A stretch of 51,651 nucleotides of DNA from Sphingomonadales bacterium BRH_c3 (GTDB lineage: Bacteria; Pseudomonadota; Alphaproteobacteria; Sphingomonadales; Sphingomonadaceae). The notes below the pieces were generated by a model. That model saw nothing but the letters and a program-made list of their open reading frames with translations, ran no database searches and had not been told where the DNA came from. The stretch spans positions 1-51,651 of the forward strand of contig LOET01000040.1 in NCBI GenBank assembly GCA_001515985.1, read 5' to 3'. The first letter of the stretch is position 1, and the number at the start of each line of letters is the position of its first letter. The position numbers were made by a program, and so were the translations under genes. Below are positions 1 to 51,651 of this stretch, in pieces.

Positions 1-16
1 CCCCGCAGCGGGGGGC

Positions 17-38
17 GGCCGGGCTGGGACGCCCGGCC
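17..38 (-). terminator. GC-rich hairpin near window start
   Basis: An 8-bp perfect stem (17-24 with 31-38) closes a 6-nt loop just beyond the stop of the small gene at 56-229. There is no T-run on either strand, so a factor-independent terminator is only a weak reading. It could also belong to a gene left of the window. Confidence 0.35.
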
Positions 39-55
39 TTGGGGTATCGTGTGCG

Positions 56-229
56 TCAGGCCCCGCTTTCGGCATGCTGCGCGGGAAGGGTTGCTGGCGC
101 CAGCGGATCGGCCAGGGCGATGATGCAGGCGATGCCGAGAAACGCGGCAATGATGGCGACAAACGTGACCGGCCCTGGCCCGGGGCTCAGATCAGGATCG
201 AATTCGGGGTTCTCGATCGGGCTCAACAT
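56..229 (-). CDS. small single-span membrane protein (57 aa)
   Basis: This short gene is chosen because AGGAGG lies 5 nt before the ATG at 229, which is better than the in-frame upstream ATG at 244. The product has an acidic, proline-rich N-terminus (residues 1-20), one clear hydrophobic segment at about residues 21-40 (VTFVAIIAAFLGIACIIALA) and a short polar tail, so it should be a single-pass inner-membrane protein. I do not recognise a family. It is divergent from the TetR regulator at 476 and could be its target, since the intergenic region between them holds inverted repeats. Small membrane proteins of this kind are easily missed by gene callers. Function unknown. Confidence 0.6.
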   Translation of the reverse strand: MLSPIENPEFDPDLSPGPGPVTFVAIIAAFLGIACIIALADPLAPATLPAQHAESGA

Positions 230-430
230 TTTTGCCTCCTGCACGGCGAAGTGCGCGAAACGGACATTGATCGGATTGGGTTAACCGATCTGTTACTGTG
301 GATCTATTACACAATTACCGATCAGTCAACCATCTTGTGCAAGATTTCCGCTGCGGCAGCGTGGGGCAGGCGATGGAGTATATCTACATTACTAATAATA
401 GGCATTTATACCGGACAAGTTGAAAGGCAC

Positions 431-461
431 CGGTCATCGCGCTATTGACCGTTATGTCAAT
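431..461. promoter_or_regulatory. overlapping inverted repeats, candidate TetR operator
   Basis: Two inverted repeats overlap just upstream of the TetR start at 476: CGGTCA (431-436) with TGACCG (446-451), spacer 9; and ATTGAC (444-449) with GTCAAT (456-461), spacer 6. The position and dyad form fit an autoregulatory operator that could also control the divergent small gene at 56-229. This is inference from symmetry and position. Confidence 0.5.
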
Positions 462-475
462 GTAAGGAGCAAAAG

Positions 476-1042
476 ATGAGCGCTTCGAAGCGCGACGAGC
501 TGGTCCAGAAGGCCCTCGATTCGTTCTATCGGGGGGGCTTCCATGCGATCGGGATGGACCGGTTGGCGAAGGAAACCGGCGTCTCCAAGACGGCGATCTA
601 CAAACACTTCCGCAGCAAGGAGGATTTGATCCTGGCTACGCTGCGGCTGCGTGACGAGCAGTTCCGCAACTGGCTCTATCGCCGGACCGAGGCGGCTACG
701 CCGGACCCGCGCGGCCGGTTGCTGGCGATCTTCGATGCGTTGGCGGATTGGTTCGAGGAGCCTGGCTTTAAGAGCTGCATGTTCATCAAGGCATCGTCAG
801 AGTACCAGAACCGCGATCATCCGATCCATGCCATGTCGGCCGAGCACAAGAAGCTGCTTACGCGCTATTTCTCCGGGTTGGCCGAAGCGGCGGGGGCGCC
901 CGATCCGCAAGGGTTCGCGCGCCGTCTGCTGTTGGTCAAGGAAGGCGCGATCGTTATGGCACACCTTGCCGGGCCGCAGTTGGTGGTGGGCGACATGAAG
1001 GACGCGGCACGCGCGCTGATCGACGAAGCCCTGCCGCAATAG
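476..1042 (+). CDS. TetR/AcrR-family transcriptional regulator
   Basis: The 188-residue length and the N-terminal helix-turn-helix are typical of TetR repressors: about residues 10-55, with the pattern A-x-D-x-F-Y-x-x-G-F then V-S-K-T-A-I-Y-K-H-F. Such proteins bind operator DNA as dimers and release it when a small ligand fills the C-terminal all-helical domain (about residues 75-188). The ligand cannot be read from the sequence. AAGGAGC precedes the ATG by about 6 nt. Inverted repeats at 431-461 sit where an autoregulatory operator would be. The DsrE-like gene downstream starts 82 bp later and may be under the same control. The family call is firm; the target is unknown. Confidence 0.9.
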   Translation: MSASKRDELVQKALDSFYRGGFHAIGMDRLAKETGVSKTAIYKHFRSKEDLILATLRLRDEQFRNWLYRRTEAATPDPRGRLLAIFDALADWFEEPGFKSCMFIKASSEYQNRDHPIHAMSAEHKKLLTRYFSGLAEAAGAPDPQGFARRLLLVKEGAIVMAHLAGPQLVVGDMKDAARALIDEALPQ

Positions 1043-1124
1043 GCGCGGGCAATCCCAGCCAGTACTTGCCGCCGCTGCAGCGCGATGGCACTAGAAACCC
1101 GGACAAAACCAAGGGAGGACAATC

Positions 1125-1652
1125 TTGAAGAGATCGATCGCGTTGGCGGCCCTGCCGCTGTGCCTGCTTGCCGCTCCGGCGCTTGCCGATCATCACGCGC
1201 CGGGCGAGGTCATCGTCATCTCGGATATGACATTTCCCGCCGATGGCGAATGGAAGCACAGTTTCGATGCTTACGAATCCGAAGCCGGCAAGCCCAATGG
1301 TGCCTTTGCCCGCGCGCTCGCCTTCATCCGCGCGATGGAAGGCGCCGGGGTCGATCCTGACAATGTCAAGGTCGCCATCGTCATCCACGGCCCGGCAGTG
1401 TTCGATGTCGTCAATGATGCGCGCTATGGCGCCAAGTACCAGAGCGAGAGCGGCGAGCCGCTGCGCAACCAGAACTACAACAATGTGGCCGATCTGGTCG
1501 CTCGGGGAGCGGAAATCTGGGTGTGCGGCGTGGCGGCGAAATATCACCGCGTTGGCAATGCGGATTTGCTCGAAGGCGTGAAAATTGCGCCCAGCGCCAC
1601 CGTGGCCCACGCTGAGCTGCAGCGGCGCGGTTTCACCATCAATCCTTATTGA
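1125..1652 (+). CDS. exported DsrE-family protein
   Basis: The protein has a cleavable signal peptide (about residues 1-21, ending A-L-A-D) and a mature domain of about 150 residues of DsrE/DsrF fold. Features supporting this are the G-A-F-A-R-A-L-A-F helix, the strand VKVAIVIHGPAVF (about residues 80-92) and the late EIWVCGVAAK strand (about residues 130-140), whose single cysteine sits at the position often used in sulfur-relay relatives. The start is TTG at 1125, chosen because GGGAGG lies 6 nt upstream. Exported DsrE proteins are mostly uncharacterised; a role in periplasmic sulfur or redox chemistry is only a family-level guess. It follows the TetR gene in the same direction. Confidence 0.75.
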   Translation: MKRSIALAALPLCLLAAPALADHHAPGEVIVISDMTFPADGEWKHSFDAYESEAGKPNGAFARALAFIRAMEGAGVDPDNVKVAIVIHGPAVFDVVNDARYGAKYQSESGEPLRNQNYNNVADLVARGAEIWVCGVAAKYHRVGNADLLEGVKIAPSATVAHAELQRRGFTINPY

Positions 1653-1802
1653 TCGGCCTTCCCGCCCCGGGAATCGCGTTTTAATTCAGTGTCAGGGACC
1701 ATCAAGCCGCGGCCCTTTGCTTGAAGGATCAAGCCGGGCTGCTGCGCTTGTCGCGATTGGGCGCTGCCACTATGCCGCAATAGATTCATCGCAGGAGTCA
1801 CC

Positions 1803-2390
1803 ATGGCCAAACTACCCACGCTTCCCGAAAATCCCGAAATGATCGACGTGCTGGCAAAATACCCGCAAGGCTTTGCGGCGCTGTGCGACTATCACGACGC
1901 AATCCTGCGCGGCCCATCGGAGTTGAGCGTGGCTGAGCGCGAGCTGATCGCGGCCTATGTCTCGGGCCTCAACCAGTGCAGTTTCTGCCATGGATCACAT
2001 CGCACCTATGCCGAAGTTCATGGCATCGATCCCGAAGTGTTTGAAAAGCTGATCGCCGATCCGGCGGCTGCAGGCGTGGATGCGCGGCTTCTGCCGCTGC
2101 TGGAATATGCCCGGGTATTGACCTTGACGCCGGCGATGGTTGGTGACCGGCTGGCGCAGGCGGTTTACGATGCCGGATGGGGCGAGGAGGCCTTGTTCAC
2201 TACCGTTGCAGTGACCGGCCTTTTCAACCTGATGAACCGGTTGGTAGAGGGTACTGGCATTACCGCCGATCCAATTATCCGCGCAGGTTCACGAGCGCGC
2301 GCGGCGGGCAATATCGATGACCCGGCGCCCTATGCGGCATTTGCGGCAATGGTAGAGGATGTGCACCGTGAGCGTTACGGCCAAGCCTAG
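1803..2390 (+). CDS. carboxymuconolactone decarboxylase / peroxidase-related protein (AhpD-like fold)
   Basis: The protein (195 aa) carries the AhpD-type redox motif C59-x-x-C62 followed by H66 (CSFCHGSH), with an acidic residue in the preceding helix (S-V-A-E-R-E-L-I-A). This is the signature of the 'uncharacterised peroxidase-related' branch of the carboxymuconolactone decarboxylase-like family. Members use the paired cysteines and the nearby histidine for thiol-based peroxide reduction. A GCAGGAG-type ribosome binding site precedes the ATG. No partner such as AhpC is nearby, so the electron donor is unknown. Cytoplasmic, since no signal peptide is seen. Confidence 0.8.
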   Translation: MAKLPTLPENPEMIDVLAKYPQGFAALCDYHDAILRGPSELSVAERELIAAYVSGLNQCSFCHGSHRTYAEVHGIDPEVFEKLIADPAAAGVDARLLPLLEYARVLTLTPAMVGDRLAQAVYDAGWGEEALFTTVAVTGLFNLMNRLVEGTGITADPIIRAGSRARAAGNIDDPAPYAAFAAMVEDVHRERYGQA

Positions 2391-2444
2391 CGGGCGATCA
2401 CAATAGCGCTGGCGGCTGACCTATTCGGATCGGTCTTCCCGACC

Positions 2445-2484
2445 AACGAAAACGGGCCAGCAGGGTCGCTGTCCTGCTGGCCCG
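2445..2484 (-). terminator. intrinsic terminator of the DUF2282 gene
   Basis: A perfect 12-bp stem (2453-2464 with 2473-2484, arm CGGGCCAGCAGG) has an 8-nt loop and is followed on the minus strand by TTTTCGTT. It lies 50 bp past the stop of the minus-strand gene at 2535-2882 and about 60 bp past the converging gene at 1803-2390. Confidence 0.8.
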
Positions 2485-2534
2485 CCTCACTCGCGTCTTC
2501 CTCAAGGAAAGGAAAACGTGCGACCCGAGCTCAG

Positions 2535-2882
2535 TTATGCTTCGATGGGTTCGAGTGATCCGGTGCCATTGGGCGTTTCGATTGTCAGGCACGTGCCGGC
2601 ATCGACATATGTCCAGGCATTGCCCTGATAATCGGCAGTGCTGGTTCCGGCGCAGCTGGTGCCCGGCCCGGCCGCGCAATCATTCTTGCCTGCCTTGGCG
2701 ACGCCATAGCATTTTTCCTTGTCGCCTTTCGGGTTCTCGGCAGCGGCAACCTGCTGCGGATCCGAACTGTCAACCGTGGTTGCATTCTGCGACGCTCCGC
2801 TGTCTCCGCTCGGCGAGCAGGCAGCGGCAATCCCGGCGGCGATGGCCAGCGTAAGGCCACCTTTAAAGTGTATCGAATTCAT
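2535..2882 (-). CDS. DUF2282 / BufA-type bufferin precursor, lipoprotein-like
   Basis: This 115-residue exported protein has a hydrophobic leader ending in a lipobox-like A-A-A-C (Cys at about residue 22), a low-complexity linker, then the cysteine-bearing DUF2282 core: K-C-Y-G-V-A near residue 58, followed by [13 protein letters not shown] and GTCLTI. The first part of that pattern is the hallmark of BufA bufferins, copper-buffering periplasmic peptides. Known bufferins are modified by a DUF692 enzyme (BufB) with a DUF2063 partner (BufC); neither is in this window, so this is an orphan copy. The start at 2882 has GGGAGT upstream. A strong terminator follows. Metal binding is inferred from the family. 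Confidence 0.8.
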
Positions 2883-3056
2883 TTGCGTAACTCCCAACTG
2901 TCGCAAGCCAGACCCCCAATCTCTTGCGGAGTCATCGGTGATTTCGCTGCAGCACGGGGAAAGGTTACAAAAATTTCTGAACGGTGGGCGATTGCAAGGA
3001 TCACGCGAAGGTGTCAGTCAACTGTTGGGGTTGCGCTTTGGGCAGGGGTCATCGCG

Positions 3057-4070
3057 ATGACAGCAGGATTGGGGCGCCGCGCGCGCAGTGTAGAGGAATT
3101 CGGCATCAATATGGGCGCGCTGGCCGCGATCCCGCCACAAAACTTTCGCCCGCTCAAGGCAGAATCAGGCGATGTGTTCATCGCCTGCTGGGCCAAGAGC
3201 GGCACCACCATGATGCAGCAGATGTTCCACCAGCTGCGCATGGGTGCCGCGACCGGCAAGGGCGATATGGATTTCGACGACATCAGCCGCATGACTCCGT
3301 GGGAAGACAGTGCCCCTGTGATCGACCACGACATCAACGGGGCGCAGCGTGCCAGCCCGCGCGGCTTCAAGACTCACCGCGAATATGAGCGTCTGCCATC
3401 GGGCTGCCGCTATGTGGTCACGCTGCGCGATCCACACGAAACCTATATTTCCATGCACCGCTTCTTCGACGGATGGGTGATGGAGCCGGGAGCGATAAGC
3501 CTGGAGGAATTCTTCCCCATATGGATGACCGGCGGGCCGGGCGGATGCGATTATTACACCCACTTGCTGAGCTGGTGGGCGCGCCGGGGCGAACCCGACA
3601 CGCTGCTTGCCACCTATCGCTGGGCGGTGAAGAACAAGCGGGCGATGATTGCCCGGTTGGCAGAATTCTGCGGCATCGAACTAAGCGAAGAATTGGCGTC
3701 GATAGTCGAGGATATGACCAGCCGGGAATTCATGTATGCGCATAAGGACCGTTTCGACGATGCAATGTTCGGCGCCGCGCTCGAACGCAAGCTCGGCTTC
3801 CCGCCCGATCGCGATTCGACCAAGGTTCAGGCAGAGGGGAGCGATCCCAAGCAGGTGCCACCGGCCATTGCCGAGCAGATCGATGCCATGTGGGCGAACG
3901 CGTCGCGCCTGTTACGGGCCACGGTAACTTTGCCCCGCTCGCGGCAGAGCTTGACGGGTAAGCAGGCTTACATCCCGTCCCGGGCAGGGCCGGATTCGCC
4001 CCGCCCGGAATCATTTGGCGATCAGAGGTTCACTTTCTTCTCGACATACTCGGTGAAGTCTTTCGAATAG
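3057..4070 (+). CDS. sulfotransferase family protein
   Basis: The protein (337 aa) has the 5'-phosphosulfate-binding loop W-A-K47-S-G-T-T near the N-terminus and the 3'-phosphate-binding strand with R124 (L-R-D-P-H-E-T). These mark PAPS-dependent sulfotransferases, which move a sulfuryl group onto hydroxyl or amine acceptors. The arrangement resembles the cytosolic aryl/alcohol sulfotransferase branch; the acceptor is not predictable. The start at 3057 follows GGCAGGGG; the reading frame is open upstream to 2868 but that part is not sulfotransferase-like. The last 16 codons (4022-4070) overlap the end of the converging gene on the other strand. The poorly conserved tail after about residue 290 may be an extension caused by a lost stop. 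Confidence 0.85.
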   Translation: MTAGLGRRARSVEEFGINMGALAAIPPQNFRPLKAESGDVFIACWAKSGTTMMQQMFHQLRMGAATGKGDMDFDDISRMTPWEDSAPVIDHDINGAQRASPRGFKTHREYERLPSGCRYVVTLRDPHETYISMHRFFDGWVMEPGAISLEEFFPIWMTGGPGGCDYYTHLLSWWARRGEPDTLLATYRWAVKNKRAMIARLAEFCGIELSEELASIVEDMTSREFMYAHKDRFDDAMFGAALERKLGFPPDRDSTKVQAEGSDPKQVPPAIAEQIDAMWANASRLLRATVTLPRSRQSLTGKQAYIPSRAGPDSPRPESFGDQRFTFFSTYSVKSFE

Positions 4071-4774
4071 GCATCGCGCAGCTCGGCTTGCGCTGCCTCG
4101 ATCATCGTTTCGTCCGTTGGCGGGAAATGTTCGAGCGGATTCTTGACCTGTCCGGTGCCTTCGCGCGTCACATTCTTGCCGTCGAACTGGCGGAATACCC
4201 AGCCCGTGAACAGGTTTGAGCCGTACATCATCGCCTTGTGATAGAAGATGTGCGTGGTGACCAGTTCGGCGTAGCAGGCGTTGTCGCTTTCGGTCAGCCG
4301 CTCGCCGCCCTTGAGCTTCTTGTTGAAGGCCTTGACCTCGGCCTTGAGCTCGGGATTGTTCTTCAGGTCTTCGTTCCAGGGTGTCGGCTGCTGCACGATC
4401 ACATCGTATTTGTCCGGATCGAGACCAAGCAGCCCGACGAATTCGAGCCTGTCCAGTTCGCCCAGTTGCACCTGCGGGCCAAGATATTCGCGCATCAGGT
4501 CCTTCACCGTCTTCACGCCCTGGGCATGGCCTGCCTGGTCGATCGCCGCGCCAACCAGGCCGAAGCCCGAGAAAAGCCCCATCTTGACGCCGATATAATT
4601 CTCGGTTGGCCAGACATGCAGTTCACACGGCTTTGCCGGTTCGACTGCGGGTTCGGTCGCACTATCGCTTGCTGCCAGAGCTTCAACCGGTGCTTCGCTT
4701 TCCTGCGCAAGGGCAGGCATGGCGAAGACCATGGCACCGGCCATCAGGCCGAGCCGGAACGCATTCAACTTCAT
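4022..4774 (-). CDS. exported protein of unknown function (250 aa)
   Basis: A signal peptide is clear (about residues 1-24, M-K-L-N-A-F-R-L... ending A-L-A-Q-E). An acidic, Ala/Pro-rich linker follows to about residue 50, then a compact domain beginning C-E-L-H-V-W-P-T. The mature protein has two cysteines, in P-C-E-L and N-A-C-Y, which could pair in the periplasm. Its C-terminal part is charged and helical. I do not recognise the family. The start at 4774 is preferred over the in-frame ATG at 4816 because the signal peptide begins there. It converges on, and overlaps, the sulfotransferase gene. Confidence 0.7.
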   Translation of the reverse strand: MKLNAFRLGLMAGAMVFAMPALAQESEAPVEALAASDSATEPAVEPAKPCELHVWPTENYIGVKMGLFSGFGLVGAAIDQAGHAQGVKTVKDLMREYLGPQVQLGELDRLEFVGLLGLDPDKYDVIVQQPTPWNEDLKNNPELKAEVKAFNKKLKGGERLTESDNACYAELVTTHIFYHKAMMYGSNLFTGWVFRQFDGKNVTREGTGQVKNPLEHFPPTDETMIEAAQAELRDAYSKDFTEYVEKKVNL

Positions 4775-4991
4775 AGAAGGATTCCCTCTTTCCAGACCCT
4801 GATCGCGATCAACCACCGGTTCGAATGAAGGTCAATAGAACCCGCTGAAATCCAGTCTGAAAACACAGTTCCTTGGTAGAATTGCGCCGTGGGGTGACGC
4901 ATGCTGCGCGGCTTCATGCTTTGCAGCGCCCTTCCTTGCCGCTAAGCGCGCTGGCGAGCCCGGGCTTGCGGGCGCGACGAAAGGATTCTGG

Positions 4992-5903
4992 ATGAGCGCG
5001 AGCAGCGAACCCAACATGCTGGCACCAGGCAATCTTGAAAAGGCCGAGGTGCTGATCGAGGCGCTGCCCTATTTCCAGCGCTATGCGGGGCGCACCTTCG
5101 TGGTCAAATATGGCGGCCATGCGATGGGCGATCCTGAGGCGGCGCGCGATTTTGCCGAGGATATCGTGCTGCTGAAGGCGGTCGGCATCAACCCGGTGGT
5201 GGTGCATGGCGGCGGGCCGCAGATCGGTGCGATGCTGAAAAAGCTGGGCGTTGAAAGCACCTTTGTCGACGGCCTTCGCGTGACCGACAAGGCCACCGCC
5301 GAAATTGCCGAAATGGTCCTGTCGGGCGCGATCAACAAGCAGTTGGTGGGCTGGATCGCGGGCGCAGGCGGCAAGGCGATCGGCATTTCGGGCAAAGACG
5401 GCGGGCTGGTCAAGGCGCGCAAGGTGGAACGGACCACGCGGGACCCGGACAGCAATATCGAACAGGCGGTCGATCTCGGCTTTGTCGGCGAACCCGAACA
5501 GGTCGATACAACCGTGATCGATACCGTGGTTGCATCGGGCATGATCCCGGTCATCGCGCCGATCGGTGCGGGCGATGATGGGCACACCTACAATATCAAC
5601 GCCGATACCATGGCCGGCGCCATCGCGGCGGCGCTGGGCGCGGCGCGGCTGTTCCTGCTGACCGATGTTACGGGCGTGCTCGACAAGCATGGCAAGCTGC
5701 TGACCGATCTCAACCCGGCGGATATTGCGCGGCTGCGCGCAGACGGCACGATTTCGGGCGGGATGATTCCCAAGCTGGAAACTTGCGTAAAGGCGGTCGA
5801 ATCCGGCTGCGAGGCGGCGGTGGTGCTTGATGGGCGCGTGCCGCATGCGATGCTGCTCGAATTCTTCACAACACACGGCGCCGGTACGCTGGTGCGCGCC
5901 TGA
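4992..5903 (+). CDS. argB: acetylglutamate kinase
   Basis: ArgB phosphorylates N-acetyl-L-glutamate with ATP, the second step of the acetylated arginine pathway. The 303-residue protein shows the amino-acid-kinase hallmarks: V-V-K-Y-G-G-H-A at about residues 37-44 (phosphate-binding lysine), V-V-V-H-G-G-G-P at about residues 70-77, the R-V-T-D acetylglutamate-binding segment near residue 95, N-I-N-A-D near residue 200 and G-M-I-P-K-L near residue 256. The length matches the arginine-inhibited long form with an N-terminal helix. No other arginine gene is adjacent. Cytoplasmic. Very secure call. Confidence 0.97.
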
Positions 5904-5915
5904 ACGATGCGCTAG

Positions 5916-5939
5916 CGCGGGAACAGGCTTGGTCCCGCG
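5916..5939 (+). terminator. hairpin after argB
   Basis: A 7-bp stem (CGCGGGA 5916-5922 with TCCCGCG 5933-5939) lies 13 bp past the argB stop. It lacks a T-run, so termination would be weak or Rho-assisted. Confidence 0.35.
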
Positions 5940-6022
5940 GCGTAGCTTTCACCATGGGGGTGGCTTCAGGCGTATTACTAAGATAATACGGAAGCGGGAC
6001 GCAGAATACGGAAACGGGTAAC

Positions 6023-6316
6023 ATGCAGGCTCTTTACGCGATCTACGAAATCATCTCCTTGCTCACCAATGTATTGGTGATGCTGATCATCATCCAGTTC
6101 GTTATCGGGTTGCTGTTTGCCTTCAACGTGGTGAGCGCATCGAACGAATTCCTGATGGCGTTCTACAATTCGATCAACCGATTGCTCGATCCGGTGCTGC
6201 GCCCGATCCGCAACATGATGCCGCAAACCGGCGCGATCGACTTCTCTCCCCTGGTGCTCATCATCGTGTTGCAGATCGTGCTGATCGTCCTGAGCAGCAT
6301 TATCACGGGCGGCTGA
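6023..6316 (+). CDS. YggT-family integral membrane protein
   Basis: The 97-residue protein has two long hydrophobic stretches (about residues 8-37 and 67-95) separated by the family signature region [19 protein letters not shown]. This 'DPxLxPIRxxxP' block is diagnostic of YggT (CCB3/YlmG-related) proteins, which are linked to membrane and division functions in other organisms. It ends 4 bp before folD and is probably co-transcribed with it. The ribosome binding site is weak. Confidence 0.9.
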
Positions 6317-6320
6317 TCCG

Positions 6321-7214
6321 ATGGGCGCAACGCTGATCGACGGCAAGGCATTTGCCGCGCGCCTGCGCGAGCGGGTAGGCGAAGTTGCAGCGAAATTTGA
6401 AGAAGCAGCCGGGCGCAAGGCAGGCCTTGCAGTGGTGCTGGTGGGCGATGACCCGGCGAGCCAGGTCTATGTTGGCAGCAAGGGCAAGGCGACCGTGGCC
6501 GCCAACATGGCCAGCTTCGAACACCGCTTGCCCGCCGATACCAGCAAGGACGATCTGCTGGCGCTGGTCGAACGGCTCAACAGCGATCCCGCGGTTGACG
6601 GCATCCTGGTGCAATTGCCGCTGCCCGCCCATCTCGACGAACAGGCGATTATCTCCGCGATCAGCCCCGACAAGGATGTGGACGGGTTCCATGTCATCAA
6701 TGCCGGGCGGCTCAGCGTGGGCCAGCGCGGCTTCGTGCCCTGTACGCCGCTTGGCTGCATGATGATGCTGACAGACCTGCTGGGTGATCTTTCGGGCCTC
6801 GAAGCGGTGGTGATCGGCCGTTCGAACATCGTCGGCAAGCCGATGGCGCAGCTGCTGCTCGATGCCAATGCCACTGTCACCATCGCGCATAGCCGTACGA
6901 AAGACCTGCCCGCTGTGGTGCGACGCGCCGATATCGTTGTCGCCGCCGTGGGTCGGCCCGAAATGGTCAGGGGCGACTGGCTCAAGCCCGGCGCGACGGT
7001 GATCGACGTAGGTATCAACCGCCTGCCGCCTGAACCCGGCAAGGAAAAGGGACGGTTGGTGGGCGACGTCGCCTTTGACGAAGCGAGCGAGGTCGCCGGC
7101 GCGATCACTCCCGTGCCGGGCGGCGTAGGCCCGATGACCATTGCCGTTTTGCTCAGGAACACGCTGGTCGCCGCGCACCGCAAAGAAGGGCTTGCCGTAC
7201 CCGAGGGACTGTGA
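6321..7214 (+). CDS. folD: bifunctional methylenetetrahydrofolate dehydrogenase/cyclohydrolase
   Basis: FolD interconverts 5,10-methylene-, methenyl- and 10-formyl-tetrahydrofolate using NADP. The 297-residue protein has the substrate lysine region Y-V-G-S-K-G-K-A (about residues 50-57), the [10 protein letters not shown] block (about residues 94-103), the K-D-V-D-G-F-H segment, the Rossmann signature G-R-S-N-I-V-G-K-P (about residues 170-178) and the C-terminal [10 protein letters not shown]. Length is as usual. It follows yggT by 4 bp and precedes a lipoprotein gene by about 30 bp. Confidence 0.97.
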
Positions 7215-7244
7215 GCGTTTTCACCTTCGACAAGGCTGGTTTGT

Positions 7245-8021
7245 GTGGCTAGACCGCTTCCCATGTTCAGAACTGTGATTTCAATAGCGGCGCTGGCCGC
7301 CCTTTCGGCCTGCGCTTCCGCCCCTCGCCAAGCGATCCCCACGCAGATGATCAACCGCGTGCTCGCCGGTGCACCGGGGGAAGCCCAACCGGGCAAGATC
7401 GTCGCGCGCGAGCTGGAGTTTGCCCGCGCGGCGCGCGAAACGGGGCAATGGAGCGCGTTTCGTGCCTTCGCCGCTCCGGGCGCGCTGATCCATGGCCGCG
7501 AGGGGCCGATCATGGCCGAACCTTGGCTGGCAGCGCAAAGCAATCCGCCGGTTTCGGTGCAGTGGGAACCGCGCGCGGTATGGATGAGCTGCGACGGCGC
7601 GCTGGCTGTGAGCCACGGGCGTTTCCGCGAACCTGACGGGACCGTGGGAAATTTCATCACCGTATGGGAACGCCAGTCGGATGGCGCCTACAAATGGACT
7701 TATGATGTCGGTTCGCCCGACAATCCCCAGCCGCCCCCGCCCGCGCAGTTCGATGACGGCGATATCGTGGTGACGTCGATCGACGCGATCAAGGCCGGGA
7801 TCGCCGATTGCCCGCGTCGCGGCGTTGAAGTGCCCGCGCCGCCTGCATTCTCGATTGCCGAGGATTTCACCCAGGGGGGCAAAGTGTCGAACGATGGCAC
7901 CCTGCGCTGGCGCTGGGAAGATCGCGGAGGCGGGCAGCGGCGCGTGGTGGTCGACTATTTCTATCAGGGCAAATGGCAGGGCGCACTCGACGAGCAAATG
8001 CCGGCCGGGGATGCGGGCTAG
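7245..8021 (+). CDS. predicted lipoprotein with NTF2/SnoaL-like domain
   Basis: The N-terminus reads as a lipoprotein leader with lipobox L-S-A-C (Cys at about residue 22). The mature protein's first half (about residues 50-160) has the look of a DUF4440/SnoaL-like cone fold: F-R-A-F-A-A-P-G-A-L, then conserved hydrophobic-aromatic strands ending K-W-T-Y-D-V-G. The remaining about 90 residues are not recognised. The start may be GTG at 7245 (AAGG 9 nt upstream) or ATG at 7263; the lipobox is kept either way. It sits between folD and marC, 3 bp before marC, so the three are likely one transcript. No catalytic function is implied. Confidence 0.7.
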   Translation: MARPLPMFRTVISIAALAALSACASAPRQAIPTQMINRVLAGAPGEAQPGKIVARELEFARAARETGQWSAFRAFAAPGALIHGREGPIMAEPWLAAQSNPPVSVQWEPRAVWMSCDGALAVSHGRFREPDGTVGNFITVWERQSDGAYKWTYDVGSPDNPQPPPPAQFDDGDIVVTSIDAIKAGIADCPRRGVEVPAPPAFSIAEDFTQGGKVSNDGTLRWRWEDRGGGQRRVVVDYFYQGKWQGALDEQMPAGDAG

Positions 8022-8024
8022 GCC

Positions 8025-8648
8025 ATGTTCGAGCTGTTCGTATCAGCCTTTATCACACTGTTCGTGGTGATCGATCCGCCGGGGTGTGCGCCGATCTATG
8101 CCGGGCTGACCAAGGGGGCATCGGCGGCGCAAGCGCGCAATATGGCGCTGCGCGCCAGTTTCATAGCAAGCGCGATCCTGCTGTTCTTCGCCCTTCTGGG
8201 CCAGGAACTGCTCAACGCGCTGCATATCCAGCTCGACAGTTTCCGCATCGCGGGCGGGCTGATGCTGTTTTTCATCGCCTTTGAAATGGTGTTCGAAAAG
8301 CGCACCCAGCGGCGCGAGGAACGGGCCGAAAAGGTCGCCGCCAGCCCCGAGGTGGAGGATGTCTCGGTTTTCCCCATGGCGATGCCGATGCTGGCCGGGC
8401 CGGGGGCAATTGCGGCCATTATGCTGCTGATGAACGAAGCCGACACGCTGCAGCAATCTCTGACCGTGCTGGCGGCGCTGGCTGCGGTATTGCTGATCAC
8501 CGCTGCAGCGCTGGTTGCCGCAGGCCCGCTGATCCGCCTGCTGGGCGCACGAGTGGAAGCGGTGATTACCCGGCTGCTTGGCGTGCTCCTTGCAGCGTTG
8601 GCGGCACAATATGTGATCGACGGGCTGAGGGGCAGTTTCGGGATCTAG
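8025..8648 (+). CDS. MarC-family integral membrane protein
   Basis: The protein (207 aa) has six predicted membrane spans and the family landmarks V-I-D-P-P-G-C-A-P-I-Y in the first span, F-R-I-A-G-G-L-M-L-F in the third, and M-A-M-P-M-L-A-G-P-G-A-I after the cytoplasmic loop. MarC/YhgN proteins are conserved inner-membrane proteins of unsettled function; the old link to antibiotic resistance is not supported in E. coli. It starts 3 bp after the lipoprotein gene. Confidence 0.9.
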   Translation: MFELFVSAFITLFVVIDPPGCAPIYAGLTKGASAAQARNMALRASFIASAILLFFALLGQELLNALHIQLDSFRIAGGLMLFFIAFEMVFEKRTQRREERAEKVAASPEVEDVSVFPMAMPMLAGPGAIAAIMLLMNEADTLQQSLTVLAALAAVLLITAAALVAAGPLIRLLGARVEAVITRLLGVLLAALAAQYVIDGLRGSFGI

Positions 8649-8650
8649 GG

Positions 8651-9280
8651 CTAGATCGCCAGCGCCGCTTCCGGATAGCCAATGAGCTGGAGCGAGGTGC
8701 GCCCGGCGTCGAGGATATATTCGGGCTCTGCGGCGATCCGTGAACTGGCGCAGGCACCGTGGTGCAGCTGCATCAGCGCGCGGCCGATCTTGTCCGGTGC
8801 TCCATCGGTCCGGCCTGCGGCAATGGCATCGCGCGCAATTCCGGTGAAGTAGCTTTGGACCCGGTCGAAGATATGGCCTGCCTCACGGCGGATTTCAGGC
8901 ATTTCGAAGCCCAGTTCCAGCACCAGGCCGAGCACCGGGCAGCCAAGCAGGTCGCCCCTCTCCTGCTTCATCTCGATATTGCCGCGGTAGGCCTTGGTGT
9001 AGATAGCAATAAGCCGCTGATCGGGCGCCTTATGGGCAGCGAAGCTGGCTTCGAAGATCTGCTCCAGCGTCAATATGCCCTGGTGGCGCGTGGCCGCCAG
9101 CGCAAGATCGCCCTTGTCGGCGAAATAGCGATAGATCGTTGCCTTGTTGACGCTCGCGGCATTGGCGATCTCGTCAACCGAGACGCCGTTGAAGCTGCGC
9201 TGCCAGAACATCTCGGCTGCGGTGGCCACGATATGCGCGCGCGTGCGCTCGCCCTTGGTGGGGAAGTCTGCATAGTTCAT
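8651..9280 (-). CDS. TetR/AcrR-family transcriptional regulator
   Basis: A 209-residue TetR repressor. The N-terminal DNA-binding domain (about residues 10-55) shows T-R-A-H-I-V-x-T-A-A-E-M-F and the recognition helix V-N-K-A-T-I-Y-R-Y-F. The C-terminal part begins the TetR_C pattern with G-C-P-V-L-G-L near residue 113, as in the YcdC/AcuR-like branch. The start at 9280 is chosen because the frame upstream lacks similarity and a palindrome abuts this ATG. It converges on marC with 2 bp between stops. Confidence 0.88.
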   Translation of the reverse strand: MNYADFPTKGERTRAHIVATAAEMFWQRSFNGVSVDEIANAASVNKATIYRYFADKGDLALAATRHQGILTLEQIFEASFAAHKAPDQRLIAIYTKAYRGNIEMKQERGDLLGCPVLGLVLELGFEMPEIRREAGHIFDRVQSYFTGIARDAIAAGRTDGAPDKIGRALMQLHHGACASSRIAAEPEYILDAGRTSLQLIGYPEAALAI

Positions 9281-9300
9281 AAATAACCGGTTAGTTATTT
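9281..9300. promoter_or_regulatory. palindrome abutting the TetR start, candidate operator
   Basis: The perfect 10-bp palindrome TAACCGGTTA (9284-9293) is extended by A/T-rich flanks and lies within 4-20 bp of the start codon at 9280. Such a site could block initiation of the repressor's own transcript. The inference is from position and symmetry. Confidence 0.6.
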
Positions 9301-9352
9301 TCACTGAACTTGCAAAGCCACCAATTGCAACGTCGGGTCGCAAAAGCGCGTC

Positions 9353-9964
9353 CTATTGCAGCGTCACGCGGTCGTCATCGCCGTCGCGCCGGCCATAGAA
9401 ATACATCAGCTGGATCAAGAGTTCGCAGCGTGCGGGAAGGTCCGGCGCTTCAAGCAGAGCCTGCTTCGAAGCAGGATCGAACGGTGCAATCTGCGATACG
9501 CCGTTGATGAGCGATTCGTCATCGAGCCGTTCGACCGATGCCCAATCGACGCTGTAGCCCTGGTTGTCGGCAAAGCGGCGCGCTTCCCGCTCGAACCCCG
9601 CGCGTTCGACTGCGGACAGCGCGGCATCATCGTCTTCCTCGAGCAGTTCGGCCTCGACCTGGCGAAAGGCGGTCGTGACATCAAGCTCGCGGATAATCCG
9701 GAACCGGGCCTCGCCTTCAAGCACAAGGTTGTATCGCCCGTCATCCATCGCCTCGATATTGCCGATCCGGCCGACGCAGCCGATACTGTAGAGCGGCGCG
9801 CTTTCCACCGGGCGCTGCGGCTGGATCATTCCTATGCGGCGATCGCGCACCAGCGCATCACCCACCAGCGCGCGATATCGCGGCTCGAAGATGTGGAGCG
9901 GCAATTGCAGGCCGGGAAACAGGATCACGCCCGGCAGCGGAAAGATCGAAAGCCGTGTGGTCAC
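9353..9964 (-). CDS. Lon protease substrate-binding-domain protein (stand-alone LonSB/YcaN-like)
   Basis: The protein corresponds to the N-terminal domain of Lon without ATPase or protease parts. It opens R-L-S-I-F-P-L-P-G-V-I-L-F-P-G-L-Q-L-P-L and continues H-I-F-E-P-R-Y-R-A-L, the typical LON N-terminal-domain start. It ends after about 203 residues. Start chosen as GTG at 9964, 5 bp after the preceding stop; an upstream ATG at 10018 would overlap the thioredoxin gene. It is the second gene of a two-gene unit with the thioredoxin/TPR protein, a common alphaproteobacterial pair. Role in protein quality control is a family-level inference. Confidence 0.85.
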   Translation of the reverse strand: MTTRLSIFPLPGVILFPGLQLPLHIFEPRYRALVGDALVRDRRIGMIQPQRPVESAPLYSIGCVGRIGNIEAMDDGRYNLVLEGEARFRIIRELDVTTAFRQVEAELLEEDDDAALSAVERAGFEREARRFADNQGYSVDWASVERLDDESLINGVSQIAPFDPASKQALLEAPDLPARCELLIQLMYFYGRRDGDDDRVTLQ

Positions 9965-9969
9965 GTGCC

Positions 9970-10899
9970 TTAGCCGAACAGGATTTGCGACAGGCGGCGG
10001 CGCCTGGCGACAACCCATTCGTCTTCCAGGCCCACCGCTTCGAAGATCTGCAGCAACCTGGCCTTGGCCGCGCCTTCATTCCACTCGATGTCCCGGGCGA
10101 TCATGGCCAGCAGTGCATCGGCCGCATCGTCACGTGCGCCGCTGGCAAAGGCGGCCTCGGCAAAGGCGAACTGCGCCTCCATATCGTCAGGCCTGGCTGC
10201 GGCGGCCTCGCGCAGAGCGGCAAGCTCGCTGTCATCGACCTGGTTGGCGGCCAGCTCCAGCGCACTCTTGGCCGGCGCCATCGCTGCGTCCTGTTGAATG
10301 GTGGGTTCCAGCGCGTCGAAGATCTGCTGCGCCTGCACGGCTTCGCCTGCGGCTACCAGGGCGCGGACCAGGCCCGAATGTGCCGCGACATTGTCCGGCG
10401 CCATTTCGACCACTTGCGCAAAGATCGTCGCGGCGCGGGCGGCATCGCCGTCGGCCAGCACCTGTTCGGCCATGTCGACGAACTGGCCGATATCCTGCTG
10501 CGGTTGCTGGCCGCCGTTCGCGCCTCCAGCACCGGGCTGCACCGGCAGCTGCGCCAGAATCTGGTCCAGCATCTGCTTCAGCTGCGTCTCGGTGCGTGCC
10601 TGGGTCAGTTCTGCCACTGGCTGGCCCTGGAACATCGCGTAAACCGTTGGGATCGAGCGGACCTGAAACTGCGCGGCGATGAATTTCTCTTCATCGACAT
10701 TCACCTTCACCAGCACCACGCCCTTGTCGGCATATTCTGCGGATACCTTCTCCAGCACCGGGGTCAGCGCCTTGCACGGCCCGCACCATTCAGCCCAGAA
10801 ATCGAGGATGACGAGCTGCGTCATCGAAGGTTCGACCACGTTGGTCCGGAAACGGTCGACTGCCTTCTGTTCGTCGAGATTGAGGCCCATGCTTGCCAA
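9970..10899 (-). CDS. thioredoxin-domain TPR co-chaperone (CnoX/YbbN-like)
   Basis: Residues about 15-115 form a thioredoxin domain with an intact W-C-G-P-C active site (near residues 38-42) and cis-proline segment R-S-I-P-T-V. The C-terminal about 180 residues are tetratricopeptide-like helices rich in Ala, as in CnoX (YbbN), which links redox stress to GroEL/DnaK folding. Unlike E. coli CnoX, both active-site cysteines are present, so it could still be an oxidoreductase. The start is TTG at 10899, chosen because AGGAG lies 8 nt upstream; the next ATG at 10890 is too far from it. Confidence 0.88.
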   Translation of the reverse strand: MASMGLNLDEQKAVDRFRTNVVEPSMTQLVILDFWAEWCGPCKALTPVLEKVSAEYADKGVVLVKVNVDEEKFIAAQFQVRSIPTVYAMFQGQPVAELTQARTETQLKQMLDQILAQLPVQPGAGGANGGQQPQQDIGQFVDMAEQVLADGDAARAATIFAQVVEMAPDNVAAHSGLVRALVAAGEAVQAQQIFDALEPTIQQDAAMAPAKSALELAANQVDDSELAALREAAAARPDDMEAQFAFAEAAFASGARDDAADALLAMIARDIEWNEGAAKARLLQIFEAVGLEDEWVVARRRRLSQILFG

Positions 10900-11119
10900 G
10901 ATTCGCGCTCCTGATTCGATTTTCCCCGGGGCAGTGTACCCCGTATTGTGCCTCCCTCATGTGGGGCTGCCACGCCGAATGTGAAGGGGGACTGTGCCGC
11001 CCCCATCGCGCGACTGCAAGGGCGACATTTTCCGCTTGCGGGCGCGACTGCCCGCTGCTAATCGCGCCGCCTCTCCAGCGATGGTGTGCCGATCGGGCCG
11101 CATTGCTGAGCGTCAGTGA

Positions 11120-11194
11120 GCGGGCGTAGCTCAGGGGTAGAGCACAACCTTGCCAAGGTTGGGGTCGGGCGTTCGAATCGCCTCGCCCGCTCCA
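11120..11194 (+). tRNA. tRNA-Gly (anticodon GCC)
   Basis: The cloverleaf is complete: acceptor GCGGGCG (11120-11126) pairs with CGCCCGC (11184-11190), followed by T and encoded CCA. The anticodon loop T-T-G-C-C-A-A places GCC at 11152-11154. The T-arm is GGGCG-TTCGAAT-CGCCT. The gene is the integration site of the element to its right, so its 3' half may have been supplied by that element. Confidence 0.97.
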
Positions 11195-11203
11195 TTTTTT
11201 CCA
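11148..11203 (+). repeat. left attachment repeat (attL) inside tRNA-Gly
   Basis: These 56 bp are repeated at 28409-28464 with four mismatches. The repeat starts in the anticodon stem and runs past the tRNA end through the T-rich tail. The four mismatches fall in the T-stem and compensate each other, so both copies can pair. Confidence 0.92.
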
Positions 11204-11241
11204 AGACTTTCGTGACTTACCGGCCTTCGGGCCGACCCTCG

Positions 11242-11262
11242 GGGTTACCGGCGGGGATACCG
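11242..11262 (+). repeat. GGGATACCG-type pair near left end
   Basis: GGGTTACCG (11242-11250) and GGGATACCG (11254-11262) are direct copies with a 3-bp spacer, about 40 bp inside the left repeat. The same paired arrangement occurs at 28262-28282 and, inverted, at 22992-23012. Confidence 0.65.
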
Positions 11263-11338
11263 TGTTGTGTCTTTTGGTGACCTTCGGATTGAGGGCCGAA
11301 GGCGAACGACATATGGCCGGAAGGGGAGGCGATCATCT

Positions 11339-12766
11339 ATGCCAGAAGCAGGTTTGAACGACAGTTTCACTGAGGAAGGTTTCTGGTGGCTCGAGGGTAA
11401 CGAGGAGAATCAAGTCTCCGGTACACTCTCCTTCGATCCTGATGACGGTCCGGTCCTCAAGCTGCTCGGGACACTTCAAGACTTCGTGAAGGCATTCAAC
11501 GCGTCACTATCTGGGGACAGCGAGCTTGTGACGATTCACGGGGTCACGAAGAAGGGGAAGCCTGTAACGCTCCTCCGCGCTTTCAGCACCAATCGACAGA
11601 TGAACATGCCGGGAATCGCAAACGAGACATGGAACTCGAACTTGCTCCTTGTGGGATGGCATCTGTCTCAGAGCGACGACCCGATATTCTCGAAGTCCTA
11701 CTTCCGGTTTCAAGAAATCGAGAGATGGTTGGAGCACAATCCGTTCACTTATTCTTTGGAGACCGAGAGCAAGGTCGTAACGTTGCGTGCGGAGAAGCCG
11801 CGCGAGGTCCACTTCGCTAAGGCCGATGACATTGAGATCACCACCGTGGGTAGTCTCTACTCGAACAACGACGTCGACACTCGATACTCAATCGAAGTTT
11901 TCAGCCAGATGGGTATTACCCCGGCGGAGCCGAAGTCGCTCGACTGGCACTTCAGCTATGCGTCGCGCATTCAAGGTCTCGCGTCTCTCTGCGCCGGTTA
12001 CCATCTGCCGCTACTCTCGCTGGATCTGAGGGGGCCGGACGTCGAGCTCGGGGGTGGGGGGACGATGCCCAGTGAGGTCCACATCTACGCCCGGATGCAG
12101 CACCCGGTCGCGGACAAATGGCGGCGACACGACAAGCCGATTGTCTCCGGCCCAGAGCTCATAAAATTCAATCCTGACGCGTTGAGGGTCTGGTTCGAGC
12201 AGCACGAGAAGCTCGGCTCCGCGCTCAACATGCTCTTCACGATCAAGGGTCAGCGCCAGATGTATACGAACATCCGCTTCATTCTGGCGGTTCAGGCGCT
12301 CGAGGTTTTCCACCGAAGGACCTCAACCCAGACAGTGATGGACGAGGCCGATTTCGAGAAGTTTCATGACGAGTTGATCGAGGCGATACCCGATTCAGCT
12401 ACGCCAGAGATGAGAGAACGCCTTACTCGGAGCTACCAATTCACGAATGAGATGAGCTTGAGCCAGCGCCTTAAAGCGATTGTGAGGCACATCACCGATG
12501 AGTTCGGAACGAAACCGCCCGCACTGCACAAGGGCTTCATCAAGACGCTGGTCGACACGAGAAACTATTATACCCATTTCTCGCCCGAGTTGGAGGAAAA
12601 GAAGCTAGACGGGGCCGGAATGTATTGGGCCAGCCGCCGGATCATCGTGTTGCTGACCGTCCTCTTTTTGCTTCGTCTCGGGATCTCGGCTGACAATATA
12701 CAGAGTCTCATCAAGAGGCATCGAGAGTTTGCGCAGCTATGGGAGAACGAGGACACTCCTGCTTAA
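11339..12766 (+). CDS. apeA: ApeA-type HEPN anti-phage protein
   Basis: The 475-residue protein begins with an ApeA N-terminal-domain pattern (G-F-W-W-L-E-G, then G-T-L-S-F-D-P-D-D-G-P). It ends in a HEPN domain whose R408-N-Y-Y-T-H413 is the Rx4H ribonuclease motif. ApeA is a single-gene defence system; HEPN proteins of this kind are thought to cut RNA after phage infection. The start at 11339 has GGGGAGG upstream; an open stretch back to 11267 has no such support. It lies at the tRNA edge of the element, a typical cargo position. The trigger and target here are unknown. Recognition is by motif only. Confidence 0.82.
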   Translation: MPEAGLNDSFTEEGFWWLEGNEENQVSGTLSFDPDDGPVLKLLGTLQDFVKAFNASLSGDSELVTIHGVTKKGKPVTLLRAFSTNRQMNMPGIANETWNSNLLLVGWHLSQSDDPIFSKSYFRFQEIERWLEHNPFTYSLETESKVVTLRAEKPREVHFAKADDIEITTVGSLYSNNDVDTRYSIEVFSQMGITPAEPKSLDWHFSYASRIQGLASLCAGYHLPLLSLDLRGPDVELGGGGTMPSEVHIYARMQHPVADKWRRHDKPIVSGPELIKFNPDALRVWFEQHEKLGSALNMLFTIKGQRQMYTNIRFILAVQALEVFHRRTSTQTVMDEADFEKFHDELIEAIPDSATPEMRERLTRSYQFTNEMSLSQRLKAIVRHITDEFGTKPPALHKGFIKTLVDTRNYYTHFSPELEEKKLDGAGMYWASRRIIVLLTVLFLLRLGISADNIQSLIKRHREFAQLWENEDTPA

Positions 12767-12768
12767 TG

Positions 12769-12951
12769 CTATACGGCGTACGGGCTCGCATCACTCGCTC
12801 GATCGCCGCACAGACTGCACAACCGGTTGTGCGCGCCCTCGCTCTCGAAGGGCTTGCGGCATCGGAGGCAAGGCCGGGTCTCGGTCGGCATGGGCTCGCC
12901 ATGCACGTCCCGGCGCTTGCGCCCCATGTGTGTCAGGCCCGCGTTGCTCAT
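12769..12951 (-). CDS. small zinc-ribbon protein (60 aa)
   Basis: The C-terminal half carries two CxxC knuckles, C-L-R-C and C-S-L-C, spaced about 14 residues apart, a likely single-zinc ribbon. The start at 12951 overlaps the preceding stop as ATGA, so it is translationally coupled to the gene at 12948-13277. Last gene of the six-gene minus-strand operon. Short zinc ribbons of this type are common among phage and satellite genes, where they often act as regulators, but the function is unknown here. It converges on apeA with 2 bp between stops. Confidence 0.7.
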   Translation of the reverse strand: MSNAGLTHMGRKRRDVHGEPMPTETRPCLRCRKPFESEGAHNRLCSLCGDRASDASPYAV

Positions 12952-13277
12952 TCCCGGGCCATCAACATGAAGCCGTAGGCGCGCGATTGCGCCCTCGTCA
13001 TCAGGCGCTTCGCCTCCTTCGTCCCGGGAGCTCCGCATATCACGTCCACCCAAATCTGTCGGTTGCCTTCGATGCGGCACATCTGCCCAAAGAAGGCCCC
13101 GAGCTCGGACATGGACACCTCGAAGAGGAGAGCGAAGCGGCGGATCATCGGCACGGTCGGCCAGCCGGTCGGCTCGGTTGCCCGGGCATGAACCAGCGTG
13201 GCCAGGTGTGCCGCCCGGGTCCGCTCATCAAAGAAGTACGGGTAGGCGTCCTCGAGCGCTTCGCGCGTTATGTCCAT
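12948..13277 (-). CDS. hypothetical protein of the satellite operon (109 aa)
   Basis: A mostly helical protein with no family I recognise. It starts at 13277, overlapping the previous stop by 10 bp, and its stop overlaps the next start as ATGA. The central part (P-M-I-R-R-F-A-L-L-F-E-V-S-M-S-E-L-G) could be a helical hairpin. The tight overlaps place it in a single translation-coupled unit with the small-terminase-like gene, so a role in packaging or DNA handling is plausible but unproven. Confidence 0.65.
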   Translation of the reverse strand: MDITREALEDAYPYFFDERTRAAHLATLVHARATEPTGWPTVPMIRRFALLFEVSMSELGAFFGQMCRIEGNRQIWVDVICGAPGTKEAKRLMTRAQSRAYGFMLMARE

Positions 13278-13633
13278 TGGTCGCTTGCCTCATACACCGC
13301 ATCGGCGCGGGCCTTGCGGAAGGCGATCTCGGCCGAGCGCTCGGAACAGGCGAGCTCGATCAGCACCGGGTCAGTGCCGGACTGGTCGAGGAGGGCCTTG
13401 CCCGGGGTGCAGCCCTTCTCGAGGGCAATCTCCCCGGCGCGCACCATCATCGCGTCTGCGTACTCGGCCGCCTTAAGAAGCGGCTCCGCCTCACCAGCGG
13501 CAACCTCGGCTGCGTTCTTGCGGATCGCGACCGAGGCGCTCTTCAGGATCACTGCGGTTGCGCCCTTCACGGCGGGCACGTCCACGGTCGAAATCTCGTT
13601 CACCGTCATGTCGCGGATAATCATCTTCTTCAT
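13268..13633 (-). CDS. phage-like protein with prohead-protease-style N-terminus (121 aa)
   Basis: The N-terminus V-N-E-I-S-T-V-D-V-P-A (about residues 11-21) followed by a strand T-A-V-I-L-K-S resembles the opening of phage prohead proteases/XkdF-type proteins (typically E-x-S-x-V-D-x-P-A-N). No serine-protease body follows: the rest is a long Ala-rich helix region. It may be a small protein that mimics or interacts with a helper's morphogenesis machinery, but that is speculation. AGGAG precedes the start at 13633, and the start overlaps the upstream stop by 4 bp. Confidence 0.6.
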   Translation of the reverse strand: MKKMIIRDMTVNEISTVDVPAVKGATAVILKSASVAIRKNAAEVAAGEAEPLLKAAEYADAMMVRAGEIALEKGCTPGKALLDQSGTDPVLIELACSERSAEIAFRKARADAVYEASDQWT

Positions 13634-14028
13634 GCTGCGGTCTCCTCGCGCGGTATTAGGTCGGTGAGGTTGTGGGCCGAGGTTCGCTGAACTGCCTCGC
13701 GTAACGAGCCCTGCGCTCGGGCAGGTACGAACGGAATGCCGAGGTGCCGGACGAACTTCGGCGCTGCGACTTGCATCTGGCCCATCAGCAAGGTTCGAAT
13801 AACCCGCCGTAGGTGGCCGCCAGTTCCATGATCCGACGCACCGGATGAGCGCACTTCGGAAAAGAAGGCGGCGTCTGCCGCGAGCAGGCCTTCAATTGCT
13901 GCCTCGATCTCCGCAATGGCCTGATCGACTCGCTCGGCTGCTACGACCCTCTGATGGGCAAGTTCGCCAAATCGCTCAAGCAATCCGCCCGGCTCTGGGT
14001 CCTCATGCTGCTTCTTGAATATTCCCAT
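13630..14028 (-). CDS. hypothetical protein of the satellite operon (132 aa)
   Basis: No family recognised. Residues about 15-65 form a long amphipathic helix (L-L-E-R-F-G-E-L-A-H-Q-R-V-V-A-A-E-R-V-D) likely to be a coiled coil, followed by a more hydrophobic C-terminal part. The ATG at 14028 has GGAAGGAG 6-13 nt upstream and lies inside the end of the preceding gene (26-bp overlap). The leader before it resembles those of the genes at 13633 and 26282 around the ribosome binding site. Confidence 0.65.
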   Translation of the reverse strand: MGIFKKQHEDPEPGGLLERFGELAHQRVVAAERVDQAIAEIEAAIEGLLAADAAFFSEVRSSGASDHGTGGHLRRVIRTLLMGQMQVAAPKFVRHLGIPFVPARAQGSLREAVQRTSAHNLTDLIPREETAA

Positions 14029-14404
14029 TGTGGTCTCCTTCCTTTCCGGCGGTGTTGACCAAGGACGTGCGCACCGAGGCGATCACGTCGCGCGCTTCGT
14101 TCGGCTCGAAGCCCGCACCCTCGAGGTCGCTGCGGCGCAGTCGCCAGAATTGTTCGTCGAATGCGGGCCGCTCGGCCTCATCCCGGGCCTTCATCAGCAC
14201 CCAGCGGTCATAGACGCTGTCGGGCTCGCGCTCCCCGCGTATCAAGCGGTCCTCGTCCCACAGCACCGCGAGGTCCGGTGTCGCCGGGGCCTTCTCGCCA
14301 AGCTCGAACAGCGCAGAGATGCGCAGCGCACGGCGCTCGTCCGGGGTCATCAGGCGATAGCCCACGGCGAAGGCGAGGAGGTCGAGGGCGCTGTCCCTAT
14401 TCAT
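14003..14404 (-). CDS. hypothetical protein of the satellite operon (133 aa)
   Basis: A charged, helical protein with no recognised family. It overlaps the preceding gene by 8 bp and the following by 26 bp. The C-terminal segment (E-A-R-D-V-I-A-S-V-R-T-S-L) and N-terminal segment (L-D-L-L-A-F-A-V-G-Y-R-L-M) are the most conserved-looking parts. Its place directly after the small-terminase-like gene makes a DNA-packaging or interference accessory role possible. Confidence 0.65.
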   Translation of the reverse strand: MNRDSALDLLAFAVGYRLMTPDERRALRISALFELGEKAPATPDLAVLWDEDRLIRGEREPDSVYDRWVLMKARDEAERPAFDEQFWRLRRSDLEGAGFEPNEARDVIASVRTSLVNTAGKEGDHNGNIQEAA

Positions 14405-14918
14405 TGTCGATCACCCGGGCCGGAGCTGGAAGCTGCGGGCGGAGATTGCTGGCCATCTGCAAGGCGACCTTCGCCACGGCATCGCCTAGCACCCCGGCAT
14501 CGACGGTGTGCGTCACCTGCTTATTCACTGCTATGCCGTGCGTCTCCCGATAGGCGGGGAGCATCGCCCGGGCTCGAAGCTCGAGAAGGCGGTCCGAATA
14601 CTTGCGGACAGTGCCGACGATCTTTTCACGGTGGCGGCCGCCGAAGATGGGCTCCTCCCACCCCTCCTGCGCGCGCCGGTAAATCTCGGCCTCGATGCTG
14701 GCCTCGGCCGCCTCGACGGCTTCCTGCCACTGTGCAGCAAACTCCGGGTCGCGGTCGCGTTCGTCGAGGAAGGTCTGCTTGGCGCCATACCGACTGCTGG
14801 CGCGCGGGCTGGCAGCACGGGCAGCCCGCACGAGTATGCCGTGGCGGGCAAGCTCTCCGAGAAAGAGCCTCTTGCGGCGGTCGGTCAATCTCATTGCGAG
14901 ACGATAGCTGGCGACCAT
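14397..14918 (-). CDS. small-terminase-like protein (helix-turn-helix, TerS-like)
   Basis: The protein (173 aa) opens with a helix-turn-helix-like segment (R-L-F-L-G-E-L-A-R-H-G-I-L-V-R-A-A-R-A-A) and continues R-D-P-E-F-A-A-Q-W-Q-E-A-V-E-A-A, then R-R-A-Q-E-G-W-E-E-P-I-F and Y-S-D-R-L-L-E-L-R-A-R-A. This order matches small terminase/packaging-initiator proteins of tailed phages. In satellites, a TerS homolog redirects helper packaging to the satellite genome. No large terminase is present, which is the usual satellite condition. Start: ATG at 14918, or 14894; no clear ribosome binding site. First gene of the six-gene operon. Confidence 0.75.
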   Translation of the reverse strand: MVASYRLAMRLTDRRKRLFLGELARHGILVRAARAASPRASSRYGAKQTFLDERDRDPEFAAQWQEAVEAAEASIEAEIYRRAQEGWEEPIFGGRHREKIVGTVRKYSDRLLELRARAMLPAYRETHGIAVNKQVTHTVDAGVLGDAVAKVALQMASNLRPQLPAPARVIDNE

Positions 14919-14942
14919 TGCCGAGCGAACGGCGAAGCATTG

Positions 14943-14990
14943 ATAGCTACGAATAGCGCCATAATTGCTATTTCTACTATTTATGCTATT
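14943..14990. promoter_or_regulatory. repeated ATAGC/GCTAT sites between divergent operons
   Basis: Four copies of the same pentamer occur in 48 bp of AT-rich DNA: ATAGC at 14943 and 14953, and the inverse GCTAT at 14967 and 14985. The inner pair extends to AATAGC (14952-14957) and GCTATT (14967-14972), a dyad with a 9-bp spacer. The site separates the minus-strand operon from the RAMA gene, whose N-terminus looks like a DNA-binding ribbon-helix-helix. Operator function is inferred. Confidence 0.5.
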
Positions 14991-15020
14991 AGGTGATTCG
15001 GCAGAAGATAGGAGGCCGAC

Positions 15021-15413
15021 ATGGCGACAGTGGAAATCGATTTCGATGTTTACAAGGAGCTCACCGCCCGGCGGGCGACCGAGACGACAACCTACAATGA
15101 TGTAATTCGAGAGCTCCTCGAAATGGATGCCGAGCCGGAACTGGCGAATTCGGGCGAAGCGTCCTCTGGCGGCCTCGAAATGAAGGGCGTGTTTCTACCC
15201 AACGGAACTCAGCTTCGTGTCACGTACAAGGGCCAAACCTATACCGCCGAAATTAAGGACGGCGCTTGGCTTGGCAGCGATGGCGTGCGGAGAAACTCGC
15301 CTTCTGACGCGGCCTGCGCCATTACACAAACGAACGTCAATGGCTGGCGCTTCTGGAAGGTAAAACGGCCCAGTGACACCCGGTGGCAGGTGCTGAACGC
15401 CCTTCGGCCCTAG
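15021..15413 (+). CDS. RAMA-domain protein with possible ribbon-helix-helix N-terminus
   Basis: Residues about 55-130 match the RAMA (restriction enzyme adenine methylase associated)/DUF4357-like pattern: P-N-G-T-Q-L-R-V-T-Y-K-G, then D-G-A-W-L-G-S-D-G, S-P-S-D-A-A and V-N-G-W-R-F-W. Residues 1-35 (V-E-I-D-F-D-V-Y-K-E-L-T, then T-Y-N-D-V-I-R-E-L-L) resemble a ribbon-helix-helix DNA-binding arm. RAMA is proposed to sense modified DNA, so a repressor-reader for the adjoining R-M genes is an attractive guess. AGGAGG lies 6 nt before the ATG. It precedes the methylase gene by 235 bp. Confidence 0.75.
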   Translation: MATVEIDFDVYKELTARRATETTTYNDVIRELLEMDAEPELANSGEASSGGLEMKGVFLPNGTQLRVTYKGQTYTAEIKDGAWLGSDGVRRNSPSDAACAITQTNVNGWRFWKVKRPSDTRWQVLNALRP

Positions 15414-15647
15414 ATCAGTCAATAGCTCAGAAGTGGGTTGATCAGCTCGGATAGAAGAGTCAGGCATTCGGAGATGGACGGCTCATTATTGTTCTACTAA
15501 TGTTCCGGCTGGCCTCACATTCGCCTCTATGGCGAAACCCAATTGCACTTATCCCATATTATTTATGGGCTTGGTCCCCAAAACGTGGGTCAGCGTGCTA
15601 GCTAGCCGAGCCCATTCGGTGCCGAATCGACGAAAGAGCGACGACTG

Positions 15648-17579
15648 ATGAAGTATGAGGAATTACCGCGTTCGGCTTTGATCAAACTGCTCGAAGAGAA
15701 CGATGCCGCCCTGAAGCATGCTGGAAAAGATGGCATCGTATTAAACTACTCAGGGCGTACTGCACCTTGGCAGATCACCCGTTTGGTCAAGCCAAAGCTT
15801 AGCTCAATTGTTAAGAAATATTCGGTCGGGTCAGAAGCGGAGCAATGTCTTAACGAGATTTGGGACGGCGAAAATCTCTCGGCGATGGTGAGTTTATTTC
15901 GTCATCGCGGCAAAGTGGACCTCATCCTCACTGATCCACCTTACAACACCGGCTCTGATTTCCGCTACAATGACCGCTGGGATGAAGATCCAAACGATCC
16001 CGATTTGGGCGAATTGGTGTCTGAGGATGATGGGTCGCGCCATAGCAAATGGCTAAAATTCATGACGCCGCGTTTGTGGATGATGAAGGAGATGCTCAAG
16101 CCAGGAGGGGTGCTGGCCATATGCATCGATAGCCGTGAGCTTTACCGCTTGGGCATACTTCTTGACGAAATTTTCCATGAAGAGAATCGTCTTGCGATCA
16201 TCAATTGGCAGAAGACCACTGCGCCTCGCTCAGATAAGTCTCATGTTTCGACTTCAACCGAGTATGTGCTCGTTTACGCAAAAGACCTGCAGCGAGCTCG
16301 TACGCTTTCGGAAGTTCGATCTGACGCAGACAATAAGCGCTATGGAAACCCTGACAATGACCCAAACGGCATTTGGCGAGAAGGCAACCTAACGGCGCGA
16401 AGTGCTTCCGAGAAAGACGAATACGGGATCCAATCGCCATTTACTGGTGAAGTTCACTATCCCGCTGGCCAAGGCTCGTGGAGGCATCCTAAGCGAAACC
16501 TAAAGAAGTGGCTCGAGGAATGGGGTAGTGCCTATGTCGAGAAAGACATCGGAGATGGCCGGGCTCCAGCACTTGTCTTGAAAGGCGGATCGATTGGCTC
16601 CGTCTCCGGTCAATCAGCTAAGCGCGCTAAGACGAAATTGACGGACGGGCCTTGGCCATTCGTATGGTTTGGCATGGATGGGACAGGTAGGCCGAGAGTC
16701 AAAACCTATCTTGAGAAGATTAAGAAGGGCAAAGTGCCCGTTACCTATTGGGCGGAAGAGGATGAGGGGTATCCCGCAAATTTGGATGCGACCTCGTGGG
16801 GATACAAAGAGTCCGGACGTACCAACGATGGCGTCAGTGAGCTTACATCGATAGTCGGACCCGACCATGGCTTCACGACGGTTAAGCCGCTCAAGCTGAT
16901 CTCCAAGATAATTCAAATTTGGTGCCCGCCAGATGGTTTGGTGATGGACCCCTTCGCTGGTTCAGGGACCACCGCGCATGCAGTACTCAAGCTTAACAAG
17001 GAGCAGCGGGCAGAAAGGCGGTTCATTCTCGTCGAGCAAGGGAACGACGCAAACGACGATCCGTATGCACGCACACTGACAGCAGCGAGAATCAAAGCGG
17101 TGATTACAGGCAATTGGGCCTCTGGCAAGCAACCCGCTCTCGGAGGGGGCTTTCGCTTTATTGGTCTTAGAAAGGAGAAGATCGACGCCGAAGCAGTCAA
17201 TGCTTTAGCCCGGGAAGAGATGATCGATCTGCTCTTGAATAGCTACTGGGATAAATCGGATAAGGCGCGCACATATTTGCATCGATATCCGATCGGAACG
17301 CATCGACACCTATTCGCGACCAATCCCAAAAATGAGGGATTCTTCCTGATTTGGTCGGCTCCTGACGCCTCATCAGTTCTCGATAGAGCAGCATTCAAGG
17401 CAATAGTCGAAGAAGCTCGAAGGGCTGGATTAGCCTCAAAATATCACGTGTACGCCTCACTGGCACCTTACACCGGAGCCGGAATTGAGTTCTACAAAAT
17501 CCCAGAAAGGGTCTTAGAGCACATTGGTTTTAATGCGCGCTCTGATCCCTTTTCAAACGAGTCGGTCGCGAATGATTGA
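15648..17579 (+). CDS. mod: type III-like DNA adenine methyltransferase (Mod)
   Basis: The 643-residue protein has the catalytic motif D96-P-P-Y (T-D-P-P-Y-N-T-G) and, far downstream, the AdoMet loop D434-P-F-A-G-S-G-T-T. This order (motif IV before I) defines the beta class used by type III Mod subunits, which methylate adenine in a short asymmetric site and guide the Res subunit. The target-recognition region (about residues 130-420) is of unknown specificity. The stop overlaps the res start by 8 bp. GC is visibly lower than in the host genes, a sign of transfer. No homopolymer tract typical of phase-variable mod genes was seen. Confidence 0.93.
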   Translation: MKYEELPRSALIKLLEENDAALKHAGKDGIVLNYSGRTAPWQITRLVKPKLSSIVKKYSVGSEAEQCLNEIWDGENLSAMVSLFRHRGKVDLILTDPPYNTGSDFRYNDRWDEDPNDPDLGELVSEDDGSRHSKWLKFMTPRLWMMKEMLKPGGVLAICIDSRELYRLGILLDEIFHEENRLAIINWQKTTAPRSDKSHVSTSTEYVLVYAKDLQRARTLSEVRSDADNKRYGNPDNDPNGIWREGNLTARSASEKDEYGIQSPFTGEVHYPAGQGSWRHPKRNLKKWLEEWGSAYVEKDIGDGRAPALVLKGGSIGSVSGQSAKRAKTKLTDGPWPFVWFGMDGTGRPRVKTYLEKIKKGKVPVTYWAEEDEGYPANLDATSWGYKESGRTNDGVSELTSIVGPDHGFTTVKPLKLISKIIQIWCPPDGLVMDPFAGSGTTAHAVLKLNKEQRAERRFILVEQGNDANDDPYARTLTAARIKAVITGNWASGKQPALGGGFRFIGLRKEKIDAEAVNALAREEMIDLLLNSYWDKSDKARTYLHRYPIGTHRHLFATNPKNEGFFLIWSAPDASSVLDRAAFKAIVEEARRAGLASKYHVYASLAPYTGAGIEFYKIPERVLEHIGFNARSDPFSNESVAND

Positions 17580-19938
17580 GCTTAAGACATTCCAAAGCAA
17601 GAGCTCGAAGCTCATTGCAGATCGTTTCGGGCTATTCGCAAATCACCCGGACCGGCCCAGCAAAGGTCAAGTTCCTAGACCGTTCTTCCAAGCACTTTCT
17701 GCGCTGACAGGAGCCGGGAAAACACCAATCCTAGCGGACGCTGTAACGCGAATTCGTGCGCATCTTACAGCCGAGCCAATCGTCCTCTGGATGTCAAAGG
17801 CGAGGTCTGTAATCGGCCAGACCCATTCGAATTTCGCGGTTGGTGGTAAGTATAGTCATCTGATTGAGGACTTTCGCACGGTTCGCATAGGAGATGTTAC
17901 ACCTCACCTTCTAGCCGATGGATCCGCTCCTCTCCTGATAACCACGACGACCGGCCTGTTTAATAACAAAGAGCAGGCGGAGGGAAACCTCCACATCTAC
18001 AAGACCGATAAGGACACTTTTGGAGATGCCAGCCCTTGGGAGCGGCTAATTCAGCGCGAAGCTGGCGAGGAGCGACGCCCGCTCATCATAGTATATGACG
18101 AAGGCCACAATCTTTCTGAACAACAAGCGGAAATCTTGGCTGAATTGGAGCCGGACGCCTACCTGCTGGCGAGTGCCACTTTGCGTCTTCCGGAAAACTT
18201 CACGAAGTCTGTTGTGAATCCGATCCGTCTATGGGTGGAAGAAGCAGAAGATGCGGATGATTTTGTTTCTGTAAGTGCCGTAAATAAGGATGGAGGAGTA
18301 TCGCCCGACCTTTTTGTCACTACAACGGTCGACAGTGAGGCTGTGGTCAAAGCCGAGCTAGTTAAGCTCGCCCTTCAATTTGATGGCACTACAGCAGCAA
18401 TGGATCGTGCAATCGATGAATTGCTCGAACGACGTCAGCTTCTAGTCGAAGCTATCGACAATGAAGGAGCAGACCTTAACCCAAAAGCGATATATGTCTG
18501 CAAGACCAACATCACCGATGAAGGCTCTCAGGACGATCCAACTTTGCCGTTCAAAAAACGGCAGGCTCCACCGATCCGCATCTGGCGCTACCTAGTCGAG
18601 ATGAAGGGGATCGATCCTTCTGACATCGCAATCTACGCCAACTTGAAATTTGAAAAGGGGGCCAAACCTGACGAGGTCAACCTCTTTTCAAAAGGAGATA
18701 ATGACTTCGACGATTTCTCGAGTGGTGATTACCAGCACATCATCTTCAATTTGAGTCTTCAAGAAGGTTGGGATGACCCATCTTGCTACTTGGCTTACAT
18801 CGACAAAAGCATGGGGTCAGCAATCCAAGTTGAACAAATAATGGGTCGCGTTTTGCGCCAACCAAATGTTCGACACTATCAAAGCCCTCTGCTGAACACG
18901 GCACACTTTTTCGTACGGGTTGATCGTGAAAGCGTGTTCGCCGAGACGTTGGAAAAAGTTAAAACGAAACTCAAAGCAGAGGGAGCACCGCTGACGGTCA
19001 CGTCCAGCTTCGGGGGCAGGGGTAATGCCTCCGAGACGGTTGAGCCTCGAGATATTGACGAACTAGAGCTGCATGAGATTTTCGTAGATTCTGAGGCAGC
19101 TCGTAAAAAGATTGCTGAAATCGTCGATGATTATCCGGTATTTACCGAAGGCGATGTGAACACTGTAGCAGAAGCCCGTATGGCATCAGCTATCGTCAAC
19201 GTTGCAGGCAAGACTGCTTCGGACAGCAAGGTAACTTGGCAGGTTAAGGGAAATACCAATCCAGTCCGATTGCGGTGGCTTGTTCACACAGCGTTGAAGG
19301 CGAGATCGGCTCGAGCTTTAGCGATAACAGACGTTCAGTCGCCTAAATTTGATGTGAGGGTTCAGGCACAGAGTAAGGCAGACAAGCTGGCGGAGAACTT
19401 GGCCAAAGATATCGCCGATACGTTCTTCGCGCTAGCTGAGCTTGTATATGAAAGCAGCGCTCCTTTTGTTTTCGGTCCGCTTCGAGTGGGCAAATCAGCG
19501 GTAGAGTTCGAAAACTCCATCTATCCGAAATATTCAGGGCTGAATAAGTTCGAGCTCCCATTCGCCACGGCCCTCGATGAGACTGGTTTAGCGTGGCATC
19601 GGAACCCTGCAGGCGGAGGTTATTTTATTCCACTGCTCTCAGAAGGCGATACTGCAAAATTCTATCCCGATTTTCTCGTCTGGAAAGACGGCCTGGTCTA
19701 CTGTCTGGACACAAAGGGAAGTCATCTGTTGACAGATGCAGTGGCTCGAAAACTTTTCGACATCCAGGAAAATCATCAGACGAAAGTCCTGACTCGCTTC
19801 ATTTCGGCGGGCCGACAGGAAAAACTACAAGGTGGTACGAAGAAGGGAGGATATACGGTGTGGAAGTCGAAAAACGGCAATCCAACTCCCTCGCACTTCG
19901 AGACGCTCGCCGAAGCGGTTGAGGCGTGCGTGACTTGA
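17572..19938 (+). CDS. res: type III-like restriction endonuclease subunit (Res), helicase-nuclease
   Basis: The protein (788 aa) has Walker A G47-A-G-K50-T, Walker B D176-E-G-H, a helicase C-terminal half with Q-x-x-G-R-V-L-R-Q-P (motif VI), and near the C-terminus a PD-(D/E)xK nuclease site: P-D700 and D713-T-K715. It should form the DNA-translocating and cutting subunit with Mod. The ATG at 17572 is chosen because it overlaps the mod stop, although the frame is open to 17524. All catalytic residues appear intact, so the system may be active. It shares the lower GC of mod. Confidence 0.92.
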   Translation: MIELKTFQSKSSKLIADRFGLFANHPDRPSKGQVPRPFFQALSALTGAGKTPILADAVTRIRAHLTAEPIVLWMSKARSVIGQTHSNFAVGGKYSHLIEDFRTVRIGDVTPHLLADGSAPLLITTTTGLFNNKEQAEGNLHIYKTDKDTFGDASPWERLIQREAGEERRPLIIVYDEGHNLSEQQAEILAELEPDAYLLASATLRLPENFTKSVVNPIRLWVEEAEDADDFVSVSAVNKDGGVSPDLFVTTTVDSEAVVKAELVKLALQFDGTTAAMDRAIDELLERRQLLVEAIDNEGADLNPKAIYVCKTNITDEGSQDDPTLPFKKRQAPPIRIWRYLVEMKGIDPSDIAIYANLKFEKGAKPDEVNLFSKGDNDFDDFSSGDYQHIIFNLSLQEGWDDPSCYLAYIDKSMGSAIQVEQIMGRVLRQPNVRHYQSPLLNTAHFFVRVDRESVFAETLEKVKTKLKAEGAPLTVTSSFGGRGNASETVEPRDIDELELHEIFVDSEAARKKIAEIVDDYPVFTEGDVNTVAEARMASAIVNVAGKTASDSKVTWQVKGNTNPVRLRWLVHTALKARSARALAITDVQSPKFDVRVQAQSKADKLAENLAKDIADTFFALAELVYESSAPFVFGPLRVGKSAVEFENSIYPKYSGLNKFELPFATALDETGLAWHRNPAGGGYFIPLLSEGDTAKFYPDFLVWKDGLVYCLDTKGSHLLTDAVARKLFDIQENHQTKVLTRFISAGRQEKLQGGTKKGGYTVWKSKNGNPTPSHFETLAEAVEACVT

Positions 19939-19962
19939 TGAGTCAAACCATGGGGGGCAATA

Positions 19963-20370
19963 TTGCGTCATCAACTGACTGGGAACTCTGGACTGTACCA
20001 CGTTGCCCGGGAGTTATCCCGGCGCGGATGGCATGTAATGCCGACAGTCAGAAACGCCCGCGGTGCGGATTTGTATGCGGTCAGCGATGACGAATCCACA
20101 GTGCTGCCCATCCAGTCGAAGGCACTATCGAAGCGCTCGGCCGTCCCGCTAGGAAGCTCACTTGAGAATCTCCGTTCGCCTTGGTGGATCGTAACCCTGA
20201 ATGCCAATTCGGCCGCGCCCACCTGCTACATCCTGTCTCTCGAAGAAGTCCGGCAACTGGCGGTCCGGAATGTCAAGGCGACTGGCGCCATCTCGCATTG
20301 GCTGGAACCGAAGGTCTATGCGGTGCCCGAATTCGAAGAGGCATGGCACCGGCTTGGCGAGCCCAGTTAA
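19963..20370 (+). CDS. small PD-(D/E)xK nuclease-like protein
   Basis: The 135-residue protein has the layout of a Holliday-resolvase-like or group I-intron-type nuclease fold: G-L-Y-H-V-A-R-E-L-S-R-R-G-W-H-V, then R-G-A-D-L-Y-A-V and L-P-I-Q-S-K-A-L, giving D...Q-x-K as active-site candidates. The start is TTG at 19963 with GGGGGG 5 nt upstream; the ATG at 19950 is out of frame. It follows res by 24 bp in the same direction, so it probably belongs to the R-M operon. Whether it modifies restriction or is an added nuclease is unknown. GC is higher than in res. Confidence 0.65.
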   Translation: MRHQLTGNSGLYHVARELSRRGWHVMPTVRNARGADLYAVSDDESTVLPIQSKALSKRSAVPLGSSLENLRSPWWIVTLNANSAAPTCYILSLEEVRQLAVRNVKATGAISHWLEPKVYAVPEFEEAWHRLGEPS

Positions 20371-20462
20371 CCAGCATTCCGGTGGGAGCTATCGAAAGCA
20401 AAGGAGTCATGGTCACAGCCAGCGCCTCCCAAGCACCACAAAACCAAATAGTAGCGCTGGCT

Positions 20463-21338
20463 TCACGATGCACGCCTTTCGTAGGCAAGCTCCATCAATT
20501 CCTTAAGTGTTGCGGCCGTGCCTTTGACCTGTTCCTTTGAAAGCCGGAGACGGTAGAGGCCCCAGCGCTTATTGTATTCGAGGGCCTCTATGCCTGCATC
20601 CTCGATTTTGGCGTCAAGCTCTTCTGTCTCGGGAAGCTTCACTTCGAAGTTGATGTGATTTTTCTTTGGGCGAAAACTGACAAAGTTGAACGGCTGGCCG
20701 TCGCGCGAGAGTCCGATGTAGAATTTGTTGTACTTGAGTTCCAACGACGGGTCGAACTCGCGAGCCATGCCTAGCAGATCGTCGGCCAACGCTACCGTGG
20801 CCTTTGTCGCGCGCTTTTCCCAATAGGCCCGGTCGGTAGGAGCGGCTTCAGCGTCCTCATCTTCATCAACAAAACCTCGCGTCATCTCGTCCATTACAGT
20901 TGTGAAAACGAGCGTCACATTCTCGCCAACCCGTAGTGCCTGCATCTGGATCGCAACTAAGGGTATCGTGCCGTTGAACAACGATATTACATTCAGGAAG
21001 CGGCTAGTAATATCCTCAGCTACGATCACTGCACAGTGGTCATATTGAGGATATCGCTTCCGCTCTATGTCCCAATATTCAATAGTGCGGATGATGTGTG
21101 CCTCGTCGGTGGCGCCCAACTGTAATTCCACCTCGTACCGGCGCTTTGTATCGGCATCTTGGAGAAGAAGGTCTAGTCGCCCCGCCCTCGGGTGGATTCT
21201 TTCCTGATCTCGAAGAACGAGATCACCTAGGCCTAGAATGGAGGGATCGTCCGCGATCAGCTGTTGAACCCACTTTTCCGAATACTCGGGATGAGTTTTC
21301 ATGAACAAACGTTCCGGTTTCACATATGCCTTTGCCAT
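20463..21338 (-). CDS. PD-(D/E)xK nuclease-like protein with DUF5655-type C-terminus
   Basis: In the N-terminal half, R-L-D-L-L-L-Q-D followed by Y-E-V-E-L-Q-L-G gives a D...E-x-Q site of the PD-(D/E)xK type, as in NucS/DUF91-like nucleases. The C-terminal about 110 residues (K-F-Y-I-G-L-S-R, F-N-F-V-S-F-R-P-K-K-N-H) resemble DUF5655. The middle is acidic. The protein (291 aa) has no signal peptide. It faces the R-M block tail to tail and may be an independent defence or repair gene. Usual DUF5655 proteins occur as stand-alone or fused nucleases; function not established. Confidence 0.7.
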   Translation of the reverse strand: MAKAYVKPERLFMKTHPEYSEKWVQQLIADDPSILGLGDLVLRDQERIHPRAGRLDLLLQDADTKRRYEVELQLGATDEAHIIRTIEYWDIERKRYPQYDHCAVIVAEDITSRFLNVISLFNGTIPLVAIQMQALRVGENVTLVFTTVMDEMTRGFVDEDEDAEAAPTDRAYWEKRATKATVALADDLLGMAREFDPSLELKYNKFYIGLSRDGQPFNFVSFRPKKNHINFEVKLPETEELDAKIEDAGIEALEYNKRWGLYRLRLSKEQVKGTAATLKELMELAYERRAS

Positions 21339-21577
21339 TGAAGCCCCTCGATTGAAATCAAACCTTCCTAGTGGCCAAGTCTGAAATAAACCTATCAGTC
21401 AGCCTACAAAGCAAGCTGCACTGCGATAACGAGAAAGTTGGTGCCGAATAAAGTTCTTCTTTCGGCGTCCGGGCGATCTCATCGTTGGAAGCTGCAGCGT
21501 GGCCAACGGCACGGGCGGAAAAACGATAGTCGGAAGCGAGAAGCCCGGGCGGCATCCCCGATCCGGTGCTACCAATG

Positions 21578-21634
21578 CCGGGGCCACCGTTTGATGGACG
21601 GTGGCCCCGGTGGCTCTAACCTCGGAGAGGTTAG
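21578..21634 (-). terminator. double hairpin ending the 22346-21631 operon
   Basis: A 13-bp perfect stem (21578-21590 with 21598-21610) and a second 8-bp stem (21616-21623 with 21627-21634) lie in tandem; the second overlaps the stop codon at 21631. There is no T-run. The placement fits termination of minus-strand transcripts. Confidence 0.6.
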
Positions 21635-22134
21635 GCACTTTGTTCGACCGGTTGCGGTTCTGGCGGGCCAATGTTCGCGGCGATCTGTTCGATGGCCTCG
21701 AGGGCGAGGATCACCGGGCGATAATTGACCCATGACTCGTCCTCAAAGTCCGGCCATTCACTGCGGACGAGGGAGTGGTCGAGCAAGGCGCTGGCGAGGG
21801 TGGCGATCATCGGGAACGCATCCAGCGCCGTGTACGGCCAGTCACCCTCCGTCACGAACAGCCGGGCGAGGCTCAAGCCGGGAGCCGCCAAGTCTGGCTC
21901 CGCTCCCTCGAAGGTATCCGAGGGCTTCGGTCCAACGTCGGCAAGCACCCCGTTCTCGAGCTCTTCGATCAGATACACGATCTCCCGCCAATTCCAGTCA
22001 TCGAAGCGTCCGAAGCGGGCAATCGCATCCTCGAGCATCTCCTCTCCGATTGCCGCATTTAGCTCCTCGACGTCTTCGAGCGTCATCGGGCTTGGCCGCG
22101 CGAAGATAGCGGTGATCGTCTCCCCCGCGCTCAC
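21631..22134 (-). CDS. hypothetical acidic protein of the element (167 aa)
   Basis: An acidic, helical protein that I do not recognise. It starts at GTG 22134, which overlaps the preceding stop as GTGA; the frame is open further upstream but that part reads as a shadow of the 22131-22346 gene. Notable blocks are E-E-L-N-A-A-I-G-E-E-M-L-E-D and D-W-N-W-R-E-I-V-Y-L-I-E-E-L. The low isoelectric character and small size are reminiscent of anti-restriction or DNA-mimic proteins, but that is only a thought. Ends in a double hairpin. Confidence 0.65.
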   Translation of the reverse strand: MSAGETITAIFARPSPMTLEDVEELNAAIGEEMLEDAIARFGRFDDWNWREIVYLIEELENGVLADVGPKPSDTFEGAEPDLAAPGLSLARLFVTEGDWPYTALDAFPMIATLASALLDHSLVRSEWPDFEDESWVNYRPVILALEAIEQIAANIGPPEPQPVEQSA

Positions 22135-22346
22135 AGCGACCGCTCCCGAATGAACTTCGCTTCCTGGGCAGTCAGCGCCCTCGTATCGCACCCTAGCGAC
22201 ATGGTGACTTCGCCCCCTTCGCCGTGACGGACATTCAGCCGCCAATCGCCGGTGGCAAATAGCTGTTGGAGGAAGGTGAGCACCTCCGGCGAACGGTCGT
22301 TGGCGAAACGGAATAGCACCTCCTCGACCTTGTCTGATACTTTCAT
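22131..22346 (-). CDS. hypothetical small protein of the element (71 aa)
   Basis: A short protein of mixed charge with no family recognised. AAGGAGA lies about 7 nt before the ATG at 22346. The 5' leader begins at a 24-bp motif (22413-22436) that also precedes the alpA-type gene at the same 67-bp distance. It is coupled to the next gene through GTGA. Being first in its operon and sharing this leader, it probably belongs to the element's own regulatory programme rather than to cargo. Confidence 0.65.
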   Translation of the reverse strand: MKVSDKVEEVLFRFANDRSPEVLTFLQQLFATGDWRLNVRHGEGGEVTMSLGCDTRALTAQEAKFIRERSL

Positions 22347-22412
22347 CGTCTGTCTCCTTTTCCACCGCTGGGTTGCGGTGTGCGGAGACGATGGCAGGGG
22401 CGGCCCCGGGCT

Positions 22413-22436
22413 GGCGATTGCGCTAATTCGGTACGA
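22413..22436 (-). promoter_or_regulatory. shared upstream motif (copy 1)
   Basis: This 24-bp stretch matches 26349-26372 at 19 positions, including the 12-bp core AATTCGGTACGA. The distance from its inner edge to the start codon (22346) is 67 bp, identical to the distance in copy 2 (26349 to 26282). It is likely a common promoter or activator site. Confidence 0.6.
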
Positions 22437-22486
22437 ATGCCATTAAGTGACTAGCAAAGAAGCAAACGTCAGGAATTGGCCTCATA

Positions 22487-22966
22487 ATGCCGACGCCCTC
22501 CGAAAAGGCCCAAATGCTTCTTGATAATGGTTTGGCACATGGCTTGGCTGCGACGGTCCTCTTCACTGCATCCTATGATTACGGCCGCAATATCGGCGTG
22601 GAAGATGAGGAGCTCGAGACATTTGTTTTCAACGGCACCTGCTCACTCTCTGTGCACTATCTCGTGGGCCTTGGATTGGAGCTCTTATTGAAGGCCGCGT
22701 ACATCGCTTCTGGCGGTGATGCGGATGATGATCATCTGCGGTCAAAGATCGGCCACGATTTGGAGAAGGCGCTCAACCGAGCTCGTCAGGTTGGCTTTGA
22801 GAGTAGCTCCGAGCACCTCGAAGAGCTCGTGGGTTACATGAATGAGCCTTACAAGCATCATCACCTCCGATATGGCCGTCCCGATGGCATGAACTTGCCA
22901 GATAACATGGCGCAGGTAACGGCTGTCTTCGAAACACTCAGCCAAGAGGTTCAGGCAAAGCTGTAA
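22487..22966 (+). CDS. HEPN-like protein (159 aa)
   Basis: The helical protein has L-E-L-L-L-K-A-A-Y-I-A-S-G-G followed by L-R-S-K-I-G-H-D-L-E-K-A-L, an arrangement seen in HEPN domains of MNT-HEPN and related groups; R-S-K-I-G-H also fits Rx4H. No nucleotidyltransferase partner is adjacent. Stand-alone HEPN proteins of mobile elements often act as toxins or defence ribonucleases, but some lack activity. It is on its own on the plus strand between two minus-strand operons. The start at 22487 has no strong ribosome binding site. Family assignment is moderate. Confidence 0.6.
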   Translation: MPTPSEKAQMLLDNGLAHGLAATVLFTASYDYGRNIGVEDEELETFVFNGTCSLSVHYLVGLGLELLLKAAYIASGGDADDDHLRSKIGHDLEKALNRARQVGFESSSEHLEELVGYMNEPYKHHHLRYGRPDGMNLPDNMAQVTAVFETLSQEVQAKL

Positions 22967-22991
22967 CAGGCCGTTGGCTGTTCGCTGACCT

Positions 22992-23012
22992 TCGTATCCC
23001 TTCCGGTATCCC
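22992..23012 (-). repeat. GGGATACCG pair, internal copy
   Basis: On the minus strand, GGGATACCG (23012-23004) and GGGATACGA (23000-22992) are separated by 3 bp, the same layout as near both ends of the element. The site lies just past the HEPN-like gene and beside the AAGGTCG iterons. Confidence 0.6.
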
Positions 23013-23201
23013 CGGTAATTCATGCCTCCTGTAGTCGACCAGAGAGGCGTGGAATGCGGCCCACTCGACCCGGACCTCCCCTAGGTTCGGCCCCGACTCC
23101 GGGCTGGCGATCTCGCCCGCGCCCGCGCGAAGGGCAAACGGCGGCAACGGCGGGCGGCGGCATTTTGCCCAAAAGGGTCACCGAACAGTCGCAACTGGGG
23201 T

Positions 23202-23458
23202 CGGCAAGGTCGCGGCAAGGTCGAACGCCCGAGAAGCCACGATTTCCAAGGGCTTTTCCGACCTTCTCGACCTTCTCGACCTTAAAGAGAGACTAAAAGA
23301 AAACGGAAACGGCGGCGATAGCGACACCGACCGCTCTCCCGGCATCGCCTTGGGCCAAAGGTCGATAGGGTCGAGAAGGTCGGTTTTCGGCACGGCTTTC
23401 TTGGGTTTCGCAGCAATCGAGGTCGGCGGGGATCGACCGACCCTGACTGGCAAGGTCG
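23202..23458. repeat. AAGGTCG iteron-like array, candidate replication origin
   Basis: The heptamer AAGGTCG or its complement recurs in this gene-free stretch: tandem 11-mers CGGCAAGGTCG (23202-23212, 23213-23223), three tandem 9-mers CGACCTTCT/A (23259-23285) in the opposite sense, then copies at 23358, 23376 and 23452, with near-copies GGGTCG and GAGGTCG. It abuts the stop of the helicase gene. Nearly 500 bp (22967-23459) hold no convincing gene. Replication-initiator binding is the simplest reading; it is inferred. Confidence 0.55.
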
Positions 23459-23459
23459 G

Positions 23460-25274
23460 TCAATACGGATCGTCATCACGAGGAGGAGGCGAGTGCTCGT
23501 CATTCCGCGCCTGCTCGACGATAGCCGTCTCGAAGCCCCAGCATTCGGAATCATCCCATTGCCAAGACCACCCGTGACGATCTTCAAAGGCCTCACGGGC
23601 GGTGCGCAACGTTGGCAGCACCCACCCCTTCGGACCGCCCTTTTCCCATTTCTCGAAGCCAAGCCCAGGATTGTGGATGAACCCGGTTTTGTCAGGCTGT
23701 CCGGCACCTAGAGTGTTTCCGATCTCGGTCGTTGTAATTTTTCGGCGGATGGCATTGGTGCTGTATTCGGCAAGCTGGCGCGAAGGCAGCACGAATTGAT
23801 CGTCTCCGATCTTACGCAGGTTGCTCAATGGCGGCAGATCACCGCTGACAAGTATGTCGAACAAAACTTTGTTGAAGCCCTTCAGCGATGCTGCCTTCTG
23901 CTCATTCAGGGCCGAGGTCTGCGGCACGTCATATCGCGGGTGCCAATCGCCCAAATCCATCTCAAGTAGATGGTGGAGGAAAGCCTGAGTGCCGCCGCTA
24001 TCGAGCTCGGCATACAGTTCACGCCACCACACGTTCTTCTCATGGTCTGGTGAGCCGCCCGGCGGTGCCTTGAAGCGGCTGGAGACTTTGAACACCGCGT
24101 ATCGCCGTTCGTCATCGCTAGCATCGACAACATGGGGGTCATTCGACGCGATTATGATCTTCAGTCGGTTGGGCGCTTGAAATGCATCAACGCCCTTCGG
24201 TTCTATCAAAACTTGGCCCTCAGTGATGTAAGTCATCAAGAGACCGGCGGTGTTTCTCTCACTCGGCGCTACGGCCTCGTCAGCGAACAAGAGACAGCAT
24301 CCATGTAGGTGCTTGTTGAAGTTAGTGGTCAGGGCCTTCTTACCGGCCACCGTGATGCCGTGCTGACCGAAAATCCGTCGCATAACGGTCGCATATGTGC
24401 TCTTCCCTGTCCCCTTTTCGCCTATCAGCGCTAAGGCAACACCTGCTTGGTCTTCGGGATGTTGTACCGCGTATGCGGACCAACGGATCAGGTAGTCAAA
24501 GCGGGCTTGGTCGCCGTCTGCTACGCCCTCGAACAGCAGGGTGCGAAAACGCGACCAGTCGCCCGGCTCGGGTTGGACGGCGAGCCCCTGCCACAGATTG
24601 AGGCCTTCCTCCTCATCCACGTGTTCATTCGGCCTGAACACCAGATTTCGATACTGTCGCCGCATCGGGTGTTCCAGCCACCACTTCCCGGCCGGGGTGT
24701 AGGTGGGGTTGCCCTCCTTCGTCTCGCCGGTCTGAACGCGCCGGTTGAGATATCGGTTCTTGAAGTCCTCGAATGATTGAGCCGCCACTTCCATCCGTTG
24801 CGGGTCAACCTCGCTCGGCTCCCACGAGATAACCCTCGTCTTACCCCCGTACATCTCGATCACTGCGTGCTTCGCATTCAACTCGCGCAGCATCGGCTCA
24901 TTCACTTCTTCATGCGCCCGCTCGATCTGTCGCTCCGCATATTCGAGCGATCTCTTCTGCGCTAATGTGTGTGCCGATATTCCGAAATCCGGGTCCAGCA
25001 GCACAGCGGCGATTTGCTCATTGCTGCATCCCGCGCGGATGAGCTCGGTGCATACCCCGAAGGTCACCTCGGACCGGGATGCGTAGCGCTGTTCATCGTT
25101 TGGATCATCGCCCTGAACGATCAGCATTCGGGTGCGCTTGCTCACCGTCTCGGGGAGCTCGTCTAAATCGCGCAGAAATGGTGGCACACCCTTGAGCTGT
25201 ACCTTCCCCTGTCCCGGAGCTGGAACGGCATTCTCTTCTGGCGCGGGTGTGAAATCTGATAAACGATACATCAT
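23460..25274 (-). CDS. DNA replication helicase (SF3-like, DUF5906-type)
   Basis: The 604-residue protein carries Walker A G-E-K-G-T-G-K291-S-T and the Walker B-like L-L-F-A-D-E-A, followed by I-I-A-S-N-D (sensor region). These mark the phage/satellite SF3-like helicases fused to or coupled with primases, as in P4 alpha-type systems. Residues 1-230 are not clearly assigned. The start at 25274 overlaps the primase stop as ATGA; a start at 25286 is also possible. With the primase it would open and copy the element's origin after excision. Confidence 0.85.
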   Translation of the reverse strand: MMYRLSDFTPAPEENAVPAPGQGKVQLKGVPPFLRDLDELPETVSKRTRMLIVQGDDPNDEQRYASRSEVTFGVCTELIRAGCSNEQIAAVLLDPDFGISAHTLAQKRSLEYAERQIERAHEEVNEPMLRELNAKHAVIEMYGGKTRVISWEPSEVDPQRMEVAAQSFEDFKNRYLNRRVQTGETKEGNPTYTPAGKWWLEHPMRRQYRNLVFRPNEHVDEEEGLNLWQGLAVQPEPGDWSRFRTLLFEGVADGDQARFDYLIRWSAYAVQHPEDQAGVALALIGEKGTGKSTYATVMRRIFGQHGITVAGKKALTTNFNKHLHGCCLLFADEAVAPSERNTAGLLMTYITEGQVLIEPKGVDAFQAPNRLKIIIASNDPHVVDASDDERRYAVFKVSSRFKAPPGGSPDHEKNVWWRELYAELDSGGTQAFLHHLLEMDLGDWHPRYDVPQTSALNEQKAASLKGFNKVLFDILVSGDLPPLSNLRKIGDDQFVLPSRQLAEYSTNAIRRKITTTEIGNTLGAGQPDKTGFIHNPGLGFEKWEKGGPKGWVLPTLRTAREAFEDRHGWSWQWDDSECWGFETAIVEQARNDEHSPPPRDDDPY

Positions 25275-25936
25275 GGGGTCGGCCACTTCACAACGGAAGC
25301 GGTTTGCTCAACGCGCCCCGCATCCCGCTTCTTCTTGTTGGGCAGGTTGCGTGTTCCGGGAAGGCGCATGAGGTGATCGAGCGACTGGCAATTGTCGCCC
25401 CCGAGCTTGTCGCGCAGGGCGATGTTATAGAGCTTTGCCGACGCCACCGCTTCCGGTCCGTCCCCGACATACAAACGGTCCTCCGGCACGAGCTGCCAGA
25501 AAGCTTGAAAGCCGTTGCCGCTATCCACGACGGCAGAGGGTGGCGGGTCGAAGTCCTCAAATGCCTTGTGGATACGCTGGCGCTCTTCGGTCCAGTCTGC
25601 ACCCTTACGAGGATCAGCATCGACATAGAGCATGTCCATCCACTCGATGTCAGCCTCTTCGGGCTTCTTATTGGGATTGGCGTCCGCCTTCACCGTGTTT
25701 GGCGTCCAGTAGAGATTGCGCTTGCCGTTCCACCGGCCCAGCCAATTCAGCAGGCGGTCGGGCGGGTCTAGCTCGAAGGTTCGGGTTTCGATGCCGCCGC
25801 CGTTCGGACAAATGGCCGATAAGACACATTTACCATCGGGCCGCATCATGCGGAGGAAGCGGACTGTTTCAGCGAAGGACTTGTCCTCAACGCTTCGCTC
25901 TTCGCCTCCGGTGGCGGAGACAGTAGGGTCATTCAC
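25271..25936 (-). CDS. primase-like protein (RepB/AEP-type)
   Basis: The protein (221 aa) shows M-L-Y-V-D-A-D-P (about residues 98-105) and V-V-D-S-G-N-G-F-Q-A-F-W-Q-L (about residues 134-147), with a later L-M-R-L-P-G-T-R-N-L-P. This set is characteristic of the RepB-like archaeo-eukaryotic primase domain of plasmids and satellites. The GTG at 25936 is chosen because GGGAG lies 7 nt before it; the in-frame ATG at 25960 lacks one. The stop is coupled to the helicase start, so the two act as a split primase-helicase. Confidence 0.82.
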   Translation of the reverse strand: MNDPTVSATGGEERSVEDKSFAETVRFLRMMRPDGKCVLSAICPNGGGIETRTFELDPPDRLLNWLGRWNGKRNLYWTPNTVKADANPNKKPEEADIEWMDMLYVDADPRKGADWTEERQRIHKAFEDFDPPPSAVVDSGNGFQAFWQLVPEDRLYVGDGPEAVASAKLYNIALRDKLGGDNCQSLDHLMRLPGTRNLPNKKKRDAGRVEQTASVVKWPTP

Positions 25937-26012
25937 GGAAAGTCTCCCTTTCCAAGCCAAGGTGATGGTTAGGGCCGTCCGACTTGCGTCTTCAGGCCGG
26001 GCGGCCCGTCAC

Positions 26013-26282
26013 TCAGGCGGCCTCAACCTCAAGAGCGCGCTCGCGCTTCTTCGCTTCGTCCCATTCCTCAAATTCGCTGCGGACCCATGCGACCCGGTTG
26101 GGCGATAGCTGGACGGGGAGGGGAAACTTTCCGCGCTTCATCAAGCGCTGGATGACTGTCTTGCTGAGCGTGCTCTCGCGCATCACCTCGGGCCAGAGCA
26201 TATAGATGGTCGAGCGCTGCTCCTCCTCGTCCTTCTCCGGCGCATCATCGGCGCGCTCTTCGGTGGGTGCCTGATCGGCCAT
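26013..26282 (-). CDS. AlpA-family regulator / excisionase-like protein
   Basis: The 89-residue protein contains the AlpA helix-turn-helix: S-T-I-Y-M-L-W-P-E-V, then L-S-K-T-V-I-Q-R-L-M-K-R-G-K-F-P-L-P and a W-V-R-S-E-F-E-E-W end. In P4-like and PICI-like elements AlpA proteins switch on integrase or act as directionality factors. AAGGAGG lies 6 nt before the ATG. The first about 20 residues are acidic and probably disordered. The motif at 26349-26372 lies 67 bp upstream. Well-supported family call. Confidence 0.88.
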   Translation of the reverse strand: MADQAPTEERADDAPEKDEEEQRSTIYMLWPEVMRESTLSKTVIQRLMKRGKFPLPVQLSPNRVAWVRSEFEEWDEAKKRERALEVEAA

Positions 26283-26335
26283 GTGGTCCTCCTTATCCCC
26301 GGCGGTTCGCTGCGGTTCGGGAGGGTATTCGCCGA

Positions 26336-26965
26336 TTATGAGTGGCGAGGGGATTTGCCCAATTCGGTACGATGTTCCTTTTCGTCCAGCCACCAATGGC
26401 GAAATTTGGCGGCTAGGTCCTTGCCGATGCTCTGACCACTGGCTGGGGCATGGCTCATATTCGGTTCGATAAGGGCGAGCTCGTCTGCCAGCCATTTTAT
26501 CGTGGCAGTCTTACCCATCTTCGCTTCGTGCCAATCAAGTAGGATGAAAGCAGCCGCCCGAAGCCCCTGCCATTGTGACGTGTGGCCCCGGCGAGATTTC
26601 AGCCCCGGGTCCTTCCCCCAATCGTTTGGCTCGCGCTTCAGGCCCTTTTCTCTTCGAGTAAGGAACTCGTTGAATGGCTCGGGCATGAGATCGTGGTCGA
26701 TGGTAAACAGCCAATACCAGTAGGCAATCTTCTCCGAGAAGGGCCACTCTGCGAAGCCGCGCGTTGTTTGGGCAAGCCATTGGAGGTCCTGCTCGATAAG
26801 GTTAGCAAGGTCCGGGTCTTTTGCGCGTATACCTTCCAACCGTGCTGGGGTTTGGGCATGGCGAGCCTCCCGGCGTGCTTCGCTGAACTTCCGCCCCTCT
26901 GCCTCATTGGCTCGGGCCTCAGCGAAAGCATAACGCGCGGCTTTCCTAGCCTCTTCCAACGTCAT
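26336..26965 (-). CDS. hypothetical protein downstream of integrase (209 aa)
   Basis: The start at 26965 overlaps the integrase stop as ATGA, so the gene is translation-coupled to integrase. The protein begins with a long charged helix (E-E-A-R-K-A-A-R-Y-A-F-A-E-A-R-A) and has a Trp-rich middle (W-P-F-S-E-K-I-A-Y-W-Y-W-L-F). I know no family. Its coupling to integrase suggests a role in excision/integration, immunity or control. The frame is open upstream to 27145 but only as a shadow of integrase. The promoter-like motif of the alpA-type gene lies within its 3' end. Confidence 0.7.
   Translation of the reverse strand: MTLEEARKAARYAFAEARANEAEGRKFSEARREARHAQTPARLEGIRAKDPDLANLIEQDLQWLAQTTRGFAEWPFSEKIAYWYWLFTIDHDLMPEPFNEFLTRREKGLKREPNDWGKDPGLKSRRGHTSQWQGLRAAAFILLDWHEAKMGKTATIKWLADELALIEPNMSHAPASGQSIGKDLAAKFRHWWLDEKEHRTELGKSPRHS
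26349..26372 (-). promoter_or_regulatory. shared upstream motif (copy 2)
   Basis: This copy lies inside the 3' end of the 26336-26965 gene, 67 bp before the alpA-type start at 26282. See copy 1 at 22413-22436; the core AATTCGGTACGA is identical in both. Confidence 0.6.
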
Positions 26966-28239
26966 GCCCAAAGCGCTCCCCACCGCAACAGCGCCTCGCG
27001 CACCTCGGAGGCGTAGGTGTGCTTGTTGTAAGTCCGGCGGAGCTTCTCGACCGAATGCCCAAGCACCTGTTCGATATGCTCGCCCGGGACGCCCATCTCG
27101 GCCATCCCGGTCGCGACTGACCGGCGAATGTCGTGGACGGTCCAATGCTCCATCGGCTCGAGCTCGTCCTTCTCCGCTCGCTCTGCGAGGATGCGGTCCA
27201 GCCGGGCCTTGCCCTTCGAGTATCCGCTCACCGGGGTCCTTCCGGCGGTCGAGGAGAACAGGTACTTGCCCCCGAGATCAGGGATGCTGTCGAGGACAGC
27301 GACGGCGGGCGGCGATAGGTAGATGGTGTGGCCGCGACGGCTCTTGTGCTTCGAGGGCGGGATTACGATGGCCGGCACTGTCTCCTCGTCGTCCATGTCG
27401 AGCTTGACCTCCTTGCGCCAACCTCGCTCCATCTCCGCAATCTCGGCCCGGCGCGCTCCGGTCAGGATTATCATGCGGTAGAGCGGACCGAAGGGGTAAC
27501 ACATATCCTCGCCCTTCTCGTTACCGCAGGCGTCCCAGACGCGCTGTAGCTCGTCCAGCGACAACACGCGGTCGCGCTCGACATACACCTCGTCCCGGTC
27601 GAGCCGCGTTATCGGATTGGAGGAGATGAGTTGCCGGTCCACTGCCCAGTGGAAGAGCTTGCTCAAGTGCTTCCGCATCTCGATTGCGGCGGCCTTTCCC
27701 CGGCCCACTGCAACGCGGTCGAGAAGGAGGTGAATGTCGGCGCGGGCGATCTGGGCGAGCTCCTTTCCGTGCCACTTCTTGACCTCGGGCTTTTTGAGCC
27801 ATTGCCGGGCGAGCTCCTCCCGGCCCTTGCGCTTCGCGTACTCGTCAATGAAGCGGTCGATCAACGCCTCGACCGAGCGAGCGGAACGGCCGGAGGCCTC
27901 CTCGCTGCGCTTCTCGATGTAGTCCTCGCCCTCCGCTGCCAACTCGATGACCTCGAGGGCCTTCCGCCGGGCGACCTTGTACGGCATCTCCGTCGAGCCG
28001 AGCGTGACGCGGCGGGGCGGCCCCTTCTTGGGCAGGCCCTTCTCCCCGGTTGCCTGACCAGAGACCCGATAGACCACTGACCAACTTCGTTTGCCGCTGG
28101 TCGTGATTCGGAGCCGGAGGCCGTCGCAGCCCGTGTCGATTATCTCCCGGCGGCGGTCCTTGAACGGCTTGAGGCCGTCTATGTCCGTGTTGGCGAGCCG
28201 CCTGCGCTCCATCGGCTCCCGCTTCTTCCTGTCTGCCAT
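26962..28239 (-). CDS. int: tyrosine-type integrase (P4-like)
   Basis: The 425-residue recombinase has the catalytic residues R263 (L-T-G-A-R-R), H369-x-x-R372 (V-H-D-I-R-R), H395 (L-G-H-S) and nucleophile Y404 (R-R-T-Y). The N-terminal DUF4102-like arm-binding domain (D-G-L-R-L-R-I-T-T-S-G-K-R-S-W) identifies the P4 family, which commonly inserts in tRNA genes. GGAG lies 6 nt before the ATG. The gene reads away from the right repeat, 170 bp inside it, with a cluster of GGGATACCG sites in the promoter region. It should catalyse insertion into tRNA-Gly. All key residues are intact. Confidence 0.95.
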   Translation of the reverse strand: MADRKKREPMERRRLANTDIDGLKPFKDRRREIIDTGCDGLRLRITTSGKRSWSVVYRVSGQATGEKGLPKKGPPRRVTLGSTEMPYKVARRKALEVIELAAEGEDYIEKRSEEASGRSARSVEALIDRFIDEYAKRKGREELARQWLKKPEVKKWHGKELAQIARADIHLLLDRVAVGRGKAAAIEMRKHLSKLFHWAVDRQLISSNPITRLDRDEVYVERDRVLSLDELQRVWDACGNEKGEDMCYPFGPLYRMIILTGARRAEIAEMERGWRKEVKLDMDDEETVPAIVIPPSKHKSRRGHTIYLSPPAVAVLDSIPDLGGKYLFSSTAGRTPVSGYSKGKARLDRILAERAEKDELEPMEHWTVHDIRRSVATGMAEMGVPGEHIEQVLGHSVEKLRRTYNKHTYASEVREALLRWGALWA

Positions 28240-28253
28240 TCCGTGCTCCTTCT

Positions 28254-28282
28254 CGTATCCCGGGATACCGCTAGGGATACCG
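28254..28282. repeat. GGGATACCG cluster before integrase
   Basis: Two direct copies (28262-28270, 28274-28282) have a 3-bp spacer, and an inverted CGTATCCC (28254-28261) makes a perfect 14-bp palindrome with the first (28255-28268). It lies 15-43 bp before the integrase start and about 130 bp from the right repeat, so it may be an arm-type integrase site, an operator, or both. Confidence 0.65.
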
Positions 28283-28408
28283 GGAAGCGGTCCGCGCCGA
28301 ACCGCGCCGAACCCTCCGAGAGCGGGAATAGCGTGTAAGCCTCAGAGAACCTAATGTTTTTCGCCCCGGGAGAATTGTCTAGACCCCGGGAAAATCGCAA
28401 GAGGCGGT

Positions 28409-28464
28409 CCTTGCCAAGGTTGGGGTCGAGAGTTCGAATCTCTTCGCCCGCTCCATTTTTTCCA
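28409..28464 (+). repeat. right attachment repeat (attR)
   Basis: This copy of the tRNA-Gly 3' half differs from attL at four T-stem positions (GAGAG...CTCTT instead of GGGCG...CGCCT) and so still pairs. It is not a full tRNA: no D-arm or 5' acceptor strand precedes it. Confidence 0.92.
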
Positions 28465-28603
28465 CGATAATTCAATGCTTTGGGTGAGCGCACCCTTGAG
28501 CAAAGACGCTTACATTGGATGTCGATCTCACGCTGTAATCAGCATGTAAGCGCGACGAAACGAGATGCTTGTGTATCTTATGGAGGCGCGGCGAGACTGG
28601 AAC

Positions 28604-29050
28604 AGATATCCTGAACTCCTGGTCGTGATCGACGCCGAGGGAAGCTCGGGTCAGGTCGGTGAGCAGAGCCTCTATCTCGGCCTCGCTGATGGGTTCACCC
28701 TTTACATCGTGAAGACCCTCTGTGTCGGCACCTCGGGCAGGAACCGCGTTGCTCCAATACAGTCGCGTCCAATGGCTTCGAGAAGGCTGTAGAAATCCGT
28801 GCCTCGTGCTCCCATGCCTTCGGCTACGCGGCTGCGCACAGCAGCGCGGTTCGGAAGGAGGTTGTCAAATACGGCCGCGACTGCGTCACCGCGATATGCA
28901 TTGGGAGTGAGCGGTGAGGACAGCGAGACTGCGAAACGGTGCTCGCAGCCGAGCCCTTCGTCGGCATACCGGAACCTTGTTGCCCCGCTCGCGGCTTTCA
29001 CGAGGCGGACGTTGATCAGGGCATCGAGCGGAGCATGGGTCTTTCTTCAT
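28604..29050 (-). pseudogene. hipA: hipA remnant (toxin kinase N-terminal part)
   Basis: The reading from about 29020 to 28730 matches the HipA N-terminal region: A-V-F-D-N-L-L-P-N, then L-L-E-A-I-G-R-D-C-I-G-A. The frame then breaks near 28725; in the next frame G-E-P-I-S-E-A-E-I-E-A-L-L-T and D-Q-E-F-R-I-S continue the homology. It ends near 28604 at the point where HipA would read I-A-G-A-Q-E-K-T. The ATG at 29050 after hipB is also out of frame. So there are two frameshifts and loss of the kinase domain; the product cannot work. The decay lies about 140 bp outside the right repeat of the element. Confidence 0.8.
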
Positions 29051-29056
29051 GCCCTC

Positions 29057-29305
29057 TCAGAAGATGTTCACGATGGACTTGCTGCCTTTCTGGCGCGGCA
29101 CGATCTGCAGATCGAGGCCAAGTATTGCGATTACGCCGAGCAGCGCGTTGAGCTTTGTGTCCTCGCTGTCGTTCTCGATAGCAGAGATGGTCTTCTGTTG
29201 TGTGTCGCTGAGATTGGCTAGTTCGGTCTGGGTCAGACCTCTACCTAGGCGGTGACTTTGGATGATGGCGCCTGGCTGGTGCTGCGGTCGGTCGATCTGG
29301 AGCAT
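29057..29305 (-). CDS. hipB: HipB-like antitoxin / XRE regulator
   Basis: The 82-residue protein has an XRE-type helix-turn-helix at about residues 15-70 (L-T-Q-T-E-L-A-N-L, T-Q-Q-K-T-I-S-A-I-E-N) and a conserved C-terminal L-G-L-D-L-Q-I-V-P, as in HipB (88 aa in E. coli). HipB neutralises HipA and represses its operon. GGGAGG lies about 5 nt before the ATG at 29305. Here its partner is a pseudogene, leaving an orphan antitoxin, which may still bind DNA. A further upstream start would add an unrelated stretch. Confidence 0.85.
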   Translation of the reverse strand: MLQIDRPQHQPGAIIQSHRLGRGLTQTELANLSDTQQKTISAIENDSEDTKLNALLGVIAILGLDLQIVPRQKGSKSIVNIF

Positions 29306-29945
29306 AAGCCTCCCTGTTCGATCTTTTACCCTTAAAGGGGGGTAGGGATTCAATATACCTTGCGCGGTATAATCCGTCATCATGCCATGCAGGGGATGAT
29401 TTGCCGGTACCAATGGCGCTGAAGTGGTATCTCGAGACCGTAAACACACCTGGGCGAGGAGCGCGCTCCGTGACCGGCTGCCTGAATATCAGACTGAATG
29501 AACTAGGCGCGCTGATCGATATGAATCGGCAGATTGCCGCGTCTGAATTGGTTACTTACGGCAATGGCATAGCCGAAATCATCCGATCGCTCAGTGCAAG
29601 TGGATTCCTTTGCAAGGCAAATTGCCATGCAGAACGAGCGAGGCGAGCAAGGCACTCGCAGCAAGGCCCCGGGGCCCACTTCAGCTCCCGCAATCCGCGC
29701 GGGGTGATCTGTTCGCTTTTCTGGCAAGTGCGGGATCTGGTGACGGGGCCAACATATCACCGGATCGACCATGTCCTCACTGCGGACGTAGCCCGTCCGT
29801 TCTGACGGCGCACAGCCAGCCAAAGTAACGCTGATTTGGCCCTGCTCCACGAAAATTGCCCATAAAGGGGGACGGCAGTCCCTGGAAGGCGGTCTGCTGC
29901 CAGCCTGACTTTCCAACTAGCGTCTGCGCGAACAGGGAGGCAAAA
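29306..29945. other. gene-poor stretch before the FseA-like pair
   Basis: Open frames exist here (for example 29503-29916 minus) but none shows a recognisable motif, a good ribosome binding site or a credible composition. The stretch may hold a decayed element. I see no terminator, tRNA or insertion-sequence ends that I can support. Confidence 0.5.
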
Positions 29946-30143
29946 ATGGACAGACCGAACATCGATCCGGATGAGTACCGCAATTATGACCTTGCCGATT
30001 TCGCGCAGGAATTCCTGAGACGCAATCCCGAATATGGGGCCCAATACGAGCAGCTGCGAATCGCCGGCTGCCTGGACCCCGGCTCGATGGCTTGCAGGCA
30101 AATGGCCTACCCCTGGGGGCTGGAGTTTCCCGTTTCCGCCTGA
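29946..30143 (+). CDS. DUF6499 protein, first half of an FseA-like product
   Basis: The 65-residue frame carries the DUF6499 pattern Y-D-L-A-D-F-A-Q-E-F-L-R-R-N-P-E-Y and ends P-W-G-L-E-F-P then V-S-A-stop. GGGAGG lies 5 nt before the ATG. DUF6499 and DUF2285 occur fused or as neighbouring frames in integrative elements. In Mesorhizobium ICEMlSymR7A the two frames (msi172, msi171) are joined by a +1 programmed frameshift to form FseA, the activator of excision. The DUF2285 frame here also lies +1 and overlaps this one. As a free product this could be a decoy; the fused 272-residue product is the predicted active form. Confidence 0.82.
   Translation: MDRPNIDPDEYRNYDLADFAQEFLRRNPEYGAQYEQLRIAGCLDPGSMACRQMAYPWGLEFPVSA
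30126..30132 (+). other. predicted +1 ribosomal frameshift site
   Basis: The frame-0 codons TTT CCC G sit four codons before the stop at 30141. A forward slip of either TTT to TTC or CCC to CCG gives the same joined protein (W-G-L-E-F-P-F-P-P-E-L), moving into the DUF2285 frame. No independent start for that frame is evident. The exact slip codon is inferred. Confidence 0.6.
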
Positions 30144-30765
30144 GCTCACAGCAACGGCACATCCCGCGATCTGGCGTGCATGCGAGGCGCCCTCGGTCAT
30201 TGTCTTTGAAAAGGCGAGGGATCCGCATGCTTCGGATCAACCGGAGCCGGTATTCGCATACCGAGACATTGTCAGCGAAGTTTCGAACGCCGGTGGCAGG
30301 CATATGGTGATTGCAGCTCCGAGTGGTCGCCATCGCCTGTTGGTACGGGCGCAAAGCGCTGGCGCAAGGTCCGGATATTTTGTGGCCGCCGACGCCCACC
30401 TGGAAATGCGCCTGGCCGCAATCGCGAGGTATCATGAACCCAAGGGTCGAAGTTCCTGCGTGGTCGGTCGCCAGGTCCTGCGCCCTACTGATTACCAGCA
30501 GCACAGGCTTGTGCTCTTCCTGAGAATTCTCGATCGATTGGCCGATCCGGAAAAACCGCATCCTGCTCTGCGAAACATCGCCATGGACGTGGTCTATCCC
30601 AAGTCGCAGTTCGGTCGCGCGATCGAGTGGAAATCGTCATCCGAGCGCCGCCGTACACAGCGCCTGGTGAACGAGGCGAAACATCTGATGAGGACCGGCT
30701 ACAGGGAGCTTCTGAAGGGACGGGCCGGCGGATCGGGCTGCATGGACGATCGGGGCCAGTCATGA
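30130..30765 (+). CDS. DUF2285 domain, second half of an FseA-like product
   Basis: Read in the +1 frame, the sequence continues A-I-W-R-A-C-E-A-P-S-V-I-V-F, then R-L-A-A-I-A-R-Y and D-Y-Q-Q-H-R-L-V-L-F-L-R-I-L-D, and ends with R-T-Q-R-L-V-N-E-A-K-H-L-M-R-T-G-Y-R-E-L-L, all typical of DUF2285. The C-terminal part is a likely DNA-binding region. No start codon with a ribosome binding site was found in this frame near the junction, supporting production by frameshift. The neighbouring luxR and luxI genes echo the quorum-sensing control of FseA in Mesorhizobium. No element genes (rdfS, relaxase, integrase of its own) accompany it here. Confidence 0.78.
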   Translation, partial: PFPPELTATAHPAIWRACEAPSVIVFEKARDPHASDQPEPVFAYRDIVSEVSNAGGRHMVIAAPSGRHRLLVRAQSAGARSGYFVAADAHLEMRLAAIARYHEPKGRSSCVVGRQVLRPTDYQQHRLVLFLRILDRLADPEKPHPALRNIAMDVVYPKSQFGRAIEWKSSSERRRTQRLVNEAKHLMRTGYRELLKGRAGGSGCMDDRGQS

Positions 30766-30885
30766 CCGGCGGACCAGATCCTACGGCGGTTGATGCACAT
30801 ACGAGTGCAGTCCAAATGAATTTATATTTCTATATACGGCCAAAATGACTATACGTGAACCAGACTACTTTCTATATTTGCTGAA

Positions 30886-30898
30886 ATCTGTGACAGAT
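30886..30898. promoter_or_regulatory. short dyad upstream of luxR
   Basis: ATCTG-TGA-CAGAT is a 5-bp dyad in an AT-rich stretch 128 bp before luxR. It could be a regulator site, but it is shorter than usual lux boxes. The wider 30766-31025 region is AT-rich and probably holds the luxR promoter. Confidence 0.3.
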
Positions 30899-31025
30899 GA
30901 TCTCTAAATATTTTGGAGAATTGCTAATCGTCGGGAGTGCAGATTGGAACTGCTGACCCCGGCACTTACTAGGCGGTTGGGAGACTGCGTGTTGGATTGC
31001 GCTGCGCCAATCGAGCGGTCAAGGC

Positions 31026-31778
31026 ATGGATCTGAATCTTGCGGAGGATTTCGCAGAAGAATTGCAAGGAATAGAAACCAATCAAGAGTTGAGCGACACG
31101 TTGAGGCGAGCCTCTGGTCAGCTGGGGTTCGATTACTTCGCCCTCTCCCTCGAGACGCGTGCAACCGCCAACACCCCGTCCCAGGTCCTGCTGCATGACT
31201 ATCCGGAAGAATGGGCGAAGGTCTATATCAGCTTCGACCTGGCGGGAAGGGATCCGGTCAGGCGGGCCTGCGACAAGTCATTCGTCGGCTTTGCCTGGGA
31301 GAGCATCGAGAAATTCATACCCTTGACTCGCGGTGACCGGCAGATGCTCGCTGTCGGCCGTGAATGCGGAATAGGAGACGGCTATACCGTTCCCAGGCAT
31401 CTTCCGGGCATGGCCAGGGGAACCTGCAGCTTCGTCGTTCGCAAGGAAGGTCAGCTGCCCAGGCAAAGGCTTGCCGTCGCCGAACTTGTCGGCGCGCTTG
31501 CTCTTGGCTGTGCCATGAAAACGAGCGGAATGTTCCGGTTGGCACCCAATGCGCGGCTCAGCGATCGGCAACGCGAATGTCTGCTGTGGACCGCTCGTGG
31601 CAAGACAGCTTCGGAGACCGCGATCATTCTGGGAATCAGCGAAGAAACGGTGGTCCAGCATCTCAAGATGGCGCGCGAGCGCTATGAGGTGCATGGCAGG
31701 CAATCCTTGATACTTTCTGCTCTTTTTGACGGCCTGATCGGTTTTGGAGACGTGATCAGCTGGCAGCGGCGCAACTGA
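31026..31778 (+). CDS. luxR: LuxR-family quorum-sensing regulator (AHL-binding)
   Basis: The 250-residue protein has an autoinducer-binding domain (about residues 20-160) with the key pocket pattern W-A-K-V-Y ... D-P-V-R-R and a nearby F-A-W, and a GerE-type helix-turn-helix (about residues 178-240: L-S-D-R-Q-R-E-C-L-L-W-T-A-R-G-K-T-A-S-E-T-A). It should bind an N-acyl-homoserine lactone made by the LuxI 94 bp downstream. Start at 31026. The regulator-synthase order and orientation are canonical. Secure family call; ligand unknown. Confidence 0.93.
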   Translation: MDLNLAEDFAEELQGIETNQELSDTLRRASGQLGFDYFALSLETRATANTPSQVLLHDYPEEWAKVYISFDLAGRDPVRRACDKSFVGFAWESIEKFIPLTRGDRQMLAVGRECGIGDGYTVPRHLPGMARGTCSFVVRKEGQLPRQRLAVAELVGALALGCAMKTSGMFRLAPNARLSDRQRECLLWTARGKTASETAIILGISEETVVQHLKMARERYEVHGRQSLILSALFDGLIGFGDVISWQRRN

Positions 31779-31872
31779 ACTTCAGGAATCGTCCATCCCC
31801 AGTTCCTGGTATTTCGCTTTCTACGTCAAACTGGTGTCATGACCGCCTTGTTCCCAGAACCAGGACGCCGTC

Positions 31873-32493
31873 ATGCCTTGCGACCACCTTTCGGCAATAT
31901 CCAGCCGGACTGAACCCGTTCTTGAAGCCATGTTCGAAGCTCGAAAGCGGGTCTTTGTCGACTTGCTCAAGTGGGATGTGCCGGTGCTGGATAGTAAGTA
32001 TGAAGTCGATCAGTTCGATACGCCTGATGCGACATACCTGATCGTGGCTGGCGAAAGAGGGAGACACTGGGCATCGGCGCGGCTGTTGCGCACGGATCAG
32101 CCACACATACTTGGACAACTCTTCCCCTACCTTTGCGACGGACCGGCACCATCGGGGGATGCTACCCGCGAGATCACCCGATTCTGCATCGATCCCAGGC
32201 TTGCGCGGGAGAACCGGCGTTTGGCGCGCAATCGGCTTGTTACAGCGCTCGTCGAACACGCGATCACTCACAAGATCACCGATTATACAGCGGTTGCCAA
32301 TGTTAGCTGGTTTCGGCAAATCGAAGCCTTCGGCTGGAATTGTCAGGCACTGGGCCCACACCGCGAGGTCGGTGGGGAATTGCTGGTAGCGCTGCATATC
32401 CGGATCGACGCGGATACTCCTGACAGGCTTGCCGCAAACGGCATTCATAGCACTTCGGTCCCAGAGCTAGCCTACGCTGGAGCTCTGCAATGA
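31873..32493 (+). CDS. luxI: N-acyl-homoserine lactone synthase (LuxI family)
   Basis: The protein (206 aa) retains the conserved core of autoinducer synthases: M-F-E-A-R-K-R-V-F (R, F), then K-W-D-V-P and E-V-D-Q-F-D (W, D, D), A-S-A-R-L-L and R-E-I-T-R-F-C-I-D. LuxI enzymes condense S-adenosylmethionine with acyl-ACP or acyl-CoA. The acyl chain cannot be read. AGGA lies about 9 nt before the ATG. The stop overlaps the phyH start (ATGA), tying signal synthesis to that oxygenase. Confidence 0.93.
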   Translation: MPCDHLSAISSRTEPVLEAMFEARKRVFVDLLKWDVPVLDSKYEVDQFDTPDATYLIVAGERGRHWASARLLRTDQPHILGQLFPYLCDGPAPSGDATREITRFCIDPRLARENRRLARNRLVTALVEHAITHKITDYTAVANVSWFRQIEAFGWNCQALGPHREVGGELLVALHIRIDADTPDRLAANGIHSTSVPELAYAGALQ

Positions 32494-33359
32494 CGAAAGG
32501 GCACAACGCGTCACAATGGGCACAGCGCCTCCTGAGGGATGGCTATTGCATCATTCCCGGCCTTCTTCCTGTCTCGGATATCGCGGAGCTCGAATCTGAA
32601 CTCGATGGGCAGTTCGAGCAAACTCCGTTTTGCGACGGCGATTTCTATGGCTATCGGACCAAGCGCTTGGGACGACTGCTTCGCCGCTCGCAAATCGCTG
32701 AAAAGCTTGTTCTCGAACCTGTCATTCTTGCGCTTGCCAAGGAAATTCTCGGCTCTGCATGCGACCAGATCCAGCTCAATGTTGCACAGGCTATCGAGAT
32801 CCACCCTGGAGAAATCGAACAGTTTCCGCATTGCGATCAGGACATGTGGGCTGGTGTCAAAGGTCAGCACGAATATCTGCTGAATGTCATGTGGCCGATC
32901 ACACCATTCACGGATCGTAACGGGGCAACGAGAATCTATCCGGGAACGCATAAACTCGAGATACAGTCCATCGAGGAACTGGGAAGTCCGGTCATAGCCG
33001 AGAGTGATCCCGGCTCGGCGATCTGCTTTCTTGGTTCGACTGTTCATGGAGCTGGCGCAAACCGATCGCAAGCGGTCCGCCGGGCGGTGGTCATCGGCTA
33101 CAGTCTTGGCTGGCTCAAGCCTTACGAGAACCTCTGGCTAGCCTATCCGCCGGAAATAGCGAAAACTTTCGCGCCAGAGCTGGCAGCTTTGACGGGTTAT
33201 GTGCAGCATCGCCCGAATCTCGGCAACTACGAAGGCCAGTGTCCGTCTGTCGTGCTGCGCGATGATGTGCCATGCTCTCCTGGAGCAACCGATGCGTTGC
33301 GCCCGGATCAGGCGGCTGCTGTCAGGGAGTTCGCGCGCAGCCAGCGGGCCGCCGGATGA
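32490..33359 (+). CDS. phytanoyl-CoA dioxygenase family protein (PhyH-like)
   Basis: The 289-residue protein has the Fe(II) facial triad H-x-D (F-P-H-C-D-Q-D) and a distal histidine in T-V-H-G-A-G-A-N-R-S, so it should be an Fe(II)/2-oxoglutarate-dependent oxygenase. PhyH relatives hydroxylate acyl chains or other small molecules. LuxI neighbours of this type are known in sphingomonads, which makes chemical alteration of the acyl chain of the signal, or of a regulated product, a fair hypothesis. Start and stop overlap neighbours by 4 bp each. Confidence 0.88.
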   Translation: MTKGHNASQWAQRLLRDGYCIIPGLLPVSDIAELESELDGQFEQTPFCDGDFYGYRTKRLGRLLRRSQIAEKLVLEPVILALAKEILGSACDQIQLNVAQAIEIHPGEIEQFPHCDQDMWAGVKGQHEYLLNVMWPITPFTDRNGATRIYPGTHKLEIQSIEELGSPVIAESDPGSAICFLGSTVHGAGANRSQAVRRAVVIGYSLGWLKPYENLWLAYPPEIAKTFAPELAALTGYVQHRPNLGNYEGQCPSVVLRDDVPCSPGATDALRPDQAAAVREFARSQRAAG

Positions 33360-33946
33360 GCCCGGCTCACGTTCTTGAACCGACCTTTCGGCGCTTGAAG
33401 CGCATGATCATGGAGGGTGCCTGGCCGCCTGGTGAAAGACTCGAGGCGCTTCGCATTGCCGACGAATTCGGTGTCAGCATGACGCCGGTGAGGGATAGCC
33501 TGAATCTGCTATCTGGTGCGCGGCTCGTCGATCTGAAGCCGGGAGAAGGTTATCGGATGGCGCGGATAGACGAGCAGGGACTTCGCGACTTGCTTGGTGT
33601 CGAGTCTGCGCTGCTGGAGTTCGCCATTGAGTCCGGCCCGGCTTGCGTTCAACCTGCAACGGCGAAGGCGGCCGCTTCGGGCTATGCGGACCGGGTCGCT
33701 TTGCTGTTCGAAGGCATTGCGGCGCGAGCGGAGAATGCAGCGCTCACCGAAACCCTGCGATCTCTGGGCGATCGGCTGCACGCCATCCGCCAGTTGGAGC
33801 CTCGGGCAATACCGGAGGCGATGCACGAGTTGGCGGAATTGGAGAGGCTGGCAGCAGACCGGGATCCGGCGCTTCGCGCGGCTTTTTTCAGCTATTATGA
33901 CAAGCGGCGGGAAACTGCGCCCATCCTGATCCGATTGCTGCAATAA
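33356..33946 (+). CDS. GntR-family transcriptional regulator
   Basis: Residues about 5-65 form a winged helix of the GntR type (L-K-R-M-I-M-E-G-A-W-P-P-G-E-R-L, then V-S-M-T-P-V-R-D-S-L-N-L-L), followed by an all-helical FCD-like effector domain. The ATG at 33356 overlaps the phyH stop as ATGA; the upstream open frame is a shadow. The 196-residue length is a little short for FadR/FCD members. Third gene of a luxI-phyH-gntR unit; it may respond to a product of PhyH or control signal decay. Confidence 0.85.
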   Translation: MSPAHVLEPTFRRLKRMIMEGAWPPGERLEALRIADEFGVSMTPVRDSLNLLSGARLVDLKPGEGYRMARIDEQGLRDLLGVESALLEFAIESGPACVQPATAKAAASGYADRVALLFEGIAARAENAALTETLRSLGDRLHAIRQLEPRAIPEAMHELAELERLAADRDPALRAAFFSYYDKRRETAPILIRLLQ

Positions 33947-34183
33947 TCGGGGCCCTGACCACCTCCTTTTCGGCAAGCGCTCAATACCGGGCAGTCTGGA
34001 CGAGCGCAAATGCCGCAAGGCCGGGATTTTGCTTTCCTCGTGGATGGCGCAATCGTTGAGCCACCAGTCTCGTTTCGCAGGCTGAAACCTGCCATATCAG
34101 AAGGCAGGCAACGCTGGTCTGATAAAAACTCCAAAGTTCATCCATTTGTGTTAGGCTGCGGGAAAAACTGGCGACTAACTTTG

Positions 34184-34199
34184 ATGACAAATTTGTCAT
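34184..34199. promoter_or_regulatory. perfect 16-bp palindrome before the HTH gene
   Basis: ATGACAAATTTGTCAT reads the same on both strands and ends 36 bp before the start at 34236. It is a strong operator candidate for the HTH protein itself or another dimeric regulator. Confidence 0.55.
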
Positions 34200-34235
34200 T
34201 TGCCGTGTTGTTATCGATTCAGTAGGAGGCGGGTC

Positions 34236-34721
34236 ATGAGCGGAGCAGACACCCTGACGGAAAAGCAGGTCGAAGTTCTGCAGCTCGTGTGCCAGCATTA
34301 TCAGACCAAGGAAATCGCACGCATTCTCGGCATATCGCCGCGCAGTGTCGACCAGCGCATTGATGGTGCCAGGCGAAAGCTCGGTGCTGCTACCCGCATC
34401 GAGGCCGCGAAGATTTTCGCGGCACGCGAAACTGCACCGTATCGACCAACCGGTGAGCCGTTCACTGTTCCCCCGGATAGTGGTTTTGGGCGACCACGGG
34501 AATTGCCGCGGGACCTGACGCGGTTCGAGGATGCAGGTGTTTTCGTAGAACGCGCACCCTGGGATCGGGCCAGTCCGTGGCGTATACCGGAGTTCGAGCC
34601 CCGGGATTTGGGAGTGGTCGCACGGCTGGTCACCATGGTGGTGCTTGCCGTAGCCCTTCTTCTCCTGGTGACTCTTGGCCTTGATCTGGCGCGCAGTCTG
34701 GGACTGATGATAAGCGTCTGA
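34236..34721 (+). CDS. LuxR-type HTH protein with C-terminal membrane segment
   Basis: Residues about 5-60 are a LuxR/GerE helix-turn-helix (L-T-E-K-Q-V-E-V-L-Q-L-V, K-E-I-A-R-I-L-G-I-S-P-R-S-V-D-Q-R-I). A proline-rich linker follows and residues about 132-155 are a hydrophobic span (V-V-A-R-L-V-T-M-V-V-L-A-V-A-L-L-L-L-V). A membrane-anchored transcription factor is thus predicted, with the HTH inside the cell. AGGAGG lies 7 nt before the ATG; the frame upstream to 34200 is unsupported. No receiver or ligand domain is present. The 16-bp palindrome lies just upstream. Confidence 0.8.
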   Translation: MSGADTLTEKQVEVLQLVCQHYQTKEIARILGISPRSVDQRIDGARRKLGAATRIEAAKIFAARETAPYRPTGEPFTVPPDSGFGRPRELPRDLTRFEDAGVFVERAPWDRASPWRIPEFEPRDLGVVARLVTMVVLAVALLLLVTLGLDLARSLGLMISV

Positions 34722-34770
34722 TCAAACCCTCAGCTCCGGTCGAGTTGGACCTAGAACCGGAGTTAAGCAG

Positions 34771-35106
34771 ATGTCTCTTTCCATTCCTGTCGCCACCGTT
34801 CGGATCGCCCGTGAGATCAACCAGGCCGAGGCGGCGATTGACCAGGCGCTTGCTGCCACAGCGGCGCTGATGCATTCCTCAATGGTCGCCCGCGTCGACA
34901 ATCCCGCGATTGATGCCGCTTGCGGTCACACTGCGCTCATGCGGATGCACAAGACCTTCGGCGGATTGCTTGCCGCGCGTTCCGATATGCTGCGAGCTCA
35001 CGGCAGTCTCAAAAGCGACGCGCGCGAATATGCCGGAGCAGACGAACCAACCTGCCCTGACAAGGAGGTCTTCACTGGCGCGGAGCTTGTCGAGGCAGCC
35101 GGATAG
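34771..35106 (+). CDS. hypothetical helical protein (111 aa)
   Basis: A small, helix-rich soluble protein with no family I recognise. Residues about 10-80 include A-E-A-A-I-D-Q-A-L-A-A-T-A-A-L-M and are likely two or three long helices. It lies 49 bp after the membrane-HTH gene and 47 bp before the next, in the same direction, so a small operon is likely. GGAG precedes its ATG. Confidence 0.65.
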   Translation: MSLSIPVATVRIAREINQAEAAIDQALAATAALMHSSMVARVDNPAIDAACGHTALMRMHKTFGGLLAARSDMLRAHGSLKSDAREYAGADEPTCPDKEVFTGAELVEAAG

Positions 35107-35153
35107 AACCTTGCGGGTTGACCGCCGCAGATTGCCTCGGGCATTGCGCAGCC

Positions 35154-35603
35154 ATGCTGCGCTACACTTTACAGATAGTGCTCCTCATCCTGGTCACGGC
35201 TTACGCCGTGCGCCGGGGTGGGAAGCCCGAGCGAAACGCAGCATTCATCCTCGTCGGACTTCCGCTAGCTGATCTGCTGTACCACACTCTATCCGGAGAT
35301 CAGGGCAGTTATCACGCTGTGGACCTGGTTCATGCAGCAATAGATTTGGCGGCGCTTGCAGCAATTGTTTGGCTGGCACTCCGCGCAGACAGGTTTTGGA
35401 CTTTATGGCTTGGGGCCTTGCAACTGATCGCCGTGCTGGCACATCTGATCCGCTTGCTGGAGGTGGGGATGCATCCCGTCGCCTACGCGATTTTCATCCG
35501 CGGGCCATTCTGGGGGCAAATGATTCTGGTTGCGCTGGGCACCTGGCTTCATGCGAGACGCAAAAGACAGGCAGCCGAACGGAATATCTTGCCAGGATCC
35601 TGA
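35154..35603 (+). CDS. integral membrane protein, four predicted spans (149 aa)
   Basis: Hydrophobic segments are visible at about residues 3-20, 30-45, 58-80 and 85-105, with a last one at about 116-132; the total is four or five spans. No motif tells the function. The ATG at 35154 is preferred because the first span starts there, although the ribosome binding site is poor. The 3' end reads over the possible start region of the RadC-like gene in another frame. Confidence 0.65.
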   Translation: MLRYTLQIVLLILVTAYAVRRGGKPERNAAFILVGLPLADLLYHTLSGDQGSYHAVDLVHAAIDLAALAAIVWLALRADRFWTLWLGALQLIAVLAHLIRLLEVGMHPVAYAIFIRGPFWGQMILVALGTWLHARRKRQAAERNILPGS

Positions 35604-35644
35604 GCGACGCTGGGTTTGAGAGACCGGAATCGAAGGCCCAGGCC

Positions 35645-36172
35645 TTGATGGAGGAATTCGGCTCAATCGCCGGTCTGGCCGAGGCGAGCGACGAAAAACT
35701 GAGCAGGTTCTTCGGCGATGAGGGATATTTCCTCGCCAGCCTTCTGGCTGCGCGCAGGATCATCGACGCAGGCATTCGTGAAGCGGCTTTGAAGACCCCG
35801 CTGGATCCGCTGAGCACAGACTTTCACCGGTATCTCTTGCAGAAACTGGCACACCGTCGCGAAGAGATTCTCCTGGGGTTCTTTGCCGACGACAGCGGCG
35901 GGTTCATGGCCGAGGCAATTCTGGGGCTTGGTGACGGACAGGGAGTCGAAGTTTCTGCGCGCGGCGTCCTCCAACGCACTGTTGCTGTCGGCGCGAGCCG
36001 ATTGCTGCTGGTCCATAACCATCCTTCGACGTCATGCGCTCCCAGCAGCAAAGATCTGCAGGAAACGCGAAAAATCAGGAGGATGGCGTCGACGCTGGGT
36101 ATCGTCCTGCTTGACCACCTGATCATCGGAGGCAGGGCCATATACTCGATTCGCCAGGGGGCTGTTCTGTGA
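35645..36172 (+). CDS. radC: RadC-like JAB-domain protein with short N-terminus
   Basis: The C-terminal half has the JAB/MPN+ site of RadC proteins: H-N-H-P-S-T-S-C-A-P-S-S-K-D (HxH...S...D), and before it a helix-hairpin-helix-like region (M-E-E-F-G-S-I-A-G-L-A-E-A). The normal RadC N-terminus is shortened by about 30 residues: in this frame homology-like sequence runs back to 35582 but there is no start codon except TTG 35645 (GAAGG 8 nt before) or ATG 35648. The start is therefore uncertain, and an ancestral start may have been lost. RadC is not a DNA-repair protein despite the name; its function is unknown. Ends GTGA into the next gene. Confidence 0.75.
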   Translation: MMEEFGSIAGLAEASDEKLSRFFGDEGYFLASLLAARRIIDAGIREAALKTPLDPLSTDFHRYLLQKLAHRREEILLGFFADDSGGFMAEAILGLGDGQGVEVSARGVLQRTVAVGASRLLLVHNHPSTSCAPSSKDLQETRKIRRMASTLGIVLLDHLIIGGRAIYSIRQGAVL

Positions 36173-36708
36173 ACGAGCATATCGATCTTCTACTCGAAGA
36201 AATCAAACGTCTGGAACGAAAGCTCGAAACAGCGCTTGATCAGCTGCATGAAGACCCCGCGTTCGCTCTTTCGAAGGGCAGCGAGGGCATCGGTGATGGA
36301 ACCAGTGCCCGTTTGGCCGAACTGCAGGATGATGTTCGCGGAATTGTACTCTGGAAGGCTGCCCGCCACGACATCAATGATATCGATCTGCGGGCAAGAC
36401 ATCTGCCTCCGGAAGCCTGCGAGGGTCCGGGCTGGCACATGTTGTTGTTCCTTCTGACTTCGCGGATCGAGCAGACTTCAGTATCGGTAACAGATACCTG
36501 CGCTATGGCGCGCGCGCCCCAGACTACCGCGCTCAGGCATCTCGAACTTCTTGTCAGGCTCGGATTGTGTCAGAAAGTGCCCGACCATTCGGATGCTCGA
36601 CGAATTTGGATTGGCATCAGCGACGATGGCTATTTTCGCATGGAGCATTATTACAGGGACAGAATGAAGGCACATCGCAAGCCATTAAACTTCAGAAGGA
36701 AACGATGA
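36169..36708 (+). CDS. winged-helix (MarR-like) regulator with coiled-coil N-terminus
   Basis: The C-terminal 100 residues form a winged helix (M-L-L-F-L-L-T-S-R, then A-P-Q-T-T-A-L-R-H-L-E-L-L-V-R-L-G-L-C and an R-R-I-W-I-G-I-S-D-D-G wing). The first about 30 residues (L-L-L-E-E-I-K-R-L-E-R-K-L-E) are a coiled coil for dimerisation. The start is GTG at 36169, overlapping the RadC-like stop. This HTH type is frequent in sphingomonads. Its targets are unknown. Confidence 0.8.
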   Translation: MNEHIDLLLEEIKRLERKLETALDQLHEDPAFALSKGSEGIGDGTSARLAELQDDVRGIVLWKAARHDINDIDLRARHLPPEACEGPGWHMLLFLLTSRIEQTSVSVTDTCAMARAPQTTALRHLELLVRLGLCQKVPDHSDARRIWIGISDDGYFRMEHYYRDRMKAHRKPLNFRRKR

Positions 36709-38115
36709 AGACAGGCAATCAGCGATGTCAGCCTGACGACGCCTGGAGCGGGTTGCGATCTGATTGAATCAGATGGGCCGCCTCGGATACCTGTTCTAAC
36801 GCGATTTCCGAGCCGCGCGGTGAATCCACCGCGCTCGAAACCGCTCTAATCGCCTGCTTGTCCTGACGCCGTGCAAATAGATCTGCCAACGCAGGGAAAA
36901 TGCGCGAATCCTGTGCGGCGAGCGCCCCTTTGGCGCGGCCAGACAATTGCTCACCGATACTGAAGGGTGCGCTTCGAGCGCGACATGCGCTTGATTGTTC
37001 AGCAGTGGCGATTTGAAGTTTGCCAAACCGGACCCTGTCCGGCGATCGCAACTGACGCCGTGCGCTGGCGCCCGGCTGGCTGGAAAGGATGCATGCGATA
37101 ACTGAATGCCGCTTGAAGAAAAGGCGAGTAGACCTTGGCGCAGCTCCTGTCAGAGCCGACGGGACCGTCCACCTGCAAATGCTGAATCAGTCAGGCGACC
37201 TTGAGAAATTTATCATCTTTTCAATGGCCATACTGACGTCAATCGCAGCGTGCCTGGCATTCAGCTTATCGCACTCCTCCAAGGCAACGCGGAGAGATGT
37301 TATTATCAATTCTTTAGCTTTGCGATCGTCATCGGGCATCGACATAAAGATACACATTCTTTCGTTGAACGTAAGCTTTCGATTCCATTGTCTTCACAAA
37401 AATCCATTCCATAAATGAGACCGTGGCAAATCAATTCATAATACTTTATTGCGAATGATAAACAATATCGTGGCTGGGGTAGGTTAATCGCAAATCAGGG
37501 TCTTTTTGCACCCAAACTAGCCAACGTGTATGTCTCGCAGGCCATTATCTGACGTCGCGGCGATCATCTTCCACCGATCACTGTCGCGCGCCTTTGCGAC
37601 TCTGGGTTTTATAGCTCAAGTAAACGGCAAGTGGCAATCTTTGAAGTCGTCCTGAAATTAGTTCTACAGTATCGCGCGCGCGGGTTCGAAAAGTTTGCCT
37701 GGTTATCGTGCGGGCGCTCCACTGCCTAATCATAAGAAAACCGAACGGTCCTTCATGTAGAAGACGAGCGGTGCTTGAGCTTGGCTGTGCAACGCATGAT
37801 CCAGACTGTAACGAAGGTCGTGACTGTGTGCCAAGCTGCAACGCCGCTTTGTCGTCCTTCCGGCCCCAGGCTTGCGTGACGCCAATGTTCATACGCATTT
37901 GAAACCTAGTGCCGCAATTTCTGTTGCAAGGGGGGGGCGATCATGGACCACATGCGGTTCGAATGACCTGGACACTGCCATATTGAATCGATCCTGATGG
38001 AGTATTCCTAGCCAAATCTACCTATTGCCGGATTGAGAATGAATAAAGATGTCAATGGCATATGCTTGATTGCAGCCGGGCTGGCTGCGTGTCCTAGATA
38101 TTCTTGAGGGGGCAG
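36709..38115. other. 1.4-kb gene-poor region
   Basis: No convincing gene was found. Frames such as 37089-37418 (plus) and 37578-37898 (minus) lack motifs and ribosome binding sites. The left part has an intergenic repeat (36741-36847); the middle (about 37200-37480) is AT-rich; an 8-G run lies at about 37930. The region could contain decayed genes, an RNA gene, or an insertion scar. Confidence 0.6.
36741..36847. repeat. intergenic palindromic repeat element
   Basis: It contains the 17-bp near-palindrome ATCTGATT-G-AATCAGAT (36758-36774) and a hairpin with 8-bp stem (36815-36822 with 36827-36834). Short elements with ATCTGATTGAATCAGAT are familiar from many alphaproteobacterial intergenic regions. 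Copy number cannot be seen in this window. Confidence 0.55.
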
Positions 38116-38751
38116 ATGGAAAGGCGAATTTGTCAGCGGCAGCGTATGATTTTCAGGCCGGCATACCTGTCGACAGGATCCGGTCTGTTTTATGTCGTGA
38201 TGCGAAACGTCTCGTCCGACGGCGCCAGCTTCAGCGGCCTCGCTGGTCTGCAGCAGGGTGAAGGGGTCACCTATTTTGTTGGAACCTCCGGACCGGTCGA
38301 TGCCATAGTCAGATGGGCCAGCGGTGGGTCCTTTGGTGTGCAGAATGCCGTCAGGTTGGAAGATTTGGCCGGTTGCGACCCGGAATTCCCTTACAGGTCG
38401 GTCAGAATTCCCCTTGTGACCGAGGTCAGATTGTACAGGCGAGGTTCGGGAACGCCCGCGACCTTGTATAATTTCTCACAGGGCGGGGCTTGTGTGGCGA
38501 GCTCTGCGCAACTTGCAGTCGGCGAACTTGTAACCCTGAAGCTTGCCGGCCTGGTAGTCGAGGCTGCAGAAATAAAATGGATCAGTGGCAGGCGAGCTGG
38601 AGTAAAATTCGCCCGATCGCTTGGCTGGCAAACCATGCAGGTAGCACTTGGTCAGTTACAATTTCGGCCTGCGTACGGCAAGGAATCTCCTGGTGACTGC
38701 GGTATCCCGGCCGCTGGACCTGCAATCGAAGCCGTGAAGGTCCTCCGGTGA
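38116..38751 (+). CDS. tandem PilZ-like domain protein
   Basis: The 211-residue protein appears to hold two PilZ-type domains. The first has an R-R-I-C-Q-R-Q-R cluster near the N-terminus and the strand N-V-S-S-D-G-A-S-F-S-G near residue 32. The second, after about residue 95, has V-R-L-Y-R-R-G and N-F-S-Q-G-G-A-C-V. PilZ domains bind c-di-GMP through RxxxR and (D/N)xSxxG; both halves retain the second motif while the first motif is imperfect. The ATG at 38116 has GAGGGGG upstream. A GGDEF/EAL protein lies 2 kb away. Binding is inferred. Confidence 0.75.
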   Translation: MERRICQRQRMIFRPAYLSTGSGLFYVVMRNVSSDGASFSGLAGLQQGEGVTYFVGTSGPVDAIVRWASGGSFGVQNAVRLEDLAGCDPEFPYRSVRIPLVTEVRLYRRGSGTPATLYNFSQGGACVASSAQLAVGELVTLKLAGLVVEAAEIKWISGRRAGVKFARSLGWQTMQVALGQLQFRPAYGKESPGDCGIPAAGPAIEAVKVLR

Positions 38752-38888
38752 GTTGGCAGTGCGGAATGAGTCCGCCTGACCGCCGCGCGCAGGATAAACG
38801 CGACCGAAAAGCCAGTTTCCCCATTTGCTATTGATTTCTTTATAATTAGAGGAGAAAGGGTCCAAAATCGAATTAATGAGAAGGGCCC

Positions 38889-39359
38889 GTGGCCCGGCGA
38901 AAAGATTGGGGGCAACCGGGCATGAGTGGCGATCATCTCGATTCTGAACTATGGCTGATCGAGTTGAGCGAGATCGTCGATGAATGCGAAGCGAATGAGC
39001 GACCGGATGTAAGCAGACTTTTGCGGAAACTTCACACGCTGTTCGCGATTGCTCCCGGGCAATGGCGCGCGCAGTTCGAACCGGTTCCCGATATTTCGGA
39101 GTTCACCGCCTTGTTGGATAGCGAAGCATTCGAAAGTGCCGCGATCCGCCTGCTTGGATCAAAATCCGGTTATATGTTGAGCAGATCTGCAGGCGGAGAG
39201 GCCCTGGCCTCGATATGGATGGAAACGAACCCTGAGGAGGTTCATGCCAAGGCAAGTTCGGAAGCTATCGCACTGGTCAAGGCATTTGCCATGGCGGTAT
39301 TTTTCAGCCTCGGCAAAACGGCTAGCCTGGGCGGGGGTTCTTCTCTCGGGTCGGCTTGA
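38889..39359 (+). CDS. hypothetical protein (156 aa)
   Basis: A helical protein with acidic N-terminal half (E-L-S-E-I-V-D-E-C-E-A-N-E) and a hydrophobic stretch near the C-terminus (E-A-I-A-L-V-K-A-F-A-M-A-V-F-F-S-L). No family recognised. The start may be GTG 38889 (AGAAGGG upstream) or ATG 38922. It is flanked by PilZ and response-regulator genes but no link is visible. Confidence 0.55.
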   Translation: MARRKDWGQPGMSGDHLDSELWLIELSEIVDECEANERPDVSRLLRKLHTLFAIAPGQWRAQFEPVPDISEFTALLDSEAFESAAIRLLGSKSGYMLSRSAGGEALASIWMETNPEEVHAKASSEAIALVKAFAMAVFFSLGKTASLGGGSSLGSA

Positions 39360-39580
39360 CGCATCCGGTAAGAGTGGTCTCAACTCCGGCATTGTCTGAC
39401 CCGGGAATTTGACCAAAGAGGAAGGCCGGTTGAGTCTCAAGGTTCAGCTCGCTCCGTCCATTTTGCCCTGTGAACGTCAATCAGCGCTCTGTCTTGGCCG
39501 AGCGCTCCAGTCGGTGCCCATCTGTCCGGAGTGCGCACCACGAACATAATCGACAATGTCCAGGACGGTGCTTAATCACT

Positions 39581-40243
39581 TCAGGCCATGCCTGCTTTTG
39601 GCCGCTGCTCCAGGTCATCAGGACCCAGGGCCCTTGCCTCCTTATCTGAGATTGCGATCCTCACAGCCTCGACGGTACCGGAGGCACCCAGTTTTCTGAT
39701 CGCATTTGCGCGATGAATCTCGACGGTTCGCGGACTGAGGCCGAGCTCGTCCGCAATCGTTCGGCTGGTTTCGCCTTCACTCATGTAATTGAGCACCTGT
39801 CTTTCGCGCGGGCTCAGTTCATTGAGTTTGTTGCGAGCGTGGATACCTCTTTCACGCATGCTCCGCATCGCAGCCAGTCGGGAGTCCAACTGTTCGAGAC
39901 GGGCCGATAGCTTGTCAATTTCGAACGGCCAGGACAAATAATCCACCGCTCCGGCACCAAGGGCCCCCACCACGTCTTCGGGTTGGGGGCTCGCGCTGTA
40001 GGCAATGACTGGCAGCCAGACCGAATGGCGCCTGAGCGCCGCCAGAATATCGGAAATTGCACGGCCATCGTTATGCGCCAGGATCTTGCCGGTCGTAGGA
40101 GGGCGCAATCCAAATTCGCGCGGATCATTTAATGGCTCCACATGGTTGGCGCCATTCCTCAGGAGGAAACATATCTGGGCCCGCCGCTTCTCGTCGCGAT
40201 CAACGACCAGGATAGTGTCATCTGGTTGCATATGGCGCTCCAT
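39581..40243 (-). CDS. FixJ/NarL-type response regulator with degenerate receiver
   Basis: The 220-residue protein has a receiver-like N-terminal domain (I-L-V-V-D-R-D-E near residue 10) and a LuxR helix-turn-helix (L-S-P-R-E-R-Q-V-L-N-Y-M-S-E-G-E-T-S-R-T-I-A-D-E-L-G). The usual phospho-acceptor position reads I-L-A-H and the usual K-P-F reads S-W-P-F-E, so the Asp and Lys of normal receivers appear replaced by His and Trp. The protein is probably phosphorylation-independent. AGGAGG lies 8 nt before the ATG at 40243. It lies downstream of the PAS-GGDEF-EAL gene on the same strand. Confidence 0.82.
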   Translation of the reverse strand: MERHMQPDDTILVVDRDEKRRAQICFLLRNGANHVEPLNDPREFGLRPPTTGKILAHNDGRAISDILAALRRHSVWLPVIAYSASPQPEDVVGALGAGAVDYLSWPFEIDKLSARLEQLDSRLAAMRSMRERGIHARNKLNELSPRERQVLNYMSEGETSRTIADELGLSPRTVEIHRANAIRKLGASGTVEAVRIAISDKEARALGPDDLEQRPKAGMA

Positions 40244-40566
40244 AGTTTCAGCCTCCTGCGCGAGCATTAGAACATGATATCTAGTGTTATGCACTTAAGT
40301 ATTAGTCCGAAGTGGAATTGATTGCGGCAGCGGGGGCTTTGCCCGCTTATCCGGACGCCTTGTTCGACAGCGCGCACGCAGCAAGGACGGCGACGAAACC
40401 ACACGCCAGGATCCGCGATCTGGCAGAGGGAAATGCGTTTCAAGGTTACTGGTCGCGGCGCGCCGCGCAATTTGACCCATTTGAGCCGATCCGGAGCCTG
40501 AGAATCCAGTCAGGCTATGGGCTAGCGCTACTTGATACCAAGATCGTCAAAGTGGCCGCGCAACGG
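40244..40566. other. intergenic region upstream of the response regulator
   Basis: About 320 bp with no credible gene. It should hold the promoter of the response regulator (the 39581-40243 gene) and the end of the GGDEF-EAL transcript. No clear terminator hairpin with a T-run was seen. Confidence 0.5.
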
Positions 40567-43500
40567 CTAACGAGCTGCCCCTGCCCTAAGGGGTGTCCTC
40601 AATGCATCGCCGGCCAATTGGGGAACTTTGCTTGCCGTCACCGCGCGGCCAAACAGGTAGCCCTGTCCGTAGGGACATCCCAATCGCATCAGCTGCAGGC
40701 GCTGCTCCTCGGTCTCGACCCCTTCCGCGACCACTCCGATCCTCAGACTTCTTGCAAGATCGACAACGGCTGCCACGATCGCCAGAATTTCCGGTTCACG
40801 GCCCATGCCGTCAACAAATGACCGGTCGATCTTGACGACGTCGACTGGAAAATCGCGCAGATGGGAAAGCGAAGAATAGCCGGTCCCGAAGTCGTCTAGA
40901 GCAATCCGGACTCCCATATGGTGGAGTTGCTGCAACGCACGACCGACATAGACCGAGCCCCTTTCGGTAAAGACGGTTTCTGTGACCTCCAGCTGGATCA
41001 GTCTGGGGGGAACGCCGTGCGCTTTCAATCGGGCCAGCATCCGCTCCGCAAAGTCGTCGCGAAGGAACTCGACCGGCGCGGCGTTGACAGCGACGTGGTC
41101 AACAATAACGCCCCGGTTCATCCATTTTCTTATGTCCGCGAACACCTGGTCCTGCATAAGCTCACTGATCCGCGAGGCCAGCTCAAAGTCCTTGAACGCC
41201 TCGGCGACACTTCCGGGCAAGCCGACATTATCCGGTGAGCAGCTCAATCTCATGAGTGCCTCAAATCCCACGACAGCGCCTGTTTCGAGTTCGACCTGCG
41301 GCTGGTAGTGCGGCTCGACCGCATTCGAGCTGATCGATGAACGAGCCAGGCTGAGCTGCGAGGAAATTATCCTTGCCTGGTCGCGCAGGGTTGGCTTGAA
41401 CATCTTTGTCCCGCCGCGGCCCGTTCCCTTCAAGGCATAGAGCGCGATGTCGGCATTATCGAACAATTCGCTGGCGCTGGAGGCGTCAGTGGGAAAGGTT
41501 GCTCCGCCAAGACTGGCGCTGGCGTTCAATACCCGCCCGTCATATTCGACCGGTTCCTGCAGCCGCGACAGGATGGAGGCTCCGGTGGCGGCGAGATCGA
41601 CTTCACCTTGCCTGCCCTCAACGATCACCGCGAACTCGTCACCTCCCAGCCTGGCCACGAAATCACTGCTGCGGACCACTTCCTTGAAGCGGCTTCCGAA
41701 TACGGCCAGCAGATGATCGCCGGCCATATGTCCAAGCGTGTCGTTAATGTGCTTGAAATGATCCAGATCGATCAGGAGGAGACCCACAATGCCGCCTGAT
41801 TCCATTGCGCGGAGGGTTGCGGCCTGAAGCCGTGCCTGGAACGCGCGGCGGTTCGGAAGATTGGTCAGGTCGTCGTTTTCACTTGCCCATTTGAGTTGGG
41901 CAGAAATTTCGCGTGCCGAGGTAGTGTCCCGGGAAATTGCCAGGATGCCGGTTACCTGGTCACGATCGTCACACATCGGGCTGACAATGACGTCCCACCA
42001 TTTCGGTGTGGACTTGTACATATCCGAGTAAGTGCTGAATCGCGAGATCTTGCCAGACCGGGCCGCGACCATCGCTTTCTCGATCTTCCCGCGGCTTGTG
42101 TGGGGCCAGAATTCGACCCAGGGTTTGCCGACGACCTGCTTCAGTTCTGTAAGATCCATCGCCGTGAGGGCCTGCGAATTTGCAAGTTTGACCTTGCCCT
42201 CCAGGTCAATGATCTCGACACAGTCGACACTCGCTTCAAGGACATTTCGATAGAGTAGCTCACTGGCGCGCAATGCCGCCTCGGCCGCCTTGCTGTCGGT
42301 GACGTCCCTGGCTACGCCAATCACCCCGGTGATGGTCTCATTTTCGATTAGCGGAACCTTGACAGTCTCGAACAATCTTTCCTGACCTTGGACAAGGATG
42401 GCCTCTTCGATGGTTCGCACATCTCCTGACGCGATGACCATCCGGTCAAGGGCGGTTAGTCCACCAGTTTGGGTCTCCGGGGCGTTCTGCAGGGGCTTCG
42501 GTTCGGGAAAGCCGCCGCAGCCCTCAGTGACCGCCTTGTTTGCCAGAACCAGGGTACCTTCCAGATTTCTTACGAAAATGAGATCCTGAACGCTGTCGAT
42601 TACCGTTTGCAGGAGAGTGGATTGCGTCTGCAGCTGCTGCTCGGCCATCTTGCGCGACGTTATATCCTGGGCGATGGCGATGGTGCTTTCGTGGCCACCG
42701 TCGGCATCTTGAACGAAGGATACGAAAACCTTGCACCAGACGGACGACCCATCGGGTCGCACATAGCGTTTTTCGATCTGGAAGGGCTTGCAGATTGATT
42801 GATGCTCTTCGTAGAGCGCCAAACTGCGCGCGATATCGTCCGGGTGAGTATAGGCTGACACGTCGAGGTTACACAATTCAGCTTCCGGCCGCCCGAGAAT
42901 TTCGCAATATCGCTTGTTGATCATAATGATATTGCCGTCGGGATCATTCTGCATGATCCCGACCATCGCCTGACCAAAGACCGTCGACAGGTGCGCCTCC
43001 CTTTCGCGCAAGGCGCGCGCGGCTTGATTGCGCTCGGTATTGTCCTGGACCGCGCATACCATGCGGGTGGCGTGGCCGCGTGCGTCGCGAATGACAAAAC
43101 CCCTGACCATGACCTCGGCGAATGATCCGTCGGCGTGCCTGATCCTGAGATCGCAAAGCAGCCGGTCGCCTTTTCCGGTGATGGCTTTCCGCAAATGCAC
43201 GGCGAGAGCTTCGCGGTCTTCGGGATGTACGCGTTCGATCAGCCAGTCGGCATCGGAACCGAGCTCGTGATGGTGCAAGCCAAGGAACTGCTCGTGAGCC
43301 TCATGCCAGCACAAATTGCCGGACGCGATGTCCCAATCGACTATGAGATCGCGCGTAGCCCTGGCGGCAAGCTGAAATCGCTCTTCGGCTGTCTCGAGTG
43401 CCTCAATCCATTTGCGGCGCTCGTTGACATTGCGGAACCAGACACCGATCCCCCCACCCTTGAGCGGTGACGCCGTGACTTCGTACCAAGTGGCGTGCGG

Positions 43501-43788
43501 AGCGAAATAGCATTCGAAGCTGACTTCTTCGCCGTGCTCCATCGCCCTGCGGTAATTTTCCTCAAATTCGGTTCCGCGAGCTTCCGGGAAGGCATCCCAG
43601 ATGACTGTGCCGACCAGATCTGTGCCGTTTCTGGCTATTTCCTCCCTGGCGCGGCGATTGAGATAATTGAATCTCCAGTCGCGATCCAGAACGAACACAC
43701 AATCGCTTGTACACTCCAGGAAATCGCGAACTGCAGAAGAGAGCAAACGCTTCTGGGACAACTTCGGCCAAGTAGTCTGCTGCTGCAC
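40567..43788 (-). CDS. multi-PAS diguanylate cyclase/phosphodiesterase (GGDEF-EAL)
   Basis: The 1073-residue protein has five PAS-like sensor domains in the first about 640 residues, then a GGDEF domain with intact G-G-D-E-F (715-719) and an EAL domain with E-A-L (843-845), D-D-F-G-T-G-Y-S-S-L and K-I-D-R-S-F-V. It could both make and break c-di-GMP. No membrane segment or signal peptide is seen, so sensing is cytoplasmic. The GTG at 43788 has GGGGA upstream. Ligands of the PAS domains are unknown; PilZ genes on both sides could be effectors. Confidence 0.93.
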   Translation of the reverse strand: MQQQTTWPKLSQKRLLSSAVRDFLECTSDCVFVLDRDWRFNYLNRRAREEIARNGTDLVGTVIWDAFPEARGTEFEENYRRAMEHGEEVSFECYFAPHATWYEVTASPLKGGGIGVWFRNVNERRKWIEALETAEERFQLAARATRDLIVDWDIASGNLCWHEAHEQFLGLHHHELGSDADWLIERVHPEDREALAVHLRKAITGKGDRLLCDLRIRHADGSFAEVMVRGFVIRDARGHATRMVCAVQDNTERNQAARALREREAHLSTVFGQAMVGIMQNDPDGNIIMINKRYCEILGRPEAELCNLDVSAYTHPDDIARSLALYEEHQSICKPFQIEKRYVRPDGSSVWCKVFVSFVQDADGGHESTIAIAQDITSRKMAEQQLQTQSTLLQTVIDSVQDLIFVRNLEGTLVLANKAVTEGCGGFPEPKPLQNAPETQTGGLTALDRMVIASGDVRTIEEAILVQGQERLFETVKVPLIENETITGVIGVARDVTDSKAAEAALRASELLYRNVLEASVDCVEIIDLEGKVKLANSQALTAMDLTELKQVVGKPWVEFWPHTSRGKIEKAMVAARSGKISRFSTYSDMYKSTPKWWDVIVSPMCDDRDQVTGILAISRDTTSAREISAQLKWASENDDLTNLPNRRAFQARLQAATLRAMESGGIVGLLLIDLDHFKHINDTLGHMAGDHLLAVFGSRFKEVVRSSDFVARLGGDEFAVIVEGRQGEVDLAATGASILSRLQEPVEYDGRVLNASASLGGATFPTDASSASELFDNADIALYALKGTGRGGTKMFKPTLRDQARIISSQLSLARSSISSNAVEPHYQPQVELETGAVVGFEALMRLSCSPDNVGLPGSVAEAFKDFELASRISELMQDQVFADIRKWMNRGVIVDHVAVNAAPVEFLRDDFAERMLARLKAHGVPPRLIQLEVTETVFTERGSVYVGRALQQLHHMGVRIALDDFGTGYSSLSHLRDFPVDVVKIDRSFVDGMGREPEILAIVAAVVDLARSLRIGVVAEGVETEEQRLQLMRLGCPYGQGYLFGRAVTASKVPQLAGDALRTPLRAGAAR

Positions 43789-44129
43789 GACAATTTCCCC
43801 ATTGAGAGCCTTATCAATTAATGACCGAAATATTCACCTGGTCCGTAACAGAATGTGGTAAACGGAATGGAAAGACCGACATAGGGTGACTTACCGATAA
43901 GCCAGTAGATAATGCTTAACAGACCCGCCGGAATCATGGCGGACTTGCGTCGGGACTGGCCGCCAATATCCCTGCCGCTTTTCCAAAGGTTGACCGATCG
44001 GGCGGAAGGCAGCGGGACGGCCAAACTGAGCGGCTGCGACATGGTCGCGAGCGACCGGGCAGCCAGGAGAGGAGACAGTCACCCGGCCACCCGTCCGATT
44101 TCGCGCCACTTCCGGCGACCTTATTGGTC
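43789..44129. other. intergenic region
   Basis: About 340 bp between two minus-strand genes, with no convincing gene. It presumably holds the promoter for the GGDEF-EAL gene. Confidence 0.5.
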
Positions 44130-44657
44130 CTACCGAGATGCGGCGATCTTCCTCAGGGTCTGGGCGGTAATGTCGAGCAACTGGAGTCCGTGGGAATGAC
44201 GCACCACCAGGGTCATGTCATTTGACAGTTCGTCGGCAAGATTGCACAGCCCGTCGGCAAGGGAACGCAGTTCGGATGAGCTGATCAAGGGTACGCTCGT
44301 CACGCGTAGCGGCGCGGCCGTCAGTTCGCCGGATCTGATGTGGTGCACGATCTGGTCGACCTGCTCCTGCCCGGTCCGGTCGCCCGGCATCCACTCGGCC
44401 ACAGTCGCACTCTTGTCAAAAATCAGCCCGGCCTTGCCTCCTTCATGCCAGACAACTCTTCCGGCTGCTACAGACTGGCCGCGGCGCAGGAGCACCGCTG
44501 CGCCAGCGGGAGGCAAAGTAGTTCCTTCAACCAGCGCGCCGGCCGCGGACATGTTTCGAACTCTTACGGGGTTCGAGACCCCGGACCATGAGATTGTTGC
44601 AAGTACGAACATATTGGTTCGCGCAACACTTCTATGGCATTTCGAGACTGCGGACAC
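44130..44657 (-). CDS. PilZ-domain protein
   Basis: The N-terminal half (about residues 10-90) follows the PilZ fold pattern: S-V-A-R-T-N-M-F-V-L, then V-R-N-M-S-A-A-G-A-L-V-E-G and later K-A-G-L-I-F-D. The charged C-terminal half (about residues 95-175) is helical and unassigned. A weak R-x-x-x-R is present near residue 7, so c-di-GMP binding is possible but not certain. The start is uncertain: GTG 44657 is 10 nt after AGGAG, and TTG 44666 is also possible. Lies 340 bp upstream of the GGDEF-EAL gene on the same strand. Confidence 0.75.
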   Translation of the reverse strand: MSAVSKCHRSVARTNMFVLATISWSGVSNPVRVRNMSAAGALVEGTTLPPAGAAVLLRRGQSVAAGRVVWHEGGKAGLIFDKSATVAEWMPGDRTGQEQVDQIVHHIRSGELTAAPLRVTSVPLISSSELRSLADGLCNLADELSNDMTLVVRHSHGLQLLDITAQTLRKIAASR

Positions 44658-44887
44658 CTCAAGCAAACTCCTGCAAGCATGCGTTGCTTCACCATATTAA
44701 GGTAAAAGGCTTGCTTAATATTATTCCCGATTTTCCATAAATGACGAGAGGTCGAAATAGTACGGAAGTTTTTGAAGCAAAGGGCGTGATAAGTAATTAT
44801 ACCTATAAATAATAAATGTCCTTGATATTCAATATCTGCGTTGCTCCGGTGCCGAGCGCATGCCGCGGGAATTTCGTCACTGGTCAG

Positions 44888-45370
44888 TCACGCGGCAAGG
44901 CGCAGCGCCAGGAGCGCATAGGCAAATGCCGCTGCAGCAAGCGTTGTCACGCCCAGGATCGTCAATACCAGCCAATCGGGAACCGGATTGAATTCGGCCG
45001 TGCTGCGAATATCGACGGCAATCTTTTCTTCGATCGATTCCGATCTGGCCGGGGCGGCCAGCAGCACGGCGCTGACGGCAGCCTGGCTAATCGGCGCCGT
45101 GAACCGGGCGCCGAACCGGTCATTGTCTCGCCGCACAATTCGTGCCTCGACCAGCCCGGCCTCGGGAATCTCAAAAGCAAGCTCATCACCGATGGCAAGG
45201 GCGGCCGAGGTCTGGAAGAGCAGGCCGGAGCGTGAAAGGTTGAGGATGAGGATGCGTGATGCACCGCTGGCCCGGGTCACCTCGAGACCGAATCTGACCA
45301 CTCGCCTTGGCGCACCGCGCAAATCGGTGGCAGGCATGGGATCCGAGATATGGGCGACTTTCGGAAGCAT
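44888..45370 (-). CDS. PilZ-domain protein with C-terminal membrane anchor
   Basis: Residues about 15-105 are a PilZ domain with A-P-R-R-V-V-R-F (R-x-x-x-R-type) and N-L-S-R-S-G-L-L-F. A hydrophobic span follows near the C-terminus (about residues 133-156, W-L-V-L-T-I-L-G-V-T-T-L-A-A-A-A-F). It should be a tail-anchored c-di-GMP sensor. GGAG lies 7 nt before the ATG at 45370. It is separated from the next gene downstream by 230 bp. Confidence 0.82.
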   Translation of the reverse strand: MLPKVAHISDPMPATDLRGAPRRVVRFGLEVTRASGASRILILNLSRSGLLFQTSAALAIGDELAFEIPEAGLVEARIVRRDNDRFGARFTAPISQAAVSAVLLAAPARSESIEEKIAVDIRSTAEFNPVPDWLVLTILGVTTLAAAAFAYALLALRLAA

Positions 45371-45796
45371 GGATCGTCTCCACGCTCCAATCCAGCGCGA
45401 ATTGATTAAGAAAGGCCAAAGAAATGGTTCAGCAGGCCATCATGCCAGTTGGGATGACCGGCCAGTTGTCCTGCCCGGTCAGCTCAGCAATGCTTTGCTG
45501 AGGCGGCGCGGTCATGTCCACGGCGATCGAACAGGGAGCCGTTCCGCACCAAATTCAGTCTTTTACAGTAGCCGGCAATCATTACTCAGCTTGCGCAATG
45601 CTTTGCATTTCGCCATAAGAGAAGGGCGTGGCCCGAATACTGGCGTAGGGCTGCGTGGACATTTCCGCCAGGCATCATACACGCTGGTCCCCAACCGGAC
45701 CGGCGGCCGGACCGGTCAAGGACTTCGCGAGACGTCCACACGGCGGCACAGCGCTGGATACCGGGTAGCCCGCACGCATGTGCCGGTGCCGCGTGG
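45371..45796. other. intergenic region before the lasso-peptide flank
   Basis: About 425 bp with no convincing gene, between a minus-strand PilZ gene and the plus-strand sigma factor. It must hold promoters for both. No extracytoplasmic-function type promoter could be assigned with confidence. Confidence 0.5.
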
Positions 45797-45817
45797 TTGC
45801 GCCAATGCAGTGCCTGC

Positions 45818-46501
45818 ATGCACCAGAACCTTGCTCAGCGAAGCACCGAGAACATCTCTGCGGCGGGGCCGCCAGCCATTGAAGTGCAGGGAGGCGGGGA
45901 CCGCCTTGCGCATCAGGCCCTCGAGGCAATCTACCGCCGGGAGCTGGATGGACTGCTCCGCTTTCTCAAGCGGCGGGTGGGCGAAGATCTCGCATCCGAT
46001 CTCGCGCATGAGGTCTTTCTTCGCGCTACGACCAGCCGCGAGATCACCCATCTGGTCAATCCGGGCGGGTTTCTGTTCAGGATCGCGCACAACATTATTA
46101 TCGACCGTGCGCGGCGCAGGCATAGCCGGATAGTGACCCTGCCGCTGATCGAAGCGATCGACGCGCCATGCGCTGCCCAGCAGGAATATGCCCTCGAGGC
46201 GAAAGACCTGCTGATCTCGTTTGAGCAGGCGATGGCGGGGCTGCCGGAAAGGACCCGCAGGGTTTTTACGATGCACCGGTTCGAGGGAAAGGCTTACCGG
46301 GAGATTCACCGGGAACTCGCTATCTCGCTGGCTACGGTCGAATATCATATGATGAAGGCTCTGGCGCATCTGCGCGCATGGCTGGAGCAGATCGACCAGC
46401 CCTGCCCGCCTGACGCTCGGGGCAAAGCCGGATCAGCACCTCAGGCAGGGCGCAGTTCGCGCACCAGGCCTCCCCAAAAAAATAATTTCATTTGTAACTA
46501 A
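45818..46501 (+). CDS. ECF-family sigma factor (FecI-like)
   Basis: The protein has sigma-2 (A-S-D-L-A-H-E-V-F-L-R-A, then F-L-F-R-I-A-H-N-I-I-I-D-R-A-R-R) and sigma-4 (L-P-E-R-T-R-R-V-F-T-M-H-R-F-E-G, then A-T-V-E-Y-H-M-M-K-A-L) regions of FecI-like ECF factors, which usually pair with a FecR anti-sigma gene and a TonB-dependent receptor. No fecR gene lies here: the receptor follows after 81 bp. The start is uncertain (ATG 45818 or TTG 45797). About 35 residues of a Pro/Arg-rich tail follow sigma-4. Confidence 0.88.
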   Translation: MHQNLAQRSTENISAAGPPAIEVQGGGDRLAHQALEAIYRRELDGLLRFLKRRVGEDLASDLAHEVFLRATTSREITHLVNPGGFLFRIAHNIIIDRARRRHSRIVTLPLIEAIDAPCAAQQEYALEAKDLLISFEQAMAGLPERTRRVFTMHRFEGKAYREIHRELAISLATVEYHMMKALAHLRAWLEQIDQPCPPDARGKAGSAPQAGRSSRTRPPQKNNFICN

Positions 46502-46582
46502 GGTCGCGGCGATTTGCTGCGTCTTCTCTCTGCACCGGCCGGGACCGCAAAGGCTGGCCGGACAATCAGGAGGGAGATTTTG

Positions 46583-48943
46583 ATGCCAAGACCAATTCGT
46601 GCCGCTTCGTTCATGCTCGCGGGAACCGCGCTAGTCTGGGTCATTCAGCCGGTTCACGCGCAGGATGCCCAGGCTGGCAGGACCGAAACCGAGGAAGTCG
46701 GCGATGCGAGCGCTTCCCCCGAGCCGGATGATGGGCACGCGATCGTTGTCACCGGATCGCGCATCAGAGGGGCAGGTTTCGCGGGCGATGTTACAACGCT
46801 CGACCGCGAAGTGATCGTTGCGGCCGGGCAGGTCGATCTCGGCGAAGCCATCCGTTCGCTGCCGCAGAATTTTTCGGGCGGGCAAAACCCCGGAATCGGA
46901 ACAGGCGCCGGACTTGCCAATGCCAATGTCAATTCGACCTCGAGCGCCAATCTGCGCGGTCTCGGTCCGGATGCCACGCTGACACTGCTCAATGGCCACC
47001 GGCTGCCCTATGATTCGGCATTCCAGGGCGTCGACATCTCGGCGATTCCGCTCGCTGCGCTTGAGCGCATCGAGATAGTGCCGGACGGAGCTTCGGCGGT
47101 CTATGGTTCGGATGCGGTGGCAGGTGTGGTCAACGTCATCCTGCGGCGCGGCTTTGACGGGCTGGCGACCTCTGCGCAATTGGGTTCCAGTACCGGCGGC
47201 GGCTATTTCCGTCAGCAGGCCGATCTCGTCGGAGGCAAGAGCTGGAGGGGCGGCAGCGCTCTTCTGGCCTATGACTTTGTACACAATTCGGCGATAGATG
47301 CGGGCGAGCGCCCCTATGCGGGCTCGCTTGATCCTGAGACCTCGCTCTTCCCCTCGCAGAACCGCCATGCCGTCATGCTATCGGCTCACCAGGAGCTGGG
47401 AGCTGGCGTCACGGCACACCTCGATGCGCTCTATTCCAACCGGCAATCGCAGACGATCGGCGGGACGCCGGACCTGCGCTTCGTTTTCCGCCCCGAGGTT
47501 GAATCCTACACGCTGGCCCCGTCGCTGGAAGTAGCGCTCGGATCGGGCTGGCAGGCCAGCGTGAGCGGCGTCTACGGCCGCGACCGCACGCATGTATCGA
47601 CCCGGATCACGCCGCTTACCGGCGCCGATACGCTGACAACAGGCTGCATCTGCAACAGCGTCACCTCGCTCGAAGCGGGCGCCGAAGGACCGCTGTTCGC
47701 GCTCCCCGGGGGGAGCGCCCGCCTCGCGCTTGGTGGCGGCTTTCGCAACAACGGTCTCGATCTCACGCAGCCGGTCAACGGTGTGCCCGGCCGCGAGTTC
47801 GACGTCACCAGGCACAGCCGCTTTGTCTATGGCGAGGTCAACCTGCCCTTTATCTCGCCCGAGATGGAACTTTCGGGCCTCCGGCAGCTGAGCCTCGCGG
47901 GCGCGCTACGCTATGAGGATATCCGCGGGATGGACGAGGTCGCGACCCCGCGCTTCGGATTGATCTATTCGCCATTTGCCCCGCTGACCCTGCGCGGCAC
48001 CTGGGCGCGTTCGTTCAAGGCTCCGACACTGTTCCAGCAGTTCATCCCCTATCAGGCCTTCCTGCTTCCCGCAGCGGCATTCGGCGCGGGCACGGGTGCC
48101 AGCACGGTCGCATTCGCAAGCGGAGGCAATCCCGATCTGGATCCCGAGCGTGCGCGCAGCTGGACCGCCGGCTTCGAACTGCGCCCGGGATCGGTCCAGG
48201 ATCTCACGATCGCAGCGACCTGGTTCGATATCAATTACCGTGACCGGGTGGTTCAGCCGATTGCCGGCTCGATCGCCGCGGCCTTCCAGGATCCCGGCTT
48301 CGCGACGCTCATCAATTTTGCGCCGACTGCGGCCGAGCTGGATGATCTGATCGCCGGCGCGCAATTCGGCTTGCAGAATTTCTCAGGCAGCGCCTTCGAT
48401 CCGGCCAATGTCGTAGCCCTGGTCGACAACCGCAATATCAATGTCGCGGTGCAGGACATCCACGGGATCGACGCCAGGATAGCCTGGGCAGGCGATCTCG
48501 GCGAGGGGCGCAAGCTTGGCTTCGACCTGGCCGGAACCTGGCTCGAGAGCAGCCAGCAGCTGACCAGCGATCTGCCCGAGGTCCAGCTTGCCGGAACTCT
48601 GTTCAACCCGCCCAAGCTGCGGTTGCGGGGAACCGCGTCTTATGCGAACGGCGGATTCAGGTTGTCGTCCTCGCTCAATGTGACCGGGAGGCTGACCGAC
48701 CGGCGCTTCGCGACGGAAAGCCGGATATCGCCCAGTGCCACGCTCGACGTGTCGGCCGGCTACGACGTAATTGCCGGCGAGGGACGTGAACCGGGACTGA
48801 TCATTGCTCTGACAATCAACAATGTGCTGGGGGACAGGCCGGAAGTGATCCGGACGACCGGCCCGACCGACACGCCGTTTGATTCGACCAACTTCTCGCC
48901 GACCGGTCGCTTCATCGCGCTCGGGATCAGGCGGCAATGGTGA
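46583..48943 (+). CDS. TonB-dependent receptor (lasso-peptide locus)
   Basis: The 786-residue outer-membrane protein has a signal peptide (about residues 1-27, ending V-H-A-Q-D), an N-terminal extension, a plug domain (I-V-V-T-G-S-R-I near residue 54, then L-R-G-L-G-P-D-A-T-L, D-G-A-S-A-V-Y-G-S-D-A-V-A-G-V-V-N) and a beta-barrel ending R-Q-W. AGGAGGGAG precedes the ATG. In proteobacterial lasso clusters such receptors are thought to bring the peptide back into the periplasm. The stop overlaps the isopeptidase start by 7 bp. Confidence 0.92.
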   Translation: MPRPIRAASFMLAGTALVWVIQPVHAQDAQAGRTETEEVGDASASPEPDDGHAIVVTGSRIRGAGFAGDVTTLDREVIVAAGQVDLGEAIRSLPQNFSGGQNPGIGTGAGLANANVNSTSSANLRGLGPDATLTLLNGHRLPYDSAFQGVDISAIPLAALERIEIVPDGASAVYGSDAVAGVVNVILRRGFDGLATSAQLGSSTGGGYFRQQADLVGGKSWRGGSALLAYDFVHNSAIDAGERPYAGSLDPETSLFPSQNRHAVMLSAHQELGAGVTAHLDALYSNRQSQTIGGTPDLRFVFRPEVESYTLAPSLEVALGSGWQASVSGVYGRDRTHVSTRITPLTGADTLTTGCICNSVTSLEAGAEGPLFALPGGSARLALGGGFRNNGLDLTQPVNGVPGREFDVTRHSRFVYGEVNLPFISPEMELSGLRQLSLAGALRYEDIRGMDEVATPRFGLIYSPFAPLTLRGTWARSFKAPTLFQQFIPYQAFLLPAAAFGAGTGASTVAFASGGNPDLDPERARSWTAGFELRPGSVQDLTIAATWFDINYRDRVVQPIAGSIAAAFQDPGFATLINFAPTAAELDDLIAGAQFGLQNFSGSAFDPANVVALVDNRNINVAVQDIHGIDARIAWAGDLGEGRKLGFDLAGTWLESSQQLTSDLPEVQLAGTLFNPPKLRLRGTASYANGGFRLSSSLNVTGRLTDRRFATESRISPSATLDVSAGYDVIAGEGREPGLIIALTINNVLGDRPEVIRTTGPTDTPFDSTNFSPTGRFIALGIRRQW

Positions 48944-51090
48944 CGGGGCCGGCGCTTTCGCTCGCGCTCGTCATGGCGGCACTGCCGGGTGCGGATCGTC
49001 CCGCCCCGGCAGAGGACCCCTGCGCGCTGTTCGGCGTTCCGGCGGATCAAACTCCCGGCACAGTGCGTCCGATCTCGGCGATGGACCTTGTCCGGATCGC
49101 CGACATCGGCAGGTCCGACCCCAACCCCTCGGCAAGCCCTTTTGCCGTGTCGCCCGATGGCAAGGACATTGCCTTTCTGGTCAGGCGCGCAAACCCGCAG
49201 GTAAACGCCTTTTGCCAGCAGCTGGTGATTGCACCGATGAATGGCCTCGGCGAGGAGCGTGAGATCGCGCGGGGCGGCGAATTCATCAGGGCCGACTTTG
49301 CCTTGCGCAATTTCCCCTCGGTCACGGCGGGCTATGCCAAAGTGATCACGCCGCGCTGGTCACCGGACGGAAGCCTTGTCGCATTCCTGAGGCGCGAGGG
49401 CGGATCGAACCAGGTCTGGCTGGTCGATTCCGGGGGCCGGGAGCCCGCATGGCAGGCGAGCGCGATGCCGGATGACATCGACGACTTCGCCTGGACCGCG
49501 GATGGCCGGGCGTTGATCGTGACGACCCGGCCGGCGCGCCGCCTCGAGGCTGAAGCGATAGAAAAGGAAGCGCGCGAAGGCTTCCTGTTCGACGATCGCT
49601 TCGCCCCGCAGTTCTCCGATAGACCGATCCCGACCGGTCCGCTCACAACCGAATATAGCAGGATCGATCTAGCCTCGGGCGTGGTCGGTCCAGCAACACC
49701 TGCCCAAATCGCACTGCTTGTACCAACCCGGCCTGAGGGGCTGCCCGATACAGCGAGGGCCTTTGCCAGGGGAGCTGATGGACTGCTGGCGTGGAGCGAG
49801 ATGACCGATCCCGAGCGGCTGATCAGCAGGTCGCGGCTGGTCATCGCCCGGGCCGACGGTACAAGGGCTGTGTGCGAGGCGGAGCACTGCGCGGGCACCA
49901 TGCAGCTGTGGTGGTCAGCCAATGGCCGCAGGCTCTATGCGCTCCAGAAGACCGGCTGGGCCGAAAGCATGATGCAGATCCTCGAGTGGGACGCGGATGA
50001 GCCCGCACCAAGGCGCGTCCTGCTCACCCAGGACGTGCTCATCGGCTGCGTACCTCAAGGCCGCGAACTGGTTTGCGCCCGCGAGGGCGCGGCAAGACCG
50101 CGCAGACTGGTCGCAATCGATCTCGCAACCGGTCATGAACGGGTCATACATGATCCCAATCCGGAATTTGGCAGAATTGCCTTGGGAAAAGTGCGCAGGC
50201 TGAGCTTCCGCAATGCCTATGGGGTCGAGAGCTTTGCCGACCTGGTGCTGCCGCCCGATCACAGGGCGGGGGACAGGCATCCGCTGGTGGTGGTGCAATA
50301 TATCAGCCATGGGTTTCTTCGCGGCGGCACGGGCGACGAGGTCCCGGTCCATGTGCTCGCCGCGAGAGGCTTTGCGGTCCTGAGCTTCGCGCGGCCCGAT
50401 TTCGTGCCATCGGCCATGCAGGCCAGAAGCGAGCTCGAACTGCGCAAAGCCAACCGGGTCGACTGGATCGATCGGCGCAGCGTCCACTCGTCGCTCGAGC
50501 AGGCGATAAAGCTCGCCATCGCCACCGGCTCGGTCGATCCGCAGCGCATGGGGATCAGCGGCTTCAGCGACGGCACCTCCACGGTGCAATGGGCGCTGAT
50601 CAATTCCTCGCTGTTCAGGGCCGCTTCGCTTGGAGCGTGCTGCGAGGACATCTATTCCTATCCGCTGGCAGGCGGTCCTGCCTTCACCGATTTCGGGCGC
50701 GATATGGGCTACCGCTTTTTCGAGCCGGGGACCGAAGAATTCTGGAAGCCGATGTCGCTGGTGCTCAACGCGGAGAAGATCGATGTGCCGATCCTGATCC
50801 AGACCGGCGACAGCGAATACGAGATAGGCCTCGACGTGGTCGAGGCCTTCAGGCGCCGCGGCAAGGCGATTGAGCTCTATGTGCTTGCGGAAGAGCCGCA
50901 CTTCAAATGGCAGCCTGCGCACCGGTTGGCGATTTACGAGCGCTCGGCCGAGTGGTTCGAATTCTGGCTCATGCAGCGGGTGAACTGCGATCCGGCCAGA
51001 GCTGCGCAGTATCGCCGATGGAAGGCGATGAAGGGAGCGCCGCTGGCCGAACAACTTCACTGCGCGACCGGCACATCATCCTTGCCATGA
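48937..51090 (+). CDS. lasso-peptide isopeptidase-like S9 serine peptidase (Atxe2 family)
   Basis: The 717-residue protein has an N-terminal leader, a beta-propeller-like part and a C-terminal alpha/beta-hydrolase domain. The predicted triad is S544 (G-F-S-D-G), D625 (T-G-D-S-E-Y) and H655 (E-E-P-H-F-K). Its layout matches AtxE2-type isopeptidases, which open the isopeptide bond of a cognate lasso peptide. The neighbours fit: TonB receptor upstream and cyclase on the other strand. General S9 peptidases are an alternative; the context favours isopeptidase. Likely periplasmic. Confidence 0.85.
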   Translation: MVTGPALSLALVMAALPGADRPAPAEDPCALFGVPADQTPGTVRPISAMDLVRIADIGRSDPNPSASPFAVSPDGKDIAFLVRRANPQVNAFCQQLVIAPMNGLGEEREIARGGEFIRADFALRNFPSVTAGYAKVITPRWSPDGSLVAFLRREGGSNQVWLVDSGGREPAWQASAMPDDIDDFAWTADGRALIVTTRPARRLEAEAIEKEAREGFLFDDRFAPQFSDRPIPTGPLTTEYSRIDLASGVVGPATPAQIALLVPTRPEGLPDTARAFARGADGLLAWSEMTDPERLISRSRLVIARADGTRAVCEAEHCAGTMQLWWSANGRRLYALQKTGWAESMMQILEWDADEPAPRRVLLTQDVLIGCVPQGRELVCAREGAARPRRLVAIDLATGHERVIHDPNPEFGRIALGKVRRLSFRNAYGVESFADLVLPPDHRAGDRHPLVVVQYISHGFLRGGTGDEVPVHVLAARGFAVLSFARPDFVPSAMQARSELELRKANRVDWIDRRSVHSSLEQAIKLAIATGSVDPQRMGISGFSDGTSTVQWALINSSLFRAASLGACCEDIYSYPLAGGPAFTDFGRDMGYRFFEPGTEEFWKPMSLVLNAEKIDVPILIQTGDSEYEIGLDVVEAFRRRGKAIELYVLAEEPHFKWQPAHRLAIYERSAEWFEFWLMQRVNCDPARAAQYRRWKAMKGAPLAEQLHCATGTSSLP

Positions 51091-51651
51091 TCGCGCCCAG
51101 GCTTCGGCCTCGGCCAGATCGAGCAGGCGGTAGATGATCGAACCGCCAGCCATCGCGTCCACGCCGAGCGCCTGCTCGACCGCGGCAAGATCGAGAAGGC
51201 TTTGCCGCGCGAGCAGACCATCGAGAAGCATCGCGCGGATCGTGGAGCGGTTGTCCGAAAAGCTCCGGCGAATGAAACTGTCGGGCCCTGCCTTGGAGGT
51301 TCGCCTGACGATCTCCGGGGGCAGATCGCGCGCAAATGCGGAGCGCGCGGGTGCCCGGTTGATGCCGCCCGCACACCACAGCCAGGTCGGCACTCCAAGG
51401 CAGAACTCGAGCAGCGGCTGGCTCATGAGCGGCGAGAAGCGCGGCAGGCCTGCGACGCCCAGACAATGGAGATGATTTTGCGCGCGCATGATCAGCGCGA
51501 GATGATCGCGCTTGCCGCGATGCCGGTCGACCTCAGTGTCGAGCCACGGCGTCAGGGGATTGAGATCTGCCTGGCCATCGGGCTCGGGCGCCAGCAGGCG
51601 CATGTCGGCGGGCCAGATATCCGCATGTCCGCGCCTCGTCAGCCGCCGAAG
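51076..51651 (-). CDS. lasso-peptide cyclase (asparagine-synthetase-like), C-terminal part; cut by window end
   Basis: The frame is open to the last base; about 191 residues are visible and the N-terminus lies outside. The visible part has the C-terminal asparagine-synthetase layout: L-M-S-Q-P-L-L-E-F-C-L-G-V-P-T-W-L-W, then R-S-A-F-A-R-D-L-P-P-E-I-V-R-R-T-S-K-A-G-P. In lasso biosynthesis this protein (C) activates a side-chain carboxylate and forms the macrolactam ring. It overlaps the end of the isopeptidase gene by 15 bp tail to tail. The A and B genes should lie to the right. Confidence 0.85.
   Translation of the reverse strand, partial: LRRLTRRGHADIWPADMRLLAPEPDGQADLNPLTPWLDTEVDRHRGKRDHLALIMRAQNHLHCLGVAGLPRFSPLMSQPLLEFCLGVPTWLWCAGGINRAPARSAFARDLPPEIVRRTSKAGPDSFIRRSFSDNRSTIRAMLLDGLLARQSLLDLAAVEQALGVDAMAGGSIIYRLLDLAEAEAWARSWQG

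Follow-up and report, generated by a model that had tools for sequence, protein, structure and literature searches.

Two overlapping reading frames at positions 29946 to 30765 of the window (the whole 51,651-nt stretch of DNA analysed here) very probably need a one-base slip of the ribosome for their expression, as judged by comparison with their homologues, and the FseA homologue that they would specify is most likely the brake and switch that decides when an integrative and conjugative element (ICE) jumps to another bacterium. We hold with considerable confidence that the observations as a whole are best explained by one fseA homologue that is made by +1 frameshifting and gates quorum-dependent excision and transfer of the ICE.

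The first frame encodes DUF6499 and the second, +1 relative to it, DUF2285. The frames, coordinates, overlap and junction are exactly as an earlier sequence-only reading gave them, and both domains were matched by Pfam profiles. The features of the split gene are as follows.

29946 to 30143, + strand: DUF6499 frame (PF20109, 1.7e-12), N-terminal part of the FseA-like protein, with its own stop at 30141-30143
30114 to 30119, + strand: TGGGGG, a Shine-Dalgarno-like stretch that encodes the conserved WG and lies 6 nt 5' of the slip codon
30126 to 30129, + strand: TTT C, proposed +1 slip site (tRNA-Phe, UUU to UUC), from conservation across loci
30130 to 30765, + strand: DUF2285 part (PF10074, 2.4e-18), in the +1 frame

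PF10074 is named after RovC of Yersinia, a type VI secretion regulator. RovC is described as a distant structural relative of FseA (PMC10359603). The junction reads TGG GGG CTG GAG TTT CCC GTT TCC GCC TGA, in which TTT (30126-30128) stands five codons and CCC four codons ahead of the stop, and the TGGGGG stretch encodes the WG of a WGL motif. A shift at TTT C would yield a fused product of 272 aa (61 + 211), whose N-terminal helix motif is AQEFLRRN in the window, with Q replacing the W of AWEFLRRN. As the earlier reading had noted, the DUF2285 frame has no start with a ribosome binding site near the junction: between the preceding stop and a point 150 nt beyond TTT, the single possible start is an ATG 92 nt before TTT that is not preceded by a Shine-Dalgarno-like sequence. 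By these sequence features the window appears to carry a protein of the FseA type, with an N-terminal DUF6499, a C-terminal DUF2285 and two frames that meet at a conserved +1 slip site.

The break was compared across 73 loci, made up of 69 of the 72 PF20109 matches in 149 family genomes together with the window, L056, G229 and G239 (G116:C81 and G011:C37 were left out, and the window's own match row was replaced by the window). DUF2285 lay in the +1 frame at 57 of these FseA-like loci, in the same frame at 14 and in the remaining frame at one (G007:323488); it was not found at G122:2290289, the last of the 73. Counted from TGG, the fifth codon was TTT followed by C in 55 of the 57 +1 loci (the exceptions being one TTT T and one locus without the WG motif), and TTT stood at that position in 1 of the 14 same-frame loci, two of which have no WG motif to count from. 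TGG GGG or TGG GGC was present in 56/57 +1 loci, and the codon after TTT was CCC in 26, CGC in 21, CCT in 7, CGT in 1 and TCC in 1. Phenylalanine codons in 15 long open reading frames of the window were TTT in 79 cases and TTC in 197 (79/276 TTT). The homologue comparison that the sequence-only reading had proposed, fused versus split forms and conservation of the slip codons, therefore spoke for its FseA-like identity and its +1 site. That reading had also allowed a slip at either codon, a choice that the comparison narrows: TTT-C appears tied to the split state, and because it is kept in the split loci while CCC varies (26 CCC, 21 CGC), UUU is the likelier slip codon. The contrast of 55/57 split loci with TTT-C versus 1/14 same-frame loci with TTT points the same way.

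The break was present at an identical position in all seven loci that share the gene order fseA-luxR-luxI-phyH-gntR (type A: the window, L056, G229, G239, G128, G004 and G036). L056, with 59% amino-acid identity, was the nearest relative compared at the DNA level in this check for a break absent from relatives; relatives at 92-99% identity were seen as predicted proteins. Relative to L056, both halves are under purifying selection (dN/dS about 0.32 and 0.28, dS about 1.2). The break goes beyond chance, because the break, the site and the +1 relation recur in 57/73 loci and both halves are under purifying selection; as read from these alignments, the +1 split arrangement is old and under selection.

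The sequence-only reading held that no ICE genes accompany the pair. This was contradicted: the right part of the contig, like contigs C128 and C129, agrees in order and identity with a single ICE type. On comparative grounds the window represents the left portion of an ICE at tRNA-Gly, the whole form of which (~60 kb) was seen at L056 in genome G246. The tRNA-Gly gene and its att copy in the window are as follows.

11120 to 11194, + strand: tRNA-Gly(GCC), the integration target
28409 to 28467, + strand: att copy (3' end of tRNA-Gly), left end of the ICE of fseA and right end of a defence island

The att copy and the tRNA-Gly end at 11148-11206 form a 59-nt direct repeat (92%). In G246, two tRNA-Gly att copies lie 59.8 kb apart, and fseA adjoins the left one, directly following tRNA-Gly; between the copies are fseA-luxR-luxI-phyH-gntR, genes for an ECF sigma factor, a TonB receptor, a lasso isopeptidase and a cyclase, trb, traG, relaxase, RPA and RDF genes and an integrase-like match. 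The window has, from the left, the att copy, fseA to gntR, an 11.9-kb insertion (33947-45796) and the ECF/TonB/isopeptidase/cyclase block to the contig end. The ECF/TonB/isopeptidase block is ICE-borne and common to the window and six relatives, and the fseA-gntR module is inverted relative to the ECF/TonB/isopeptidase/cyclase block in G229, G036, G128, G004 and G239.

In the genome of the window (G000), C128 and C129 carry relaxase, traG, trb and RDF (excisionase) genes that continue the G246 order and are closest to those of G246 (trbE 92%, TrbB 91%). Relaxase, coupling protein, type IV secretion system and RDF are on one contig in G246 and, by synteny, on C128 and C129 in G000. We infer that the window contig (C40), C128 and C129, as joined by synteny, form one element. 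An orphan chromosomal regulator without an ICE was rejected after these comparisons. The right att end was not found on C128 or C129, and contig C49 of G000 holds a second VirB4-type gene. A tyrosine integrase (26962-28239) is separated from fseA by the att copy; it was weighed as a candidate for the integrase of the ICE itself, and no similar gene was found on C128, C129 or G246. Two further observations concern the flanks of the module. A HipB-like regulator and a HipA N-terminal fragment occupy 28702-29449, between the att copy and fseA, with no HipB match in the L056/G246 stretch. The insertion at 33947-45796, which lies between gntR and the ECF sigma gene in comparison with L056, carries genes for a LuxR-type HTH protein, RadC, a PilZ protein, a response regulator and a PAS-GGDEF-EAL protein.

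The quorum-sensing neighbourhood of fseA comprises four genes.

31026 to 31778, + strand: luxR (autoinducer-binding and GerE domains, profile match)
31873 to 32493, + strand: luxI (acyl-homoserine-lactone synthase, profile match)
32490 to 33359, + strand: phyH (phytanoyl-CoA dioxygenase family)
33272 to 33946, + strand: gntR-family regulator

The type A order is kept in all seven loci, with other DNA separating luxR from luxI in G128; two further layouts occur in the family, type B (divergent, nine loci) and type C (luxR-luxI-phyH-fseA, seven loci). The unit is not indispensable, because G099 keeps luxI-phyH-gntR without luxR or fseA beside them (a 98%-identical RDF lies about 11 kb off); G208 retains fseA with a shortened luxR. 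Strong luxI matches among 100 genus genomes were confined to the window, G229 and G239; three further genomes matched luxI weakly (E 2e-6 to 6e-4), making six in all. In both G229 and G239 luxI adjoins the best fseA homologue of the genome. A wider survey gave 41 luxI places in 40 loci, out of 62 matches; phyH was next to luxI at 37/41 places, and a DUF2285 gene lay within 11 kb at 19/37 of these. A trbE-type gene was found 15.4-15.8 kb from fseA in G229, G128, G036 and G004 and 10-86 kb from it in 13/16 other lux-linked loci listed, the exceptions being G122 (167 kb), G139 (other contig) and G017 (1.4 Mb as numbered). At L108, L110, L112 and L113, luxI-phyH stands without fseA nearby and a VirB4-type gene is about 3.8 kb away; these loci are probably the luxR-luxR-luxI-phyH-X-virB arrangement ("topology T") described in sphingomonads (PMC4288048).

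Candidate regulatory sites were found before both luxI and fseA.

31795 to 31812, + strand: candidate lux box upstream of luxI (ATCCCCAGTTCCTGGTAT), an 18-bp dyad centred ~70 bp before luxI
29856 to 29873, + strand: candidate lux box upstream of fseA (TTGCCCATAAAGGGGGAC), with p 0.02 by the one-sided and 0.047 by the symmetric matrix versus random stretches

The lux-box matrix was grown from type-A seeds and scored >6 in 30/45 luxI upstream stretches, a count that is no test of the matrix because those stretches built it. Upstream of fseA, p was <=0.05 in 7/7 type-A loci with both matrix forms (versus 300 random stretches of the same locus), the candidate of the window being the weakest of the seven. 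The best type-A site fell at -117 to -123 from the domain start in 7/7 loci with the symmetric and 5/7 with the one-sided matrix; because these loci are related, their agreement is conservation and not seven independent draws. Type B gave p <=0.05 in 3/9 loci (one-sided) and 2/9 (symmetric) and type C in 0/7, with approximate placement of several stretches in each type, which were placed from the DUF2285 match. The link of the FseA-like pair with LuxR/LuxI, already proposed from the sequence, gained support from the gene order in seven loci and from these candidate lux boxes. Just before luxR, 30957-31025 holds a TTGG...CCAA dyad in the window and is partly conserved in type-A loci; there is no start codon ahead of luxR there in the luxR frame.

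Inspected by eye, the stretches that precede the RDF genes show an inverted repeat close to GYGACA..TGTCRC in 12/23 aligned loci and a GGGACA..TGTCCC variant in 3 more, with neither in the other 8. A strict FseA-box-like pattern occurs once on C129 (3461-3491), 85 nt before RDF, as well as before RDF in G246, G036, G128 and G229; G036 and G004 each have one match elsewhere. It is absent from the 51.65-kb window, 30 shuffles of which averaged 0.07 matches. The spacer between GYGACA and TGTCRC is 18-19 nt here versus 15-16 in the Mesorhizobium FseA box, which was compared without its letters.

From these features we propose the following mechanism. Ribosomes would translate DUF6499 and reach UUU-C six bases after the Shine-Dalgarno-like UGGGGG, where some would slip +1 at UUU to give the 272-aa DUF6499-DUF2285 activator; those that did not slip would stop four residues later and release a short DUF6499 peptide. 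LuxI would make an acyl-homoserine lactone, and LuxR with this ligand would bind the site before luxI and probably also that before fseA. The frameshifted FseA may then bind the inverted repeat before the ICE excisionase (RDF) gene, which the mobilisation genes follow; excision and transfer would then wait for quorum and be limited by the extent of frameshifting.

Two other accounts of the frame break were weighed against this mechanism. We regard as very improbable that the DUF6499 frame yields a peptide of its own while the DUF2285 frame is translated independently into a second protein that acts like the antiactivator QseM. Public annotation does give DUF6499 and DUF2285 as separate proteins on plasmids, DUF2285 alone occurs among the homologues found, and QseM is a DUF2285-only protein (PMC10359603); however, independent translation of the DUF2285 frame is disfavoured by the lack of a start preceded by a Shine-Dalgarno-like sequence near the junction in 6/7 type-A loci (G036 has one 70 nt after TTT), and it is the split loci, not the fused ones, that conserve TTT-C. 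It is scarcely credible that the gene is decayed or misassembled, with the break a mutation or sequencing error in an element falling apart. The HipA fragment and the insertion after gntR would suit such an account, as would the fact that strains closer than L056 were compared as proteins and not as DNA, but decay and sequencing error are disfavoured by the recurrence of the break (7/7 type-A loci at the identical position, +1 in 57/73 loci), and dN/dS is about 0.3 on both sides of the junction.

A further account accepts the fused protein and has it regulate its neighbours (luxR/luxI, phyH or the lasso-peptide genes) instead of excision. We consider this unlikely, although fseA is separate from the rdf operon and in seven loci accompanies luxR-luxI-phyH-gntR and the lasso block: the strict FseA-box-like repeat is missing from the window and present upstream of RDF on C129, and six of the seven type-A genomes have no other DUF2285 gene to serve RDF, G239 having a broken one. 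The preferred reading remains an FseA homologue that would act on the RDF gene of its own ICE.

Of the 73 proteins, 70 went into a quick tree, which was rooted at the midpoint and built without any Mesorhizobium FseA; it placed type A as one clade of 7 rows (SH-aLRT 96) among rdf-linked proteins and types B and C in a separate group of 18 rows (99), 15 of them labelled B or C; the remaining three were G114:4186326 (labelled "other", although its coordinates put luxI about 0.9 kb off) and two rows that have no lux link. A single clade holding every lux-linked FseA protein was rejected in this tree (AU test on the 22 rows labelled A, B or C, p 4e-31). On 3/3 named plasmids looked at, fseA sits directly before an HTH gene (presumed RDF), and a single DUF2285 (PF10074) match was found in each of G000, G246, G229, G128, G004 and G036. 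Because one DUF2285 gene is left per genome while the three plasmids keep fseA before the HTH gene, the simplest reading of these sequences is that fseA left the rdf operon and settled in the quorum locus; the direction of this move depends on midpoint rooting. In G239 (L049, L205), a broken second DUF2285 gene (C79:4352-4834) lies just before the RDF gene and may represent the ancestral copy linked to rdf.

In Mesorhizobium, FseA has been described together with its frameshift and its control by quorum sensing (PMC10359603, PMC5882170, PMC11963761, PMC8627217; review, PMC5009743). The split FseA of the window falls in a known class, because PMC10359603 describes a conserved WGL motif beside the frameshift site and a split form in about 61% of 4709 homologues; the same paper suggests a stalling role for the Shine-Dalgarno-like UGGGGG stretch. 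FseA (msi172/msi171) of ICEMlSymR7A from Mesorhizobium japonicum shares with the window the DUF6499 and DUF2285 parts, the +1 site beside UGGGGG-encoded WGL, an ICE with trb genes, quorum-sensing genes nearby and an RDF gene as target, the last as proposed here (PMC10359603, PMC5882170). In Mesorhizobium fseA follows traI2 in one operon (PMC5882170), whereas in the window it precedes luxR, with phyH and gntR after luxI. Unlike that of ICEMlSymR7A, the fseA of the window is at the tRNA-Gly end with a lasso-peptide block alongside, and no second DUF2285 (QseM-like) gene was found in G000 (82% complete), whose one PF10074 match is that of the window. The rdf-linked fseA of sphingomonad plasmids and ICEs, as on plasmid Lpl of Novosphingobium sp. 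PP1Y (NC_015579.1), likewise has separate DUF6499 and DUF2285 genes; the order that follows them (HTH gene, RPA, DUF2840, transglycosylase, DUF3363 relaxase, traG) is that of the ICE family here, but window-type fseA has left the position directly before the HTH gene.

The novR-novI-phyH(-gntR) loci of Sphingomonadaceae share the luxR-luxI-phyH order, one with a GntR-like gene after phyH (PMC5012321, PMC3704786). The term DUF2285 does not occur in the main text of PMC3704786, nor the term DUF in those of PMC4288048 and PMC5012321, whereas 19/37 luxI-phyH places here have a DUF2285 gene within 11 kb. FseA in combination with a sphingomonad luxR-luxI-phyH locus was not found in the open-licence literature, in which the Mesorhizobium papers say traI, so that the search for DUF2285 with luxI was narrow; DUF6499 was found there only in the Mesorhizobium paper, no match listed joined FseA with sphingomonads, and one review joined lasso peptides, integrative and conjugative elements and sphingomonads. 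That fseA belongs to a sphingomonad luxR-luxI-phyH locus next to a lasso-peptide cluster thus appears to be new, and this suggests that the frameshift-gated activator of the Mesorhizobium ICE is used in another lineage with different wiring. Tentatively, and at somewhat less than even odds, we suggest that much of sphingomonad luxR-luxI-phyH is a transfer switch of conjugative elements, that this locus captured fseA on two or more independent occasions (co-directional type A; types B/C), with frameshifting gating translation, and that in type A the quorum module may also time the lasso-peptide cluster. If so, transfer and peptide production would go together in type A, and a testable purpose would exist for many of the luxR-luxI-phyH loci that are common in sphingomonads and so far unexplained.

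The right end of the window holds the lasso-peptide block (45797-51651), which adjoins the quorum module in all seven type-A loci.

45797 to 46501, + strand: ECF sigma factor, in the ICE-borne block common to six relatives
46514 to 48943, + strand: TonB-dependent receptor, in the same block
48937 to 51090, + strand: Atxe2-type lasso peptide isopeptidase (NF033523, 795 bits versus a cut-off of 400)
51076 to 51603, - strand: C-terminal piece of an asparagine-synthase-like protein (lasso cyclase; PF00733 over cut-off), the gene running off the contig

Lasso cyclase models scored far under their cut-offs for this C-terminal piece, which is cut by the contig end. A lasso leader protease and a precursor peptide were not found in the window, which ends within the cyclase gene. 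A conserved split of the cyclase was considered and rejected, a frame change occurring only in G036 (L095) and one open frame in G128, G004, G229, G239 and G246. On the opposite side of the att copy, the stretch from tRNA-Gly to that copy (11120-28467) is a separate defence island with an ApeA-like HEPN protein, type III restriction-modification genes, a DUF5906 gene and the tyrosine integrase.
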